Source: Bacteroidota bacterium
Lineage (GTDB): Bacteria > Bacteroidota > Bacteroidia > Chitinophagales > Chitinophagaceae
NCBI GenBank assembly: GCA_018267545.1
Contig: JAFDYG010000115.1
Coordinates: 1 to 64,000 of the forward strand
Direction: 5' to 3'
DNA: 64,000 nt
The notes under the pieces are model-generated. The model was not told the origin of the DNA, ran no database searches, and worked only from the letters and a program-made list of their open reading frames with translations. Shown one piece after another: positions 1 to 64,000 of this stretch (position 1 is its first letter; each line of letters begins with the position of its first letter). A program made the position numbers and the translations under genes.

Positions 1-141
1 AACAGTCTTGTAATTGATTAACCCTGCATATGTCCGGGAATGTCGTTACCATTTCCGGATTTTTTTTGGGGTTGACCGGCTTTCTTTCAGGTCGTGTTTA
101 GACCGGAAAAGGAGGGAGCATTGGCATAGCGATCGTTTGTT
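1..141. other. Left edge, no gene seen
   Basis: This stretch follows the fecR stop codon. Short ORFs on either strand have no recognisable product. In related genomes a TonB-dependent receptor usually follows a sigma/FecR pair, so its leader could lie here and the gene to the left of the window. That is inference only. Confidence 0.5.
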
Positions 142-1317
142 TTACTGGTTAACAATAATTCTTTTATTGTCGATCTTGAAATCCACCTTGCCGGTTAGCG
201 ATAGTGCTTTCAACGCGTCAGAAAGCCTGGTGTTTCGGGGGATTTCCGCATAGAAAAGGTCGTTGGTCTTTCGGCCGCTGTAGACGATGTCTACGTCATA
301 CCAGCGGGATAGCTGCTTCATTACCGTTTCTATATCTGCTCCTTCGAAGTGAAAGAGCCCGTTCTTCCAGGCCATCACGGTGGAGATGTCTACCTGGCTG
401 TTGAGGTTGAGATCGCCGGCTTTTGTCAGCTGCGACTGCTGGCCGGGACTCAGGACCATCGACTCCTTGCCGCTGACGAAACGGACAGCGCCCTGGATCA
501 GGGTTGTCTTCAGCAAAGATTCATCGGTATATGCATTGACATTGAAGTGGGTACCCAGCACCTGTATCTCCGAAGAACCGCCGGCAGTAGGGAGCGCCAC
601 GGTAAATGGCATGGCCGCATTCCTGGCGATCTCGAAATAGGCTTCACCCGTGACTTCGACCCGTCTTTCCTTCCCGGTGAAGGCCGTTGGGAAACGCAGC
701 GAGCTGGCTGCATTCAGCCATACCTGGCTGCCATCGGGGAGTATGATCTGGTATTGTCCGCCGCGGGGAGTGGCGATGGTATTGTAGGCTACTTCCGCAG
801 GCGTAGTTCCCGCTTTGCCAGTATTATAGGATAGCTTGCCGTTTAGCTTTAAAATCTTTGTATTGCCCTGCTGCGTCAGCATGCCGTTCTGGGCGTCATC
901 CAGCGCGACCTTTGTTCCATCGGCCAGTGTAAGAATGGCCTGGTCTTTCCCGGGGAGGACGTCATTTTTTATTACAGGATGGGATTGCTGCTGTGCGATG
1001 GAGATCTCTTTCTGCTTGTGCTGCAGGGCCAGGTAGGTTATCGTGCCGATAAGAACGGCTGCAGCGACCCACCTTATATATAAACGTATGATGGAAGGTT
1101 TTTTCACCGGGTCTATTTCCTGGTGAATAGAATGAAGCATCTGCTCGGAAAGAATGGGGTCCAGCTCCTGTTGATCTTCATGGAGCTTTTGCAGCAGCAG
1201 GGTTTTTAGCTCACTGCCGTCGGAGCTGTTAAGGTATTGGAGCAGCCATTTCCGGTCCTCTTCGGTCCATTCATTGGACTCGACCAGCTGCCGTAATTTG
1301 TCTTCCCTTTCTTCCAT
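142..1317 (-). CDS. FecR family anti-sigma factor
   Basis: Inner-membrane anti-sigma regulator of 391 residues, expected to hold the neighbouring ECF sigma factor until a TonB-dependent receptor signals. A cytoplasmic N-terminal part (about 1-76) is followed by one membrane segment near residues 80-100. The periplasmic FecR domain lies at about 175-290 and includes TPRGGQYQIILPDGS. A C-terminal DUF4974-like region (about 320-391) contains FEGADIETVMKQLSRWYDV. The length is normal for the Bacteroidota family. It lies 113 bp downstream of the sigma factor on the same strand, the usual order. The cognate receptor is probably outside the window to the left. Confidence 0.95.
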   Translation of the reverse strand: MEEREDKLRQLVESNEWTEEDRKWLLQYLNSSDGSELKTLLLQKLHEDQQELDPILSEQMLHSIHQEIDPVKKPSIIRLYIRWVAAAVLIGTITYLALQHKQKEISIAQQQSHPVIKNDVLPGKDQAILTLADGTKVALDDAQNGMLTQQGNTKILKLNGKLSYNTGKAGTTPAEVAYNTIATPRGGQYQIILPDGSQVWLNAASSLRFPTAFTGKERRVEVTGEAYFEIARNAAMPFTVALPTAGGSSEIQVLGTHFNVNAYTDESLLKTTLIQGAVRFVSGKESMVLSPGQQSQLTKAGDLNLNSQVDISTVMAWKNGLFHFEGADIETVMKQLSRWYDVDIVYSGRKTNDLFYAEIPRNTRLSDALKALSLTGKVDFKIDNKRIIVNQ

Positions 1318-1359
1318 TTAGAGGGGGCTTTGTAATGAATACTGGCCAGGCTGAAAAAC

Positions 1360-1437
1360 GGGGGGGTGGGGGAGGAAAAAATATTCCGGCTTATTATGGC
1401 TTATTGCGGGTTATTGCAATTTATCGCGGGTTATTGC
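1360..1437. repeat. G-tract and five 10-bp tandem repeats
   Basis: The sigma/fecR spacer holds a G7-T-G5 tract (1360-1372) followed by five imperfect 10-bp units at 1388-1437: GGCTTATTAT, GGCTTATTGC, GGGTTATTGC, AATTTATCGC and GGGTTATTGC. The last unit contains the stop codon of the sigma gene (1431-1433 on the - strand), so the array begins inside the 3' end of that gene. Such arrays can change length by slippage; whether this one does is unknown. Confidence 0.7.
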
Positions 1438-2009
1438 GCCAGCAGGAAGATGATCAGGCAGCCGGTATAGTAATCCGGGTGCTGCTGGACGTATCCTTTT
1501 ATGGAGACAAGGGCGCCGGAGAGGTATTCTTTGACCGTATGTTTGGAGATATGCATCTCTTCCGCCGTTTCTTCATAGCTTTTGCCCTGCAGCTTGCAGA
1601 GTACAAAAACCTTTCTTTTCTGGGGAGACAGGCGCCGGATGGCTTCTTCCAAAAGCTGTAGCTGTGCTTCTTTCAGCTCGGCTTCGCCCGGCAGGACCTG
1701 CGCCAGTCCCTGCGTTTCATAGACAAGGGCCGATTCGGCCGAGGTACGCTTCAGGTAATCGACAGACTTATTATAGCTCACAACAAAGAGCCAGGGCAGG
1801 ATGGACTGTTGCGGGTCCAGGGTCATCCGCTGTTTCCACAGCGTAATGAAAACGTCCTGGAGGATGTCCCGGGCGGCCTCGGCATCCTTTGTCAGTTTGA
1901 GAATATTGAAATAAAGGGGGTTATGATACTTATGATAGAGAGTATCGAATGCAGCAGTTTCGCTCAGGAGGAGACGCCTGACAAGCTCATATTCGTTAGC
2001 ATTAATCAA
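1431..2009 (-). CDS. ECF RNA polymerase sigma-70 factor
   Basis: Cytoplasmic transcription initiation factor of 192 residues, a normal ECF length. Region 2 lies at about 20-90 (YHKYHNPLYFNILKLTKDAE, then DILQDVFITLWKQ). Region 4 with its helix-turn-helix lies at about 124-175 (LSPQKRKVFVLCKLQGKSYE, then AEEMHISKHTVKEYL). It forms a regulatory pair with fecR downstream and is predicted to activate a nearby TonB receptor operon. The last codons overlap a 10-bp tandem repeat, so repeat changes would alter only the extreme C terminus, a hydrophobic tail of about 10 residues. Confidence 0.95.
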   Translation of the reverse strand: MINANEYELVRRLLLSETAAFDTLYHKYHNPLYFNILKLTKDAEAARDILQDVFITLWKQRMTLDPQQSILPWLFVVSYNKSVDYLKRTSAESALVYETQGLAQVLPGEAELKEAQLQLLEEAIRRLSPQKRKVFVLCKLQGKSYEETAEEMHISKHTVKEYLSGALVSIKGYVQQHPDYYTGCLIIFLLAQ

Positions 2010-2126
2010 TCAGCAATCAATTAGTGCTATAAATGTAATATAAAAATTTAGCATTCCCCGCATATCTGCATCAGGAAATTTCTTCGTTTTAGTCACCAAT
2101 TAAATCCTTAGTATGTAAAATGAACC

Positions 2127-2921
2127 TTATGGCTTCCGGGCCACCATAATCATCCGGGGAGAAGAAAGGGTCCTGTATTTTGCTAAAGAATAGTCTCCAT
2201 ACACCTCCAGAAGGGACAACCCGTTTTCGCTAAAGAGGTGCTCGAAGTCGTGCAGATAGAGCTTTTCGACTCGTTCGCAAAAGTGGAAATTGGCCTTGGT
2301 TTTCTGGTCGTCGATGGCGATCTGTTTGAAGAAATGTTTTTCGTCCGCCCATCTCGTAATATGGTAGTAGGTGAAATCGATCTCCCTTTCTTCTTCGGGG
2401 ATGAGATAGGCCGCAGAATAACCGACGTTTAAATAATCGATTATGGCGATGCCGCCAGGCTTCAGGGCGCTGTGAATATTTTTGATTACTTGGTGGTTTT
2501 CGTCGTCGTTTTTGAAATAGCCAAAGCTCGTGAAGAAGTTGAAGACAAAGTCATAGTATTGACAGCCGAAGGGCAGGCGCATGTCGTGCTGATAAAATCG
2601 AAGTCTGTGTGTTTCAAACTGCTTAGCCCGCTGGATGCTGAGAGAGGACAGGTCGGCGCCGATGACTTCGAACCCTTTTGCTGCAAGGTATTTGGCATGA
2701 CGGCCTGTACCGCAGCCCAGGTCCATCATACGGGAACCCAATCGCGGTTGTAGCTTTATCAGCAGGATATCCAGGAACGTTGCGGCCTCGGCTTCGTTCC
2801 GGTATCCATAAAGCTGGTGATAGAAGGGCGAGTCGAACCAGGATTTAAACCACGCAGGGTGCTGCTTAAATTCGAGGTTTAATGGATTGAAACAATCTTG
2901 GGAATGGTGGTGGTAGTTCAC
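2127..2921 (-). CDS. class I SAM-dependent methyltransferase
   Basis: Predicted cytoplasmic methyltransferase of 264 residues. The SAM-binding motif I is MMDLGCGTGRHAKYLAAKGF (about 66-85), followed by the acidic end of strand 2 (VIGADLS) and a later motif with GGIAIIDYLNVGY. This is a Rossmann-like fold of the Methyltransf_25/11 type. The substrate cannot be told from the sequence. The gene stands alone: the flanking DUF4142 gene is 56 bp upstream on the same strand and the sigma factor is 117 bp downstream. Confidence 0.85.
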   Translation of the reverse strand: MNYHHHSQDCFNPLNLEFKQHPAWFKSWFDSPFYHQLYGYRNEAEAATFLDILLIKLQPRLGSRMMDLGCGTGRHAKYLAAKGFEVIGADLSSLSIQRAKQFETHRLRFYQHDMRLPFGCQYYDFVFNFFTSFGYFKNDDENHQVIKNIHSALKPGGIAIIDYLNVGYSAAYLIPEEEREIDFTYYHITRWADEKHFFKQIAIDDQKTKANFHFCERVEKLYLHDFEHLFSENGLSLLEVYGDYSLAKYRTLSSPRMIMVARKP

Positions 2922-2977
2922 GCTGTCAAAAGTAGACAGATTTTATATGCACCTGCTTCCCCAATATCAGGGATAGA

Positions 2978-3607
2978 CTAGGGCGTCAGCGGCCGTGGGG
3001 GCGCAGTTATCTCATAAAACCCCATTAGCTTCCCCAGGTTATTAGCAGAATCGAGGTGTTTTTGGAGAATAGGTAAGGTATTGCTGGCGAAGTTTGAAAT
3101 TCGCGGGTCGGTACCTGTCCTGGCCTGTTTTTCATATTCTTTGATATCGTTCTTGTGATCGGAAACCATCAGGCGCATATAGGCCCGATTGAAATCGTTA
3201 CCGGTCTTTTTCTTCAGGCTTTCTATTTCCTTTTTTTGATCGTTCGACATAGAATCCGGGAGGACCAGCTTCTTGGCCATCCCCAGTTCTTTTAGCTTTT
3301 TACCCGTTTCTCCGTGGTCTTCCACCATCATGGCGCCGAAGGCCTTGACACGGGAATTATTGGAATGGGCCTGGGCCAGCGTGCCGAGTTCTACCTCCAT
3401 CATGTTGCCGCTGATTGCGCTGACGAGGAAATCGGCGTCGTCTTTTGTCAGCACGGTAGCCGTATCGGTCTTTTCGGTCGTTTTTTGACTGTCGATTTTG
3501 GCGTCGTTGGAGTCTTTGGCATTTTTTACACTATCCGGGGAGCCGCCTCCACAGCTGAGAAGGAGGAAAAGAGCCAGACCCGGAATTAGGTTAGATAATT
3601 TTTTCAT
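2978..3607 (-). CDS. DUF4142 family lipoprotein
   Basis: Predicted envelope lipoprotein of 209 residues with a ferritin-like four-helix DUF4142 domain. The start at 3607 (MKKLSN) is chosen because it gives a clean lipoprotein signal with lipobox LLLSC near residue 18; an upstream in-frame ATG at 3634 adds nine residues that spoil it. A Ser/Asp/Lys-rich linker leads to the domain at about 55-195, with paired helices containing LGTLAQAHSNNSRVKAFGAM and AYMRLMVSDHKNDIKEYEKQ. The function of the family is unknown. Confidence 0.85.
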   Translation of the reverse strand: MKKLSNLIPGLALFLLLSCGGGSPDSVKNAKDSNDAKIDSQKTTEKTDTATVLTKDDADFLVSAISGNMMEVELGTLAQAHSNNSRVKAFGAMMVEDHGETGKKLKELGMAKKLVLPDSMSNDQKKEIESLKKKTGNDFNRAYMRLMVSDHKNDIKEYEKQARTGTDPRISNFASNTLPILQKHLDSANNLGKLMGFYEITAPPRPLTP

Positions 3608-3652
3608 GGCTGCTTTTCCTGTAATTGTGTTCAAAACCTATGCCACCGCTTA

Positions 3653-4018
3653 GTGATTATTTCATACTTTTACAGTACAATCTTGCAGTATAAGGCTTTC
3701 ATATTATTAGTTTGTCTTCTTTCCTATTTCGGAGAGTGGCTGCGTATGCCTGGAATGATGGCGGCGCCCGCCCCCGTTGCGGTTTCCAGGACTTGTTGTG
3801 CAGAGACGGGCAAGGGCACTTGTCCAAAACACGAGAAAGAAGATAAGCAGGATGATAGCTGCTGTTTTAGCTGCCCGATGTGCTATACGATGATCCTGCC
3901 GGTTGCCAGTGAAATGACCGGAGTGGTCACGGTTTTTAAGAAGTTTTACCCCGCCTATCTCTCCGCATGTGCATACGGATACTATGCTGAAAACTGGAAA
4001 CCGCCTAACCAGGCCTGA
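3653..4018 (+). CDS. small Cys-rich membrane or secreted protein
   Basis: Hypothetical protein of about 121 residues. A hydrophobic N-terminal segment (YKAFILLVCLLSYFG, about 13-27) is followed by a Cys-rich region: RTCCAETGKGTCPK at about 47-60, then SCCFSCPMCYTM at about 71-82. The arrangement resembles small metal-related envelope proteins of Bacteroidota, but no family is assigned. No ATG suits the start: the frame opens with GTG at 3653, and a TTG ten codons later is an alternative. It precedes a second Cys-rich small gene by 54 bp, so the two may be co-expressed. Confidence 0.6.
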   Translation: MIISYFYSTILQYKAFILLVCLLSYFGEWLRMPGMMAAPAPVAVSRTCCAETGKGTCPKHEKEDKQDDSCCFSCPMCYTMILPVASEMTGVVTVFKKFYPAYLSACAYGYYAENWKPPNQA

Positions 4019-4072
4019 TGTATTTCCCCGACAAGACAGTTTTCCATTTTTAACTTACTTTATTTTCAGTAT

Positions 4073-4231
4073 ATGAAAAAGGCATTTTTATTGGCCCTGA
4101 CGGCCGTTTTATTGGCTGGCCCCGTTGTATTTGCGGGCGGCAAACAGAAGGATTGTTCTCATTGCACCAAGCAGAATTGCACCGGAGCGAAATGTGCTCA
4201 GTGCTGTGCGCATGGGAAATGTGTTAAATAA
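4073..4231 (+). CDS. 52-residue secreted Cys-rich peptide
   Basis: This gene has a strong signal peptide (MKKAFLLALTAVLLAGPVVF, cleavage after about residue 21). The mature peptide is about 30 residues with seven cysteines arranged CxxC, CxxxxC, CxxCC and a C-terminal GKCVK. Such density suggests metal binding or disulfides. It ends 5 bp before a strong hairpin terminator, which supports it as a real gene. The upstream Cys-rich gene probably belongs to the same unit. The function is not known. Confidence 0.7.
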   Translation: MKKAFLLALTAVLLAGPVVFAGGKQKDCSHCTKQNCTGAKCAQCCAHGKCVK

Positions 4232-4236
4232 AAAAA

Positions 4237-4271
4237 GGAAAGCCCCTCACATCGAGGGGCTTTCCTTTTTT
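4237..4271. terminator. Bidirectional intrinsic terminator
   Basis: Perfect 12-bp inverted repeat GGAAAGCCCCTC / GAGGGGCTTTCC (4237-4248 and 4254-4265) with loop ACATC. It is followed by a T6 run and preceded by an A-run, so it can work on both strands. It lies between the end of the 52-residue peptide gene (+) and the end of the DUF1080 gene (-). Confidence 0.9.
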
Positions 4272-4283
4272 ATCGTGTATAAC

Positions 4284-5000
4284 TTATAAAAGTTTGATCT
4301 TGATATTTCTCCACTGGCTGGAGCCGGGGTGCTGCTGTAGGGCTATCTTTCCTTTAGTAACTTTGGCGAAGTCGGCGAAGGCCTTGTTGGCAAACTTGCT
4401 GCCTGCGACCATTTTGTTCCATTCTTCGCTGCCGATCTGCCCATCGTAAGTTTGGATTCCGTTGAGATAAAAGGTGATGTGCCCTTTGTTTTGAATAAGA
4501 CGAACCTGGTTCCATTCTCCCGGAGGGCGGGGCTTTGAAACGGTCGAATCACCCGACATGTCGTAGAGACAGCCGGCAAGGTGGTTTTGTTTCTTGTTGT
4601 CCGCAGCATCCTTATTATCCAGCACTTGCATTTCGGGGCCGGTCAGATAGGTGTCTTTGTATTTGGGATTTTCCTGTATATCGAAGATGATGCCGCTGTT
4701 TCCGCCCTTGGAGATATTCCATTCCAGGTTGAGCTCGTAGTTCTCGTATTCTTCGTTGGTGACGATATCGCCGCCGCCGCTTGCGGGCTGGCTGGGGTCA
4801 AAAACCAGCACGCCATCCCTGACCTGCCATTTGGAGCCTACGGTATCACGGAGGTAGGTGTGCCAGCCTTTGGTGGAGGTTCCATCGAAGAGCAGCTTCC
4901 AGCCTTCTTTCTTTTCTTTTTTTGTGAGGGTGTTGGGCTTTTGAGCGATCGTTATAAGACCAGCGAGAGCAAATACTGTGAGGAACAGCGCTTTTTTCAT
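4284..5000 (-). CDS. DUF1080 family secreted hydrolase-like protein
   Basis: Predicted secreted protein of 238 residues with an N-terminal signal (MKKALFLTVFALAGLITIAQ). A single DUF1080 (3-keto-disaccharide hydrolase-like) jelly-roll domain spans about 28-238. It shows the family hallmarks GWKLLFDGTSTKGWHTY near the start, GGNSGIIFDIQENP in the middle, PPGEWNQVRLIQ and the C-terminal LQQHPGSSQWRNIKIK. Several DUF1080 proteins hydrolyse 3-keto-glycosides; others are uncharacterised, so the substrate is open. It is monocistronic and ends at the bidirectional terminator. Confidence 0.9.
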   Translation of the reverse strand: MKKALFLTVFALAGLITIAQKPNTLTKKEKKEGWKLLFDGTSTKGWHTYLRDTVGSKWQVRDGVLVFDPSQPASGGGDIVTNEEYENYELNLEWNISKGGNSGIIFDIQENPKYKDTYLTGPEMQVLDNKDAADNKKQNHLAGCLYDMSGDSTVSKPRPPGEWNQVRLIQNKGHITFYLNGIQTYDGQIGSEEWNKMVAGSKFANKAFADFAKVTKGKIALQQHPGSSQWRNIKIKLL

Positions 5001-5099
5001 TCGTTGAAAATTTGAGGGCTAAGTTAGGTAAATATTCAAGTAAATGACACTAACTAAATGCGTAGAGAATGCATTAGCAAGAGTTTAGCGTTTAGCAAA

Positions 5100-5756
5100 C
5101 TAGGCCGCCTTTTTAGCAAGCCAGTCCATGAAGTCGGTTTCCTGGCGGGGAAGGAAAAAGCCCTGTATGCAGTTGGGGTTGCGGATACAGATTTGAATAT
5201 GAGTTTTTTCGAAGATGCCGGCTCCTTCGAAGGCGGGGCCGCCTTCTATAAAGACGCCGCGGGTGGAGTCGAAGATTTTATGAGGGCTGTAGCCTTTTAA
5301 GACAAGATCGGATTGGACTTGTTGTTGGATTTTTTCATGCATGTACTCGATGACTGAACAATCCAGGTTTCTGAGCAGCTTATTTTTATAAGCATCATCC
5401 TTTACGTCTTTATTTTTTGGAAGCTCTTTTTGCAGTTTGCTGGAATAATCTTTCATTTTGTTGAAATAACCAGCTAACAGTTTGATGTATCTTTTGTCTA
5501 GGAGATCACAGCAATATCCCAGGTATAGAACAGCCCCGATGACTGAAGGTTCTTTTATGATGCCCCGCTCTTGCTTTTCCGTTGCCCACTGTAGGGCACG
5601 GTCATAATTATTTTCCCAGAAATAAAAGCCATGCCCTAACCAATCGTATGGTTTTTGACTGATTATATAGTCATTTGGATTCATGAGCAATTTGTCTCGA
5701 ACTTGACGTTCACAGCCATGAAACCCAATAATTAAATTAGGCCTTGTATCATACAT
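5100..5756 (-). CDS. ADP-ribosyltransferase-fold-like protein, toxin candidate
   Basis: Protein of 218 residues with no signal peptide. Its N-terminal half matches the pattern of ADP-ribosyltransferase-fold proteins such as DUF3990: IIGFHGC (9-15, possible catalytic His), then GHGFYFWENNYDRALQWA (41-58), corresponding to the family's G-x-G-F-Y and A-x-x-W-A block. A Lys-rich helical middle (about 95-135) and a C-terminal part with IFDSTRGVFIEGGPAF follow. The fold assignment is by motif resemblance only. It starts 11 bp after a 59-residue ORF on the same strand, a toxin-antitoxin-like layout. Another possibility is a self-contained effector or a non-toxic NAD-binding protein. Confidence 0.55.
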   Translation of the reverse strand: MYDTRPNLIIGFHGCERQVRDKLLMNPNDYIISQKPYDWLGHGFYFWENNYDRALQWATEKQERGIIKEPSVIGAVLYLGYCCDLLDKRYIKLLAGYFNKMKDYSSKLQKELPKNKDVKDDAYKNKLLRNLDCSVIEYMHEKIQQQVQSDLVLKGYSPHKIFDSTRGVFIEGGPAFEGAGIFEKTHIQICIRNPNCIQGFFLPRQETDFMDWLAKKAA

Positions 5757-5767
5757 ATTACCGTCAC

Positions 5768-5947
5768 TTATTGACGGGAGTCAAACGGGGAAGGAATCTT
5801 TGACGTTAAATAAGGTTCTAGCTCGGGAGTAACAAGATATCCCTCTTCATTTAAAAGACCACATTTTACCAATAAGCGAAATTCTTCCTCTATGGGAAGT
5901 TCTTTACTCGCTAACTCCAACAGGAGCTGATAGTCTTTTTCGCTCAT
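5768..5947 (-). CDS. 59-residue acidic protein, antitoxin candidate
   Basis: This short gene starts with ATG at 5947 and reads MSEKDYQLLLELASKELPIE followed by an acidic stretch, then CGLLNEEGYLVTPEL and a Pro-rich tail. It is acidic, probably helical at the N terminus, and has no known domain. Its stop is 11 bp before the ADP-ribosyltransferase-like gene, so the pair is very likely co-transcribed. The gene order (small acidic gene first) fits a type II antitoxin, but that role is inferred from context. Confidence 0.6.
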   Translation of the reverse strand: MSEKDYQLLLELASKELPIEEEFRLLVKCGLLNEEGYLVTPELEPYLTSKIPSPFDSRQ

Positions 5948-5965
5948 GGCACAAAGATAATATTC

Positions 5966-6655
5966 TTATTTATTTCGACCGGACAAAATATTTTGATCGA
6001 ATACCTGATCGATCTCCTTCGCAGACATCCCGGTTTTGATTGGATCGGCATAGTGCAGCTTTAAAATCTGAAGGTCCGTATTGTTGATGTCCTGACGCCA
6101 GTAGCTCAGGTTGGAGGCGGTAGATGGATCATTCTTCAGGAGGCCCCTGCGATCCTTTTGATTGAAGACAAAATCCCCAAGAGACTGTAGAAAATAATGA
6201 GAAATACGGGCGGTCTGCTCATCACCATTAAAGACAAGCCCGGTATTCAACAGCAGCCGGCAGCGATAGATGTTGAACCGGCTGTCCCAGGTTAGAAAGA
6301 ATCCGCTGCGCCCCCTGGAGTCCAGGTTGACCAGGTAATTGGCTAATTTTTTATGACTGGTAAAGGAGATTTTGATCTTATTATCCAATGAAGGTGTGAT
6401 GAGGTCGATGGTGCTTCTTAGTTTATTGGTGACCTCTTTTTTAATGCTCCTGTCGCATCCCTGTACATAGATCACTATATCCCTGTCCCATCTCTTCACT
6501 ACTGAATCGTGGATTCGACCCGAGCCATTTCTATAATAGGGGTGCAGCGCGGCGGCTTTATATAAAGTTTTGAAAGAAGGGTCGTAGGCCTGACCCTGAC
6601 CAAAGGCGGCTCCGATGAATAAAATGCAGCCGAAAAGCAGGAGTAGATTTTTCAT
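5966..6655 (-). CDS. DUF2927-like secreted protein
   Basis: Predicted exported protein of 229 residues. The start at 6655 is preferred because it gives a clean signal peptide (MKNLLLLFGCILFIGAAFGQ); an ATG six codons upstream is possible. The body has RWDRDIVIYVQGCDRS near residues 55-70 and ends with LQILKLHYADPIKTGMSAKE. That layout resembles DUF2927 (a W-x-x-x-I-x-I-x-x-x-G opening and a 'YDP..kpGM...e' end). The function of the family is not established. Its stop lies 18 bp from the start of the small acidic gene on the same strand, so it could be first in that transcript. Confidence 0.55.
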   Translation of the reverse strand: MKNLLLLFGCILFIGAAFGQGQAYDPSFKTLYKAAALHPYYRNGSGRIHDSVVKRWDRDIVIYVQGCDRSIKKEVTNKLRSTIDLITPSLDNKIKISFTSHKKLANYLVNLDSRGRSGFFLTWDSRFNIYRCRLLLNTGLVFNGDEQTARISHYFLQSLGDFVFNQKDRRGLLKNDPSTASNLSYWRQDINNTDLQILKLHYADPIKTGMSAKEIDQVFDQNILSGRNK

Positions 6656-6829
6656 CAATAAGGGTTTAAGCAACTACAACTTAATAAAAATCCTGTTGAA
6701 AATTACTGGCTTAACGGTGCATTAACAGAAGGAGAAAAAAAGACATGATTGAAATTTACAAGTAATGGATTGATACGCACAAATGAAAGAAATTTATTCT
6801 TTCCAACTTTGCATTATAAATCTAGCAAA

Positions 6830-7513
6830 ATGGAAAACAAAAGTAAAATTGCCCTGGTGACTGGCGGCAGCCGCGGTCTGGGCAGGGATATGGCTATCCG
6901 GCTGGCGGAAAAAGGAATCGATATTATTCTGACTTATAACAGCCGGGATAAGGAAGCGATGGAAGTGGTCGGACTCGTCCAGCAGGCCGGGCGAAAAGCC
7001 GTTGCTTTACAATTGAATACGGGTAATATCGGGAGCTTCGATGCCTTTGTCGGCCAGGTAAGGGAAGTCTTAAAGAACACCTTCCAGGATGAATTCTTAA
7101 ATGTCCACTTCAAAGGGGTGTACTTTTTGACCCAAAAATCCCTGGGCTTGCTTAATGATGGGGGAGGGATTATCAATATTTCCTCGGGACAGACCCGGAT
7201 GACACTCCCCAGGTATTCGATTTATGCGTCTATGAAGACAGCGGTAGAGACCTTTACAAGGTTTTTGGCGGTGGAGCTGGGGCCAAGGCGCATCAGGGCC
7301 AACGTTGTTGCTCCCGGCGCTATCCAGACGGATTTTTCCGGCGGCATCGTCCGGGACAATCCTGAAGTAAACAAGCATATCAGCGAAATAACCGCCCTGG
7401 GACGCCCGGGTGTGGCGGAAGATATCGGAGGGGTCGTAGCCTTCCTGTGTACGGAAGACGCCCGGTGGGTCAACGCTCAGCGTATAGAAGTCTCCGGGGG
7501 ACAACACCTGTAA
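6830..7513 (+). CDS. SDR family oxidoreductase with internal deletion
   Basis: Short-chain dehydrogenase/reductase of 227 residues with the start at MENKSKIALVTGG. The NAD(P)-binding motif TGGSRGLGRD is at 11-20, the catalytic Ser near 118 and the YASMK motif at 132-136; the C-terminal VNAQRIEVSGG is typical. The segment that should carry the NNAG motif is missing: FVGQVREVLKNTF runs directly into LNVHFKGVYFLTQ near residues 84-90. Compared with usual sequences about 25-30 residues appear lost in frame. The enzyme may therefore be impaired. An AraC regulator follows by 22 bp. Confidence 0.85.
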   Translation: MENKSKIALVTGGSRGLGRDMAIRLAEKGIDIILTYNSRDKEAMEVVGLVQQAGRKAVALQLNTGNIGSFDAFVGQVREVLKNTFQDEFLNVHFKGVYFLTQKSLGLLNDGGGIINISSGQTRMTLPRYSIYASMKTAVETFTRFLAVELGPRRIRANVVAPGAIQTDFSGGIVRDNPEVNKHISEITALGRPGVAEDIGGVVAFLCTEDARWVNAQRIEVSGGQHL

Positions 7514-7535
7514 AAAATCGTAACTTAGAGCGGCT

Positions 7536-8444
7536 ATGATCGACAATGCTTCCATCGATGACTTTTATGAGCGGGCTACGGCCACTCTACCGGCTGGGAT
7601 CACCAAGGAGATCGGTCATTTCAACGTATTCGAGATCGAGACACTGTTCGACAAAAAGACCGGTACGCGAATCATGCCGTATAGCAGAAGGTCTTATTAT
7701 AAAATAAGCCTGATTAGGGGAAAGAACAGAGCGGAATATGCGGATAAGGTCATCGATATCCGCGAAAGCGCCCTGCTCTTTGCTACCCCTAAGATACCGT
7801 ATCACTGGCTGCCCCAGGACGATGACCAGTCCGGTCTGTTCTGCATTTTTACCGAAGACTTCCTCTCCCGGAACAAGGCTGGTGTAAACCTCGACGAGCT
7901 GCCGATCTTCCGGCCGGGCGAGCTGCCCGTATTCCAGCTTTCTCCCGAAGAGACCCAGGAGCTGGAATACATCTTCCGGAAGATGCTAAAGGAGCTGGGT
8001 ACCGATTATATTTATAAGTATGACCTGCTCCGGAACCTGGTCCTGGAAGTCATTCACTATGGTCAGAAGCTGCAGCCGATGTCGGCGCTCAAATCGGTCC
8101 AGAATGCATCGGAGAGAATATCTTCACTTTTTATAGAGCTATTGGAACGGCAGTTTCCGGTTGAAATGCCGCAGCAGCGGCTGAGCCTGAGGACCGCCAA
8201 GGACTACGCAGATCGGCTCGCCGTTCATGTCAACCACCTCAATAAAGTGCTGAAAGAGGTAACGGGCAGCACTACCTCGGACATCATCAGCAAACGTATC
8301 GTACAGGAAGCAAAAATCCTGCTGCGACAGACGAGCTGGAGCGTTTCCGAAATAGCTTTTACCCTGGGCTTTGAAGACCAGTCTCATTTCTCCAATTTCT
8401 TTAAGAAGCAAACGGCCTTTACGCCGATGGGATTCCGCTCATAA
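7536..8444 (+). CDS. AraC family transcriptional regulator
   Basis: DNA-binding regulator of 302 residues. The N-terminal half (about 1-185) is a cupin-like sensing domain. The C-terminal double helix-turn-helix (about 205-302) contains LAVHVNHLNKVLKEVTGSTT and the second-helix signature SVSEIAFTLGFEDQSHFSNF. It follows the SDR gene by 22 bp, so it probably controls that gene. A similar SDR/AraC unit lies at 9.6-11.3 kb on the other strand. Its 3' end overlaps the convergent OmpA-like gene by 6 bp. Confidence 0.92.
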   Translation: MIDNASIDDFYERATATLPAGITKEIGHFNVFEIETLFDKKTGTRIMPYSRRSYYKISLIRGKNRAEYADKVIDIRESALLFATPKIPYHWLPQDDDQSGLFCIFTEDFLSRNKAGVNLDELPIFRPGELPVFQLSPEETQELEYIFRKMLKELGTDYIYKYDLLRNLVLEVIHYGQKLQPMSALKSVQNASERISSLFIELLERQFPVEMPQQRLSLRTAKDYADRLAVHVNHLNKVLKEVTGSTTSDIISKRIVQEAKILLRQTSWSVSEIAFTLGFEDQSHFSNFFKKQTAFTPMGFRS

Positions 8445-9434
8445 ACCGGCGCTCGTAGTAACGGTGGCTTGTGATTCTTGTCCGTGTCCCCGTCCCAATA
8501 CTTTCAGGAGCTGCTCGGTCTGCGGTAGAATGGTGATCCGGTTACGGCGATTGGCTGCGCGGCCGGCTGCCGTCATCCTGGAGGGGTCGATGTGATAGTC
8601 GTGCTGGAGCACCCGGGCGATGGAGGTCGCCCGTTTGGCGCTGAGCTCCCAATTGTCGGCCACAAAAACGGGAGTCGGAACGGTGCTGTCGGGGCTTTTG
8701 GCCGTGCTATCCGTTAGAAGCCGTGCTGCGCTGTCTATCAGGAGCCTGGCTGTACTATCCGTAAAGGCCGGCGTGGCTGCGCTCGCCGTCGGCGGCGCTT
8801 GAACGCTATCCGCATGTCCTTCGATCGATATTTCGATGTCGGACCGGCTATTCAATACCCTCGCCAGCCTGCCTAGCAGTGTCCTTCCTTTATCGGTGAG
8901 GATAGAGCTGGCGCTATCACCGGTAAATAACAATTTATCCGAAAGCTCGACATAAACCACGCCCTTGTCGAGGTTGATCTCGGCATCCTGGCTTCCGATC
9001 CCGCTAAAGGCAGCCTTCAAATTTAACAATGTATTTAGGTTGAGAGAGTCCCGGCGGGCTATGGCGGTCTGCAGATCCATGATATAGCTGTCCTTTGCGC
9101 CGATATTATCCAGTGACTTCTTGATGCTCTCGGCCTGGGCGCTGGTGAGCGCCGAAAGGCTCTTGAGCTGACTCTTCAGCTGCGTATTGCTTTCCTTGGT
9201 GGCGTTCAGATACATATTCGTCTCGGCAACCTGGTTCTGAAGGTTGGTCCTTTGCTTTGTCAGGTCGGCATTGGCGTCCTGGCAGCTTTTCAGCGTGCGC
9301 ATCGAATAGGTATAGAGAGTATCGTATTTCTGAGCCTCCAGCTCCATGGCCTTATATTTTCCGGTGCTGACGCAGCCGGTGAGGGATAGGAGGGCGGACG
9401 AGATTAGGGCTAAATGGGTATAAACAGGTCGCAT
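8439..9434 (-). CDS. OmpA family lipoprotein
   Basis: Predicted outer-membrane lipoprotein of 331 residues, likely peptidoglycan-associated. The lipobox LTGC lies at about 18-21. Residues about 30-125 are a coiled coil rich in Leu, Gln and Asn. The OmpA-like domain runs from about 150 to 315, with VYVELSDKLLFTGDSAS, IEISIEGHADS and WELSAKRATSIARVL. A low-complexity insertion between the two halves of the OmpA domain carries degenerate repeats of the type DSTARLL/DSAARLL. The C-terminal motif reads AAGRAANRRNRITI, a variant of the usual NRRVE peptidoglycan-binding end. Confidence 0.9.
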   Translation of the reverse strand: MRPVYTHLALISSALLSLTGCVSTGKYKAMELEAQKYDTLYTYSMRTLKSCQDANADLTKQRTNLQNQVAETNMYLNATKESNTQLKSQLKSLSALTSAQAESIKKSLDNIGAKDSYIMDLQTAIARRDSLNLNTLLNLKAAFSGIGSQDAEINLDKGVVYVELSDKLLFTGDSASSILTDKGRTLLGRLARVLNSRSDIEISIEGHADSVQAPPTASAATPAFTDSTARLLIDSAARLLTDSTAKSPDSTVPTPVFVADNWELSAKRATSIARVLQHDYHIDPSRMTAAGRAANRRNRITILPQTEQLLKVLGRGHGQESQATVTTSAGL

Positions 9435-9589
9435 AAAAAGGGTTAAAAAGTAGCAAAATAAAGGTTTTCCTGGAACATGCCTTTACTGCCGTAAAAACAA
9501 CGTATGCGGCCAGTCGTTATTGTACGTCCTTGCGTGGATAAACCATTACCTGCCCTGACCCGGCTCAGCCGTGTATGGCCCGTCCCGGA

Positions 9590-10489
9590 CTAGTTTTGCG
9601 ACCTAAACTCCCTGGGCGACTTTCCCGTTTGGGATTTGAATAGCCTGGTGAAGTGGGAGGGATGCTCGAAACCGAGCTCGTAAGCTATTTCGCTGATCGG
9701 TTTTTCCGTCCCCCATAGCAGGCTTTTGGCCTTGTCGGCTATTTGCAGATGGATATGTTCAAGGGTAGTCTTACCCGTGTATTTACTTAAAAGATCGGAT
9801 AGATAATGTGGTGTCAGATGCAGATGTGACGCAAAATATCTCACCGTAGGGAGACCCTTTTCGGGTGCAGCGGAAGCAAAATAATCGCGCAGGAGCCTTT
9901 CGAATTGCTGTACAAGGTCATTGCTGACCTTTGACCGGGTGAAGAATTGCCGGTCGTAGAAACGATTACAATAGTTCAGCATCAGCTGTAGATTATCCAC
10001 GATAAGGCCGTGGGTATGCTTGTCGATATTCTGCGCATATTCTCCTCTTATCTTCCCGAGACAATCCTGCAGAATTTCCTTTTCCTTATCCGAAATGTGC
10101 AGCGCCTCGTCGGCATCATAATGAAAAAAGGAATAGTCGTGAATCTTCCTGCCCAGCTCGGTCGAATTCAACAGGTCGGGGTGAAAAAACAAGCCCCAGC
10201 CTTCAGTTACCTGAAGATCGGAGCTTGTAGAAATGACTTGCTGGGGGGCAGTAAACATGAGAGTGCCTTCCGCAAAATCATAATATGACCTGCCGTACCG
10301 CATCACTCCGTCGAAGCGCTTGCACATAATAGTATAGAAGCTCGTTCGGTAATAAGCCTCACCCTCGGGCCGAACCGGATTGGTTCGGGTAAGATCGACG
10401 ATGGTGATCAGGGGATGCCTGGGTTTTTCGATGCCGTAAAACCGGTGCACATCCCCAATGGATTTGATATCAATGATTTTCTTTTCCAC
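9590..10489 (-). CDS. AraC family transcriptional regulator
   Basis: Regulator of 299 residues. An N-terminal cupin-like domain spans about 1-180. The C-terminal AraC DNA-binding domain (about 195-297) contains FASHLHLTPHYLSDLLSKYT and KPISEIAYELGFEHPSHFTR. It starts 3 bp after the end of an SDR gene on the same strand, so the two form an operon. The regulator probably responds to a small molecule connected with the SDR reaction; the ligand is unknown. Confidence 0.92.
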   Translation of the reverse strand: MEKKIIDIKSIGDVHRFYGIEKPRHPLITIVDLTRTNPVRPEGEAYYRTSFYTIMCKRFDGVMRYGRSYYDFAEGTLMFTAPQQVISTSSDLQVTEGWGLFFHPDLLNSTELGRKIHDYSFFHYDADEALHISDKEKEILQDCLGKIRGEYAQNIDKHTHGLIVDNLQLMLNYCNRFYDRQFFTRSKVSNDLVQQFERLLRDYFASAAPEKGLPTVRYFASHLHLTPHYLSDLLSKYTGKTTLEHIHLQIADKAKSLLWGTEKPISEIAYELGFEHPSHFTRLFKSQTGKSPREFRSQN

Positions 10490-10492
10490 GGC

Positions 10493-11308
10493 TTAATTTA
10501 TGAAAAAGTCCCTAATCTGCTGTACAAACACCTGTTCGGAATTTTTCATCTTTGCGTCGATGTAAAATTTTGCATCGGCGCCCACGACGTATCGCAGCCT
10601 GGGACTGTTATCGGTAACAGCCAGATAGATCGCGCCGGCGACGTCTTCTGCCGCGGCCCTGGGAAGCATTTCGGTTGGCTTTGCGTAACGCTGAAAGAAA
10701 CCGGCCATTATCGGATTGTATTCCTCGATCTCGTTTTTGACAATATCCAGGCTGTTCCGGAAATTGGTGGGTATGCCGCCCGGCTCGATGACCTTGACGG
10801 CGATGTTCAGCGCTGCCAGCTCGTGTGACAGGGCTTCGGAAAAGCCTTCGACCGCAAACTTGGAGCTGTTGTACAGGCTGCCGAAGGGTAAGGCGACGAT
10901 ACCTCCGAAGGATGAAATATTGATGATGCTTCCGCCGCCGTTTTGTCGAAGATAGGGTAGGACTGCCTGGGTTACTTCCATCATGCCAAAGACATTGACT
11001 GCAAATTGATTTTGAATCTGCTCCCGGCTGGCGGATTCGAAGACGCCCATCAGGCCATAGCCGGCGTTGTTGACCAGCGCATCGATGGAACCGAACCGCT
11101 CGATACCGGCTTTTACGGCGTCCCGGATAGAAGCAGCGTCTTGTACGTCGAGACGGATGACCAGGACATTTTCCAGGTCCCGGAGCTCTTCCTCTTTTTC
11201 AGGGCTGCGCATCGTGGCGATGACGTTCCAGCCTTTTTCCTGAAATAATAGGGCGGTTTTTTTGCCAAAACCCGAAGAAGCGCCGGTAATAAGGATTGTT
11301 TTTTTCAT
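10493..11308 (-). CDS. SDR family oxidoreductase
   Basis: Short-chain dehydrogenase/reductase of 271 residues with all classical motifs: TGASSGFGKK (8-17), NNAGYG (80-85), the catalytic Ser in NISSFGG and YNSSK (146-150), then the PGGIPTNF segment that follows the active site. It is of the cytoplasmic classical or extended SDR type; the substrate is unknown. It forms a two-gene operon with the AraC gene downstream. Unlike the SDR at 6.8 kb it has no internal deletion. Confidence 0.93.
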   Translation of the reverse strand: MKKTILITGASSGFGKKTALLFQEKGWNVIATMRSPEKEEELRDLENVLVIRLDVQDAASIRDAVKAGIERFGSIDALVNNAGYGLMGVFESASREQIQNQFAVNVFGMMEVTQAVLPYLRQNGGGSIINISSFGGIVALPFGSLYNSSKFAVEGFSEALSHELAALNIAVKVIEPGGIPTNFRNSLDIVKNEIEEYNPIMAGFFQRYAKPTEMLPRAAAEDVAGAIYLAVTDNSPRLRYVVGADAKFYIDAKMKNSEQVFVQQIRDFFIN

Positions 11309-11472
11309 TTTTCGTTTTTTGATACGGCAAAGCTACCCCGGGCTAAATCGGCGCACTTATACGCCAGGGGGAAAGACTTATACATTTTGCGGTTTGTCAA
11401 GCCTTCCCTGCCATAGGTGTAAATGCCGGCCGTGGGCAGACCGATTGGCGTAACTTTAGGTAAATAAACATC

Positions 11473-11907
11473 ATGAAGCCGTTTCAGCTGATAATCATTT
11501 TGGTGATGAGCTGCTGGGGTTCGCAGGACCCGGCTGTCTTCGTGGGCAGCACACCTTGTAGTGAAAGGAGCAGGCCTCTGCCGGGAATGGCAGCGGAAAT
11601 GCCTTGTGAGTTCATGAAATGGCGACTGACCCTTTACCCGAAAACTTTTGAATTGCACTGCGCGTATGGTATGACAAAACCCGGGACGAAGGATTTTGCC
11701 GACGGGGGAAGGACGATCGATTTGAAAGGAGAATGGATGGCTACGGAGACCTCGGGTATCCCGGTCGTCCGGCTGACCGATGTTGCAACCAATCGGGTGA
11801 TTTCTTTTCGGAAGCTCAATGATGACGTATTGCATCTGCTGGACAGTGGAGGACACCTTATGATCGGCAGCGCCGCCTGGAGCTATACCCTCAATCGTAT
11901 TAAATAG
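11473..11907 (+). CDS. small exported protein, NlpE-like, paralog 1
   Basis: Hypothetical protein of 144 residues with a short hydrophobic N terminus (MKPFQLIIILVMSCWG), possibly a lipoprotein with Cys at about 14. The motif FVGSTPCSE at about 23-31 recalls the F-x-G-x-x-P-C start of NlpE/copper-resistance-like beta-barrels, and the C-terminal AAWSYTLNRI is shared with the next gene (FSYTLNRV). It starts 8 bp upstream of its paralog. The NlpE link is a resemblance, not a secure assignment. Confidence 0.6.
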   Translation: MKPFQLIIILVMSCWGSQDPAVFVGSTPCSERSRPLPGMAAEMPCEFMKWRLTLYPKTFELHCAYGMTKPGTKDFADGGRTIDLKGEWMATETSGIPVVRLTDVATNRVISFRKLNDDVLHLLDSGGHLMIGSAAWSYTLNRIK

Positions 11908-11914
11908 ACAGCAT

Positions 11915-12460
11915 ATGAAGACTCTTCTATGTTTTATAACCCTCCTGCTTAGTCATACCATCATGGCCCAGACCTCTGCGGCGGATAACAAGCCCTTTGA
12001 AACGATCACCTTCAGGGACATTCCGAATGGGCCTGCTGTATTTGGCGTTTTCGAAGGAAGGTCACCATGTCCCGTGCTGGCTGAGCAGCTGCATTTTTCC
12101 ATCAGCGCCGAATGCGAGAAGCTGAAGCTGGAAATAGACCTGTATCATGACCCGGCCAGCCACGCTCCGACCAATTATGTTTTATCTGTTATTGGCGGCG
12201 GCGATGTGGTCCGGCAGCAAGGCGGGGCGTATCGCATGTATCGGGTCCAGGGACAATGGGCTATATTAAAAAACGTCGCGTCTTATCCCGGGATGGAGGT
12301 CGTCCGGCTGGCGATCGATGATAAAGGAACTGAACTCTTTTTATTAAAAGGAGACGACAACGTCCTGTTTATCCTGGATAAGAACAAAGGCATCCTGGCT
12401 GGTAATGAAGACTTCAGCTATACGCTCAACCGGGTGGCGCTGGTAGCGGGTAAGAAATGA
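11915..12460 (+). CDS. small exported protein, NlpE-like, paralog 2
   Basis: Protein of 181 residues with a signal peptide (MKTLLCFITLLLSHTIMAQT). The motif FGVFEGRSPCPVLAEQLH (about 46-63) resembles the NlpE-type F-x-G-x-x-P-C entry, followed by beta-rich sequence with KLEIDLYHDP, MYRVQGQWAILKN and a terminal NEDFSYTLNRV. It parallels the preceding 144-residue protein throughout, so the two arose by tandem duplication. Its role is unknown; small-molecule or metal stress in the envelope is one possibility. Confidence 0.6.
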   Translation: MKTLLCFITLLLSHTIMAQTSAADNKPFETITFRDIPNGPAVFGVFEGRSPCPVLAEQLHFSISAECEKLKLEIDLYHDPASHAPTNYVLSVIGGGDVVRQQGGAYRMYRVQGQWAILKNVASYPGMEVVRLAIDDKGTELFLLKGDDNVLFILDKNKGILAGNEDFSYTLNRVALVAGKK

Positions 12461-12497
12461 CGCGGCACAGAATTTTCTGTGATTCCGTAAAAAGTAT

Positions 12498-13040
12498 ATG
12501 GAAAAGCTCATTATATCCAGCCCGGAATTTATCGAAGGTGGACTTATACCCGAAAAATATAGTTGTAAAGGAGAGGGCTTAAACCCGACCCTGGTGATCG
12601 ATCAGATTCCCGAAGGCACCCAAAGTATGGTGCTGATCATGGAAGACCCGGACGCACCCAAGGGCCTCTTTACCCATTGGGTGCTATTCGACATCCAGCC
12701 TGCCGGAAGTATCGAAGAAGATAGCCACCAGGGAGTCAGCGGCGTCAACAGCCGCGGCGAGACAGGTTATACTCCGCCTTGTCCGCCATCGGGGACGCAC
12801 CGTTATTTCTTTCACGTGTTTGCGCTGGACCGTGGTTTGAACCTTCGGCCGGGTTCTAACCGGAAGGCAGTAGAAGAAGCTATGCGTCCGTATGTCACGG
12901 CCAGCGGCACGCTGATGGGCAGGTATGGGGAAGGAATGTCGCAGGGCTCACGACAGGAAGGACATGGGGGCGCCGATCGGACCACGGTGGACGAGACCGG
13001 AGCTGGCGCATGGGCGGCGGATAAAAAGGTGGAGCACTGA
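12498..13040 (+). CDS. YbhB/YbcL-type PEBP family protein
   Basis: Phosphatidylethanolamine-binding-protein-like (Raf kinase inhibitor-like) protein of 180 residues, probably cytoplasmic. Family hallmarks are SPEFIEGGLIPEKYSCKGEG at the N terminus, MEDPDAPKGLFTHWV at about 49-63, GYTPPCPPSGTHRYFFHVFA at about 91-110 and the closing MGRYGEG near 137-143. Family members usually end just after this last motif. Here about 35 extra Gly/Asp/Thr-rich residues follow, which look disordered. The physiological role of bacterial PEBP proteins is unclear. Confidence 0.88.
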   Translation: MEKLIISSPEFIEGGLIPEKYSCKGEGLNPTLVIDQIPEGTQSMVLIMEDPDAPKGLFTHWVLFDIQPAGSIEEDSHQGVSGVNSRGETGYTPPCPPSGTHRYFFHVFALDRGLNLRPGSNRKAVEEAMRPYVTASGTLMGRYGEGMSQGSRQEGHGGADRTTVDETGAGAWAADKKVEH

Positions 13041-13077
13041 TAGGGGAACTGTTTAAATTTGTCCATATTCAATTACC

Positions 13078-13728
13078 ATGGACATCCGGTCTTTTTCTTT
13101 ATCGATATCTCCCGTCATCGGCGCCGTCACCGGCGAATACATCCTTCCGGCAAATCCCCGATGCATCATGACGCTTGCGCATGGCGCAGGAGCGGATATG
13201 AACCACTCGTTTATGACAACCCTATCCGCCTCGCTGGCGGAAATCGGCATCGCTACCCTCCGGTTCAACTTTCCATTCACCGAGCAAAAGAAAAAGAGAG
13301 TCGATTCACCGGCCGTCGCGCACGAAACGATTGCCGCGGCCCTGACCCACGCGCATGCCGCGTATCCATCCCTCCCGTTATTTGCCTCGGGTAAATCTTT
13401 TGGCGGACGAATGACATCTCAATACCTTGCCGCCCATTCCCGGCCGGAGGTCAGCGGGATTGTATTCTTTGGCTTCCCCCTGCACCCCGCGGGTAAACCT
13501 TCCATCGACCGCGCCGATCACCTCCGCGATATCAAAATCCCCAAGCTCTTTCTGCAAGGCACAAAGGATGACCTGGCGAACTGGGAGCTGATCTTTTCGG
13601 TTTGCTCGAAGCTGCGCAAGACCCGGCTGGTAAAGATCGAGGGGGCGAATCACGGCTTCAAGGCCGGGAAGAAGGACGTGATGGCGATACTAGTGGAAAA
13701 GACGGGAGAATGGATAGACGGTATCTGA
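13078..13728 (+). CDS. alpha/beta hydrolase, KANL3/Tex30 type
   Basis: Cytoplasmic alpha/beta hydrolase of 216 residues. The oxyanion region reads TLAHGAGADMNHSFM (32-46), the nucleophile elbow is GKSFGG with Ser 107, the acid lies in LQGTKDDLA and the catalytic His in EGANHGF near 195. These match the KANL3/Tex30 family of small hydrolases. It follows the PEBP gene by 37 bp. The last 39 bp overlap the convergent glycosyltransferase gene. Confidence 0.85.
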   Translation: MDIRSFSLSISPVIGAVTGEYILPANPRCIMTLAHGAGADMNHSFMTTLSASLAEIGIATLRFNFPFTEQKKKRVDSPAVAHETIAAALTHAHAAYPSLPLFASGKSFGGRMTSQYLAAHSRPEVSGIVFFGFPLHPAGKPSIDRADHLRDIKIPKLFLQGTKDDLANWELIFSVCSKLRKTRLVKIEGANHGFKAGKKDVMAILVEKTGEWIDGI

Positions 13729-15180
13729 GGACCGGACAAGATGCTCGCTTAGCTTTTTAAAATCGGGATAGTCTTTTCTGAGTAATAGCTCGAGATTGTA
13801 ATAATCCGTTTGGACGGTTCCTACATATTTATAATCATTCATCCTCGCATCTGTCATCCAGCTGGAAAAATCTCCTAGCTTCCCATGGCCAAAATTGATC
13901 CAGTTTCCATCGACCGAAGCACCGATCAATAGTGTGGGCTTTGAACCGAATAGGTAGTTCAGCGCCTTATCTTTTGTCGATTTTGCGATCGTGTTATTGT
14001 TTAGTCCGCTCAGGTCTATAAAGCTGGCGCCGGTATAATAGGGGATTACTCCCGCGTCGCCGAATGCAATGGAGATATTTTTGATATCGTCATATTTACC
14101 AAGCTGGATGGCGAATTGCTTTTCCCGGGTCATCAGCTCATGGCTGTCATAGGTTGGATGACCCCTGTAAGGGAGCGCCACCGGGATAAGCAGGAATAAA
14201 AAGACCAGCGCTGCGACAACCTGATTACCCTGCAGTACCCATTTGACCAGCGGCGCGGTCAATAGGAGAGGGATGATTAAAAACGGGAAGAAGAAGCGGT
14301 TATAAATATTCATGAGCAGGTCTGCGGTGCTGAGGTAGACGCCGAACAGCAGGAAGATGATGATCAGCATAAGCGTCCAGTTCCAGCCCTCCTTTTTCCG
14401 TAATGAAAGCCAGCTGCCAAGGGCGGCGCAGACGAATAATAGCTTATGGCTGGCGATGGTGTATAGGAATGCTTCTATCCCCGAATGGGTTGTAGCGTTC
14501 AAAACCTTGACATAAAAGGGTAGGGGTAGAATGCTGCCATAATAGTAGAGTTCCCAGCAGAGAAAAGCAATGACAGGCAGCAGCCAGAAAAGCAAAATCG
14601 CTTTAGCGGCGGATTTTAATGGCAGCCCCTTTCTTCCCTGGAAGGCAAGCAGACACAAAGGGATAATCAGCAGTCCATTTTCCGGTCGGGTTAAAAACGA
14701 TAAAAATGAAATCAGGCACAAGCGGACCAGAATCCTGTATTCAGGTTCTTGCTGAAATTGGGTTAGCAATAATATAAACCAGGCAATCAGCGCGCCCGAT
14801 AAAATACTCTCCATGCCGGTATTGGCCAGAGGAATGGCCTGCGAGAAGAAAATGAATAGGATAAACAAAAGAATGCTTACCCTCGGGGGGAATCTCCATC
14901 TTAACCAGAGGCATCTATAGAAGGCGTACCCGATGGCCAGCAGACTCATATAGCTTACGACTCTTGCAACCACCAATGGATTAGCCGAGAGCCGGATTCC
15001 CGCAGCCATAATGATTACCAGCAGGAAGTTGGAATAACCCTGTGTAAGCTCACCGTCTATATTCCAGGTAAGCTGTCCATGGGTCGCAAGATTATGGGCG
15101 TAACGAAACGAGATATAGGCGTCGTCGAAGATAACCCGAGACGTTTGATGACCGATTGAGATAAAGGCGGCAATTGCCAA
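13690..15180 (-). CDS. GT-C-type membrane glycosyltransferase
   Basis: Polytopic membrane protein of about 496 residues with some ten hydrophobic segments. The opening DDAYISFRYAHNLATHG (about 19-35) followed by GELTQGYSNF matches lipid-linked-sugar GT-C transferases of the ArnT/AftB-like group, where the first Asp pair is catalytic. A soluble C-terminal part (about 370-496) follows. The frame contains no ATG near its beginning. The first usable start is TTG at 15178-15180, because the upstream in-frame codons back to a TGA hold no ATG or GTG. It lies 76 bp from the end of the metalloprotease gene on the same strand. Donor and acceptor are unknown. Confidence 0.75.
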   Translation of the reverse strand: MAIAAFISIGHQTSRVIFDDAYISFRYAHNLATHGQLTWNIDGELTQGYSNFLLVIIMAAGIRLSANPLVVARVVSYMSLLAIGYAFYRCLWLRWRFPPRVSILLFILFIFFSQAIPLANTGMESILSGALIAWFILLLTQFQQEPEYRILVRLCLISFLSFLTRPENGLLIIPLCLLAFQGRKGLPLKSAAKAILLFWLLPVIAFLCWELYYYGSILPLPFYVKVLNATTHSGIEAFLYTIASHKLLFVCAALGSWLSLRKKEGWNWTLMLIIIFLLFGVYLSTADLLMNIYNRFFFPFLIIPLLLTAPLVKWVLQGNQVVAALVFLFLLIPVALPYRGHPTYDSHELMTREKQFAIQLGKYDDIKNISIAFGDAGVIPYYTGASFIDLSGLNNNTIAKSTKDKALNYLFGSKPTLLIGASVDGNWINFGHGKLGDFSSWMTDARMNDYKYVGTVQTDYYNLELLLRKDYPDFKKLSEHLVRSSDTVYPFSRLFH

Positions 15181-15256
15181 TATCGAAATCAGGCAGGCAA
15201 AGACGATAGTGATAAGTTTATCGATTTTGCAAGGTACTAAACTTATCCTACCGCCT

Positions 15257-16615
15257 TTATTTAATTTGAGAATCGTCCAGGGATGTTCCGGTCAGCTTGA
15301 TCTGATAGGGCCATTGCTCATCGTTGTCCGGTTTTCCGTCCGAGAGATGCTCCCAGTGTTCTTTGGGCGCGCCGCTGACCACTAACCATAAATAAGCCGT
15401 CTTTTCCGGCACCGTAAATTTGGCGGTACCCTTATCTTTTGAAAATGTCTTGCTATAAACCCGGGTGCCGTCTTCTTTTACCGCTACGAATCCATAACGC
15501 CAGCCGGCTTTTTCGGTATTGATCTTACGGAAGCCCTCCGCCCCCGCTACACCCTTGAAGCTCAGCTTTACTTTTGCGCCGGCTGAAGGGGCTTTCAGCT
15601 TGATGCCATTGTAGCCGTAATTCTGCGGACAATTGCTATCGGCAATCTGGTACCATCCGTCTCCGACCGAATGGAGGTTGCTGCTATGCTGGTTGGCGTA
15701 TGGCGCGGCTACGTCCCTTATGCGGGGCATATCCCAGGTGATGAATTTCCTTGCCGCGTCGAAGATTTCGTCGTTGAACGCTGCCTGATCGATACCGGTC
15801 AATCTCTTATACGTCATGACGGGGTCTTCTCCCTTTATCGCCTGACGCCATAGCTTTCCTATGAAGTCGATTCCATGCTTTTCGGACCAGTATTCCAGGA
15901 CATAGGGAGAATGGTATTGATTGTCTTCGTGAAGAAACGCCAGATGCGTCAGCTTCATGAAGGCCTTTAGATGATAATTTTCGAATGTCATCCACTCGGG
16001 ATACACCTGCCATAGCATGTACTGGGAGGTCATCTCGTGGATTGTCTGACCCCTGCTGCCTTGGGGAGCCGACGTATAACCCCATCCACCATCGGCGTGT
16101 ACGAGGTATTGGAACGAGTGTCCCAGCTCGTGCGCCAAAGCGCCATAGGGCGCCTTATTCATTCTTGCCGCGGGCGTCCACAGATTCCCGATCTTATTCT
16201 CCGTTCCGCCGCCGAACGCAGTCCCGCCCTTGCCACCAATGACATAAAACAGGACCTTATATTTATCGGTGACCGAATGGCCCTTCTCCACAAATTTGAG
16301 GTCGTTTACATAGAAATTATAGAACCGCTCGCATTCTTTCATGGCTTCATTGATCGTAAAACGTTTGGTCGCATCAGGATTGGTCGTAGGGTCCGCGCCG
16401 AATTCCTTTGACCAGAATACGATGATATTCTCCGTCTCGACCTTTCGTTGGTTGCTGTATTCGCTTTCGTTGTTGTTGTAGTCGTTGCCCTCGGGGACCC
16501 GGTAGACTTTTGCGGGTATATAGGCCTCTTTGGTTCCCTGCGCGGGTACTTCATGGATGGCTAGAAAGGCTGCTGATGCGGCAACGAGATACTTGGTGAA
16601 CGGGTCATTGAGCAT
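15257..16615 (-). CDS. DUF6055-like secreted zinc metalloprotease
   Basis: Predicted exported protein of 452 residues with an N-terminal signal-like segment ending near VPAQ (about 26). A gluzincin-like domain contains LAHELGHSFQYL with the HExxH zinc motif at 162-166, and a downstream helix (IHEMTSQYMLWQVYP) that may supply the third ligand. A C-terminal beta-sandwich (about 310-440) includes LKAPSAGAKVKLSFKG. This matches the DUF6055 family; its substrate is not known. It lies 85 bp beyond the stop of the relaxase gene, on the same strand, with no sign that the two are linked functionally. Confidence 0.75.
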   Translation of the reverse strand: MLNDPFTKYLVAASAAFLAIHEVPAQGTKEAYIPAKVYRVPEGNDYNNNESEYSNQRKVETENIIVFWSKEFGADPTTNPDATKRFTINEAMKECERFYNFYVNDLKFVEKGHSVTDKYKVLFYVIGGKGGTAFGGGTENKIGNLWTPAARMNKAPYGALAHELGHSFQYLVHADGGWGYTSAPQGSRGQTIHEMTSQYMLWQVYPEWMTFENYHLKAFMKLTHLAFLHEDNQYHSPYVLEYWSEKHGIDFIGKLWRQAIKGEDPVMTYKRLTGIDQAAFNDEIFDAARKFITWDMPRIRDVAAPYANQHSSNLHSVGDGWYQIADSNCPQNYGYNGIKLKAPSAGAKVKLSFKGVAGAEGFRKINTEKAGWRYGFVAVKEDGTRVYSKTFSKDKGTAKFTVPEKTAYLWLVVSGAPKEHWEHLSDGKPDNDEQWPYQIKLTGTSLDDSQIK

Positions 16616-16700
16616 GGGAGTCAGGAATTTCAGGCAGGTAAATTAGAGAATGCCCAAAAGACCCTATTGGCCGTTTTTAACTGAAATTGATCGGATATTG

Positions 16701-17930
16701 TTAGAAATGGATGCGATGTTTCCTTTCATGCTTTAACGACAATCGTAATGTGTCCAGCTTTCTTTCGTGCAAATCCAGCTGCTGCCGGGCCCGCATATAA
16801 TCTGGTGGCTTGAGCCTCCGCTCATACTCTTCGTCATTTGTTATTTTGCGTGTATTACCGGGCAATTGAAATTGCAGCGGGTATCCGATTTGTGAGAAAA
16901 TCGTTTCGGCAGTAAACTCAGGCCCCAAGCTGGAACCGGTTATAGCGACTTTTTTACTGAAGTCAGTGAACGCCAGCTCATGTATCAGCCCCCGTTTATT
17001 CATAAAAGGATTAATCACAATTGAATCTCTTCCAAGAGACTGAGACAGCGATGATAAGCTATCGAATTTTCCAATTAACGCTAACCGTAGATATAACCGA
17101 AGATGGTTTAGGTTTTCACCGCGCTTTTGCTGATTTTCAATAAACAGCTTGTCCAGAAAATCCCGTCCAGGCTTGGACGGCAGCCGATGTGCAGGAACAC
17201 GCCCTCCCTTGAGCCGGCCGTCGGCATCATAAAACTGGTAAGCGAGCCCTCTGTTATTGTAAGTCAGACTACCTGGCCGACCTATATCCGCATAAATATT
17301 ATACTGCAAAAGGATGGAATTCAGCTCGTCCATGTTGGTGAAGTTATAATTGGGGAGCACATAGGATAAGATATTTTGTATGGTCTGTGTTGTAGGCGAT
17401 TTACCATAATCCTGTCTACAAGGCTCATTTTTTAAAGTGCCTAATTCATTTGGCATTCGGATTGCATGTGTTCTATCAAGCTGGTATTTATCCACTATCT
17501 GTTCGATAGCATTTTTCGATAGAGTAGAAGGTTTATGATCGAAATCCAAATGCTTTCCCGTATGATCGATTCTGGAAACGACACAATGAAGATGAAGCTG
17601 ATTCGTGTCCTGATGCAAATAGATAACATAAGGCTGTCTGCCCAGTCGCATTCTGGATATATACTCATTTCCGATGGCTTTATATTTTTCAATGGAAAGC
17701 TGATCCGAATTGGAAAAGCTAATAGGGATATGAAAAGCCTTTTGATGACTTCTCTGATTCAATTTTTCTAAATTGGAAAAGCGGCGGACGATGTCGTGTA
17801 GGTTCAAATCCTCGGTTTTTTCCAAAAAGTTCCCGGCATCCAGGCGAATAGCAAAACCTTCGGACACCTTTCTTTCATTGTACCACGTGGGATAGTATGC
17901 AGTGGGGTAATAGCCTATTCTTGCGTACAT
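16701..17930 (-). CDS. MobA/MobB-type relaxase
   Basis: Relaxase/mobilization nuclease of 409 residues that would nick oriT and lead DNA transfer. The N terminus (ARIGYYPTAYYPTWYNERKV) carries several Tyr residues, one presumably the nicking residue. The HUH motif III is YLHQDTNQLHLHCVV at about 102-116, giving the H-x-D...H-x-H metal site. The C-terminal third is charged and helical. It overlaps the upstream MobC gene by 16 bp, the usual translationally coupled layout. No integrase, replication gene or coupling protein is near, so it is either part of a reduced mobilizable element or a remnant. Confidence 0.85.
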   Translation of the reverse strand: MYARIGYYPTAYYPTWYNERKVSEGFAIRLDAGNFLEKTEDLNLHDIVRRFSNLEKLNQRSHQKAFHIPISFSNSDQLSIEKYKAIGNEYISRMRLGRQPYVIYLHQDTNQLHLHCVVSRIDHTGKHLDFDHKPSTLSKNAIEQIVDKYQLDRTHAIRMPNELGTLKNEPCRQDYGKSPTTQTIQNILSYVLPNYNFTNMDELNSILLQYNIYADIGRPGSLTYNNRGLAYQFYDADGRLKGGRVPAHRLPSKPGRDFLDKLFIENQQKRGENLNHLRLYLRLALIGKFDSLSSLSQSLGRDSIVINPFMNKRGLIHELAFTDFSKKVAITGSSLGPEFTAETIFSQIGYPLQFQLPGNTRKITNDEEYERRLKPPDYMRARQQLDLHERKLDTLRLSLKHERKHRIHF

Positions 17931-18238
17931 GTCTTATAAATTTTGCGCATTAATTCAAGGAGGTTTTCTATCTTCTCTTTTATTTCGGGTTCATCTATGA
18001 ACTCCAAGGCATCACGTAAATCGTTCTTGATATCTACTGCTGTTTCAAGGAAAATGTCCATCGACACATTTCTTGTCTTGACGATGATCGGTCCTTTCAT
18101 GAGGATGTTTCGGACATATTCCGAAAGGCTTCGGCAGTCTGTCTGCTCATACTCCTGGCAGAGCTGATCATACTCGCTAATCAGAAAATTAACATTAACG
18201 ACCTTACGCATTCTTTCCTGCTTTTTCTTTCTTGTCAT
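17915..18238 (-). CDS. MobC-like mobilization accessory protein
   Basis: Protein of 107 residues with a basic N terminus (MTRKKKQERMRKVVNVNFLI) leading to a ribbon-helix-helix-like region (about 15-50: YDQLCQEYEQTDCRSLSEYV) and a helical C-terminal part. This matches the small MobC/MobA accessory proteins that bind oriT and recruit the relaxase. The candidate oriT hairpins lie about 75-120 bp upstream of its start. It overlaps the relaxase gene by 16 bp. Confidence 0.8.
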   Translation of the reverse strand: MTRKKKQERMRKVVNVNFLISEYDQLCQEYEQTDCRSLSEYVRNILMKGPIIVKTRNVSMDIFLETAVDIKNDLRDALEFIDEPEIKEKIENLLELMRKIYKTCTQE

Positions 18239-18269
18239 AACCGTTTGATTTTTAATCGTCTATCTTGGC

Positions 18270-18360
18270 TGCAATATTGCATTTGAGTAGACAAAACAAA
18301 AATGACAAAATCATGGAAATAAATTTCCATAGTCGGGACGACTATGTGGAAATTTATAAT
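18270..18360. other. Candidate oriT with nested inverted repeats
   Basis: The region upstream of mobC has a perfect palindrome TGCAATATTGCA (18270-18281), TGGAAAT-AA-ATTTCCA (18314-18329) and CATAGTCG-GGA-CGACTATG (18328-18346). The last one extends to 15-17-base arms (18321-18335 against 18339-18355) with a 2-base bulge. Nested repeats next to a MobC/relaxase pair are typical of oriT; the nick site cannot be placed from sequence alone. Confidence 0.45.
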
Positions 18361-18418
18361 GTTAAAATCGGCAATGAGTCTTAACTTGAACACTCAACTA
18401 TATCAATATCATTACTAT

Positions 18419-18970
18419 ATGAAAAACATCGTCTTCCTGAATGCTGCAATCGTCATAGGTCTGCTTTTTTCGTCAAAAATGACTTTTGCCCAAAGCCCCG
18501 ACCTGCGCGTCGTATTGCTCCGCCACGCGGAGAAACCCAAAAAAGGCGATGACCTGAGCTGCCAGGGTATCAACAGGAGCATTCTGCTGGTACCCGTGCT
18601 TCATTCGCGTTTTGGAACCCCTTCCGCCATCTATGTCCCTTCGGTCGGAGGCAAAGGAAAGCACGCCCGGATGCAGCAGACGATCTCACCATTTGCGGAC
18701 AAGTATAATGTGGCGGTCAATTCCGACTTCGGTGTCGACGATATCAAACCCCTGGCACAGGCTATCCGAAAAGAAAAGGGAACCGTGTTTGTCGTTTGGG
18801 AACACAATGGCATACCGGCCATTGCCCGGCGGCTGGGGGTAAAGGGCGCATCATTGGACTGGTCCGGTGATGACTTCGACTCCCTATGGATCGTCCAGTA
18901 TGTCAACGGCGCAGCCGTGATAAAAAAAGATAAAGAAGGCCTACATCCAAAGAAGAACTGTCCGAACTAG
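18419..18970 (+). CDS. histidine phosphatase family protein
   Basis: Predicted periplasmic protein of 183 residues. The start at 18419 gives a signal peptide (MKNIVFLNAAIVIGLLF, ending at FAQ near 25); an in-frame ATG at 18344 lies inside the candidate oriT and is less likely. The phosphatase signature is VVLLRHAEKP (RHAE at 35-38) and a second His lies in WEHNGIPAIAR at about 125. This is a short, single-domain member of the branch-1-like superfamily, possibly acting on phosphosugars or inactive. Its 3' end overlaps the convergent flavodoxin gene by 30 bp. Confidence 0.75.
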   Translation: MKNIVFLNAAIVIGLLFSSKMTFAQSPDLRVVLLRHAEKPKKGDDLSCQGINRSILLVPVLHSRFGTPSAIYVPSVGGKGKHARMQQTISPFADKYNVAVNSDFGVDDIKPLAQAIRKEKGTVFVVWEHNGIPAIARRLGVKGASLDWSGDDFDSLWIVQYVNGAAVIKKDKEGLHPKKNCPN

Positions 18971-19363
18971 ATCGGCTATATTATCTCTTCGTACCGCATC
19001 GATCTCCTCCAATCTTCCGGGTAGAAAAGCGATATTGGTGGAAGATCGTAGAAGCTCGCTGGGAATATTGCCGGCTATTATTTGGTGGTGCTTGCTCTCA
19101 TCGGGATTGGGGGCGCATACGATAAAAAAGAACAGCTTTTTATGCTTAAGCAGGTGCTCATTCTCTTGCAGCCAGTCTTTTAGCAGCAGCTCTCCATTAT
19201 ATACAGAGGTCCCGATGAGAAGAAAATTACAGGTCGCCAATAACCGCATATCGATCATTTCGGGATCGATGACGGGTAATTGGAGATCATCTCCTATCCA
19301 TTCCGCATATTGTTTCGTTGCGCCATACCTGCTTCGATAAAGCATAATGCCATTCATGGACAA
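18941..19363 (-). CDS. flavodoxin-domain protein, HemG-like
   Basis: Small flavodoxin-fold protein of 140 residues. The FMN phosphate-binding loop is YRSRYGATKQYA (9-20), followed by the family's LLIGTSVYNGELLLKDWL near residues 51-68. The layout resembles menaquinone-dependent protoporphyrinogen oxidase (HemG) and related flavodoxins, but it is shorter and lacks their long insertion. The partner and reaction are unknown. Confidence 0.75.
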   Translation of the reverse strand: MSMNGIMLYRSRYGATKQYAEWIGDDLQLPVIDPEMIDMRLLATCNFLLIGTSVYNGELLLKDWLQENEHLLKHKKLFFFIVCAPNPDESKHHQIIAGNIPSELLRSSTNIAFLPGRLEEIDAVRRDNIADLVRTVLLWM

Positions 19364-19478
19364 AAATTTTACAAGGATATCACTTTATGCCGCGCCCGGT
19401 TTGACGGTTGTCAGGCAAAGGATTGATCTTTATCACCCCGGCAAGACAAAGTTTTATAAAAAGTCGTTATAGCGTAAA

Positions 19479-19539
19479 GTTTATGCATTTTTGCGTATAA
19501 ACAAGTCCTTATATGGTCATTTTTGATTACCTACATTTG
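19479..19539 (+). promoter_or_regulatory. Probable promoter region of susC (PUL 1)
   Basis: TACATTTG at 19532-19539 matches the Bacteroidota -7 consensus TAnnTTTG exactly; a clear TTTG at -33 is not seen at the usual spacing. An inverted repeat GTTTAT (19479-19484) / ATAAAC (19497-19502) lies upstream and may be an activator site. The predicted leader is about 90 nt. Confidence 0.5.
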
Positions 19540-19634
19540 TGTCGATCGCAAGCAGCCCCATCGATCACTTCCTTCACGCCTTAACCTAAGCCTTTCCTAT
19601 CAACAAGGTATTTAAATCAAAATTGATTGCCATT

Positions 19635-22600
19635 ATGAGAAAGCCTTTGCTCTTTCTGTTTCAGATTTTACTTCTCCTGGGAGGGACCCAATTTATCTTC
19701 TCCCCGGTTTTCGCTCAGCAGGGCGCAGCGCCTCCAAAAGAAATTACGGGAAACATCACCAGTGAAAAAGGAGAACCTTTGGAAGGCGTCAGCGTCAACG
19801 AAAAGGGGACCCGCAATTATTCGGTGACGGATGCCCACGGGGATTTCAAGATGAAAGTTTCCAGGGATAGACCTATCCTGGTCATCTCGAGCGTCAATTA
19901 TGCGGCTAAAGAGGTGTCCGTTTCCGTGGGAACGCCGGTAAAAGCATCTTTACAGCTAAAATCGAAGGACCTCGACGACGTCGTGATCGTCGGATACGCT
20001 ACGCAGCGGAGGAGGGATCTCACCGGCGCCGTATCTTCGGTCAGCGCCGCGCAAATAAAAGACATCCCCGTCAATTCAGCATTACAGGCATTGGAAGGAA
20101 GGCTGGCTGGCGTGAATATCTCGACAACAGAAGGTGGCCCCGGTGCTGCCGTAACCATCAAGGTCCGGGGCGGCGGTTCCATTACCCAGGACAATACTCC
20201 TCTTTATGTCGTGGATGGTATCCAGATGGAAGACGCCCTTTCCAATCTCTCCCCTCAGGATATCGCTTCGGTCGACGTGTTGAAAGACGCGGCTGCTACC
20301 GCCATTTATGGCGCCCGCGGAGCCAACGGGGTGGTGATCATCACGACGAAAAGCGGTAAAGCGATGAAAACCGTCGTCGCCTATAACTACTTCTATGGAG
20401 TCAACAAGGTCGCCAAAGACTTTGACGTCATGAACCCCAAAGAATTTATCGAATACAACTGGGAAAAGACGAGGAATACCACTGCCGACAGCGTGGCCTT
20501 TGCTTCGCAATACGGCAACAGCTGGGTAGGGCTGGATTCTATCCGGAACAAACCCAATGTCGACTGGCAGCACCTTACCTTCGGCCGCAGCGCACCCACC
20601 CAGACGCATAATGTCAGCGTCACCGGGGGAGACAGGGCGACGACTTTCAACATCAGCTATACCAACAACAATGAGCAAAGCGTAATGATCGGCTCCAGCT
20701 TCCAGCGTAACCTGCTGAGCATGCGATTCGATCATACGGTTTCCGATCAATTCAAGGTAGGTCTCAATATCGCGTTGAATGACCAGATAATCAACGGGGC
20801 GGGCACCAGCGCTAACGGGAACGTGACCAACAACCGCTTGCGCAATTCGGTAAAATACCGGCCGTTCCTGGTGAATTCTACCGATCCTAATGAGGCCAAT
20901 GACGCGGCTTATTTCGCTTACACGAACTCCACGGGTTACTACCTGATCGACCCTATCCAGTTCGCCAACGCCACCTACCGGCGGAATCATACCGATAATG
21001 CCACGGTCAGCGCCTATATGAATTACGCCTTCACCAAATTCCTTTCGCTGCGTGTCACCGGCGGGGTGAATACCAATATGGGCAAGCTGAATACTTTCGA
21101 TGACGCCATTACCTGGAATGCTATCACCAATAGCAATGGCCAGCCGATCGTCAATATCACCAGCGCGAATACGACTTCCATAACCGAGAATGCCGTGCTG
21201 ACCTTTTCGAACAGCTCCTTTACCTCGAATTTCCACCGGAATAATTCGATCAACGCGCTGATCGGCCAGGAAACTTACCAGCTGTCCGCCAATTCACAGA
21301 CCGACCAGGTACGCTATTTCCCCGTCGGCATCACTCCGAGCAAGGCTTTTTCGCAGCTGAGCCTCGGGACGCCCACACCGCTGTATCCCACCGCCAACGA
21401 CGCCAAAAGCAGGATCACCTCGGCGTTTACCCGGATCAATTATGGGTATAAGAACAGGTACCTTGCAACTTTTAACATGAGGGCGGACGGGTCTTCCAAG
21501 TTTGCACCAGGACACCAATGGGGCTTCTTCCCCTCGGGGTCTGTTGCCTGGCGGGTATCGAACGAGAATTTCTTCCCGCAGAACAAGGTCGCCTCGGACG
21601 TAAAGCTCCGCTTTAGCTATGGCCTTGCGGGTAACAACCGTATCAGCGACTTCTTATACACTTCGCTATACCGGTCCAACAGCTCTCCCTATACCCTGAA
21701 CAATACGCTCCTTCCCGGCTACGCCATCGCCAGCCTTGCCAACCCGGACCTCAAATGGGAGTCTACGCTTTCCCGTAACATAGGACTGGACCTGGGCCTT
21801 TTCAACAATAAGATCCAGCTGACGCTCGACGCCTATATGAATGATACGCGTGACCTGCTGATCAACGTGCCGATTGCCGCCAATTCAGGGTATACCACTC
21901 AATTGCAGAATGTGGGCAGCGTTCGCAACAAAGGCCTGGAGCTGCAGCTGAGCACCGTAGCGGTGGCTACCAAAAACTTCAAGTGGAGCATCAACTTCAA
22001 TATCTCTACCAATCACAATGAGGTGACGAAGCTCTCCAACGTACAGGATCATTACTTCGCCAGCTCGGGCTGGGGGGCGGGTAACGAGTACCTGGTGAAA
22101 GTAGGGCAGCCGGTAGGCACCATCTGGGGATATAAGGCGGATGGTATGTACACCCTGGATGACTTCGACTATAATGCCACTAACAGCACCTATGTCCTGA
22201 AGAAAGGCGTAGCGGATAACACCGCCTCTGTCGGAATGCCCGCACCGGGAACAAAGAAATTGAAAGATATCACCGGGGACGGGCTCGTGAATATCAACGA
22301 CCAGACCATCATTGGGAATGCACAGCCTAAATTCACCGGTGGTCTGAACAACCAGTTTACCTACAAGCGTTTCGACCTGAGCATCTTCGTCAACTTCGTA
22401 TATGGCAACAAGATCCTCAACGGCGATAAGGTAGAGTTCAGCAACGCTTACGCCGGCAGCGCCTCGAATCTGACGGCTAATATGAACAATCGATGGAAGA
22501 CGATCGACCAAAATGGCGTGGCGGTACAATGGGCCGTTACCTCGGGCGGCAAGACCCTGCCTGCCGGAGCTTCCCCCGCCGTTCTTGCCGCGATCAATAA

Positions 22601-22916
22601 AGACGCCAAAATATGGCAGCCCATCAAGGGTGGCAATTATCTCGAGCTGGATTCCTGGGGCGTAGAGGATGGTTCTTTCCTGCGCGTCAACAATATCACC
22701 TTCGGATACAGCCTGCCGGTGGAAGGTCTGCTGAAAGCAAGGATCAAAACGCTTCGCGTCTATGCTACCGTTAATAATCTTGCCGTTCTGACGCATTATA
22801 CCGGAATGGACCCGGAAGTGAGCACAAAGAATTCCAGCTATGTAACTCCTGGCGTGGATTCTTCGCCCTATCCCCGTAGCAGGTCCTTTATCGCCGGCAT
22901 AAATGTTAATTTCTAA
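19635..22916 (+). CDS. SusC/RagA TonB-dependent receptor, PUL 1
   Basis: Outer-membrane TonB-dependent transporter of 1093 residues that imports oligosaccharides with its SusD partner. The start at 19635 (MRKPLLFLFQ) is used because the preceding ATG adds only four residues. A signal peptide ends near FAQQ. A CarboxypepD_reg-like domain (about 37-115) leads to the plug with the SusC signature DVVIVGYATQRRRDLTGAVS, then GVNISTTEGGPGAAVTIKVR and PLYVVDGIQMEDAL. The 22-strand barrel fills the remainder. No STN domain is present, so sigma/FecR signalling is not expected. SusD follows after 11 bp. Confidence 0.97.
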   Translation: MRKPLLFLFQILLLLGGTQFIFSPVFAQQGAAPPKEITGNITSEKGEPLEGVSVNEKGTRNYSVTDAHGDFKMKVSRDRPILVISSVNYAAKEVSVSVGTPVKASLQLKSKDLDDVVIVGYATQRRRDLTGAVSSVSAAQIKDIPVNSALQALEGRLAGVNISTTEGGPGAAVTIKVRGGGSITQDNTPLYVVDGIQMEDALSNLSPQDIASVDVLKDAAATAIYGARGANGVVIITTKSGKAMKTVVAYNYFYGVNKVAKDFDVMNPKEFIEYNWEKTRNTTADSVAFASQYGNSWVGLDSIRNKPNVDWQHLTFGRSAPTQTHNVSVTGGDRATTFNISYTNNNEQSVMIGSSFQRNLLSMRFDHTVSDQFKVGLNIALNDQIINGAGTSANGNVTNNRLRNSVKYRPFLVNSTDPNEANDAAYFAYTNSTGYYLIDPIQFANATYRRNHTDNATVSAYMNYAFTKFLSLRVTGGVNTNMGKLNTFDDAITWNAITNSNGQPIVNITSANTTSITENAVLTFSNSSFTSNFHRNNSINALIGQETYQLSANSQTDQVRYFPVGITPSKAFSQLSLGTPTPLYPTANDAKSRITSAFTRINYGYKNRYLATFNMRADGSSKFAPGHQWGFFPSGSVAWRVSNENFFPQNKVASDVKLRFSYGLAGNNRISDFLYTSLYRSNSSPYTLNNTLLPGYAIASLANPDLKWESTLSRNIGLDLGLFNNKIQLTLDAYMNDTRDLLINVPIAANSGYTTQLQNVGSVRNKGLELQLSTVAVATKNFKWSINFNISTNHNEVTKLSNVQDHYFASSGWGAGNEYLVKVGQPVGTIWGYKADGMYTLDDFDYNATNSTYVLKKGVADNTASVGMPAPGTKKLKDITGDGLVNINDQTIIGNAQPKFTGGLNNQFTYKRFDLSIFVNFVYGNKILNGDKVEFSNAYAGSASNLTANMNNRWKTIDQNGVAVQWAVTSGGKTLPAGASPAVLAAINKDAKIWQPIKGGNYLELDSWGVEDGSFLRVNNITFGYSLPVEGLLKARIKTLRVYATVNNLAVLTHYTGMDPEVSTKNSSYVTPGVDSSPYPRSRSFIAGINVNF

Positions 22917-22927
22917 ATCAGTCTCGT

Positions 22928-24721
22928 ATGTCAACCAAAAATATTCGTCTTCTTTTCCTGACTGTAGGCTTGCTTTCGATAGCGGTCCTTGTCAATTCCT
23001 GTAAGAAATATCTTGCGCTCAGCCCTAACTCGGCCTTCGATGAAGCCTATGTTTTCGGCAGCGTAAACGACGCTTATAAAGCCGTTCTGGGTACTTATGC
23101 TTCCCTCACCGGCGACCGCGGATACGGCGGAAGAATCCAGTATTACTTTTCCAACGACTGCGACGAGTCTTATTGCAATGCGAGCAATACGAACGTCATC
23201 GGCGGGGACAATGGCGCAAAGGCGCTGTGCCGGTACAACGCAATTGCGACCAATACCGAGCTGGACGCAGAATGGAACATCTATTATGCCGGTATCGACA
23301 GGGCCAACCATTGTATCAAGAGCATTCCTGCAATGGGCCTGTATACCAATGGGTCGGCCAGCGACAAGGCGAGCCTGCAGCGTCTTTATGGCGAAGCCCT
23401 GACCATCCGGGCGCAGCTTTTCTTCGACCTGATCAAATTCTGGGGCGACGTTCCGGCGCCCTATATTCCCTCTACCGACCAGCCCAATCTCAACCTGCCC
23501 GCGACAAACCGGGACGCCATTTACGATCATATCCTGGATGATCTCCGGCTGGCCGATTCTTTATTGCCCTGGAAGGGAGACCCCGGCATCACCGCAGACG
23601 AGCGGATCACGAAAGGCGCATCGAAGGCCTTACGCGCCAGGATCGCCTTGTTTAGAGGAGGATATTCGCTCCGCGCGGCTTCCAAACAAATGGAACGGTC
23701 CGCAGACTATCTGAAGTACTATCAGATTGCGCGGGACGAATGCAACGACGTCATCAATTCCGGCCGCCACAAGCTAAACCCCAGCTTTATCGCCGTATTC
23801 AAGAATGCCTTCGACGCCCACGTGATCGAACCAAACGGCGAAGCGATCTGGTCGATAGGTCTCTCCGGCGGTAACGGCGTGTCGGATGGCCGCATCGGCT
23901 TTATCGACGGCACCAGGGTCAACGGAAATGGCTCCGGTCAGGACTGGGCTCTTCCTACCTATTTCTATAAATTCGACAGCATGGACTCCCGCCGTGACGT
24001 CACCATCGCCTCCTATGCCATCAACGGAACTGGCGCGTATATCGGTCAGCAGACGGCCTATGGTCCCTTTAGCATGGCCAAGTTCCGCCGCGACTGGGTC
24101 ACCAACCCGAGTATTCCCGCCACCAGCGCCGGCACCTATAACGGCATTAGCTGGCCGATGATCCGCTATTCGGACGTGCTGCTGATGTTCGCCGAAGCAG
24201 AGAACGAGATCAACCACGGCCCTACGCCCGCTGCCACCGACGCCCTTAAACAGGTGCGTGTAAGAGGCTTCAACGGCAATGCCGCGAATATAGGAACCAT
24301 CCCCGCCGATTACTCCGGGTTCTTTACGGCCCTCACCAATGAACGGATGTTCGAGCTGGGCGGAGAGGGTATCCGGAAATGGGATCTCATCCGGTGGAAT
24401 CTCATCAACACTGTCATTACCAGTACGCGCGCCGATCTGGCGAAGTTCAGACTGGGACAGGCGCCTTATGACAACGTACCGACGCGGATGTATTACCTGA
24501 ATAATTCCACCACCGGACTGGTCTATTCTTCCGGCTATTATCAGAAAAGCGCGGCCAATCCTCCATCAGGATATACTACCCTCAACTGGACGGCGGCTTA
24601 TTCGGCAGCTTTCGTGACAGACTGGGCGGGAAGTTATGTTCCCAATCAGCGCGAAATCCTGCCTTATGGTCCTTCCACCCTTACCAGTAACCCAAGTCTT
24701 CATCAGGGATATGGATATTAA
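22928..24721 (+). CDS. SusD/RagB lipoprotein, PUL 1
   Basis: Surface glycan-binding lipoprotein of 597 residues that caps the SusC barrel. The lipobox is VNSC at about 22-25, followed by KKYLALSPNSAFDEAYVFGS, the typical SusD entry. TPR-like helices include LFFDLIKFWGDVPAPY and the C-terminal part has FELGGEGIRKWDLIRWN, the strongly conserved end of the family. At 597 residues it is slightly longer than average. Its stop overlaps the start of the GH28-like gene by 11 bp. Confidence 0.96.
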   Translation: MSTKNIRLLFLTVGLLSIAVLVNSCKKYLALSPNSAFDEAYVFGSVNDAYKAVLGTYASLTGDRGYGGRIQYYFSNDCDESYCNASNTNVIGGDNGAKALCRYNAIATNTELDAEWNIYYAGIDRANHCIKSIPAMGLYTNGSASDKASLQRLYGEALTIRAQLFFDLIKFWGDVPAPYIPSTDQPNLNLPATNRDAIYDHILDDLRLADSLLPWKGDPGITADERITKGASKALRARIALFRGGYSLRAASKQMERSADYLKYYQIARDECNDVINSGRHKLNPSFIAVFKNAFDAHVIEPNGEAIWSIGLSGGNGVSDGRIGFIDGTRVNGNGSGQDWALPTYFYKFDSMDSRRDVTIASYAINGTGAYIGQQTAYGPFSMAKFRRDWVTNPSIPATSAGTYNGISWPMIRYSDVLLMFAEAENEINHGPTPAATDALKQVRVRGFNGNAANIGTIPADYSGFFTALTNERMFELGGEGIRKWDLIRWNLINTVITSTRADLAKFRLGQAPYDNVPTRMYYLNNSTTGLVYSSGYYQKSAANPPSGYTTLNWTAAYSAAFVTDWAGSYVPNQREILPYGPSTLTSNPSLHQGYGY

Positions 24722-26165
24722 AGCTCTTTTTCTGGTCATGGCTGTCGCTGGATTCTGGACGGGCAATCGTGATTTCGATATAACCCGGTTCGGGGCCGTC
24801 AGCGATACGACGAAGCTGAGCACCGTCGCAATCAATAAGGCTATAGAAGCCTGTTCGAAGTCCGGCGGCGGACGAGTAATCGTTCCGGCCGGTCATTATA
24901 AAAGCGGCACCATCACCTTGCTGGATAATGTCGAATTATACCTGGAGCGTGGCGCCGTCTTATACGGCAGCACGCAGCATATAGACTATCCCCGCCAGCG
25001 GCAGCCGCGCTACCGCTCACAGAAAGATGCCGGCGGATGGTATGCGCTGATCTATGCCGAAGGCGCACATCATATCGGTATTTCAGGGCCGGGCATTATC
25101 GACGGACAGGGAGCCGGACAGCTGCCGCGCGATGTTCAGCGAGGGCAGGGCGTCGACGACCGGGATGGCAGACCCCGAAACATTCTTCTGATCTCGTGCA
25201 AGGACATCTCCATACAGGAGATCACCTTACAGAACTCCGGCATCTGGAATCAGCACTACCTGGACTGCGAGAACCTGTTTGTAAATAATATCCGCGTTTA
25301 TAACCACAGCAACCGGAACAACGACGGCATCGATCTCGATGGATGCCGGCATGTTGTACTATCGAACAGTATCCTGGATTCGGATGACGACTGCATCACG
25401 TTAAAAAGTACGGGACCTGCCGCCTGCGAAGACGTGGTCATTACGGGCTGCATCGCCAGCAGCTTCTGCAATGCCATCAAATGCGGCACCGAGTCCACTG
25501 GTGGGTTTAAGAATATCCTGATCAGCAATTGTATCGTCAGGCCATCTTCCTGTCCGACGGAGCCCGTTTTTAAAACGCCTAGGGCGGGACAGGCCGGCAT
25601 TGCGCTCGAGATAGTCGACGGAGGTATCATGGACGGCGTCATTGTCAGCAATATTCTTATCGAAGGAACGGAATGCCCCATTTTTGTCCGCCTTGGCAAC
25701 AGGGCGCGCAAATATATTCCCGAAGCCCCGGCGCCTCCTTTTGGAAAAATGCGAAATATCTCTATCTCCAATATCATCGCCGATAATACCGGCAACTCGT
25801 CTTGTTCGATCACGGGCGTACCGGGAGCCGCTATCGAAAATATTTCACTCGAACATATCCGTATCACCAATAAAGGAGGATTGAGAGAGGGACAATATAC
25901 CCAGGACCTTTCGCAAGTTCCCGAGCTCGAAACAGCCTATCCTGAACCCGCCAAGTGGGGCAACCTGCCCAGCTATGGATTCTTTATCCGCCATGTGAAG
26001 GAGATCAGCCTGAACGATATCCGGCTAAGCTCCCGCGAAAAAGAAACTAGAATCGCCCTGCTTGCCGACGATGTCGATGAGCTTACCGTCGGCCGGTTGA
26101 AGACGGATACCGCAGAACAGACCAGCGTGAAAACTAATAATGTCAGAAGCTATAAGAAGATATGA
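24711..26165 (+). CDS. GH28-like polygalacturonase/pectate-lyase-fold hydrolase
   Basis: Predicted exported right-handed beta-helix enzyme of 484 residues. The start at 24711 overlaps the SusD stop and gives a signal (MDIKALFLVMAVAGFW). The N-terminal motif DITRFGAVSDTTKLSTVAIN is typical of GH28-type enzymes. The catalytic region has NRNNDGIDLDGCRHVV (about 201-216) and SDDDCITLKSTG (about 223-234), corresponding to the NTD and DD motifs; a clear G-H-G motif is not obvious. GH28 enzymes cleave polygalacturonan or related uronic or rhamnosyl linkages. The final TGA overlaps the next ATG. Confidence 0.85.
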   Translation: MDIKALFLVMAVAGFWTGNRDFDITRFGAVSDTTKLSTVAINKAIEACSKSGGGRVIVPAGHYKSGTITLLDNVELYLERGAVLYGSTQHIDYPRQRQPRYRSQKDAGGWYALIYAEGAHHIGISGPGIIDGQGAGQLPRDVQRGQGVDDRDGRPRNILLISCKDISIQEITLQNSGIWNQHYLDCENLFVNNIRVYNHSNRNNDGIDLDGCRHVVLSNSILDSDDDCITLKSTGPAACEDVVITGCIASSFCNAIKCGTESTGGFKNILISNCIVRPSSCPTEPVFKTPRAGQAGIALEIVDGGIMDGVIVSNILIEGTECPIFVRLGNRARKYIPEAPAPPFGKMRNISISNIIADNTGNSSCSITGVPGAAIENISLEHIRITNKGGLREGQYTQDLSQVPELETAYPEPAKWGNLPSYGFFIRHVKEISLNDIRLSSREKETRIALLADDVDELTVGRLKTDTAEQTSVKTNNVRSYKKI

Positions 26166-29100
26166 TGCGATTTCTTTTTTTCGTACACCTGATTATTCTA
26201 ACCGTCTGCGAATTAAAAGCGCAGCAGCCTAACCTGATCACCAATCCCGGCTTCGAAACAGGGCAGGACCCCTGGCAGCTGGACAACTGGATGAAAAACG
26301 AGGTGGCGTGCGAGCGGGACGGGAAAAATCCGCACAGCGGCTCCTGGTCTATGCGCGTAGCGCTGAATAAAGTAATCAACGGACCGCAGGTCTCGCTGGC
26401 CTTTCCTCATCTGCCTCTGCGTCCATCGACCGCCATCCGGCTGCGTTTCTGGGCAAGAGGCGTCAGCAACGGAGCCAACCTGACGGTCATGCTCCGCCGT
26501 GAGGTTGAACCTCGCATCACATGGTTAAGGACGGAGATGAATCTTACCGACGAATGGCAGCAGCACGAGTATACGGTTCAGCTGCCCCGGGACCTGATCT
26601 CCTTTACCCCATCCCTTCGTTTCGTATTGAACCAGCCCGGTGTTTTCTGGGTAGACGACATATCCATTACGGAGCTGCCGGCGATGGACGAAGGGCCTGT
26701 GCCAACAATCAACCCCATCCGTAATGCTTCCTTCGAAACAGGACGTGATGGCTGGACGGCGACTTTTCGCAAGCGCGAATTCGGTTCCGTGCCGCAGGAA
26801 TCGGGTAATGGGATACCCGCGCCCGAAGATGCGGCTTTGTTGACGATGGTGGGCGCCCCTGCCGGGCATCGGTATCTTCGGATGAAAATCGACTCCGGCT
26901 GCCGTTCCGTATTGACCAGCGCCTATTTTCCGGCTCGTTATGGGCGTAACGGTCATCTTTCCTTTTTTCTTCGCAGCGACAGCGCGCGTACTTTCGAAGC
27001 GGGCATGGGCAGCGGTATCAATTCCAGCAGCGCCATACAAACACAAACCGCAACAAGTTCCGGTCAGTGGCAGCGTTTTTCTCTGCCCTTTACGTTGAAG
27101 CCCGCACAGGACGGTCTCTACTTTGTTTGTCTCCGTCTGAACAAAGCCGGCATATACGATATCGACGGTGTTGTATGGACCGAAGACGACCACGCCGATG
27201 TCCCCCTCTATCCGTCGGCTGTAGCCATCCAGCCGGAGAAGAGTACACCTGTCGCTAATCTTTACGCCCGACACGACTCCGCAAAATTTATACTTACTGT
27301 AGCCGGAGAAGCACCGAATTTTTCACAGACGTACAAGATCTCCGTGTTGAATTATCTCGACCAGGCAATCGCTGAAACTACGAGTCTTGTGTCCGGAAAC
27401 GCCAGCGGTTATGGCGAATCGACCATCTCCGTACCCACGGAAGCCTTTGGCGCTTTTCGTATCGAAGCCCGCCCCGCCGGCAGCTCCGTCCTGCTGGCAG
27501 AACAGATTTATAGCGTGCTGCCGCCCCTCCCTCCTCCGGGCGAGCGACCGGACTCCTATTTTGGCGGGCACGTCGACCTAACCCCCTATAACCTGGAGAT
27601 CGCCCGAAAAGGCGGTTTTCGCTGGCTGCGTATGTGGCCTCCCCTGGTTACCACCTGGATAGCGGGGGAGCCGCAGCCAGGCGTATGGAACTTTCCTACG
27701 ACGGCAGTAGCAAACGCATATCGGCAAGGATTTCGTCTGACGGGCATCCTTGGAACGGCCCCGGACTTTGCCGCAGACATCGATACAAAAAGCCCGGTCG
27801 GCAACCGATGGTCGCATAGCTATCCACCCGCCCGTCTCGATGAGTGGAAGGAATATGTGTTACGATGCACACAGGCGCTGTCACCTTATATCAACACCTG
27901 GGAGGTCTGGAATGAACCGGATGGTGGTTTTCTCCAGGTGAAACCGGGACTGAAAAAATCTGACATATATGTATCCCTCGTGAAAGCCGCCCGGGAAGTG
28001 CTCGACTCGATCGGCAAACCGGTGACCCTGATGGGACCGACCCTTGCCGGTCTCAATGCTCCCCTCGGCTGGGAGGTATTGCAGCAGGGCGGGGGCAATT
28101 ACTTAGACGCTTTTTCTTTTCATTTTTACAGCCTCGCTGCCGGAGGGGCTAACCCCGATGACGCCTTTGTACTACCCGTGCTTGAAAAGATCCGGAGCTA
28201 TAAGAACCGGAAGGGCGAATCGATGCCTTTGTGGCATACCGAAGGAGGCATGTATCTCCAGGGCGCGCAGAGCTGGCTATCCACCTATCGGATACCCGTA
28301 TCCTCGCCGGCTAAAAAGCCCAGCGCCGCCGCGTCGATGGTTCGCGCGGCTCTGCTCCTGAAAGCGATGGGGGTGAAACACTATTTCGATTTTCAGCTGG
28401 GCGCCACCGCTGCAGGTAACGGGATCAACGAAGACATGACTTCCGGGTTTATCGAGGCAACCGGTATTCCCGGTCCGGGTATCGCCGCACATGCTGCAAT
28501 GGTAGCTATTACGGAAGATGCGTCACCTGCTGGCTTTGATCATTCTGGACCGGTAAAAATAGCCCATTTCAAAAAGGACAAGGAGACGATCGACGTATAC
28601 TGGTCAGACAAAGCCGTAGCGTTAAAAGATATCATCAAGGGCGGCGCACCTGACCGCGTACTCGACATGATGGGCAACGCCGTAGCACTGTCGACAGCAC
28701 AGACCGGCGAATTTCCGTTATATGTCATCCGGGGTAAAGAACCAGTCGATTACGTCGACAACTTTATCGGCGTCCTCGACGGCCGCGACGCTTCCAATTG
28801 CGTCGTCGGGCCGCAGCTGCCCTTCGGCTCCGTGAACCCAAGCCCGCAAACCATCAATGGCGGTAACGACGGCTATAGCCCCGACGAGCCCATCCGGGGC
28901 TTCGGCCAGCTGCACGTCAGCGGAACGGGCTGGGGCACCAACGGCCAGGTATTTCTGTCACCGCAAATCGGCCTTACAGTAGGGGAGACCAGTCACGATT
29001 CGCCAAAATCGGACGAGCTCGCCACGCCATATGAATATGCGGTGACCCTGCAACGATACGCGATAACCACTCGACTTACGCCGGCCCGTCACAGCGTCAT

Positions 29101-30844
29101 TTATCAATTTACCTTTCCCAAATCAGACAGCGCCCATATTCTGCTGGACATCACCCATAACCTCCCAATGGACATCCGGCCGGTCATCGGCGGCGAGGTG
29201 TCGCAAGGCAGCGTTGCGACGGACCCGCAAGGCAATATCACCGGCTATGGTGTCTACCGCGGTGGTTTTGGCGGAGGAACTTATCCCATTTATTTTGCCG
29301 CAGCGGTAAGCAAGCGACCCGCTGGGACGGGTACCTGGCTGAATGGAGTCGTTTCTATGGGGACCGGATCGGAAAGCTTACGGCAAAAGAACGACAGGGT
29401 GGGGGCTATCCTGCGCTTTTCCACCACGGAAAAGGAAACCGTCTATCTGAAAATAGCCGTTTCGTATAAAAGCATTGAACAGGCTAAGACCTGGCTGGCG
29501 GCAGAAATAAAAGAGTTCGACTATGACGCCGTAAAAGAACGCGCACGATCGGAATGGAATACGCTGCTGCGAAAGATCGAAGTCGACGGCGGCACGGAAA
29601 AAGACAAGACCCTCTTTTATACGGCGCTCTACCACGCGCACCTGATGCCGCGCGACCGTACCAACGACCATAAGGATTTTGGAAAGAACGTTCCTGTCTG
29701 GGACGATCATTTTGCGGTCTGGGATACCTGGCGTACGGCCTATCCCTTGCATATTCTTCTTACCCCTGACATGGTCAGCAGCACGGTCAATTCCTTTATC
29801 GCCCGGTTTAAAAAATACGGTGTGGTACGCGATGCATTTGTCAACGGCGTCGATATGAATAATGAGCAGGGCGGGAACAATATCGACAATATTATCGCAG
29901 ACGCATACGGTAAGCGGCTGCCTGGAGTAGACTGGCGTTCCGCATACCGCATCATGAAATATGATGCCGACAGCCAGCGCCTGGGAAGCTTTGCCTGGAG
30001 AAAAGAAGACAGCGCGCTGAATACCTATAAGACCAAAGGCTGGATCCCGGCGGGCATAATGAATTGCTCCATGACACTCGAATATTCCTATAATGATTTT
30101 TGCGCAGCGCTCATGGCCAGGGACCTTGGGAAAGGGAACGACTATCGGGACTATCTTGACCGGAGCCGTCAATGGACAAATTTATGGAACAAAGACGCTG
30201 TCAGCGATGGCTTTAAAGGGTTTATCGCTCCTCGCGGGCTTGACGGAGGATTTATCGCCACGGACCTGAAGAAGTATCCCGGCTCCTGGAAGAACTATTT
30301 CTACGAAGGTTCCAGCTGGACCTATTCCTGGTTTATGCCGCACGACTTTCCCCGGCTGGTGGAGCTCGATGGAGGCCCGGAGGCCTTCCTCCGCAAGCTG
30401 GATTATGGTTTTGCCAATAACCTGATCGACTATGGCAATGAGCCCGCCTTCCTGGCCGTCCAGGGATTTCATTATGCCGGGCGGCCCGACCGGAGCAGCT
30501 ACTGGGTACGAAAACTGATGCGGGAACGGTTTACCGAAAAAGGCGTTCCGGGGAATGACGACAGTGGAGCGATGAGCGCCTGGTATATTTTTTCCGCCAT
30601 GGGCTTCTTCCCCAATGCCGGCCAGGATATCTATTATCTGACGGGACCACTGTTCAAAAAGGTTGTTCTTCACATGGGGAATGGCCATACGCTTACCCTG
30701 GAAGCGCCGGATGCCTCCGATAAAGATATCTACGTTCGTTCGGTATCCATCAATGGACAGAAAATTACGGGTTCGATCATTCATTATACCGATATTGAAA
30801 AGGGAGGAGTGATTAAATTTGAGATGAGCGAAACGCCTTTTTAA
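26162..30844 (+). CDS. Fusion of clan GH-A glycosidase and GH92 glycosidase
   Basis: Exported protein of 1560 residues with a signal peptide (about 1-20). Two CBM-like jelly rolls follow (NLITNPGFETGQDPW from about 23; NASFETGRDGW from about 185) and a linking beta domain. A GH39-like clan GH-A barrel covers about 465-760, with WEVWNEPDGG (acid/base Glu near 585) and WHTEGGMYL (nucleophile Glu near 693). A full GH92 domain spans about 860-1555: DYVDNFIGVLDGRDAS, YHAHLMPRDRTNDHKD, YEGSSWTYSWF and GNDDSGAMSAWYIFSAMGF. Known GH92 enzymes are calcium-dependent exo-alpha-mannosidases. The two catalytic halves suggest sequential cleavage of one branch, which is inferred. It starts on the preceding stop codon (ATGA). 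Confidence 0.92.
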   Translation: MMRFLFFVHLIILTVCELKAQQPNLITNPGFETGQDPWQLDNWMKNEVACERDGKNPHSGSWSMRVALNKVINGPQVSLAFPHLPLRPSTAIRLRFWARGVSNGANLTVMLRREVEPRITWLRTEMNLTDEWQQHEYTVQLPRDLISFTPSLRFVLNQPGVFWVDDISITELPAMDEGPVPTINPIRNASFETGRDGWTATFRKREFGSVPQESGNGIPAPEDAALLTMVGAPAGHRYLRMKIDSGCRSVLTSAYFPARYGRNGHLSFFLRSDSARTFEAGMGSGINSSSAIQTQTATSSGQWQRFSLPFTLKPAQDGLYFVCLRLNKAGIYDIDGVVWTEDDHADVPLYPSAVAIQPEKSTPVANLYARHDSAKFILTVAGEAPNFSQTYKISVLNYLDQAIAETTSLVSGNASGYGESTISVPTEAFGAFRIEARPAGSSVLLAEQIYSVLPPLPPPGERPDSYFGGHVDLTPYNLEIARKGGFRWLRMWPPLVTTWIAGEPQPGVWNFPTTAVANAYRQGFRLTGILGTAPDFAADIDTKSPVGNRWSHSYPPARLDEWKEYVLRCTQALSPYINTWEVWNEPDGGFLQVKPGLKKSDIYVSLVKAAREVLDSIGKPVTLMGPTLAGLNAPLGWEVLQQGGGNYLDAFSFHFYSLAAGGANPDDAFVLPVLEKIRSYKNRKGESMPLWHTEGGMYLQGAQSWLSTYRIPVSSPAKKPSAAASMVRAALLLKAMGVKHYFDFQLGATAAGNGINEDMTSGFIEATGIPGPGIAAHAAMVAITEDASPAGFDHSGPVKIAHFKKDKETIDVYWSDKAVALKDIIKGGAPDRVLDMMGNAVALSTAQTGEFPLYVIRGKEPVDYVDNFIGVLDGRDASNCVVGPQLPFGSVNPSPQTINGGNDGYSPDEPIRGFGQLHVSGTGWGTNGQVFLSPQIGLTVGETSHDSPKSDELATPYEYAVTLQRYAITTRLTPARHSVIYQFTFPKSDSAHILLDITHNLPMDIRPVIGGEVSQGSVATDPQGNITGYGVYRGGFGGGTYPIYFAAAVSKRPAGTGTWLNGVVSMGTGSESLRQKNDRVGAILRFSTTEKETVYLKIAVSYKSIEQAKTWLAAEIKEFDYDAVKERARSEWNTLLRKIEVDGGTEKDKTLFYTALYHAHLMPRDRTNDHKDFGKNVPVWDDHFAVWDTWRTAYPLHILLTPDMVSSTVNSFIARFKKYGVVRDAFVNGVDMNNEQGGNNIDNIIADAYGKRLPGVDWRSAYRIMKYDADSQRLGSFAWRKEDSALNTYKTKGWIPAGIMNCSMTLEYSYNDFCAALMARDLGKGNDYRDYLDRSRQWTNLWNKDAVSDGFKGFIAPRGLDGGFIATDLKKYPGSWKNYFYEGSSWTYSWFMPHDFPRLVELDGGPEAFLRKLDYGFANNLIDYGNEPAFLAVQGFHYAGRPDRSSYWVRKLMRERFTEKGVPGNDDSGAMSAWYIFSAMGFFPNAGQDIYYLTGPLFKKVVLHMGNGHTLTLEAPDASDKDIYVRSVSINGQKITGSIIHYTDIEKGGVIKFEMSETPF

Positions 30845-30858
30845 TTCAAAATGTGGTC

Positions 30859-31701
30859 ATGGACATTCAACGTTTTCATTTGCGCGATTTCATCCGGGAC
30901 GACGAGGTAATGCACCTGGCGAGGGTCACCATTTATTCCAGGCGGGATATCTCCCTGCACCAGCACGACTTTGCGGAGATCTTCTGGGTGGAAGCCGGCA
31001 GCGGCACCCACCTGGTGAACGGCCAGGAGATCAGGCTGGAACCCGGTGACCTGGTGATGATCAGACCGGACGACAAACATACTTTTACTTCTTCCCGAAG
31101 GGGCCGGGGCTTGACCATCATGAACCTCGCCTTTTCGTCGGCTACGCTCAAGCACCTGCGGAAACGATACTTTCCTAACCTGAACCATTATTTCTGGACG
31201 GACGATTTTCTCCCGTATACTATCTCGGTCAGTCCGACCCTCATCCGGCAGATTTCCCGGAGGGCGGAAGAGAATTTCAAATTCAGAAATTCGCTGATCC
31301 ACCTGGACAGCCTGCTGCTGTTCATCTTCCGGTCGATCGCCGACAGCGACGATGGCGCCGTCGACAAACAGATTCCCGTATGGCTGCACGACGCCATCCA
31401 GGATTTTTCCACGCCGGAGCTATTCAAAAAGGGATATGCCGGTTTTGTAGACGCCTGCAAAAAAAACATTCACCACGTGAATCGAACCGTTCAAAAAGTG
31501 CTCGACAAGTCGCTGTCCGACCTGATTGCGGAACTGCGCATGAATTTCGCTGCCAAACAGCTGGTGATCACCAATGTGCCCATCAAGATTATCAGCAGCG
31601 ACTGCGGCTTTAGCAGCCTGGCGCACTTTTACAAGACTTTCAAAAAGATCTATCATCTCACCCCCTCCGATTTCCGGAAGATAAATCAAAATGTCGCATG
31701 A
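30859..31701 (+). CDS. AraC family regulator inside PUL 1 operon
   Basis: Regulator of 280 residues. The ATG at 30859 is preferred over a GTG two codons upstream. The N-terminal cupin (about 1-140) has SLHQHDFAEIFWVEAGSG and NGQEIRLEPGDLVMIRPDD. The C-terminal AraC domain (about 185-280) has KVLDKSLSDLIAELRMNFAA and IISSDCGFSSLAHFYKTFKK. It lies 14 bp after the GH-A/GH92 gene and overlaps the next gene by 4 bp, so it is co-transcribed with the enzymes. It probably senses a monosaccharide or uronate released by the pathway and feeds back on the operon. Confidence 0.93.
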   Translation: MDIQRFHLRDFIRDDEVMHLARVTIYSRRDISLHQHDFAEIFWVEAGSGTHLVNGQEIRLEPGDLVMIRPDDKHTFTSSRRGRGLTIMNLAFSSATLKHLRKRYFPNLNHYFWTDDFLPYTISVSPTLIRQISRRAEENFKFRNSLIHLDSLLLFIFRSIADSDDGAVDKQIPVWLHDAIQDFSTPELFKKGYAGFVDACKKNIHHVNRTVQKVLDKSLSDLIAELRMNFAAKQLVITNVPIKIISSDCGFSSLAHFYKTFKKIYHLTPSDFRKINQNVA

Positions 31702-33731
31702 GAAAACAATGCCTTATCGTCATTTTGTTGACAGTTATTTCCACCGGGCTATCGGCTCAGGCTCATCCACGCTGGCAGCTAAGCGATTTTGCTATCGATC
31801 TGAATAAATTGCTGACACCTCAAGCCCAGCTATGGGTGGGCAGCGGTTACAGTACGGCGAGTCCCGTCCTGGGTTCGGTGCTGGGAGTCGGAGACTTTAT
31901 GTCCCCGCCCATCTCCGGGAGGAACCTTTCCCTCGAGGCATCGTTCGTTGCAAACGGCGATACTATCCGCGACCGATTTGTCTGGGGCAGCAAAGTCGAT
32001 AATATTCTTTATACCGGCGGCAGCTGGCAGCCGGACAGGATTGTCCGCAGAGGGGTGTATCATCGTATGCATTCCCGGGGACCTATTTCATTCGAAATCG
32101 TTTCCCACCTGATCCCGCTGGCCGACCGATCGGGTTTTATGATCCGGTATGAAGTAAAGAATTGGGAGATGGTGCCGCTGGAGCTGAAGATGATCCCTAC
32201 GCTCCGTCCCGGAAAGTCTGCGCAAATCCCCCTGAACCAGTGGGGATTTATCGCACCCTCGGCGGATTCCAGCCAGCTGGCTCCACAGCTTTATAAAACC
32301 GGCGATTACACAACAATCAGTCCGGGCGCTTCAAAGACCGGCTATCTCGCTGTTGTTTATGTACCGATTGCAGGAACCGTCGACTTTTCCGCCCTGGAAA
32401 AAAAGACAGAAGAGATTTGGGCGCGTCGCTTACAATGGGCGCTGTCGAATATCCCTACACTACAGACAGCTAACAAAGCCCTGGAAGATTATTATAAACG
32501 GTCCATCGTTTCCGGACTCGTATGTATCTGGGAGAAACCCGACTTCAAGCTGAATCCTTCCCTGGTCACCAGCGGACTCGACGGCGGCTCCATGAGCACC
32601 TACCTCTGGGATGTAGGCGGTTACGCGCCTCATCTGGTAAGCCTGATGATGGGTGACAAGCTCCTGGATATTACGCGCAATATGGTGGCCATCGATCTTG
32701 AAAAATACAACGCGTATACGCCCGATGGGGCGGGCTCCGGCGTCCGCTATGCATACAGCACGGTTGCTTTTACTAACCTGGTTTATGCCCTTGCGTGTCA
32801 AAAGAAAATTGAGCCCGAACTCCTGGCGCAGGTGAAAAGACTTGTGCTGGAGGATGAACAGCGGCCGATGATCAGGGGTATCGTCGACTATGGCGAACAA
32901 AAGAACCTCCTGGAGATGCGGGGCATGGGATGGGAGCATGGAGTGCCGAGCCCCAATGCCGAGCGGGTATGGTGTCTGCGGCGATTGGCCGAAATGGGAG
33001 AGCGAGCGGGATATGACGCTTCGGAGACTTCCGTGTGGAAGAAAAAATCCGACTCCATTGCTGCCGCCATCCGAAGAGAGCTTTGGGACCAGAAGGCCGG
33101 ATGGTTTGTCTGCTTATACCCGGACGGACACAAGGAATGGGTGTATTCTATCCAGGTCTTCGACATGCTCCGTTCCGGGGTATGCACTCCCGCCATGAAA
33201 AAGAAGATCCTCGAGCAACTGGTCGAGAATAAATTCCTTTTTCCGTTTGGGGTAAGCAGCATCTCCAAAGCGGATTCGGTGCACTACGAGGAGACGGACA
33301 CCGACTGGGGCGGGGGAGGAGCCTATACCGGAGACGTGGCGCAGCTGGCGCTCGACCTGTATCATGAACGCCTGCCGGCCAAAGCATGGGACGTGCTGAG
33401 CCGCCAGTTCTGGCTGGGACAGCAGTGGCCTTATTTTCCGCAGGAACATTTTTGCGACCGTCCCGCTTCCCCGGTTTTCAAACGGGCCAATATCATCGCG
33501 GGCCTTACCGGCGCCGAAGCCATCTTATTCGGACTAATCGGACTGGAGCCCCGGCTGGACGGGAGCTTGTGGGTCGCGCCTCAGTCGACAATCGAAGAAA
33601 GCATAACCATCAAAGGATTGGGATACAGGGGGCGCGTCATCGACCTGACGGTTTCCAGGACGAGCTGTACGATTATAAAGGACGGTAAGCAAATTTATCA
33701 GGGAAAGCCTGCTTTATTCAAAATATTATGA
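31698..33731 (+). CDS. (alpha/alpha)6-barrel glycosidase, MGH1/GH63-like
   Basis: Exported protein of 677 residues (signal ends near LSAQA). An N-terminal beta-sandwich (about 25-250) precedes an (alpha/alpha)6 barrel. Barrel motifs are GGSMSTYLWDVGGYAPHLVS (possible acid in WDVGG, about 299-318), WEHGVPSPNAERVW and TDWGGGGAYTGDVAQLALDL near 535-554. These resemble MGH1-type and GH63/GH37-like inverting glycosidases; the CAZy family cannot be fixed by eye. It overlaps the AraC gene before it and the isomerase gene after it, each by 4 bp. Confidence 0.7.
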   Translation: MRKQCLIVILLTVISTGLSAQAHPRWQLSDFAIDLNKLLTPQAQLWVGSGYSTASPVLGSVLGVGDFMSPPISGRNLSLEASFVANGDTIRDRFVWGSKVDNILYTGGSWQPDRIVRRGVYHRMHSRGPISFEIVSHLIPLADRSGFMIRYEVKNWEMVPLELKMIPTLRPGKSAQIPLNQWGFIAPSADSSQLAPQLYKTGDYTTISPGASKTGYLAVVYVPIAGTVDFSALEKKTEEIWARRLQWALSNIPTLQTANKALEDYYKRSIVSGLVCIWEKPDFKLNPSLVTSGLDGGSMSTYLWDVGGYAPHLVSLMMGDKLLDITRNMVAIDLEKYNAYTPDGAGSGVRYAYSTVAFTNLVYALACQKKIEPELLAQVKRLVLEDEQRPMIRGIVDYGEQKNLLEMRGMGWEHGVPSPNAERVWCLRRLAEMGERAGYDASETSVWKKKSDSIAAAIRRELWDQKAGWFVCLYPDGHKEWVYSIQVFDMLRSGVCTPAMKKKILEQLVENKFLFPFGVSSISKADSVHYEETDTDWGGGGAYTGDVAQLALDLYHERLPAKAWDVLSRQFWLGQQWPYFPQEHFCDRPASPVFKRANIIAGLTGAEAILFGLIGLEPRLDGSLWVAPQSTIEESITIKGLGYRGRVIDLTVSRTSCTIIKDGKQIYQGKPALFKIL

Positions 33732-34543
33732 TCAATTACTATTATCCTTTCTGGGGAATGGAATACATGCCGATGGAAGAATTTTTGAGACTGGTGAAAT
33801 CCTCCGGGTTCGATGGCGTCGAGATTGCCCTGGATCCTGATAAGGACGATCTCCATCGGGTACAGAAGCTGGTCCAGGCCTACGAATTGGAGCTGCTGAT
33901 TCAGCATCCCTTTTCCAAAGGGAATACGCCGGACGAGCTGCTGCTCGATTATAGTGGTAAGCTGGAAAAGCTCATGCAGCTGCAACCTCTGCTGATCAAT
34001 TGTCACACCGGTAAGGATTATTACCCGGTAGACGTCAACCTGGAATTTATCCATCAGGCCAATATACTTTCCGAAGAATATGGCGTACCCGTAGCGCACG
34101 AAATTCATCGGGGTCGTTTCTCTTTTTGCACGGCCCTGATAGGGGACTATCTCTCCGCGTTTCCCGGCCTTTTGCTGACGGCGGACTTCTCGCATTGGTG
34201 TGTAGTGTCGGAATCGCTGCTGGAAGACCAGCAGACGACGATGGAAAAGGTAATCCCTCACTGCGCCCATATCCATGCCCGGGTTGGATATGCACAGGGG
34301 CCGCAGGTATCGCATCCCGAAGACCCCGCATTTGCCCGGGAACTGGACGCACACCTGCAATGGTGGAAAAAGATCCTGGCCTGTCATCGGCAGCGTAGCA
34401 GCAAGCCGCTGACCATTACCTGTGAGTTCGGCCCACCGCCTTATCTCCATACACTTCCCTTTAGTCACACTCCCGTTGCTTCGCAGCACGAGATAAATAT
34501 GTCCATGAGAAAATACTTAACAGAAAATTTAATACTATGCTAA
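33728..34543 (+). CDS. sugar phosphate isomerase/epimerase-like TIM barrel
   Basis: Cytoplasmic TIM-barrel protein of 271 residues in the xylose isomerase-like/AP endonuclease 2 superfamily. It shows the repeated metal-site surroundings of that fold: VEIALDPDKDD (Glu near 36), INCHTGKDYYP (His near 96), VAHEIHRGRFSF (Glu near 125), TADFSHWC (Asp near 154) and HIHARVGYAQG. The reaction could be isomerisation or epimerisation of a ketose, or dehydration of a related sugar. It is coupled to genes on both sides by short overlaps (4 bp and 7 bp), so it works in the same pathway as the upstream hydrolases. Confidence 0.75.
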   Translation: MINYYYPFWGMEYMPMEEFLRLVKSSGFDGVEIALDPDKDDLHRVQKLVQAYELELLIQHPFSKGNTPDELLLDYSGKLEKLMQLQPLLINCHTGKDYYPVDVNLEFIHQANILSEEYGVPVAHEIHRGRFSFCTALIGDYLSAFPGLLLTADFSHWCVVSESLLEDQQTTMEKVIPHCAHIHARVGYAQGPQVSHPEDPAFARELDAHLQWWKKILACHRQRSSKPLTITCEFGPPPYLHTLPFSHTPVASQHEINMSMRKYLTENLILC

Positions 34544-35295
34544 ACGTAGTTGCCAACGCCCCCGATGAAAAAGAAGTGAGCTTTTATGAAGAGAACGGCT
34601 ACCTGCTTACCGGACGTCCCCTGTTCTCCGCTGATAAATTTGCCGAGCTGTTTTCGATCTTCGAGGAACACCTGGCGGGCCGGGGCGATTTAAAACCGGA
34701 CGAGCTGGACGTTCCGCATATGAAGGACCCCCGGCTATTCGATTTCCTGATGGCCGGTGAAGTGCTGGACGTGGTAGAACGTCTCATCGGTCCCGATATC
34801 GGCTTGTGGAGCAGCCATTTTATCAGCAAGGAACCCAAAACCGGCAACCCTACTCCCTGGCATGAGGACAGCGCTTACTGGAAAGGCCGTTTCAACCGTT
34901 TCGACAAGATTGTCACCGTATGGCTGGCCATCGACGAAGCCGATATCGCCAACGGTTGTATGGGCGTTATTCCAGGCTCACACCACAATGGATTTTCAGA
35001 ATACGAAAAGTTGGATACAGACAACCGGATTTTCGACAAAAAGATCAAGGACTCACAGGTAGATGAGTCGAAAGTGGTTTGGTTCGAGCTAAAAAAGAAC
35101 TTCTACTCCCTGCATGATTGCCGGATCATCCACGGCGCGAAAGCGAATACGAGCGACAGGCGCCGGACTGGCTATACGATGCGCTATTTTTCGAATGAGC
35201 TGATTTTCGATAGGAATCATCCCGATAATCTCCGGCATAGAATCTATCATTGCAGAGGAGAGAACAAGGCGGGTAATCCATTGATTTACCTCTAG
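34537..35295 (+). CDS. phytanoyl-CoA dioxygenase (PhyH) family protein
   Basis: Non-heme iron, 2-oxoglutarate-dependent dioxygenase-like protein of 252 residues. The iron facial triad is visible: HED in TPWHEDSAYWKG (His 109, Asp 111) and a distal His in RIIHGAKANTSDRRR (about 198), with Arg residues following for 2-oxoglutarate. It is the last gene of the PUL 1 operon and overlaps the isomerase-like gene by 7 bp. An oxygenase in a glycan operon suggests removal of a methyl or other ether group or oxidation of an unusual sugar, which is inference. No signal peptide is seen. Confidence 0.85.
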   Translation: MLNVVANAPDEKEVSFYEENGYLLTGRPLFSADKFAELFSIFEEHLAGRGDLKPDELDVPHMKDPRLFDFLMAGEVLDVVERLIGPDIGLWSSHFISKEPKTGNPTPWHEDSAYWKGRFNRFDKIVTVWLAIDEADIANGCMGVIPGSHHNGFSEYEKLDTDNRIFDKKIKDSQVDESKVVWFELKKNFYSLHDCRIIHGAKANTSDRRRTGYTMRYFSNELIFDRNHPDNLRHRIYHCRGENKAGNPLIYL

Positions 35296-35299
35296 GCCA

Positions 35300-36088
35300 T
35301 TACCGCTTATTATTCGCCGTCCTGGCGGCATAGCTGCTCGGCGTCATACCGTAATGTTTTGAGAAATTCCGGCCAAAATGTGTGGCGGAAGCAAATCCGA
35401 CCATGATCGAAATCTCATTGATGCTGTATTTTTCCAGGGCCAGGAGCTCTGCCGCTTTCTTGAGCCGGGTGAGATTGATAAGCTCATTGGGGGTGAGGTC
35501 GGAAATGGTCTTGATTTTCCTGTAGAGGGTAGGGCGGCTCATGTGCATTTCATCGGCGAGGGTGTCGACGCTCAGGTCGGGATTGTCTATAAACTGGAGG
35601 ATCAGGGAAGTTAATTTGGCCAGCAAAATTTCATCCGCCGATGAATGAGCCGTAGTTTTTATACTGGCGTAAGGATACGACGAAAAAAAATCTCTCATCC
35701 TGTTCCGGTTAGCCAGAAGATTGGAGATCTGGACTCGTACATAAGCTGGGGAGAACGGCTTCTCGATGTAGGCGTCCGCACCCTTTTCCAATCCTTCGAT
35801 CTTGGCGTGAAGGGTGTTTTTAGCCGTCAGCAATATGAAAGGAATATGGCTGTATTCTATATTCGACTTGATCATATTGCAGAAAGTATACCCATCGATA
35901 TCCGGCATGATGATATCGCTGATGATCAAGTGGACCATGTGCTTTTCCAGCAGGGAAAATGCCGTTTTTACGTTTGCTGCGCTTAACACGACGTACTTGT
36001 CCTCCAGGTCTTCTGCCAGGAATTCCAGGATTTCCTGATTGTCGTCGACAATTAGAATAACAGGCTGTTGAATTTCCTCATCATGCAT
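35300..36088 (-). CDS. response regulator with AraC DNA-binding domain
   Basis: Protein of 262 residues. The receiver domain (about 10-125) has VILIVDDNQEILEF and the phosphoacceptor region ISDIIMPDIDGYTF (Asp near 57), then LLTAKNT and EKPFSPAYV. The AraC domain (about 155-258) has LADEMHMSRPTLYRKIKTIS and INEISIMVGFASATHFGRNF. It begins 12 bp after the sensor kinase stop in the same reading frame; a single TAA and four codons separate the two. Together they have the domain order and total length (about 1313 residues) of a hybrid two-component system. It is convergent with the PUL 1 operon, 4 bp apart. Confidence 0.93.
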   Translation of the reverse strand: MHDEEIQQPVILIVDDNQEILEFLAEDLEDKYVVLSAANVKTAFSLLEKHMVHLIISDIIMPDIDGYTFCNMIKSNIEYSHIPFILLTAKNTLHAKIEGLEKGADAYIEKPFSPAYVRVQISNLLANRNRMRDFFSSYPYASIKTTAHSSADEILLAKLTSLILQFIDNPDLSVDTLADEMHMSRPTLYRKIKTISDLTPNELINLTRLKKAAELLALEKYSINEISIMVGFASATHFGRNFSKHYGMTPSSYAARTANNKR

Positions 36089-36100
36089 AGAAACGGACGT

Positions 36101-39100
36101 TTAGGCTTTGCGGGTTACGGAATCGGATACGGGTAAAGTTAGCACAAAAATGTTATAGAGGGGCGAGGATGAGTCCAGCTGCAGGGAACCATTATGCAGG
36201 ATGGCGAGTGACCTTGCAAGAGCCAGACCCAGACCGGCTCCCGGTTGTGCTTTTGCCGTCGCCAGCCGGAAGAATGGCTCGAATATCTTCTCGCGCATGT
36301 CACTGGGTATGAGCGGTCCGTCATTTTTGAACACGATAGAGACATTATCTGTGCCGTAGGATACTTCTATTATCACATGACCGTCGGCATATTTGATCGC
36401 ATTATTCAGGAGGTTGCTGATGATCTTGGTGACTGCCTCCTTGTCTATGTTTGTATGGATGGGCTGTACGGGAAACGATGTTTCGATGTTTATCTTTTTA
36501 GCAGCCGCCGCATCTTCAAAATTAGCAGCAATCTCTTTTATCAGCTTTACGAGGTCCACAGCCACAAAATTCAATTTGAATCCATTTACCTCCGCCTTTT
36601 GAAAATTGAGCAGCTCTTCGCTCAGGGTGATCATCCTTTCCGTGTTCCGCTGCATCGTCAATAGATGCTTGCGGATGTTCGGCAGGCTGTCGATCTGCTG
36701 GGTTATCTTTTCCAGCGGCGCTTTGATCAACGTCAAAGGCGTTCTTATTTCATGAGCTACGGTGGTAAGGAAATCCATTTTGACCTTATACATTTCCTTT
36801 TCCTTTTCGTGCTCGACATGTTCTACCCTTCGCCTGTTTTTCTCCGTCATCATGGTATGATAATTCCTGATCAGCGTAAAGACTACTCCGACAGCAATGA
36901 GTACATATAATGCCTTGGCAGGCATACTCTCCCAAAATACCGGCAGGATTTCGATGGCTATCTGTGCCGTGTTTCCATCCTCCTTGCCGTTGACCGCCTG
37001 GACCTTGAATGTATAGTTGCCGGGCGGCAGATTGGTGAAATACACTTTCTGGTTAGTGGGAATGGTCGACCATTTGTTGTCCAGTCCTTCCATAACATAC
37101 CTGTATCCGGTCATTTCCGGTGATACATAGCTCAATGCCGCGAATTCTATGCTGAATGAAGACTGTCGATGGTTCAGGCTTACCTTTGAAGCATAGAGCA
37201 GCGATCTGTTCTCCTGGCCCGCCGGGCTTATTTTTACGCCGTCTGCTATGATCGATGTGATATAAACCGGCGGTGAGAAACTCGATGTCGTCAGGTCTTT
37301 AGGATTAAAGCTGATCATACCTTTGACCGAACCGAAGTACATTCTGCCCGAACTATCCTTGTATCCCGAATTATAATTGAACTGATCGCTCAAAAGACCA
37401 TTGGCCGTAGTGTAAATATTGACAATGCTTTTCGTCGCGGGACTGAAGTTCACCAACCCCTTTGGCGTGGAGATCCATAAGGTACGCTTATCATCCTCCA
37501 GTATTTTATAGATCGTGTTACCCGGAAAGCCATATTTTATGGAATAGTTGGAAAAAATGTTTTTTTCCGGGTCGAAACGAAAGAGGCCATTCCCTTCCGT
37601 GCCTACCCAGATATTGGCTTCCGTATCCTGGAAAATGGTGGTAATCCACAGAGTACCGGCATCTTGCCGTGAATCGAACCCACTACCCACGGCTTCCAGT
37701 TTCTTTTTCTGCTGATCATACTTATATAGTCCATTGCCGGTCGTACCTATCCATAAGGTGCCGGAGGCATCCTCCAGCATGCAGTGGATATAGCAGTTGG
37801 CCAGCAAGGGGCTTGCGAGGTGAAACGTGCGGGTGTCGAGATCGAAAATGTACAATCCCAGCCGGGTGCCGGCATAAATGGTCCCGTTTTTGGTGCGGTA
37901 AAGCACAACGAAAAAGTCACTGCGAAGCGAGTCGGTTCTGTTGCCGGAGGGATAATGTGCAATGATCTTATTGCTTTTTAGATCCATTACATCGAGGCCG
38001 TGCTCGAAAGTGCCGATCAGCAGTTTGTTCCCTACCGTCAGCAGACCATGGATATTCGGATAGGCGATGTCCTTATTGGAATAAAACGAGATGGTGTTGC
38101 TTTTTACGTCCAGCTTGTTCAATCCTGCATCTTCCGTACCTATCCATAGATTACCCTGATTGTCGGGGCATATTTCCCTGACTACGTTTCCGGATAGGGA
38201 TGCTTTGCCGTGATTGGGGAAGAATTTTTCGAACGTCGCATACTGCGGATGAAAATAATTGACGCCTCCCGAATAGGTTCCGGCCCAGATGCCTCCTTCC
38301 TTGTCCAGGCAGAGCGTATAGACGGCATTGTCGCTCAGCGAATAGGGATCGCTGTATTGCTGCAGCAGGTTGATCGTTAGGCCTGTGATATTGTTGTAGA
38401 TGTATATGCCGGACTCTGTTGCGATCCAGGTCTCGCCATCGGATTTTTGGATAAAGTCGCGGACATATATGCCGTTATTCTCCTTATTTTTCGTAATGAT
38501 GTTTTTGTAATTGCCGCTTTCGGGGTCGAACAGCTTTACGCCTGAATTGGCAGTCCCGACCAGTATCTTTCCATCCTTTGCAGCAAACGCCTTTTCGATC
38601 CATTTGAACGGTCCCGGGGCGTCGTTTTTGAAAAGATCATACGCTATGAACGAATGAGAACCCTCCTGCCATTTTGCAATATAGCCGTCGGTTGTGGCGA
38701 CCCATATGGACCGCCCCGGTCCGATGCAGATGGATGTCGAGGTAGGGTGACCCACTATCTCATAATTCCGGAGCGTTTTTAATCGTTCCTCGTAGAGGAG
38801 CAGTCTTTTATTCGATATGGCCCAAAGCCTGCCCTCCGCATCTTTTTTAATGTCCGTTACCTCGCTGTTCGTCTTTACTATCCGGACGAAGGTCTCGGTC
38901 ACCGGCTGGTATTTATAGATGCCTATCCTCGTACCGACATACAAGGAATCGTTCTCGTCGATATATAAGCTGCGGATATAGCTGTCGCCAAGACCCAGGC
39001 TGTCCTGCGTGCTCCTGAATACATCGAAGCTGTAGCCATTGAACCGGCTGAGGCCGTCTTTGGTACCCAGCCATATAAAACCCTTTTTGTCCTGGACGCA

Positions 39101-39256
39101 GCAAAAAACGGTGTTGTTGGAAAGCCCGCTTTCCACCTGGTAATGACGGAAATAATACGACTGGCTTTTAGCAGGAACAGCCGACGCCATCGATAGAAGG
39201 ACGGCGATAATAAGGAAAATGCCTTTGGTTTTCAACACTCTTTGCCGATTTTCCAT
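36101..39256 (-). CDS. HTCS-type sensor histidine kinase with periplasmic propeller
   Basis: Inner-membrane sensor of 1051 residues. After a signal or anchor (about 1-31) come two seven-bladed Reg_prop beta-propellers (about 40-690; blades such as KKGFIWLGTKDGLSRFNGYS), a Y_Y_Y domain (about 700-790, ending NYTFKVQAVNGKED) and one membrane segment near 800. The kinase core has HisKA with TVAHEIRTPLTLIKAPLEKI (His near 835) and HATPase with ISNLLNNAIKYADGHV and GAGLGLALARSLAILHNGSL. It stops at TAA before any receiver, unlike usual HTCS proteins. It is divergent from PUL 2 susC and should sense an arabinan- or xylan-derived oligosaccharide. Confidence 0.93.
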   Translation of the reverse strand: MENRQRVLKTKGIFLIIAVLLSMASAVPAKSQSYYFRHYQVESGLSNNTVFCCVQDKKGFIWLGTKDGLSRFNGYSFDVFRSTQDSLGLGDSYIRSLYIDENDSLYVGTRIGIYKYQPVTETFVRIVKTNSEVTDIKKDAEGRLWAISNKRLLLYEERLKTLRNYEIVGHPTSTSICIGPGRSIWVATTDGYIAKWQEGSHSFIAYDLFKNDAPGPFKWIEKAFAAKDGKILVGTANSGVKLFDPESGNYKNIITKNKENNGIYVRDFIQKSDGETWIATESGIYIYNNITGLTINLLQQYSDPYSLSDNAVYTLCLDKEGGIWAGTYSGGVNYFHPQYATFEKFFPNHGKASLSGNVVREICPDNQGNLWIGTEDAGLNKLDVKSNTISFYSNKDIAYPNIHGLLTVGNKLLIGTFEHGLDVMDLKSNKIIAHYPSGNRTDSLRSDFFVVLYRTKNGTIYAGTRLGLYIFDLDTRTFHLASPLLANCYIHCMLEDASGTLWIGTTGNGLYKYDQQKKKLEAVGSGFDSRQDAGTLWITTIFQDTEANIWVGTEGNGLFRFDPEKNIFSNYSIKYGFPGNTIYKILEDDKRTLWISTPKGLVNFSPATKSIVNIYTTANGLLSDQFNYNSGYKDSSGRMYFGSVKGMISFNPKDLTTSSFSPPVYITSIIADGVKISPAGQENRSLLYASKVSLNHRQSSFSIEFAALSYVSPEMTGYRYVMEGLDNKWSTIPTNQKVYFTNLPPGNYTFKVQAVNGKEDGNTAQIAIEILPVFWESMPAKALYVLIAVGVVFTLIRNYHTMMTEKNRRRVEHVEHEKEKEMYKVKMDFLTTVAHEIRTPLTLIKAPLEKITQQIDSLPNIRKHLLTMQRNTERMITLSEELLNFQKAEVNGFKLNFVAVDLVKLIKEIAANFEDAAAAKKINIETSFPVQPIHTNIDKEAVTKIISNLLNNAIKYADGHVIIEVSYGTDNVSIVFKNDGPLIPSDMREKIFEPFFRLATAKAQPGAGLGLALARSLAILHNGSLQLDSSSPLYNIFVLTLPVSDSVTRKA

Positions 39257-39286
39257 CGCACAAATTAATGCATTTGTCTGCTAAAA

Positions 39287-39463
39287 TGTGGCGATAAAAA
39301 ATTTTAATAAAATTAATTTTTTATCGCCAAACCACAATGTCGGTACTTTCGGCCTTAGGCCTCAGTACAATCGGGCTCCGCCCGATAAATGAGAAAATAT
39401 GTAGAATAATTGAGCGGATTTAGAGATCGGATGTTGAGTTTAAAATAGAATTTTATCGCCAAA
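39287..39463. promoter_or_regulatory. Three TTTTATCGCCA elements, likely regulator sites
   Basis: Two copies form a perfect 14-bp inverted repeat, GGCGATAAAAAATT (39290-39303) and AATTTTTTATCGCC (39315-39328), with an 11-nt spacer. A third copy, TTTTATCGCCAAA, lies at 39451-39463, only 19 bp before the susC ATG. The region separates the divergent sensor kinase and susC genes. These are candidate binding sites for the neighbouring AraC-type response regulator. Confidence 0.6.
39343..39386. repeat. Two adjacent hairpins between regulator sites
   Basis: The first hairpin pairs GTACT (39343-39347) with AGTAC (39364-39368) around an inner GGCC/GGCC stem. The second is ATCGGGC-TCC-GCCCGAT (39370-39386), a perfect 7-bp stem. 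No T-run follows on either strand, so they are not ordinary terminators. They could be an intergenic repeat or a leader structure of the susC mRNA. Confidence 0.5.
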
Positions 39464-39481
39464 TAAAACGATCACTGCCAA

Positions 39482-42400
39482 ATGAGAAAATCCCATCTAA
39501 TCATCGCCTTCTTTCTTTTTTTCATTGGTTTTTCATCGAATGTTCTACGCGCTCAGTCTTCCGGGCACACCGTTACGGGTAAAATAACGGATGAAACAGG
39601 AAGCCCGTTAGGCGGGGTAGACGTTTCTTTGAAAACAGGTACAGCCCACGTTCTTACGAACAATGCCGGTGTTTATACCATCACTGCGGGAGAGAGCGAC
39701 TCTCTCGTGTTTGAAAATGTAGGTTATATAAAAGAGGTCGTAGCGGTAAGCGGCCGGTCAGCCGTCGATCTGTCGCTCCGTCCGGACAAGACCCAGCTGA
39801 ATGAAGCCGTCGTTATCGGTTATCAGACGGTAAAACGCAAGGACCTCACCGGGGCTACGGGTATTGTCAATGTAGGCAATTCCTCGAAGCTGTCTGCTGG
39901 AACAGCGGCCGAATCCATGCAAGGCCTGGTGCCTGGCGTAACGGTACGGAACGGCGGGGCTCCCGGACAAAACTCCGTCATCGAGATCAGAGGCGTCGGT
40001 AGCTTCGGAAATGCCAATCCTCTCTATGTGATCGACGGAATGATCTCCGACGCGAATGTCACGATCAATCCCGATGATATCGCTTCCATCCAGGTGCTCA
40101 AAGATGCCTCCGCTTCCGCCATCTATGGTTCGCGCGCGGGTAATGGCGTAGTAATCATCACCACAAAAAAAGGCCGTAACGGCGAACCCATCATATCCGC
40201 AAACGGAAAGTACGGCGTACAGCAGATGCCAAAAAAATGGGACGTAATGGACGCCTCCCAGTTCCTGAAGACGGTACAGCAGGAATACACCAATTCCGGG
40301 GTAGCGTTACCGACCGGGGTTGCAGCCCAGCTTGCCAACAATACCATCAATACCGACTGGCAAAAAGCATCCTATCGTTCGGGCGCTTACCAGGATTACA
40401 ATATCGGGGTTTCCGGCGGCTCCAATACCGCTTCTTATTATATCGCAGGTGGATATAACAGCAACGACGGGTCTGTAATAGCCAATACCTTCAACCGCGC
40501 CAGTCTTCGGATCAATACGGAGATAAAAAAAGGCATTCTGACGTTCGGAGAGAATATGATGCTCAGCTCCACCAACGTCAATAACCCCGGCGGCGGCGTA
40601 AATGTATTCTATAATTCGGCCCAGTTCTCGCCGATCATCAAGGTGCAGGGCGATGAGTATAAAAATCCCATCAACTATCCTTCCAACCCGCAAGGCTGGG
40701 GGCTCGGGTCTTCCGACAATCCGACCTATGCCAACAACTATATGGCCAATGCGGCATTGGATAAAATTCACAACGCTTACGGGAAAATGGTCGGAAACGC
40801 ATATGCCCAGGTTAAATTTACCAACTGGCTTTCCTACCGCTTCAACGCCGGTCTGGAAGTGAGCTACGACTATGTGAAAGAGACGCGTGACACGGGGGTA
40901 TGGCGCTATACCAACCAGCCTTCTCCGACTTTCGTGGCCGAGACCCGCAGACGATTTACCAATCTGCTGCTGGAACATACCTTGAACTTTTCAAAATCCT
41001 TTGGTCTGCATAGTATCAATGGTGTTGTCGGCTTCTCCCGCACGCAGCAGCAAACCGAAAACACGATCGCTTCCAAGACCAACCTGCAACAGCTGAATGG
41101 AACGATCTACACGACTATCGGCTCCGCGCTGGGTACTTCGTCCGCAGACGGTAACCTCAGCCTATGGCGAAACCATGGATGGCTGGGACGGGTCAACTAC
41201 GGATACGATGACAGGTACCTGCTTACGCTGACAGGACGGATAGACCAGGATTCCCGTTTCGGCTCCAATTACAGGACGGGTTATTTCCCATCCGCGGCAG
41301 TCGGGTGGAGGCTAAGCCGGGAAAAATTCTTCAAGGTCGATTGGGTGAACGAGCTCAAGCTCAGGGCATCTTATGGACAACTGGGTTTCAGCGACGTGCT
41401 TTCACCCTGGGGATACATCGGAAATCTGAACAGCTCGTCAAGGGGTGTTTATGGCGACCCGTCGACTACCCATATCGGCCAGTACTCGTCTACCGTCAGC
41501 AATCCCGATCTTCACTGGGAGAAGAGAGAGCAAAAGAACATCGGATTCGACGCCAACATCCTGAACAATGCAGTGACCATAGGTTTCGACGTATATAATT
41601 CTACCTCGAAAGATGCGCTGCTGGTCGTCAATCTTCCCGCTTACTCCGGCGCTTCGAGCAGTCCTTACGTAAACTCCGGCTCTATCCGGAACACGGGGGT
41701 CGAATTGAGCCTGGGGTACAAAAACAATTCCCACCCATTCAAGTGGGAGATCGCAGGCAACCTGACAACGATCAAGAACAAGGTATTGTCTGTCGGCAAC
41801 CAGGGGTCTACGGCTGGCATTCCCATCAATTATCTGCAGCCGGCAAACTATACCCGGACCCAGGTCGGACATGCCATGGGAGAATGGTTCGTGATACAAT
41901 CGAACGGCCTGTTCCATACCCAGGATGAGGTGAATAATTATAAGAACAAGGACGGAAAGATCATCCAGCCGAATGCAAAACCCGGTGACGTAAAATATGT
42001 AGACGCAAATGGCGATGGCAGCATCACCGACGATGACAGAAGGTTCCGTGGCTCTCCCTGGCCGACCCTTCAGACCGGTCTGCAGTTCAACGGCTATTAC
42101 AAAGGTTTTAATATCAATGTACAGTTGATAGGTGTTTTTGGCAACAAGATTTATGACGACGTTCGCCGGGCGCTGGACAGCTACCAGCTGACAAATTTCC
42201 GGAAGGCGATCAATCCCTGGAGCGCTTCCAATCCGGGTGGCACCGACCCCCGCCTCGCCGTGGACAATGGCTCCGACCCTTCGGTCTCGCAGAACAATAT
42301 CGGACAGAGCGATCGCTGGCTGGAGAATGGCTCCTATGTGCGGCTGCGTAACCTGGAAATCGGGTACAGCTTCTCACCCAGCCTGTTGAAACAAGCCGGC

Positions 42401-42568
42401 ATCAAAACAATGAGGGCTTATGTCAGCGGACAAAATCTCCTGACGATCACAAAATACAAAGGATTGGATCCGGATGTAGCGAACGGGAATTTGATCATGC
42501 GTGGTATGGACTCAGGTTTCTGGCCTGCCAGCAGGATTTTCTCCGGAGGTATCAGCCTGGAATTTTAG
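39482..42568 (+). CDS. SusC/RagA TonB-dependent receptor, PUL 2
   Basis: Outer-membrane importer of 1028 residues. A signal peptide (about 1-24, ending LRAQ) is followed by the CarboxypepD_reg-like domain (about 30-105). The plug carries LNEAVVIGYQTVKRKDLTGA, RNGGAPGQNSVIEIRGVGSF and NPLYVIDGMISDA. The barrel continues to the terminal GGISLEF. No STN domain is present. Transcription is probably driven by the divergent sensor/regulator through the TTTTATCGCCA sites just upstream. SusD follows after 23 bp. Confidence 0.97.
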   Translation: MRKSHLIIAFFLFFIGFSSNVLRAQSSGHTVTGKITDETGSPLGGVDVSLKTGTAHVLTNNAGVYTITAGESDSLVFENVGYIKEVVAVSGRSAVDLSLRPDKTQLNEAVVIGYQTVKRKDLTGATGIVNVGNSSKLSAGTAAESMQGLVPGVTVRNGGAPGQNSVIEIRGVGSFGNANPLYVIDGMISDANVTINPDDIASIQVLKDASASAIYGSRAGNGVVIITTKKGRNGEPIISANGKYGVQQMPKKWDVMDASQFLKTVQQEYTNSGVALPTGVAAQLANNTINTDWQKASYRSGAYQDYNIGVSGGSNTASYYIAGGYNSNDGSVIANTFNRASLRINTEIKKGILTFGENMMLSSTNVNNPGGGVNVFYNSAQFSPIIKVQGDEYKNPINYPSNPQGWGLGSSDNPTYANNYMANAALDKIHNAYGKMVGNAYAQVKFTNWLSYRFNAGLEVSYDYVKETRDTGVWRYTNQPSPTFVAETRRRFTNLLLEHTLNFSKSFGLHSINGVVGFSRTQQQTENTIASKTNLQQLNGTIYTTIGSALGTSSADGNLSLWRNHGWLGRVNYGYDDRYLLTLTGRIDQDSRFGSNYRTGYFPSAAVGWRLSREKFFKVDWVNELKLRASYGQLGFSDVLSPWGYIGNLNSSSRGVYGDPSTTHIGQYSSTVSNPDLHWEKREQKNIGFDANILNNAVTIGFDVYNSTSKDALLVVNLPAYSGASSSPYVNSGSIRNTGVELSLGYKNNSHPFKWEIAGNLTTIKNKVLSVGNQGSTAGIPINYLQPANYTRTQVGHAMGEWFVIQSNGLFHTQDEVNNYKNKDGKIIQPNAKPGDVKYVDANGDGSITDDDRRFRGSPWPTLQTGLQFNGYYKGFNINVQLIGVFGNKIYDDVRRALDSYQLTNFRKAINPWSASNPGGTDPRLAVDNGSDPSVSQNNIGQSDRWLENGSYVRLRNLEIGYSFSPSLLKQAGIKTMRAYVSGQNLLTITKYKGLDPDVANGNLIMRGMDSGFWPASRIFSGGISLEF

Positions 42569-42591
42569 TCTATATCCCAAAACTCATTACA

Positions 42592-44133
42592 ATGAAAAAT
42601 GCACTTATCATAGTTTCTATATTGTTTCTTTGCTCTTGTAAAAAGGACCTCGAGATCAAGAACCCGAATACGCCCTCGATCGATAATTTTTGGAAATCCG
42701 GCACGGATGCGCAGAATGGCGTCAATGCCATCTATAGCACCTTCCATCGGGTAGGACTTGCCCGGAATCAATTCTTTATCACGATCGTCCGTTCCGACGA
42801 GGCATTCAGCACCAGCCCGAATGCGGTGCTCATCAATAACTTCGACGTATTCAATGTCACGGATTATAATCTTTGGGAAACCACGACCGTCTGGCAGGAC
42901 TGCTATATCGGGATAAATCGTTGTAACCAGGTGCTGGACAACGTCCCGGGCATCGATATGGATGCTGCGGCAAAAGCTAAGCTGATAGCAGAAGCAAAAT
43001 TCTTTCGCGGGTATTTTTACTATTACCTGGCTACGTATTGGGGCAATGTTCCGGTGATGCTCAAAACATACCTGGCGACCGACAAACCTTCAACCGTACA
43101 GCAGCCCGATGTATATGCACAATGTATAAAGGATTTTACGGAGGCCTCGCAGGGACTTCCTGCAAGCTACACAGCAGCCGACAAAGGCCGTGCTACTCAG
43201 GGCGCTGCTTACGGCATGCTGGGTAAAACCTATATGCAGCTGCGAAAATACGATCTTGCCGCCACGGCTTTCGCATGGCTGACAACAGGGCCCGGCGCGT
43301 CGAACTATAGCCTTGTCTCAAATTACAGGGATAACTTCACAAAGGCTGCCGAGAACAATTCCGAGTCCGTCTTCGAAATCCAGAATTTGACAAACCTGTC
43401 CGATAACCATGACGACGACGCCAGCGGCAATCCGGATAACCTGAATGTCGGAAGCTCTATCCCCCCGTTCTTTGCTCCGCGGCCTATCGGCTTTACCGAC
43501 GGACAGGCGAGAAGGTGGTGCGTTTGGGAATTTCTGAAGGAAAAGACTACTTCCGGAGGCCGCGACCCCCGGCTGGCGGCAAGCTTCCTGTACGATTCGA
43601 CGGACGAAAGAGGGCCGAACTTCACCCTGGTCTATGGACAGACATTCGCTTCCCGCAACTATACTGTAACGTCTGACGATCCTATCGGAGTCGCTACGAC
43701 ACATACCGTTTACCTGAGGAAGTTCCTTAACGATGCATCTCAGAATGCGGAAGATTTCCATTCCGGGAATAACTACCGTTACCTGCGTTATGCCGATGTG
43801 CTGCTGTTATATGCAGAGGCGTTGAATGCGCAAGGTAAGACCACGGATGCCTATGCTTTTGTCAACCAGGTAAGACACAGAGCAGGTCTGGCCGACCTTC
43901 CTTCCGGCCTGTCGCAATCGCAATTCCTGGATCAGCTGAAACACGAACGCGTGACGGAGCTGTCCGGAGAAGGACACCGCTGGGAAGACCTGGCAAGATG
44001 GAATGACCTGGGCACAGGATTAGCTTCCCGTGATGCAGGCTTTGCTCATTATACCAGCAGATATTTGTTCCTTAATATCCCGCAGTATGACCTGGATGTG
44101 AATCCCAATTTGAAGCAGAATCCGGGTTGGTAG
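42592..44133 (+). CDS. SusD/RagB lipoprotein, PUL 2
   Basis: Glycan-binding outer-membrane lipoprotein of 513 residues, partner of the preceding SusC. The lipobox is LCSC (about 13-16), followed by KKDLEIKNPNTPSIDNFWKS. Helices include AEAKFFRGYFYYYLATYWGN, and the C-terminal part has VTELSGEGHRWEDLARWND and LNPNLKQNPGW-like residues, the usual SusD ending. It is followed at 9-18 bp by the first GH43 gene. Confidence 0.96.
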   Translation: MKNALIIVSILFLCSCKKDLEIKNPNTPSIDNFWKSGTDAQNGVNAIYSTFHRVGLARNQFFITIVRSDEAFSTSPNAVLINNFDVFNVTDYNLWETTTVWQDCYIGINRCNQVLDNVPGIDMDAAAKAKLIAEAKFFRGYFYYYLATYWGNVPVMLKTYLATDKPSTVQQPDVYAQCIKDFTEASQGLPASYTAADKGRATQGAAYGMLGKTYMQLRKYDLAATAFAWLTTGPGASNYSLVSNYRDNFTKAAENNSESVFEIQNLTNLSDNHDDDASGNPDNLNVGSSIPPFFAPRPIGFTDGQARRWCVWEFLKEKTTSGGRDPRLAASFLYDSTDERGPNFTLVYGQTFASRNYTVTSDDPIGVATTHTVYLRKFLNDASQNAEDFHSGNNYRYLRYADVLLLYAEALNAQGKTTDAYAFVNQVRHRAGLADLPSGLSQSQFLDQLKHERVTELSGEGHRWEDLARWNDLGTGLASRDAGFAHYTSRYLFLNIPQYDLDVNPNLKQNPGW

Positions 44134-44151
44134 TAGCATTAAATGTCGAAT

Positions 44152-45216
44152 ATGAAAACGTTTTATATCAGTTGTATTGCGCTGAGTCTTGCATTGACCA
44201 GCTGCTCGAGATCCAAGGATGACAATGGCGGCGGGGGTGGGGGAGGTACCACGCCTCCGCCCACGACCACCAAATTCGTGAACCCGCTTCTGGCCTCCGG
44301 CCCAGATCCCTGGGTGCTGAAACAGGGTAGCTTTTATTACTATACCCATACTTCGGGCTCGAAGGTCGCCATCTGGAAAACGCAGTATATGAGCGACCTC
44401 GGCAAGGCAACACCGGTAACCGTCTGGCAGCCCCCATCGGACCCTAATTCGGAATATGGCAGGGACATTTGGGCGCCGGAGATCCACTACCTGGATAATA
44501 AGTGGTACATCTATGTTTCTGCGGACAAAGGCGGGGACAATGCAACCCATCGCGTGTTTGTCCTGGAGAACACGGGTTCCGATCCCACCGACCCGTCCGC
44601 CTGGACATTCAAAGGCAAGCTGCACGATACCGATGACAAATGGGCTATCGACGCTACTATTTTTACCTATAACGGAGTAAACTATGCCGCCTGGAGCGGA
44701 TGGCCGGGGAACGTGAATGTCGAACAGGACATCTATATCGCCAAGCTATCCAATCCATATACCATCGAAGGAACGAGGGTGATGATCGCCAAGCCGACCT
44801 ATGGCTGGGAAGGCACCATCAACGAAGGCCCCGAAGCGCTGATCAATGCCAGCGGGCAACTATTTTTGACCTACTCGGGCAATGGCTGCTGGTCGGATGA
44901 TTATAGCCTTGGGCTGCTGACACTGAAGCCGGGCGGTAATCCGTTGTCGCCTGCAGACTGGACGAAAAGTCCCACTCCTGTTTTTACCAAAAATACTGCG
45001 GGCGGCGCTTTCGGACCGGGACACAATGGCTTCTTCCTGTCGCCGGATGGCAAAGAAAATTGGATCCTTTACCACGCGAATACCCTCGCGGGTGTAGGCT
45101 GCGGAGACGCGCGATGCCCGCGGATCCAAAAATTCACCTGGAATGCGGATGGAACACCGAATTTTGGAACGCCCGTAGCCATCAATGCACCGATAGATAA
45201 ACCTTCGGGAGAATAA
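44152..45216 (+). CDS. GH43 family lipoprotein (arabinanase-like)
   Basis: Five-bladed beta-propeller glycosidase of 354 residues. The start at 44152 gives a lipoprotein signal with lipobox LTSC; an ATG three codons upstream is possible. The residues after the Cys, SRSKDD, fit the charged signal associated with surface export of lipoproteins in Bacteroidota. A Gly/Pro/Thr linker follows. Catalytic residues are the base Asp in GPDPWVLKQG, the pKa modulator Asp in WAIDATIFTY and the acid Glu in INEGPEALIN. The family mostly acts on alpha-L-arabinofuranosides, arabinan or beta-xylosides. It probably acts at the cell surface before import. Confidence 0.88.
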   Translation: MKTFYISCIALSLALTSCSRSKDDNGGGGGGGTTPPPTTTKFVNPLLASGPDPWVLKQGSFYYYTHTSGSKVAIWKTQYMSDLGKATPVTVWQPPSDPNSEYGRDIWAPEIHYLDNKWYIYVSADKGGDNATHRVFVLENTGSDPTDPSAWTFKGKLHDTDDKWAIDATIFTYNGVNYAAWSGWPGNVNVEQDIYIAKLSNPYTIEGTRVMIAKPTYGWEGTINEGPEALINASGQLFLTYSGNGCWSDDYSLGLLTLKPGGNPLSPADWTKSPTPVFTKNTAGGAFGPGHNGFFLSPDGKENWILYHANTLAGVGCGDARCPRIQKFTWNADGTPNFGTPVAINAPIDKPSGE

Positions 45217-45229
45217 AATATCTTATAGG

Positions 45230-46177
45230 ATGAATTTTAAAGCTGCTGCTCGTTGTGCCGGAATTATCGCAAGCCTTCTCGCCTTGAATGGCGCGGCTGC
45301 TTTTGCGCAGGTTTTCCAGGCCGATCCTACCATATTCCATTACAAGGGCAGGTATTACTTGTATGGAACGGACGGCGCTGCGCCCGATGCCGGGACCAGG
45401 GTGTTGGTTTCTTCAGACGGCCAATCCTTTAAATCGGGTGAGCCTGCTTTAAAAAAAGGAGACGCGTACGGTACGAAGGGCTTTTGGGCGCCGCAGGTTT
45501 GGAGGTACGGCCGGAAGTTCTATATGGCCTATACTGCGAACGAACATATTGCGATAGCTACTTCCGATGCGCCAACCGGTCCGTTCAAAGGCGATAGCGT
45601 CTCCATCATACCCGAGCAGAAAACGATCGACCCTTACGTCTTTATAGATGATGACGGCAAGAAGTATTTATTCCACGTCGAATTTAAAGGCGGCAATAAA
45701 ATATACGCGGCGGAAATGAAGAATGATTTTTCAGGGATAATCCCTTCGACCGATGTCCTGTGCGTCGAGGCGCAAGCGCTCTGGGAAACGGTGATGGCGA
45801 GTGTCGTAGAAGGACCTACCGTTATCAAGCATAACGGCTGGTACTACCTGATTTATTCGGCCAATCATTACCTGAGCAAGAGCTATGCCGTTGGATATGC
45901 CGTAAGCAAAAGCCCGCTGGGCCCCTGGGAGAAAAGTACGCACAACCCCATCTTGAATACGGCTAGTACGGGTCTGCCAGGGGTTGGCCATGGCGATCTG
46001 TTCTTTGACGATAACGGCAAGATGTATTATGTCTGCCATACACACAATTCCGATTCGGTCGTTTCCCCCAGAAAAACCGGTGTTGTCAGCGCTTATTTTG
46101 AAAAGGATAAGAACGGCGGCGCAGACGAGCTGGTCATGGATGGAAAGACTTTTAGTTACTTAAAATTGACACGATAA
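45230..46177 (+). CDS. GH43 family periplasmic glycosidase
   Basis: Beta-propeller glycosidase of 315 residues with a type I signal peptide (ends AAAFAQ near 27). Catalytic residues are the base Asp in FQADPTIFHYKG, Asp in KTIDPYVFIDDDG and the acid Glu in VVEGPTVIKHNG. It is shorter than the preceding GH43 protein and clearly different in sequence, so probably of another subfamily and specificity. It likely trims imported oligosaccharides in the periplasm. It is 13 bp after the first GH43 gene. Confidence 0.9.
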   Translation: MNFKAAARCAGIIASLLALNGAAAFAQVFQADPTIFHYKGRYYLYGTDGAAPDAGTRVLVSSDGQSFKSGEPALKKGDAYGTKGFWAPQVWRYGRKFYMAYTANEHIAIATSDAPTGPFKGDSVSIIPEQKTIDPYVFIDDDGKKYLFHVEFKGGNKIYAAEMKNDFSGIIPSTDVLCVEAQALWETVMASVVEGPTVIKHNGWYYLIYSANHYLSKSYAVGYAVSKSPLGPWEKSTHNPILNTASTGLPGVGHGDLFFDDNGKMYYVCHTHNSDSVVSPRKTGVVSAYFEKDKNGGADELVMDGKTFSYLKLTR

Positions 46178-46188
46178 ACGGTACTCAG

Positions 46189-47244
46189 ATGAAAAAGATG
46201 TATTTCGGTGTTTTAGCGCTGGCAGGTCTCCTTGTTCAATTGAATGTCAGGGCCCAGATGTGGACGAAAGAGAAAGCCAATGCATGGTATGCGACGCATA
46301 AATGGCTGACGGGCGCGAATTATATCCCCAACAATGCCATCAACCAATTGGAGATGTGGCAGGCTGCGACCTTCAGCCCGGACCTGATCGATAAAGAGCT
46401 AACCCTGGCGCAGGGTATCGGTTTCAACACGATGCGTGTGTTTCTTCATCACCTGGCCTGGGAGACGGACAAAAAAGGATTTAAAGACCGCATGGATAAG
46501 TTCCTTTCTATCGCTGAAAAGCACGGCATCCAACCACTTTTCGTCTTCTTCGACGATTGCTGGAACAAAGAAGGGAAACCCGGCAAGCAGCCCGAACCAA
46601 AGCCGGGCGTCCACAATTCGGGATGGGTTCAGGACCCCGGACAGCCTTTCTCCGAGGACAGCACTATTTTCCCTGGTCTGGAGAAATACGTGAAGGATAT
46701 CCTGACAACCTTTGGACATGATAAGCGAATACTTGGCTGGGACCTGTACAATGAGCCCGGCAACAGCAATAAGGGAGACAAGTCCCTGCCCCTGCTGACC
46801 GCCGTTTTCAAATGGGCCAGGGCTGCCAATCCCGATCAGCCGATTACCGCCGGGATCTGGAGATGGGATTTTGAAAAGCTGAATGAATTTCAGCTAAACA
46901 ACTCCGATATTATTTCCTACCATGATTACGAAGAGCCCGAAAAGCACCTGCGGGTAATACAGCTATTGAAAGCCTATGGCCGGCCCCTGATCTGCACGGA
47001 ATATATGGCGCGCCGGAACAACAGCCGGTTCGTCAATATACTTCCTATGCTTAAAAAGGAAAATGTAGCGGCAATCAACTGGGGTTTTGTAGAGGGAAAG
47101 ACCAATACGATCTATGCCTGGGATACGCCGCTGGCTGACGGCAGACAGCCCGATGAATGGTTTCATGATATTTACCGGACCGATCTTACGCCTTACCGGA
47201 AGGATGAGACGGATTTTATCAGGAAGCTGAATGCGGAGAAATAA
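46189..47244 (+). CDS. GH5-like clan GH-A glycosidase
   Basis: Exported TIM-barrel glycosidase of 351 residues (signal MKKMYFGVLALAGLLVQLNV, cleaved near RAQ). The acid/base Glu lies in GWDLYNEPGNSN (about 188) and the nucleophile Glu in LICTEYMARRNN (about 267). GFNTMRVFLHHLAWE near the front is typical of clan GH-A. Close homologues are often named cellulase or 1,4-beta-xylanase, but the substrate is not proven. It is the last gene of PUL 2 and ends 2 bp from the convergent GH36 gene. Confidence 0.85.
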   Translation: MKKMYFGVLALAGLLVQLNVRAQMWTKEKANAWYATHKWLTGANYIPNNAINQLEMWQAATFSPDLIDKELTLAQGIGFNTMRVFLHHLAWETDKKGFKDRMDKFLSIAEKHGIQPLFVFFDDCWNKEGKPGKQPEPKPGVHNSGWVQDPGQPFSEDSTIFPGLEKYVKDILTTFGHDKRILGWDLYNEPGNSNKGDKSLPLLTAVFKWARAANPDQPITAGIWRWDFEKLNEFQLNNSDIISYHDYEEPEKHLRVIQLLKAYGRPLICTEYMARRNNSRFVNILPMLKKENVAAINWGFVEGKTNTIYAWDTPLADGRQPDEWFHDIYRTDLTPYRKDETDFIRKLNAEK

Positions 47245-47246
47245 GC

Positions 47247-49298
47247 TTACTGAGAAGTGAGTTTCTTCGTTTCCAGCAGCAGCGCCTTTTCAAAATGTAC
47301 TGTCAGCTTTGCGTCCGAGCCTTTTACCGTTCCCAGGTCCTTCCCATTAACATAGTCGGTGATCTGATAGGAGGCGTCCGCATCGAGACCGCGCAGCTGA
47401 ATAGTACCGGAATAGCTGGGACTGTAAAAGGCATAAAAGAGGGTCTGTCCTTTTTGGATACAGTGTGTTTCGGGATAGTCGTATCCGATGTCATAAAGAT
47501 CGCCGCGATAGTCGCCCGTGCTCAGCATTTTTTCGTTATAGAGTCCCAGGTATTTGGTAAAAAGGGCTTCTTTTTCAGGAGAGAGAAAACTTTCATCTTT
47601 TTTGGCTACGCGGGTGGCAGGCCAAACGAATTTCGTTCCGGGTACCGCGCCGATGCCCAGCTGGGAGGCGAAGTCGGCGTGGTCGTCTGTAAGTTCTACG
47701 TGGTCGCCGAAATAGGCCGTGCCGGGCATAAGGGCCTTGTATACTTTTCCCTTCAACCGCACCTGCCAGCTGCTTTCGGGGTCGCTGGCCACGAACTGAT
47801 TCGTGTAGGGCATGTGGTAAAAATTCATACAGTCGCCGCAGGGACAAAATTCGACGACAGCATTGGGTTTGATGTTGCGGGCGGTCTCGAAGATGGTGCG
47901 AAACAAAAGGGGCATATCTTCAAAAGACTGCTCGGGCCGGGTGATATTGTGCCCCTTTGCATAGTCGGGCGCGCAGGCGTTCATATGTTGTCCGTCGAGC
48001 TTAAGCGCATCGAAACCCCAGTCACGGATAAAAAGCTCTACGGTCCTTTTCGTCTCTGCCAGCACCGTAGCGTCGGTCGGCGACATATAATAGCTGTCCC
48101 ACCAGGTGATGTACTCCGGTGATCCGTCTTTTTGCTTGATCAGGATATGGGGGTTCTCCTTGAGAAGCTTGCTGTCGGGGTCTGCCGCGAGCGGCGCCCA
48201 CCATAGCACGGCTTTCATGCCTTGTGCGTGGATGCTGTCTACAAAGGCCTTCATTTGCGCATCACCTCCAGGAAAGTGTTCTTTGTTGGTATGCCAGTCG
48301 CCTTCTGCCTGCTGAAAGCCGTCATCTAGTCCCACCCATTTGATCCCCAGCTGCCTGACCTTTGGCAGGGTTTTGAGTATTTCTGTCAGGGTAAAGTCGC
48401 GTTCATATCCCCAAGCGCACCAGATGGGCTCATAAGCGGCGGGCTCAGCGGCGGCGGCCTTGATACCGCGCGTCGCCATATAGGACCCATAGCTGCGAAG
48501 TGTGGCAAAACAATCTTTCTGATGAACACTGACAAAGGTGGGGGCGGTTGACAGCGTGTCACCGGGGGCCATCCGCCGTAGGGTTGGGTAGGAGTATTCG
48601 ACGCCGATTGCGGCATGACCGGTGGTGCTATCATAGTCTACGGGCAGAGAGACAAGCTGCGCCACCTCGGAGGTGTGGCCGACGGCGATCCCCGCGTCCC
48701 TGCGCCAAAGGTCAGTGACGGGGATGCCTCCGCCATAGTCACAGTCGTTCATACCCATAAAATTCTTTTCATAAAATCCGGGATCCACCTTTTGGATCCA
48801 GTCTCTTCTGTCGCTGTGGGAGCTTCCCTGGAAGCTATAGAAGCCGGGCTTATCGGCCGATGGAAGGATAGGATAGCGATGGTTTCCCCATTTTATGACT
48901 TCGATAGGAGCGCGGCTGCGGTTGACATAGCTGACCTGGACATAGGCGCTGTTGGGGAACTGGTCATAGGTGGTTACGCTGAGAATCTTCTCGAGCCCGC
49001 GTACTTTGCTGGAGCCGTAGAAAAGCCAGCGGGTACCCGTTCCGGATGGGTCGTGGATCGCGCTCTTTACCTTCCGGGTCAGCAGGAAGTCTTCGGCAGT
49101 GTAATATTTTGTGGTGAGGTATTCGGAATAGGCGAAGCCGGACATCAGGGGCTTGCTGCCGGGGAAAAGGCTGGTAACCTGTGTTTGCAGATGACTGTTG
49201 ACGGCAAGCTGCAGGTTTTTGCTCTTCACGATATCGGTTTGGGCGGATGCCTCGATCGATAGCAGCAGTATGAGGAAGGACTGGTGTAGGCGGTGCAT
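47247..49298 (-). CDS. GH36-like alpha-galactosidase
   Basis: Exported glycosidase of 683 residues (signal MHRLHQSFLILLLSIEASAQ). An N-terminal beta-supersandwich (about 25-290) leads to a TIM barrel with WCAWGYERDFT, GIKWVGLDDGFQQAEGDWHT and GMKAVLWWAP. The nucleophile Asp is in FDALKLDGQHMNA (about 432) and the acid/base Asp in VASDPESSWQVRL (about 503). A beta C-terminal domain closes it. GH36 enzymes release alpha-galactose or alpha-N-acetylgalactosamine. It is the last gene of a five-gene - strand operon, 3 bp after the amidohydrolase. Confidence 0.88.
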   Translation of the reverse strand: MHRLHQSFLILLLSIEASAQTDIVKSKNLQLAVNSHLQTQVTSLFPGSKPLMSGFAYSEYLTTKYYTAEDFLLTRKVKSAIHDPSGTGTRWLFYGSSKVRGLEKILSVTTYDQFPNSAYVQVSYVNRSRAPIEVIKWGNHRYPILPSADKPGFYSFQGSSHSDRRDWIQKVDPGFYEKNFMGMNDCDYGGGIPVTDLWRRDAGIAVGHTSEVAQLVSLPVDYDSTTGHAAIGVEYSYPTLRRMAPGDTLSTAPTFVSVHQKDCFATLRSYGSYMATRGIKAAAAEPAAYEPIWCAWGYERDFTLTEILKTLPKVRQLGIKWVGLDDGFQQAEGDWHTNKEHFPGGDAQMKAFVDSIHAQGMKAVLWWAPLAADPDSKLLKENPHILIKQKDGSPEYITWWDSYYMSPTDATVLAETKRTVELFIRDWGFDALKLDGQHMNACAPDYAKGHNITRPEQSFEDMPLLFRTIFETARNIKPNAVVEFCPCGDCMNFYHMPYTNQFVASDPESSWQVRLKGKVYKALMPGTAYFGDHVELTDDHADFASQLGIGAVPGTKFVWPATRVAKKDESFLSPEKEALFTKYLGLYNEKMLSTGDYRGDLYDIGYDYPETHCIQKGQTLFYAFYSPSYSGTIQLRGLDADASYQITDYVNGKDLGTVKGSDAKLTVHFEKALLLETKKLTSQ

Positions 49299-49301
49299 AG
49301 T

Positions 49302-50402
49302 TTAGTGTTGATGGATGATCTTTTCTGCGTTGGTCCGATAGAGCTTGCGGAGAACCTCTTTGGAAAGGTTGAATCCATACAGCGCCCAGTGGTAGTCGGA
49401 CATGGAGGAGTCGTAAAAATGTTCGTCCGCCGTCTCCAGAATGCGGAACGTGCTGCGGTACATCGCGCCTTCCGTGCCCATATCCGTACCATAGACGAGA
49501 CGGTCCTGCCACTTGGTTATAAAGGCGGCGGCGAAGCGGGGTATGGGTCCCGTCTCGGCGTAACGGGCGGCAATGTCGGCATATAAGTTGGGGTGTTTGG
49601 CGAACAGGTCTCCGAGGACGTTGAGGTCGGAGCAGCAGTTGGCGAAGTGACAGGCGACGAAAGTGACGCCGGGATTTTCGCCTACGGCCTTCGATAGACC
49701 GGCGATGAGCTGGTCATGGTCGAGCTTGCCGGGAACGTCCATATTGACGTGCCATTTTGCCGCATTCATGAGACCGTCGTTGGAAGCGTCGGGCTGCTCG
49801 TACATCCAGCGGTCTTCGGCGACGTGGATGATGATGGGTATCTTGAGCGTTCCGCAGCGGGTGAGCAGCGGTTTCAGAGCGGGGTTATCGATATGGATGC
49901 CCCGGCCGGGAGTAGGCTGGGAATAGAGCTCCCCTTCTCCTTTATCACCCAGCTCACCGATACCGCGTGCGCCTTTACGGTAGCAGCGCTCGAGCTCGGC
50001 GATCGCTTTCTCCGCCCACCCTGGCTGGCCGAAGCCGGTGTAATCGAAACCGCAGTAGAAAATGAAACGGTCCTTATAACGGCTGTACTTATCGACGATC
50101 GAGTCGAAGCGTGCGCCGGTGGAATAAGTCATCAGGACGGTGCGGGCGATGCCGGAGGAGTCCATGGCTCTTACCCAGCGGTCGATTTCCTCGTCTGACT
50201 TCGCGTAGGGATGGCTGTGCATATCGGTGACCGGCCAGGCCGCCTTTGTGATCCGCGTGACGGGTGTATTGTAAATGGAAACGGGGTGATAGTTCTTTAG
50301 GAGAATGTTGACGCGGCTGGCGGCTTCTTCATCAGGCGTTTGAGCGAGGCCGCTGAGCTTTAAGCCAAGCAGGAGCAGTAGTGCTGGGAGGAGTCTTTTC
50401 AT
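49302..50402 (-). CDS. Exported amidohydrolase-2 (COG2159-like) protein
   Basis: Metal-dependent TIM-barrel hydrolase of 366 residues with a signal peptide (MKRLLPALLLLLGLKLSGLA). Metal ligands are suggested by VTDMHSHPYA (H-x-H near 60), PIIIHVAEDRW (His near 195), VTFVACHFANC (His near 250) and LVYGTDMGTE (Asp near 313). Its position between the aldolase and GH36 genes, with a 4-bp overlap to the former, ties it to sugar use, yet it should act outside the cytoplasm. A periplasmic deacylase or lactonase is possible; the substrate is unknown. Confidence 0.7.
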   Translation of the reverse strand: MKRLLPALLLLLGLKLSGLAQTPDEEAASRVNILLKNYHPVSIYNTPVTRITKAAWPVTDMHSHPYAKSDEEIDRWVRAMDSSGIARTVLMTYSTGARFDSIVDKYSRYKDRFIFYCGFDYTGFGQPGWAEKAIAELERCYRKGARGIGELGDKGEGELYSQPTPGRGIHIDNPALKPLLTRCGTLKIPIIIHVAEDRWMYEQPDASNDGLMNAAKWHVNMDVPGKLDHDQLIAGLSKAVGENPGVTFVACHFANCCSDLNVLGDLFAKHPNLYADIAARYAETGPIPRFAAAFITKWQDRLVYGTDMGTEGAMYRSTFRILETADEHFYDSSMSDYHWALYGFNLSKEVLRKLYRTNAEKIIHQH

Positions 50403-51214
50403 GAGTTGATGACGTTGAGCTTGCGGGTGATCAATTCCTGTACTTCATGGATGGCTTCGGGAAAGATTTTGCGCAGGTCTATCTCGTCGGTATCGGTGAG
50501 CAGGACTTGCAGCTTCTTCATAAAAGTATTCTTGGTTTCGGTGGCCAGGTTTATCTTGCTGATCCCGAGCCGGACGGCTTCGCGCAAGGCTTGGTCGGGG
50601 ATACCGCTGCTGCCGTGCAAGACAAGGGCGCTTTTGGTGACGGCGCGGATTTCTGCCAGTCGGTCGAGGCGAAGCTTTGGCGGGTCTTTATAAAAACCAT
50701 GGGCGTTACCGATAGCGATTGCAAGGGCATCGATACCTGTGGCCGTCTCGAAACGCTGGGCGTCGCCGGCGGTGGTGGGTTCGGCCTGCTGGTTCTGTCC
50801 GAGCTTGGCGACATATCCCAACTCTGCCTCTACATTGGCGCCGTATGGTTCGGCTATTCGCACCACCTCGCTGGTGATCCGGACGTTTTCCTCGAAAGAC
50901 GATTCGCTGGCGTCGATCATCACGCTGTCGAAGCCGGCGTCGAGACATTTTCGGATGAGGTTGGCGTTGCTGCCATGGTCCAGGTGGAGCCATCCTTCTA
51001 CTTCCATCTCTTTGAGCAGGGCGCGGGCCATGTTGGCGGCGGGCTGGATGCCGAGATAGTTGAGAGAGCTTTCGCTGAGCTGGAGGATGAGGGGACAGCT
51101 GGCGCTGCGTGCGGCAAGCAGCAGGCCCTTAAGGGTCTCGAAGTTATAGAAATTGACGGCCAACAATGCTTTTTTCCTCGCACTGTACCCGGCCAGGGTT
51201 TCTTTCATTGTCAT
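50399..51214 (-). CDS. class II ketose-bisphosphate aldolase (GatY/KbaY-like)
   Basis: Zinc-dependent cytoplasmic aldolase of 271 residues. Family motifs are WLHLDHGSN (Asp 79 and His 80), FDSVMIDASESSFEENV, VEAELGYVAKLGQ, ALAIAIGNAHGFYK (metal His), LVLHGSSGIP (metal His and phosphate loop) and ISKINLATET. It most likely cleaves tagatose-1,6-bisphosphate (or fructose-1,6-bisphosphate) to triose phosphates, given the AgaS-like protein and sugar kinase upstream in the operon. It overlaps the kinase gene and the amidohydrolase gene by 4 bp each. Confidence 0.88.
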   Translation of the reverse strand: MTMKETLAGYSARKKALLAVNFYNFETLKGLLLAARSASCPLILQLSESSLNYLGIQPAANMARALLKEMEVEGWLHLDHGSNANLIRKCLDAGFDSVMIDASESSFEENVRITSEVVRIAEPYGANVEAELGYVAKLGQNQQAEPTTAGDAQRFETATGIDALAIAIGNAHGFYKDPPKLRLDRLAEIRAVTKSALVLHGSSGIPDQALREAVRLGISKINLATETKNTFMKKLQVLLTDTDEIDLRKIFPEAIHEVQELITRKLNVINS

Positions 51215-52161
51215 ATTGCTACATTAAATTTTTCCCATGCGAGCTGTTTTACCAGCGTATAATCTGCGAAGGCGGTGGTTCCTCCGTTATGCGTGGTATT
51301 GATCGCGCCGCAGAGAGCGCCGTGGGCCATACATTCTGCGAGAGGCGCGCCTTTGACGTATAGATGGAGGAAACCGGCGTTGAAGCTGTCTCCCGCTCCG
51401 ATGGCGTCGGCCACGTCGCGGTTGAGAAAGGCGGGCTGGCGAAGCCGTGTTGTTCCCTGCTGGAGGAGGGCGCCTTCATTGCCATTTTTTACGACGATGA
51501 TACGGGCAATGTCTGCCAGCGACGAAAGGCTTTCTTCGAGGCTTTCCTTGCCGGCGAGTCTCTTCAGCTCTTCTGCATTGGGTAGAAAGACGTCGACGAG
51601 GGGCAACAGCTGCCGGAGATCGAGGTCCCATTTTTCGGCCGGGTCCCATTGCGGGTCCAGGGAAGTCGTGAGCCCCCTTTGTTTGGCGCGCCTGAAAAGC
51701 GAGATCAGACCGGGTTTGAGTGCAGGCTGGAGAAAGGCTGAGCTGACGTGGAGGTGCCGTGCGGAGTCAAGCAGATCGTCCGTGATGTCAGCAGCGCTGA
51801 ATTCGTCCATGGCGCCGGGATAGGTAACCATGGCCCGGTCTTCTGCGACGCTGAGGGCTACGGTAAGACCGGTATCGGCGGAATCGCTTTGAATGATGGA
51901 GCGGGTGTCGACGCCCCTGGCGGCGAGGTCGGCTAAGATCTTTGCGGCAAAATTATCCCGGCCTACACGGCCGCAGAAGGCGACACGGGTGCCGAGGACG
52001 CTGAGGTTGCTGGCGAATATCGCGGAGCTGCTGCCAAGGGTAATCAGCATCCGGCTGGCGATGATCTCTTTACCGAGCTGGGGAAACGCGCCGAGGCGGT
52101 CCATGATCAGGTCGATATTGAGCTCACCGGCAACGAGTACGTCTATTTGTTTATCGGACAT
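51211..52161 (-). CDS. PfkB family sugar kinase
   Basis: Ribokinase-like (PfkB) carbohydrate kinase of 316 residues. The N-terminal signature is ITLGSSSAIFASNLSVLGTR, and the ATP/anion-hole motif is DAIGAGDSFNAGFLHLY (catalytic Asp near 258). VFLPNAEELKRLAG is also typical. In this operon a role as tagatose-6-phosphate kinase feeding the aldolase is plausible, but PfkB proteins cannot be assigned to a substrate by sequence alone. It is 41 bp downstream of agaS and overlaps the aldolase gene by 4 bp. Confidence 0.9.
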   Translation of the reverse strand: MSDKQIDVLVAGELNIDLIMDRLGAFPQLGKEIIASRMLITLGSSSAIFASNLSVLGTRVAFCGRVGRDNFAAKILADLAARGVDTRSIIQSDSADTGLTVALSVAEDRAMVTYPGAMDEFSAADITDDLLDSARHLHVSSAFLQPALKPGLISLFRRAKQRGLTTSLDPQWDPAEKWDLDLRQLLPLVDVFLPNAEELKRLAGKESLEESLSSLADIARIIVVKNGNEGALLQQGTTRLRQPAFLNRDVADAIGAGDSFNAGFLHLYVKGAPLAECMAHGALCGAINTTHNGGTTAFADYTLVKQLAWEKFNVAI

Positions 52162-52202
52162 AAACCTGTTTTTTTAGCGTATATATTTTCAACCGGAAAG
52201 GC

Positions 52203-53366
52203 TTAGGCTTCGACAGGATAGATCGTGACGCCTTCGACAATCCTGGATATGGCGCCGCTTACGGAAGGGCTGTCAGGCATCAGGCCAAGGCTAAGGCTTT
52301 TGAAAAATCCGAGCAGCTGGGCGGGAAGAATGCTGCAAACGGTAAGGAAGTCTTCCGCCAGCCGGCCCTCTCCACTGGAGAGCAGGATAGCCGTCTGAAG
52401 TCTTTCATGCTGGACAGGCTGTTCGGCAATGGCCAGGTGGAACAGGGCGCTGTTGCCCGTATCCATGGCTTGCAGCAGGTCTGTCTCGTACCGGCGTACG
52501 TATTCGTCGTTGCTAAAGAAATAAAAGATAAGGGTGGTTTCGTCGATAACGGCCTTGGGTCCATGCCGGAAGCCTAAATAAGAGTCGGCTTTACAGATAA
52601 TTTGTCCGTCGGTGAGCTCCTGTAATTTCAGAGCGGCTTCCGTTGCTGTACCGAAGAGAGGGCCCGAACCTAAAAATACGGCTCTGCCGAATTCTTTTTC
52701 CGCTATTTTCCGGATATTTTCCGTCTGACCGGTTATAATTTTCTCGGCAATGGAAGTCAGCAGCTGCACCTGGCTGCGGCAGTATTCCTTTTCGTTTGGC
52801 CGCGTAATGAGCAGGGCGGTCAGCAGCATGGAGGAATAGCTGCCGGTCATAGCGAGGCTTTTGTCGTTTGCCTCGGGGGGCAGCACAAAGACGGACACCG
52901 GATTGGAGGAACCATATTGCGCCAGTGCGCCATCTTCGTTACAGGTAATGATCAAATGGAAGCATTTTTTACAAAGCCGGTCGGCCAGCTCGAGCGCAGC
53001 GCAGCTTTCGGGGCTTTTGCCACTGCGGGCGAAAGAGACGATCAGGGGGCATTGGTCTTGTCTGAAATAATGCCGGGGATGAGAAAGGAGATCGGTAGTG
53101 GCTATGGCTCTCGTGATCTTGCCGGTACGGCTGAAAAAGCTGCCTATGAGAGAAAGACCGATAAAGGCGCTGGTGCCTGCTCCGGTCAGGACCACCTGGT
53201 CGGCTTCGCCAAGGGCATTATCTAAAAATTCCTGCAAACGTGTCGATTCCTGGTAATACTTTTCTTCCGTGCTTCTCCACAAGGCCGGCTGGCCGGCTAT
53301 TTCCCTTGCCGTGTGTAACGCTCCCCGGGCTAACAATTCGGTCTCGGGCAAGTTTAAGTAGGTCAT
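52203..53366 (-). CDS. agaS: AgaS-type SIS-domain sugar isomerase/deaminase
   Basis: Cytoplasmic protein of 387 residues with two SIS domains: VVLTGAGTSAFIGLSLIGSF and SFARSGKSPES in the first, VFLGSGPLFGTATEAALKLQ and FRHGPKAVIDE in the second. This is the AgaS group, which acts on galactosamine-6-phosphate or as tagatose-6-phosphate ketose/aldose isomerase. The start at 53366 (MTYLNLPETE) is chosen because a -7 element lies at 53384-53391, so the longer ORF beginning at 53405 would start upstream of its own promoter. It is first in the operon agaS-kinase-aldolase-amidohydrolase-GH36. Confidence 0.85.
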   Translation of the reverse strand: MTYLNLPETELLARGALHTAREIAGQPALWRSTEEKYYQESTRLQEFLDNALGEADQVVLTGAGTSAFIGLSLIGSFFSRTGKITRAIATTDLLSHPRHYFRQDQCPLIVSFARSGKSPESCAALELADRLCKKCFHLIITCNEDGALAQYGSSNPVSVFVLPPEANDKSLAMTGSYSSMLLTALLITRPNEKEYCRSQVQLLTSIAEKIITGQTENIRKIAEKEFGRAVFLGSGPLFGTATEAALKLQELTDGQIICKADSYLGFRHGPKAVIDETTLIFYFFSNDEYVRRYETDLLQAMDTGNSALFHLAIAEQPVQHERLQTAILLSSGEGRLAEDFLTVCSILPAQLLGFFKSLSLGLMPDSPSVSGAISRIVEGVTIYPVEA

Positions 53367-53383
53367 TTTCGATATTTTAAAAT

Positions 53384-53428
53384 CAAATATAGTAACTTCT
53401 TTCAAAAACTTACTAAATCTTTCGAAAG
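53384..53428 (-). promoter_or_regulatory. agaS promoter with DeoR-type repeats
   Basis: On the - strand TATATTTG (53391-53384) matches the -7 consensus exactly and would give a leader of about 10 nt. CTTTC at 53399-53403 and CTTTCGAAAG, a 10-bp palindrome at 53419-53428, are spaced 20 bp apart and overlap the core promoter, as expected for a repressor of the DeoR family. Confidence 0.5.
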
Positions 53429-53439
53429 CTTATTTTTAT

Positions 53440-53474
53440 TTTGTGTATAATCGATTATTACCTAGATATGTTTG
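53440..53474 (+). promoter_or_regulatory. deoR-family gene promoter
   Basis: TATGTTTG (53467-53474) matches the -7 consensus TAnnTTTG, and TTTG at 53440-53443 is a possible -33 element, with a spacer of 23 nt, slightly long. The predicted transcript starts near 53481, about 40 nt before the GTG start. Confidence 0.5.
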
Positions 53475-53521
53475 TTTTATAGTCGGATTTTAATTTCTTT
53501 TACATCCAATTCATTATTTCA

Positions 53522-54301
53522 GTGCCAAGAAAAATAAGAAATACCGTATCCAGGCGGAAGAAGATCCTGGAACGCATACAGGAGACGGGAGAAGTATTGA
53601 TCACCGGTCTTAGCAAAGAATTCGACGTGAGTGAGGTAACGATTCGCAATGACCTCGATTACCTGGAGCAGAAAAACCTGCTGATCCGGGCGAGGGGAGG
53701 GGCGATCCATTCGGATAGCCATGTGGGGATCGATCAGCGGCTGGCGGAGAAGAACAAGCTGCATACGCAGGAAAAGGCGGCTATCGGCAAGATGGCGGCT
53801 TCTCTTATCCGGGACGGGGAGACGGTGATCATCGACAGCGGCTCGACTACGGCGGAGATCGTCAAAAATCTGGGAAGCATCCGTCAGCTGAACGTGATCA
53901 CCAATGCGCTCAACATCGTCAATCAGCTGATGAACTATACGAATTTCAACGTTATTATACCGGGGGGGTATCTGCGGCAAAATTCCATGAGCCTGGTTGG
54001 GCCGCTGGCGGAGAATAATCTGCAGGGGTTCTATGTGGACAAGCTATTTCTGAGCACCGACGGTTTCGATACCGACCACGGCATCTACACCCCGAATATA
54101 GACGAGGCCCACCTGAATATTACGATGATCAATATCGCCAAGGACGTGATTCTGGTGACCGACAGCAGTAAGTTCAAGCGGAAGAGTCTGGCGCTGATCT
54201 GCACTATCGACAAGCTGAAGACGGTGATCACCGATCGCGGCATCCCGGCGGATGACAGGCATAAGCTGGAGGCTGCCGGCATACAGGTGATTATTGTATA
54301 G
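53522..54301 (+). CDS. DeoR/GlpR family transcriptional regulator (AgaR-like)
   Basis: Repressor of 259 residues. The start is GTG at 53522; no in-frame ATG gives a complete winged helix. The N-terminal HTH (about 8-60) contains LITGLSKEFDVSEVTIRNDL and the family tail NLLIRARGGAIH. The C-terminal DeoRC sugar-phosphate sensor has TVIIDSGSTTAEIVKNLG, LFLSTDGFDTDHGIYT and VILVTDSSKFKRKSLALI. It is divergent from the agaS operon (156 bp between starts) and probably responds to a phosphorylated intermediate such as tagatose-6-phosphate. It ends 2 bp from the convergent EamA gene. Confidence 0.93.
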   Translation: MPRKIRNTVSRRKKILERIQETGEVLITGLSKEFDVSEVTIRNDLDYLEQKNLLIRARGGAIHSDSHVGIDQRLAEKNKLHTQEKAAIGKMAASLIRDGETVIIDSGSTTAEIVKNLGSIRQLNVITNALNIVNQLMNYTNFNVIIPGGYLRQNSMSLVGPLAENNLQGFYVDKLFLSTDGFDTDHGIYTPNIDEAHLNITMINIAKDVILVTDSSKFKRKSLALICTIDKLKTVITDRGIPADDRHKLEAAGIQVIIV

Positions 54302-54303
54302 GC

Positions 54304-55167
54304 CTATTCACTCAATAAGTAAATGGCTGCAGCCGCCAGCACCAGCCCGACCAGCAGCACTGTGCCGGGCATTACGGCGTAAATCACCAGCGATAGAATG
54401 ATCGTAATGACCGGCGACAACCCCGTCAGCGGGACTACGATGATGGCATCCCCTTCCCGCAGCGCATATACAAGCGTCAGCGCGCCCACCGAATTCAAGA
54501 TATGTACGATGGCGGCGAGCCAGGGACCCTTAAATCCCCAGTTGATGGGCTGTGTGCGGTCTGTCATGGCGATTGCCACGGGTGTAAGAAGCAATGCACT
54601 GATGCACATATACATGAAAATGCTTTCCGCTTTCATGGTCTTGTTGCTGAACTTCATGACATAGGCCTGCAAGCCCCACATCACGAATACCAATATGGTC
54701 AGCAGCAGCCATCCATGGCCTCCCCCTTGTCCGGAGAAATTCGGATTGGCGAGGAAGACGGCAGCCGCCAGCGCCAGACCGATGCCTATCCAGCTCCTCC
54801 GGCTGGCTCTTTCTTTTAGCAGGAGCACGGAGAGGAGAATGGTCAGGACGGGAAAGAGAGAGATTAGCGGAAAAACGATATACGCAGGTCCCTGGCGGAG
54901 CGCTTCGAACAAAATCAGCTGTCCCCCAGCTCCTAGCAAACCGACAGACATGCCGAGTCCGATGGAGCGGCGGTCTGTTTCCGGCTTCCAGCCGATGACG
55001 CTGAGGGCGACAAGGCTGCACGGCACCATGGTCAGACTCCAGACGACGTATCCCAGCGTAGCTGGAAATCCTGATTTTTCAGGGATCTCGATAAACGCTC
55101 CCCATATTCCCCAGAAGATAGTCGTTATCATAGCGTACAGCAGCCAGCGTTTCGGTTTTTTATTCAT
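54304..55167 (-). CDS. EamA/DMT family transporter
   Basis: Inner-membrane permease of 287 residues with about ten transmembrane helices in two EamA repeats; the first ends near residue 140 (LAAAVFLANPNFSG) and the second at the C terminus (GLVLAAAAIYLLSE). Residues of the family such as FWGIWGAFIEIPEKSG and FPLISLFPVLTILLSVLLLK are visible. The position between the DeoR gene and the third SusCD pair, with CTTTC repeats in its promoter region, suggests uptake or exchange of the sugar handled by the operon. The substrate is not known. Confidence 0.85.
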   Translation of the reverse strand: MNKKPKRWLLYAMITTIFWGIWGAFIEIPEKSGFPATLGYVVWSLTMVPCSLVALSVIGWKPETDRRSIGLGMSVGLLGAGGQLILFEALRQGPAYIVFPLISLFPVLTILLSVLLLKERASRRSWIGIGLALAAAVFLANPNFSGQGGGHGWLLLTILVFVMWGLQAYVMKFSNKTMKAESIFMYMCISALLLTPVAIAMTDRTQPINWGFKGPWLAAIVHILNSVGALTLVYALREGDAIIVVPLTGLSPVITIILSLVIYAVMPGTVLLVGLVLAAAAIYLLSE

Positions 55168-55204
55168 GAGCGTTTTGCCGCCTTTTAGGGGACGACCTAA
55201 AAAT

Positions 55205-55270
55205 AGTTCTTTATTTTCTTTTTTATCATTTTATCTTTCGATGTCTTAATATAGTGAATAAAGAACTTTC
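55205..55270. promoter_or_regulatory. Inverted repeat and CTTTC sites near eamA promoter
   Basis: AGTTCTTTATT (55205-55215) and AATAAAGAACT (55257-55267) form a perfect 11-bp inverted repeat separated by 41 nt. Two CTTTC elements (55235-55239 and 55266-55270) lie 31 bp apart, about three helical turns. The left arm lies close to a possible eamA -7 element on the - strand (TATTTTTA). This is a candidate looping or DeoR-type operator. Confidence 0.4.
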
Positions 55271-55287
55271 AAATACTTTTCGCATTG

Positions 55288-55362
55288 CCTCCGTAGGGGT
55301 CTTCCGCGGTTGCGGCCGGCGGAGCCGCGGAGAGCTGTTCTTTCGTGAACGGCTCTTTTTTT
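55288..55362 (+). ncRNA. Candidate small RNA or attenuator leader
   Basis: A -7-like TACTTTTC (55274-55281, one mismatch to TAnnTTTG) precedes a GC-rich stretch that can fold (TCCGCGG 55303-55309 with CCGCGGA 55325-55331) and ends at an intrinsic terminator. That gives a transcript of about 75 nt with no ORF. No -33 TTTG was found at the right distance. Confidence 0.3.
55331..55362 (+). terminator. Intrinsic terminator without an upstream + strand gene
   Basis: AGAGCTGTTC (55331-55340) pairs with GAACGGCTCT (55347-55356), a 10-bp stem with one G-T pair and loop TTTCGT, followed by six or seven Ts. The nearest + strand gene upstream ends at 54301, so it probably ends a short RNA or an early transcript toward susC. 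Confidence 0.75.
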
Positions 55363-55391
55363 GCTTGAAAATATTAAAAAGCAATAAAAAA

Positions 55392-55417
55392 GAAAGGTTT
55401 TGAAATAAAATAGAAAG
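55392..55417. promoter_or_regulatory. GAAAG direct repeats upstream of susC promoter
   Basis: GAAAG occurs at 55392-55396 and 55413-55417, 21 bp or two helical turns apart, just upstream of the susC -33 element. A third copy lies at 55467-55471 beyond the start site. These are the complement of the CTTTC elements at the agaS promoter and may bind the same DeoR-family protein. Confidence 0.35.
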
Positions 55418-55421
55418 ATTT

Positions 55422-55453
55422 TTTGTTTCGAAAAGTAATAATAGATATATTTG
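55422..55453 (+). promoter_or_regulatory. susC promoter, PUL 3
   Basis: TTTG at 55422-55425 and TATATTTG at 55446-55453, separated by 20 nt, match the Bacteroidota -33/-7 promoter closely. Transcription should start near 55460, giving a leader of about 105 nt. Confidence 0.65.
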
Positions 55454-55564
55454 AACAGAAGGAATCGAAAGTAATAAAAAACTAACCGCCCGCTGGAGTC
55501 ACCGAATCCTTCTAACTCTTATCCAAGCCGCCACGTGATTTCCTAACCAAAACAATTTAAGACC

Positions 55565-58500
55565 ATGCAATCAACTGCAAGTTTTCGGGCTCATTCAAGC
55601 GGTAAGCCCGGGCTCTTTCCTCTCTTTCTAAAAACATCCTTCGCAATGCTGCTGTTGCTCCTGGGACTTCTGGCAAACGCAGAAGGATTTTATCCCGGAG
55701 CCGGTCCCATCACCGGTAAAGTCACCAACTCCCAGGGAGAGCCGCTGGTGGGAATCAGCGTTATGATAAAAGGCAGCTCCATCGGCGTGACTACGGACAG
55801 TCGCGGGAACTATTCCATCAACGCTCCTTCGAACGCTGTCCTGATATTTTCTTATGTCGGATATACTTCGCGCGAAGTGGGAGTGGGCGGAAAGCTGACG
55901 ATCGATGTCTCGCTCGAGGAAAGTAATTCTTCTCTCAACCAGGTCGTGGTCGTAGGTTACGGCACATTGAAAAGAAAGGACCTCACGGGTTCCGTAGGTT
56001 CGGTGTCCGAAAAGGATATCAGCGATCTGTCGATAACTCGCGTCGACCAGGCGCTTTCGGGTAAGGTAGCCGGTGTTCAGGTCAAGACCGTATCCGGTCA
56101 GCCCGGCGCGGCTCCGCAGATCAGAGTCAGAGGTATCGGAAGTATTTCGGCCGGCATAGATCCCCTCTACGTCGTAGACGGTTTCCCCACGGACAATATA
56201 CAAACGCTCAGCCCCAACGATATCGAAAGCATCGATATCCTCAAAGACGCATCCGCTACGGCTATCTATGGCTCCCGCGGAGCCAACGGCGTCGTGATCA
56301 TCAATACCAAACGCGGCACCTCGAAGACCAGCATCATCAATTTCGAAACCAGCTATGGTTTGCAGTCGGTCTCCCGGATCCCCAAAACCATGAACGCCAA
56401 ACAGCTGGCCCAATACGCATTGGACGGCCTCCGAAATGCGAATGTCGACGCCGGCTCCAGCGTAGCCGGAGACCCGACCACCTGGGATTCACCGGTACAG
56501 CCGGTAGTGCTGAACATCCTCAACGGGACCGATAAAACGGATAACGTGATGACCAAACAGCTGCTGCGTACCGCGCCGATCTCACAATACTCCCTATCCG
56601 CCTACGGAGGCAACGAAAAGGTCAGGTATGGCGTGAGCGGCGAATACCTCACCCAGGACGGTATCGTTCTCGGGAGCGATTTCAAGCGCTATTCGATGAG
56701 GGCCAATATCGACGCGAAGCTAAACAACAAGCTCTCGGTAAAGATCAATCTCAACCCGTCTTATAACATCTCCAATATCATGTCCGAGAGCTCTCCGACA
56801 GACTATAATTATTATATTTCGGCAAGCCCGATCAATAGAGCGCAGCTGTGGCCGGCCTATCTTCCCGCGCGTACCGCTACGGGCGACTATTTTCAATATT
56901 CTTCCGACGTTGCATCGCCGGGCTGGAATCCCCTGGCCTGGGTACAGAACGTGACGAACAATAGGAAGGTCATGCGGGTGCTGGGAAACGTCAGCGCCGA
57001 ATATAAGGTCACCAACGACCTGGCATTGAATGTGCTGCTCGGAGCGACGCTGCAGAATGTGCGTTCCATGCAGTTCGTGCCCTCCCTTCCGGGACTCGCG
57101 GAAAACGGTGATTTCGTACCGAACGTAGCATCGGGTTTAGATAGTACTGCAGCGGACGTAAATTGGCTGACGGAATATACCGCCAATTATCGCAAAACCA
57201 TTTCGAAACATAGCTTTTCAGGCCTGGCTGGTTTTACCGTCCAAAAAGACCACCTGGAGTCCAATTATCTGACGAGCAACCGCTATCCGAATAACCTGGT
57301 CCCCACACTAAGCGCGGTGGCGGGCGTTCTTACCGGCGGCTCTGCCAACATCTCGGAATGGTCGCTTTTATCCTACCTCCTGCGGTTCAATTATAACTAT
57401 GACGGTAAATACTATATCACCGCTTCTGCCCGTACGGACGGCTCTTCCCGCTTCGGGTCGAAGAATAAGTACGGCTGGTTCCCATCCGTTGCGCTGGCCT
57501 GGAGAATCTCGGATGAAAAATTCCTGAAGGACGTGTCTTTCCTGAGCGAGCTGAAGCTGAGAGCCAGCTACGGCCAAACGGGGAACAACAATATCGGGAA
57601 CTATCAGCAATATGCAACCATCAATTACAACCGGTATGTATTGAACAATACCACTGCTACGGGCTTTTCTCCCGCGCTGCTGGCCAATCCATTGCTCACC
57701 TGGGAGAAGCAAAAAGCGGTGAATGCCGGTATCGATGCGAGCTTCTTCGATAGAAGGCTGTCCGTCACAGCGGACTATTTCAAGTCGAAAAATACCGACC
57801 TGTTATTGAACGTCAATATTCCCTCGATCACCGGTTTCTATAATACCCTGAAAAACATCGGCGAGGTGCAGAACAGCGGTTTCGAGCTGACCCTGACGAC
57901 GGTGAATGTCCGGGGCAAAAATTTCAATTGGACCACAGCGCTCAATTTCTCCACGTATCGTAACAAGGTGAACAAGCTCGGCCCCGGAGGAGACCCTATC
58001 TACTCGGGCTCCAACATCACGATGGTAGGTCAGCCGATCGGTATGTTCTATGGGTTCAAGACAAACGGCATCTACCTGAACCAGGCAGACGTCGACAAGA
58101 GCCCAATCTTTGGCGGCGGAACCTCCGTCCGCTCCCGTCCCGGGGACGTAAAATATGTCGACGTAAACGGCGACGGCGTCATCGATAATAAAGACCAGAC
58201 GATCATGGGCAATCCTTATCCCAAGTTCAACTATGGCATGACCAACAACCTTTCCTACCAGCAGCTTTCGCTGTCCTTTACCCTCCAGGGTACCTATGGC
58301 GGCCAGGTGCTGAACATGGCGGCTATCGGCCAGGAGAATACAAGGGGTAACCGCGTCGCGCAGCTGGCTTCGCAGATCAACTACTGGAAATCGCCCACCG
58401 ATGTAGGCGATGGCAATACACCCAGACCCAACAATTCCGTGAAAGGGAATAACCGGGCGGTGAGCCAGCGTTATCTCGACAGAGGCTCTTTTATGCGGGT

Positions 58501-58729
58501 GAATAATATTACCCTGGCTTATCAGCTCAACGAAAGGGCCTTCTCGAGGATTGGTCTCAAATCGGCCCGCATCTTCGTGAACGCCACGAATGCGATCACC
58601 ATCAGCAAGAATACCGTTTCCTTCAACCCCGACGTAAGCAATAGCGGAAGCCCGCTGACGCCGGGAGTGGACTTCAACGACTATCCGCTGCCAAAGACTT
58701 TTGTGGGAGGAATAAGCATTGGTTTTTAA
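55565..58729 (+). CDS. SusC/RagA TonB-dependent receptor, PUL 3
   Basis: Outer-membrane importer of 1054 residues. A longer N terminus (about 45 residues) carries a hydrophobic signal segment ending near LANAEG. The CarboxypepD_reg-like domain (about 50-125) is followed by a plug with NQVVVVGYGTLKRKDLTGSV, VSGQPGAAPQIRVRGIGSI and DPLYVVDGFPTDNI. The barrel ends KTFVGGISIGF. No STN domain is present. Promoter elements lie about 110 bp upstream. SusD follows after 27 bp. Confidence 0.97.
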   Translation: MQSTASFRAHSSGKPGLFPLFLKTSFAMLLLLLGLLANAEGFYPGAGPITGKVTNSQGEPLVGISVMIKGSSIGVTTDSRGNYSINAPSNAVLIFSYVGYTSREVGVGGKLTIDVSLEESNSSLNQVVVVGYGTLKRKDLTGSVGSVSEKDISDLSITRVDQALSGKVAGVQVKTVSGQPGAAPQIRVRGIGSISAGIDPLYVVDGFPTDNIQTLSPNDIESIDILKDASATAIYGSRGANGVVIINTKRGTSKTSIINFETSYGLQSVSRIPKTMNAKQLAQYALDGLRNANVDAGSSVAGDPTTWDSPVQPVVLNILNGTDKTDNVMTKQLLRTAPISQYSLSAYGGNEKVRYGVSGEYLTQDGIVLGSDFKRYSMRANIDAKLNNKLSVKINLNPSYNISNIMSESSPTDYNYYISASPINRAQLWPAYLPARTATGDYFQYSSDVASPGWNPLAWVQNVTNNRKVMRVLGNVSAEYKVTNDLALNVLLGATLQNVRSMQFVPSLPGLAENGDFVPNVASGLDSTAADVNWLTEYTANYRKTISKHSFSGLAGFTVQKDHLESNYLTSNRYPNNLVPTLSAVAGVLTGGSANISEWSLLSYLLRFNYNYDGKYYITASARTDGSSRFGSKNKYGWFPSVALAWRISDEKFLKDVSFLSELKLRASYGQTGNNNIGNYQQYATINYNRYVLNNTTATGFSPALLANPLLTWEKQKAVNAGIDASFFDRRLSVTADYFKSKNTDLLLNVNIPSITGFYNTLKNIGEVQNSGFELTLTTVNVRGKNFNWTTALNFSTYRNKVNKLGPGGDPIYSGSNITMVGQPIGMFYGFKTNGIYLNQADVDKSPIFGGGTSVRSRPGDVKYVDVNGDGVIDNKDQTIMGNPYPKFNYGMTNNLSYQQLSLSFTLQGTYGGQVLNMAAIGQENTRGNRVAQLASQINYWKSPTDVGDGNTPRPNNSVKGNNRAVSQRYLDRGSFMRVNNITLAYQLNERAFSRIGLKSARIFVNATNAITISKNTVSFNPDVSNSGSPLTPGVDFNDYPLPKTFVGGISIGF

Positions 58730-58756
58730 TCTAACCGTTTATCAAAGCGATCTACA

Positions 58757-60190
58757 ATGAAAAAAATAGTTTATATAGCTGCGCTAATAGCGATAACAGG
58801 ACTATCCTGCAGCAAAAAATTTATCGAGCTCACGCCCATTTCGTCGGTAAGCACCGAATCGTTATACAAAACCGACAAAGATTTCAGCGATGCCCTCACC
58901 GGCGCATACAGCCTGCTCCGGGATCAATACCAGTCGTTCTGGCAGTTTGACCTTCCCAGCGACGACGCCCGTCACCAATGGCCGTCGGAAGACATCCTCC
59001 TTCGATTGGATAATTATACCTATCAGAACAACGAGGACTTTTTCTATAGCACCTGGGGAAACTATTATGGGGTGATTTTTCGGGTCAATACCATTCTCGA
59101 CAAGATCGCAAAGGCCGATGCAGCCGTCATTACCAATAAGAACCGGTACATCGGGGAGGCCAAATTCCTCCGGGCCCTATGCTACTTCGACCTGGTGCGC
59201 ATTTTTGGGGACGTGCCAAAAGTGACCACCGCGATCTCCGACGCAGAGGCCCTGAAGACCCCGAGGGAGAAGGTGGAGACTATTTATACTGACGTCATCC
59301 TCAAGGACCTCCAGGATGCGGCCGGTGCGCTGCCTCCCAAGTATACCGGTGCAGACCTCGGAAGAGCGACCGCCGGCGCTGCGACGGCCCTGCTCGGCAA
59401 GGCCTATCTTACCAAGAAAGATTTTCCCAATGCGGAGACCACCTTGAAAAAGGTGACTACGATGGGCTATTCGCTTCTGCCCAATTATGCCGACCTATGG
59501 GATTATTCGAAGGATGAGCATCACAGCGAGTACATCTTCGATATCGAATACGAGACGGGGATTCAGCAGGGCAGCGTATATACCAATATGTTCTTCCCCC
59601 GTTTCACGCCCGCGGCAGACTTTTACCAGGTGTACGGCGGCACGGGAGATTCATACAATCCCTCCAATGGACTTTTCACTATTTTCGAATCGGGCGACAA
59701 GAGGGCGGCAATAACGGCCTCCAATGGTTTTACCGACAAGAACGGCGTATTCCAGTCGCTGAACGGCAGCGCGGGGGCAAAAACGATGACGCTGAAGTAC
59801 ATTACTCCCGTCAGTATCAGCGGCGACAGCAAAGCGAACTGGAAGGTCATCCGGTATGGCGACGTACTGCTCATGCTGGCCGAGGCGCTAAACGAAAACA
59901 ACAAGACCAGTGAGGCGATAACGTATCTGAACATGATCAGGACCAGGGCGGGCGTATCCGTTTACACCACGATGACCCAGGCATCCTTTCGGACTTCGAT
60001 CTACCTGGAACGCCGCCGCGAGCTGTCCTTTGAAGGACAACGCTGGTTCGACCTGGTGCGGACGGGCCTGGCCTTCTCCACGCTTCAATCGCTGGGGATG
60101 AAAGACTACATGGTATTATTTCCCGTACCCCTCGCACAGATCCAGATCGTCAACAATAAGTCGATTTTTGCACAGAATCCTGGCTGGTAA
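58757..60190 (+). CDS. SusD/RagB lipoprotein, PUL 3
   Basis: Glycan-binding lipoprotein of 477 residues. The lipobox is GLSC (about 15-18), followed by SKKFIELTPISSVSTESLYK. Helices include AKFLRALCYFDLVRIFGDVP, and the end has LSFEGQRWFDLVRTGLA and SIFAQNPGW, the classic SusD terminus. It is shorter than the other two SusD proteins here and so may bind a smaller ligand. It is followed after 13 bp by the first of three related TIM-barrel-like proteins. Confidence 0.96.
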   Translation: MKKIVYIAALIAITGLSCSKKFIELTPISSVSTESLYKTDKDFSDALTGAYSLLRDQYQSFWQFDLPSDDARHQWPSEDILLRLDNYTYQNNEDFFYSTWGNYYGVIFRVNTILDKIAKADAAVITNKNRYIGEAKFLRALCYFDLVRIFGDVPKVTTAISDAEALKTPREKVETIYTDVILKDLQDAAGALPPKYTGADLGRATAGAATALLGKAYLTKKDFPNAETTLKKVTTMGYSLLPNYADLWDYSKDEHHSEYIFDIEYETGIQQGSVYTNMFFPRFTPAADFYQVYGGTGDSYNPSNGLFTIFESGDKRAAITASNGFTDKNGVFQSLNGSAGAKTMTLKYITPVSISGDSKANWKVIRYGDVLLMLAEALNENNKTSEAITYLNMIRTRAGVSVYTTMTQASFRTSIYLERRRELSFEGQRWFDLVRTGLAFSTLQSLGMKDYMVLFPVPLAQIQIVNNKSIFAQNPGW

Positions 60191-60203
60191 TAAAACGAAA
60201 GCG

Positions 60204-61607
60204 ATGAATAATTCCGAGACGATGATGGTCGGTGTACAGGCGGGGGCCGTATCCTTTGTGGACGAAGGGGTAGAGAAGGTGCTGGATATCTTTCAGCAAA
60301 AAGCGGCGGCCAACACCGTCGTGCTCACTACATTCACGCATGGCCGGGGACTCGCGGGACGACAGATGCCGGGAGTGAAGTTCCCGGACCATGGGTCGAT
60401 GGAATCGGACGAGGCAAATTTCTACGGAGGCAACTACGCCACCCCTCACCCGGAATACTACAAGGATACGATCATCAAAGTCCCCCATGCCCCCGACCTT
60501 GGCAAGTTTGACGTTTTGGAAGCGCTGGCAGGTCCGGCGAAAAAACGGAACATGAAGGTCATCTGCGGCTTCGAAGATCAGTGGCGCACGGAGGTTCCCG
60601 GTGTTTCGGAATGCCTGGAGGTGGACCTGATGGGAAGAAGGGCCAATACCCTCTGCCTTTTCAACCCTAACGTACGCGCCTTCTGGCGGGCGTTGGTGAC
60701 CGATACGGTCCGGTCCTACGACGTGGATGGAATCATGCTTTTCAACGAGAGGAACGGCCCCTTGCTGAATGCGCTTGGTGCAAGTCATTTCCAGGCGATA
60801 GAGCCGGGAAAAGTAACCTGTTTTTGCGAGTTTCATGTGGCCGAGGCTAAAAGACTCGGGATCGACGTGGCCCGCGCAAAGGAAGGATATAGTAAGTTGG
60901 CGGTCTATATCCGGGCGTCGCTCAAGGGACAGCGGCCATCCGACGGCTATTACGTCGGGTTCGAGCGGCTGTTGCTCGAATATCCCGAGATCGTTGCCTG
61001 GGACCGGCTGTTCGACAAGGGGAAGCACGAGGTGCTGAACGAGGTATATGCGGCCGCCAAGGCCGTCAGGAAAGAGACACAGGTAGGATTTCATATCGAG
61101 CACGTCAATTCGTTCAACCCTTTTTTCCGCGCTACCCGTGACTATGCCGAGCTGGCGGTAAAGGCCGATTTTCTCAAGATCGTCGTCTACAACAATTGCG
61201 GCGGCGAACGGTATGCCAATTTTATCCGTAACATCGGGTCCACCTTATTCAGGGATGTACCGCTGGAGGAGCTGATGCGGATGAATAACCGCCTGTTGAA
61301 TTATTCCAATGAAGCCGCGCTGGACCAGCTGGCGACCGCGGGTCTTTCGTCCGATTATGTATTCCGTGAAATGCAAAGGGCCAAAGCGGGCGTAGAAGGA
61401 AAGTGCGGGGTAGTGGCGGGCATCGACGTAAACATCCCGACGTCGGAAGGCAGCCGGAAGGCGTCTCCCGAAGATACCTATGCGGCTACGCTGGCGGCAT
61501 TGAAGGCCGGCTCGGACGGTATCGTCCTTTCCCGCAAATATTCGGAGATGATGCTGGGTAATATAGAAGGCGCAGGACGCGCGTTACGTGAGACGATAAA
61601 AAAATAA
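60204..61607 (+). CDS. Unrecognised TIM-barrel-like protein, cytosolic paralog A
   Basis: Protein of 467 residues with no signal; the start at 60204 (MNNSETMMVG) is preferred because the upstream ORF extension runs through the SusD stop. It belongs to the same family as the next two genes. Shared motifs are GVQAGAVSFVDEGVEKVLDI near the N terminus, GGNYATPHPEYY, VDGIMLFNERNGP (about 178-190), VTCFCEFHV, FHIEHVNSFNPFFRATRDY and DGIVLSRKYSEMMLGNIEGA at the end. The repeating strand-helix pattern and Glu/Asp-bearing strand ends suggest a TIM-barrel glycosidase or isomerase. I cannot name the family. Paralogs B and C have Tat signals; this one would stay in the cytoplasm. Confidence 0.7.
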   Translation: MNNSETMMVGVQAGAVSFVDEGVEKVLDIFQQKAAANTVVLTTFTHGRGLAGRQMPGVKFPDHGSMESDEANFYGGNYATPHPEYYKDTIIKVPHAPDLGKFDVLEALAGPAKKRNMKVICGFEDQWRTEVPGVSECLEVDLMGRRANTLCLFNPNVRAFWRALVTDTVRSYDVDGIMLFNERNGPLLNALGASHFQAIEPGKVTCFCEFHVAEAKRLGIDVARAKEGYSKLAVYIRASLKGQRPSDGYYVGFERLLLEYPEIVAWDRLFDKGKHEVLNEVYAAAKAVRKETQVGFHIEHVNSFNPFFRATRDYAELAVKADFLKIVVYNNCGGERYANFIRNIGSTLFRDVPLEELMRMNNRLLNYSNEAALDQLATAGLSSDYVFREMQRAKAGVEGKCGVVAGIDVNIPTSEGSRKASPEDTYAATLAALKAGSDGIVLSRKYSEMMLGNIEGAGRALRETIKK

Positions 61608-61617
61608 AAAATACCAA

Positions 61618-63171
61618 ATGAGAAAGAATTCGATAAAGAGGATCAACCTGGGTGCGGCGTCACCATCACGTCGGAATTTTCTGAAAAAGACTTCTGCTGC
61701 AGCGGTCGCGATGGCCGCCTCTCCTCTTGCTTTTGCAGGGAGTGGAAGCGCCGGCGGCGGCTCGTCCGAAAAAACCATCGGCATCCAGATCGGCGCCGCC
61801 TCCTTTTATGACGAAGGAGTCGACAAGGTGCTCGACATCGTCCAGACAAAGGGCGCGATCAATACGATCTTTCTCACTACCTTTTGTTATGACCGCGGTC
61901 TCAACGGCCGCCAGATGCCGGGACACCCTTTTCCCGACCATGGCCCGGCCCAATCGGACGAGAAATTCTACCACGGCGGCAACTACGCCACTCCCCACGC
62001 AAAATACTATACGCATACGGCTATCAAGGGGGACAAGATGAAAGCGCCCGACTACGGCAATTCCGATATCCTGCAGAAGGTAATCCCTGCCGCAAGAAAG
62101 AGGGGCATCAAAATATTCGCGTCGGTGCTCGACAGCTTCGACTACCCCGATGACGTTCGGAAGAATATCTCCAGTTATATGGAGGTCGATCTCGCCGGCA
62201 ACAAAGGACAGGCGATGTGCTTTTACAAACCGGACGTGAAGGAGTTCTGGAAGGCGGTGGTCACGGACCTTACCTCTTCCTACGACCTCGACGGCATCCT
62301 GTTCTTCAACGAACGCAACGGCCCCCTGACCAATACCATCGGCGCCAATTTCGACGTGGGCTTCCACGCCTCTCGGATCACCTGTTTCTGCGACGATCAC
62401 AAGCGGGCCGCGGCGGCAAGAAATATCGACTTCGAGCGCGTAAAAGAAGGGTATCGCCGCCTGGACAAGCTCGTTCAGCAGTCGCTGAAAGACGTTCGCC
62501 CCACCGATGGCTACTATGTAGAGTTCCAGCGCCTGATCCTCAGCTACCCCGAGCTGGTGGCTTATCACCAGATCTTCGATCACGGCAAGCACGAGATTCT
62601 GAAGGACGTCAGGGACGCGGTAAAAGCGGTGAATAGCAAGCTGCAGGTTGGATTTCACATCGAGCACGAGAACTCTTTCAATCCGTTCTTCAGGGCTACC
62701 CGGGATTATGAAGACCTGGCTTCGAGGGCGGATTTTCTAAAAATAGTCGCTTACAACAATGCCGGTGGCGAACGATATGCCAGCTTTATCCGGACCATCG
62801 GCTCCACGATGTTCCGCGACGTTCCCCTCGAGGAGCTGATGCGCTTCAACAACCACCTGCTCAACTATGGCAACGAGCCCTCGCTCGAGCAGCTCCCGGA
62901 GGCCGGGCTTTCGGCGGACTATGTCTACCGGGAAACACGCCGCGCAATCGACGGGACAAAAGGAAAGTGCAGGGTCCTTACCGGCATCGACATGAACATC
63001 CCTATAAAAAAGACAAGCCGTTTCGCTTCTCCCGACGACACGTACAAGGCTACCCAGGCGGCAATGAAAGCCGGCGGTGATGGAGTCATCCTGTCGAGAA
63101 AATATTCCGAGATGATGCTGGGCAACCTCGAGGCGGCCGGCCGTGCTATCCGGGAAGGGTTGAAAGCTTAA
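61618..63171 (+). CDS. Unrecognised TIM-barrel-like protein, Tat-exported paralog B
   Basis: Protein of 517 residues. The N terminus has a twin-arginine signal, SPSRRNFLKKTSAAAVAMAA (about 16-35). The mature part repeats the family motifs: IGIQIGAASFYDEGVDKVLD, GGNYATPHAKYY, LDGILFFNERNGP, ITCFCDDHKRAA, FHIEHENSFNPFFRATRDY and GVILSRKYSEMMLGNLEAAG. The Glu in FNERNGP and the Glu in the HIEHENSFNP block are candidate catalytic residues. Tat export implies folding, often with a cofactor or metal, before export. It is 10 bp after paralog A in the SusCD operon, so it probably processes the imported glycan in the periplasm. Confidence 0.7.
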   Translation: MRKNSIKRINLGAASPSRRNFLKKTSAAAVAMAASPLAFAGSGSAGGGSSEKTIGIQIGAASFYDEGVDKVLDIVQTKGAINTIFLTTFCYDRGLNGRQMPGHPFPDHGPAQSDEKFYHGGNYATPHAKYYTHTAIKGDKMKAPDYGNSDILQKVIPAARKRGIKIFASVLDSFDYPDDVRKNISSYMEVDLAGNKGQAMCFYKPDVKEFWKAVVTDLTSSYDLDGILFFNERNGPLTNTIGANFDVGFHASRITCFCDDHKRAAAARNIDFERVKEGYRRLDKLVQQSLKDVRPTDGYYVEFQRLILSYPELVAYHQIFDHGKHEILKDVRDAVKAVNSKLQVGFHIEHENSFNPFFRATRDYEDLASRADFLKIVAYNNAGGERYASFIRTIGSTMFRDVPLEELMRFNNHLLNYGNEPSLEQLPEAGLSADYVYRETRRAIDGTKGKCRVLTGIDMNIPIKKTSRFASPDDTYKATQAAMKAGGDGVILSRKYSEMMLGNLEAAGRAIREGLKA

Positions 63172-63183
63172 ACTATCCAAAGC

Positions 63184-64000
63184 ATGAAAAAAATATATAC
63201 TGGGGCAGCCAATCCATCGCGCAGAAAATTCATCAAGAGCGGCGGCGCGCTGGCCGCGGCGATAGCCGTGGCTCCAGTTGCGACCCTGGCATCGAAGGAC
63301 AGCCCGGAAAAGCTGATCGGCATCCAGCTGGGCGCAGCCTCTTTTATGGACGAAGGGGTAGAGCAGGTCCTTGACCTCCTTCAGGAGCGCGCAGGGGTGA
63401 ACACGATTTTTATGAGCACGTTCTGCTATGACCGCGGTCTCAACGGGCGGCAGATCCCGGGTTATCCCTTCCCGGACCATGGCCCGAAGGAATCGGATGA
63501 GGGTACCTATCACGGCGGCTTTTACGCTACGCCGCACGCTAAATTCTATGAGAAAACCGCGATCAAAGGGGATAAGATGACGGCCCCCGACTTTGGCGGC
63601 GTAGACGTGCTGGCTCGTGTGCTGCCCGTTGCCAAGAAGAAGGGCATCAAGGTTTTTGCATCGGTGCTGGATACATTCGAATATCCCGCAGACGTCCTCG
63701 AATCACAGCTCAAGGATTTCGTGGAGGTCGACCTGCAGGGGCAGCGGAAAAAGACCATTTGTTTCTTCCGGCCCGACGTCCGGGAGTTCTGGAAGGCGGT
63801 GGTCACAGACCTTGCTTCTTCCTACGATCTGGACGGGATCATGTTCTTCAATGAACGAAATGGCCCGTTGATCAATGCCGTCGGCGCCACGCATGCCGAA
63901 AGCTTTTCGTCCGCACACATCACCTGTTTCTGTGAAGATCATAAAAGGGCGGCGGCCGAAAGAGGCATCGATTTCGAGAGGGCAAAAGAAGGGTTTCATA
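63184..64000 (+). CDS. Unrecognised TIM-barrel-like protein, Tat-exported paralog C, partial
   Basis: Third member of the family, starting at ATG 63184 and open to the right edge (272 codons visible). A Tat signal is present: NPSRRKFIKSGGALAAAIAV (about 10-29). The same motifs follow: IGIQLGAASFMDEGVEQVLD, YDRGLNGRQIPGYPFPDHGP, GGFYATPHAKFY, LDGIMFFNERNGP and ITCFCEDHKRAA. It lies 12 bp after paralog B. It is closer to B than to A by eye, so it probably arose by duplication of B. Confidence 0.7.
   Translation, partial: MKKIYTGAANPSRRKFIKSGGALAAAIAVAPVATLASKDSPEKLIGIQLGAASFMDEGVEQVLDLLQERAGVNTIFMSTFCYDRGLNGRQIPGYPFPDHGPKESDEGTYHGGFYATPHAKFYEKTAIKGDKMTAPDFGGVDVLARVLPVAKKKGIKVFASVLDTFEYPADVLESQLKDFVEVDLQGQRKKTICFFRPDVREFWKAVVTDLASSYDLDGIMFFNERNGPLINAVGATHAESFSSAHITCFCEDHKRAAAERGIDFERAKEGFH

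Follow-up and report, generated by a model that had tools for sequence, protein, structure and literature searches.

In the GH42 beta-galactosidases (PF02449), strand 4 carries an Asn-Glu pair and the zinc site is made of four cysteines. The proteins of GHL6 have a cysteine before strand 4 together with a CxCxxC set. Cwp19, which is of the GHL10 type, has Asp-Asp at the position where the proteins described here have x-Glu (PMC5765458). On the side of export, Tat hitchhikers (PaoABC and similar) comprise a leaderless protein encoded beside a protein with a Tat leader, and the mechanism of co-export is described in PMC4273604.

The window, by which we mean the whole stretch of 64,000 nucleotides that was analysed, holds a SusC/SusD pair followed in tandem by three homologues, A, B and C (Table 1). 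This order had been proposed in the first-pass annotation and is confirmed by the open reading frames and Pfam, with gaps of 13, 10 and 12 bases from SusD through to C. C extends past the window end, its whole reading frame of 511 aa lying on the same contig (L011:8184-9719). Like the hitchhikers, this operon places a leaderless protein beside leader-bearing ones; unlike them, its putative partners are paralogous and the leader sits on different paralogues depending on the operon, as read from gene adjacency and leader distribution. It is this swapping of an export leader between paralogues in related operons that is new here, and a search of the open-access full-text literature returned nothing on leader exchange between paralogues.

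Table 1. Features of the SusCD-linked operon, in window coordinates
Feature	Position	Strand	Evidence
SusC-type TonB-dependent receptor	55565..58729	+	Pfam Plug 70.8 bits, CarbopepD_reg_2
SusD-type outer-membrane binding protein	58757..60190	+	Pfam SusD_RagB 106.8 bits
A, leaderless member, 467 aa from ATG 60204	60204..61607	+	ORF
FNERNGP of A	60741..60761	+	sequence
B, Tat-leader member, 517 aa	61618..63171	+	ORF; TIGR01409
Tat leader of B, SRRNF	61618..61737	+	TIGR01409 and motif; end set by eye
FNERNGP of B with the candidate acid/base Glu232 (codon 62311-62313)	62305..62325	+	invariant 23/23; aligned with GH42 Asn-Glu
TCFC of B: Cys256 and Cys258, which with Cys201 and His261 form a putative metal site	62380..62391	+	
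C, Tat-leader member, 5' part	63184..64000	+	ORF; Pfam TAT_signal
Tat leader of C, SRRKF	63184..63291	+	PF10518 and motif; end set by eye
FNERNGP of C	63847..63867	+	sequence

A SusCD-linked family and its nearest relatives

By sequence, A, B and C are one homologous, SusCD-linked family without a curated family assignment, sharing 58% (A-B and A-C) or 66% (B-C) pairwise identity. The source genome encodes four more full-length members and one remote member, so the family is real and expanded rather than a product of chance; 49 pattern stretches in viral contigs included 0 relatives. The open-access full-text literature yielded nothing on the family, which has no searchable name, making this weak evidence of novelty. 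Conservation counts and the tree use 23 member rows, from which two fragments at contig ends (L145, L146) and a remote relative (L015, on C235) that lacks the conserved glutamate were excluded. Of the blocks first listed as invariant, FNERNGP and TCFC are common to all three proteins, but the other two differ in the stretch of C past the window end: A and B carry FHIEH.NSFNPFFRATRDY exactly where C has FHIEHVNSWNPFYRAGRNY, and SRKYSEMMLGN in A and B becomes SRKYSEMMLAN in C.

The lack of a recognised family was borne out, in that Pfam and NCBIfam cut-offs were reached by TAT-signal models alone. The curated score of GHL6 (PF14871) was missed by B (19.2 of 35 bits) and by C as cut at the window end (13.4), with A unlisted, and that of GHL10 (PF02638) by A, B and cut C (18.7, 16.4 and 19.1 of 27.9 bits). 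The border is near, as a sibling in another genome (G623) passes the GHL10 cut-off at 31.2 bits, its pieces summed. At E <=1, GHL10 was matched by all 15 scanned members (best 1e-7) and GHL6 by 11 of the 15. In hhalign comparisons, for which alignments were built from fetched genomes, the 23-member core matched GHL6 best (95.6%, E 1.2e-8; set drawn from four of six loci, the other two having no ORF over the match), with GH42 at 71.5% (E 3.6e-5), GHL10 at 35.6% and GH29 at 6.8%. Controls gave 0.2% (GH92), 0.1% (enolase superfamily) and 0.1-0.4% (four reversed alignments). The profile alignment is limited to roughly residues 134-275 of B, so that strands 5-8 were assigned by eye, and the significant match to GH42 is confined to some 103 columns. 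PDB searches were discarded as family evidence: B alone found only designed barrels (E 0.53 and 1.9), and the family profile found amylase-type matches at chance level (best E 0.08).

These comparisons place the family nearest GHL6 and GH42, and it probably comprises barrel glycosidases with a metal site, in keeping with the TIM barrel guessed at first. Its members share with GHL6 the cysteine before strand 4 and the cysteine set, but are shorter, and the aligned GHL6 rows have no counterpart of the NER motif.

Conserved residues and the proposed chemistry

The strand-4 Asn-Glu and cysteines of GH42 align with the family, and the FNERNGP glutamate falls at the Asn-Glu position (hhalign 71.5-74.4%), where the Asn varies and the Glu is constant. 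Of the glutamates suggested as catalytic, this one held in every row, whereas the FHIEH glutamate is found in only 17 of 23 and is thus a poor candidate. The counterpart of the GH42 strand-7 nucleophile Glu was not found: Asp458, at that place under our strand assignment, is Gly in 3/23. None of the carboxylates near the expected end of strand 7 is invariant, which leaves the classical two-Glu machinery unproven. Invariant throughout are Lys375, Tyr379, Arg386, Arg494 and Glu498 (B numbering), and A retains all invariant residues, catalytic candidates included. Cys201, Cys256 and Cys258 each occur in 22/23 members (in L010, the one exception, all four ligands are missing), and the C...CxCxx(H/C) set meets the GH42 cysteines in the alignment. 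The early suggestion of a metal, based on Tat export, is consistent with this conserved Cys/Cys/Cys/(His or Cys) set.

We put at roughly one in two the probability that the three proteins belong to an unnamed family of (beta/alpha)8 glycoside hydrolases on the GH42/GHL6 side and act on an acidic oligosaccharide or glycoside. This is the best explanation we can offer of the homology, synteny, leaders, conservation and tree, from which we infer fold, catalysis, metal, substrate class and the location of A. The lack of an invariant strand-7 carboxylate would suit a lyase, an epimerase or another barrel enzyme recruited from the glycosidase superfamily to act on acidic sugars; the invariant Lys375, Tyr379, Arg386 and Arg494 suit carboxylate-directed chemistry, and Bacteroidota commonly export sugar oxidoreductases and isomerases through Tat. 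We nevertheless regard such an enzyme as unlikely, as every relative detected is a glycosidase-type model and Glu232 aligns at the acid/base position of GH42.

Distribution of the Tat leader among siblings

As first noted, A has no Tat leader while B and C have one. B scores 22.7 bits with TIGR01409 TAT_signal_seq (cut-off 16.7) and C 24.0 bits with Pfam TAT_signal (cut-off 22.7), and RRx[FLIVM] is absent from A, its longest in-frame extension included. TatC is encoded in the source genome, so that B and C have, at the level of sequence, the marks of Tat substrates: a twin-arginine leader and a translocase gene in the same genome.

Leaderless copies make up 4 of the 23 members and do not form one clade (AU p = 3e-5). 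The leaderless copy of the window operon is of the A type; in Parabacteroides distasonis and one further genome it is a B/C-type copy adjoining an exported sibling, and its close relatives keep the leader where no sibling was seen. Outside SusCD operons, 0/11 members are leaderless, and the operon on C494 has two copies, both leader-bearing. A supported clade of A-type copies with all leader-bearing siblings was considered and dropped, as the 23-row tree leaves placements unresolved, the exported copy of P. distasonis among them.

That the leader rests on one sibling or the other by operon suggests either joint export of the siblings or their division between two compartments; either would explain the pattern, which co-export fits equally, so the same chemistry in two compartments, as first proposed, becomes one of two readings. 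A split, with the leaderless copy working in the cytosol on an imported product and the Tat copies in the periplasm on a longer substrate, is a serious contender that we rate somewhat below even odds. It would account for A having no leader and all invariant residues, and for the organic-acid permeases and the probably cytosolic HpsN-like dehydrogenase or glycerate kinase encoded in the operons. Set against it are the change of leaderless sibling between operons, the two leader-bearing copies of C494, and the want of a leaderless member outside SusCD operons, though a lone cytosolic copy could serve there. More tentatively, and with a good deal less than even probability, the paralogous glycosidases may form a mixed complex exported via Tat on a single leader, either paralogue being able to act as carrier and the leader having moved between them in evolution. 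If so, the scope of Tat hitchhiking would widen to include glycosidases and interchangeable carriers, and localisation read from leaders would be wrong for siblings that share one in export.

Operon partners and a putative pathway

All five SusCD-linked operons have at least two family members. DUF386 (Pfam) occurs in three of the five, with an ORF at the same place in a fourth, and an enolase-superfamily protein with an RR leader is encoded in the window operon and in L009. The P. distasonis operon has a GntP permease and a glycerate kinase, and the G461 operon a KdgT permease, whereas none turned up in the operon on C494. In the window operon the permease-like protein, which may be GntP-like, had no Pfam or NCBIfam match. 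These partners (DUF386/YhcH, enolase-superfamily, GntP/KdgT, glycerate kinase and HpsN-like dehydrogenase) point to an acidic sugar.

The downstream dehydrogenase at L011:10395-11684 has HpsN/DHPS enzymes as its best PDB matches (384 bits, where the top histidinol dehydrogenase scores 277) and retains the GDK-motif Lys. It could therefore be a sulfopropanediol dehydrogenase in an operon degrading a sulfonated sugar or glycerol. However, His126 of CpHpsN recognises the sulfonate (PMC11382572), and on the alignment Met replaces this diagnostic His in both syntenic dehydrogenases (L011, L009), which makes a sulfonated substrate very improbable.

Under the glycosidase reading, the substrate, an acidic oligosaccharide or glycoside, would reach the periplasm through the SusCD pair and be cleaved there by the A/B/C-family enzymes, with the FNERNGP Glu that ends strand 4 as putative acid/base. 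Lys375, Tyr379, Arg386, Arg494 and Glu498 would line the pocket and could grip a carboxylate. Cys201, Cys256, Cys258 and His261 would form a structural metal site, which we propose as a reason for folded export via Tat. The DUF386/YhcH-type protein may then open the acidic product, the enolase-superfamily protein dehydrate it and an organic-acid permease take it inward; for the leaderless sibling we lean slightly towards co-export with its leader-bearing sibling. The family occurs in sugar-utilisation operons of P. distasonis, a member of the Bacteroidota from the human gut, and in those of Chitinophagales-type genomes; as it has no assigned activity, its substrate represents a gap in glycan catabolism.

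Upstream in the window lie GalNAc-type genes (AgaR, AgaS, PfkB and a class II aldolase), set aside as a substrate clue because in the syntenic L009 cluster this position is taken, on our ORF reading, by a sigma factor and FecR-like ORFs.

Operon layout and family placement

The first-pass annotation was right in its observation: three homologues, A, B and C, follow the SusC/SusD pair; all genes are co-directional, the SusD-A, A-B and B-C spacings are 13, 10 and 12 bases, and pairwise identities are 58% (A-B), 66% (B-C) and 58% (A-C). As the annotation had also stated, A (467 residues) lacks a leader and B and C carry Tat leaders: the twin-arginine leader of B (517 residues) reaches the TIGR01409 cut-off, that of C (511 residues, completed from the contig past the window end) reaches the PF10518 cut-off, and TatC is encoded in the genome. 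Downstream of C on the contig come, in order, a DUF386/YhcH-type protein (matched by Pfam, its start signal-like), a protein of the histidinol-dehydrogenase family, a 464-residue membrane-type protein with no match in Pfam or NCBIfam, and a member of the enolase superfamily that has an RR leader and whose gene is cut by the contig end. Gene order is identical in L009, a Chitinophagales MAG with A, B and C orthologues 81-85% identical, its permease and DUF386 being assigned by position only. A putative amino-sugar or ketose catabolic cluster lies beside the operon: a repressor of AgaR type (above its NCBIfam cut-off), an isomerase of the AgaS family, a PfkB kinase, an amidohydrolase and a class II aldolase.

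Coordinates of the features discussed
Feature	Location	Strand	Source
SusC	55565-58729	+	window
SusD	58757-60190	+	window
Putative catabolic cluster	49302-54301		window
HpsN-like dehydrogenase	10395-11684		L011 (the window's own contig)
Divergent branch member	2779-4311		L014
Divergent branch member	1477-3057		L019
Divergent branch member	7443-9017		L144
GH92-type genes and remote barrel protein	5104-11206		L015
Plasmid neighbourhood	146-17826		L027 (Granulicella tundricola)

The same annotation called the family unrecognised. A, B and the cut C score 16.4-19.1 bits against GHL10 (PF02638), below its cut-off of 27.9 bits, and B scores 19.2 bits against GHL6 (PF14871), below 35 bits. At E up to 1, GHL10 matched 15 of 15 scanned members (best 1e-7) and GHL6 11 of 15. 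A sibling in genome G623 reaches the GHL10 cut-off once its pieces are summed, so the description holds for A, B and C, and only just. When the leader-free core of 23 members was compared by hhalign, over about strands 3-4 and the loop thereafter, GHL6 gave 95.6% (4 comparison rows), GH42 (PF02449) 71.5% (7), GHL10 35.6% (9) and GH29 6.8% (2), with controls at 0.2% for GH92 (2), 0.1% for the enolase superfamily (4) and 0.1-0.4% for reversed GH42, GHL6, GHL10 and GH29. Judged by these profiles, the family is a putative, uncharacterised relative of GHL6/GH42-type glycosidases.

The Asn-Glu of GH42 aligned with Asn231-Glu232 of the family (B numbering), the glutamate of FNERNGP, and its conserved cysteines, at which GH42 enzymes have a zinc site, aligned with Cys201, Cys256 and Cys258. 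Thirty-three alignment columns do not vary among the 23 members; these include Glu66, His108, Glu232, Arg274, Lys336, Lys375, Tyr379, Arg386, Arg442, Arg494 and Glu498. Each of the three cysteines is kept in 22 members; residue 261 is a histidine in 18 members and a cysteine in four. The single exception at all four positions is the homologue L010, where their joint absence is the pattern that losing one metal site would leave. The FHIEH glutamate is kept in 17/23 and the aspartate proposed for strand 7 in 20/23, so both are doubtful as the second catalytic residue.

Export leaders among the paralogues

The unexpected part of the result is an apparent exchange of export leaders between paralogues. 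Eighteen of the 23 members carry RRx[FLIVM], one has KRGDF at the same place, and four (A, its L009 orthologue, and the second copies of G461 and Parabacteroides distasonis) are leaderless, with the conserved core starting at residue 6-25 and the RR motif absent from the longest in-frame extension of all four. In trees built from the core without leaders, a single clade of leaderless copies, which come from four genomes only, was rejected (AU p = 0.0043 with 18 rows, 3e-5 with 23) and appeared in 0% of 200 bootstrap trees. Several deep forks are unsupported and branches are long in L010, Granulicella and others; well-supported branches force three changes of leader state. One group (99/99) unites B and C, the L009 orthologues of both, and the G461 and P. 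distasonis copies that have no leader; A lies outside it, next in the tree to a leader-bearing copy from C494 (90/93), and the leaderless G461 copy nests with leader-bearing L141 and L143 (100/99). Label shuffles equalled or beat the observed low number of changes in 85 of 500 on the 23-row tree; the leader label is thus not unusually clustered.

Five SusCD-linked operons (window, L009, G461, P. distasonis and C494) hold 12 members, eight with an RR leader and four without, and every leaderless copy directly adjoins a leader-bearing one; C494 has two leader-bearing copies. Leader exchange may reflect co-export of a leaderless protein with its leader-bearing sibling, or it may reflect use of siblings in two compartments. 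The remaining 11 members, at ten loci, all have leaders, one of KR type; at these loci, several of them on short contigs, no SusD was noticed on reading through the ORFs. L143 has no sibling within the flanks read, and L141 starts 99 bases from its contig end, leaving only the downstream flank readable.

Substrate clues from operon partners

The P. distasonis operon encodes a glycerate kinase (482.8 bits) and a GntP permease (89.7 bits, where the cut-off is 22.5; its annotation is SLC13). That of G461 encodes DUF386, a GHL6 protein and a 2-keto-3-deoxygluconate permease, KdgT (398.6 bits). E. coli YhcH is described in PMC8141875 as a zinc anomerase acting on Neu5Ac and KDN, that is, on 2-keto-3-deoxy acids; the operon DUF386 proteins start with signal-like stretches, judged by eye. 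Sugar-acid dehydratases are the closest matches of the enolase-superfamily protein, each of them scoring under its NCBIfam cut-off. The operon dehydrogenase scores 384 bits for HpsN against 277 bits for histidinol dehydrogenase, of which the genome has a separate, better-scoring copy elsewhere. Met replaces the HpsN-diagnostic, sulfonate-recognising His in both syntenic copies, with Lys kept, and the enzyme possibly has a new acidic substrate. Taken jointly, the operon partners favour an acidic sugar as the probable substrate, possibly a 2-keto-3-deoxy acid or a precursor of one.

Spread of the family

The genome has eight places with family matches, seven strong and one (C235) remote. Large scans scored only a few candidates per genome, so all sample counts are lower bounds: at least 2/395 genomes across the phylum (B as query; its own and a weak 106-residue match), at least 5/294 in the family (B; one weak), at least 25/396 in the order (profile; near full-length in its own genome and G623, short in the other 23) and at least 6/33 in the genus (A; including G986, apparently the L009 genome). 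A divergent branch (L014, L019 and L144; 100/100) has the motifs WGAERMGP and CFCxHC and Tat leaders throughout, with no SusD noticed nearby. At L015, behind another SusC/SusD-like pair, two GH92-type genes (one Pfam-tested) precede a remote barrel protein that lacks the FNER-type Glu and has a TCFCPSC motif. Three plasmid records had matches, two of them full-length: P. distasonis, with two adjacent copies, and Granulicella tundricola, where the neighbours of the member include peptidases, two genes of arabinofuranosidase type and genes annotated as hydroxyproline-catabolism-like, a setting that suggests degradation of plant hydroxyproline-rich glycoproteins.
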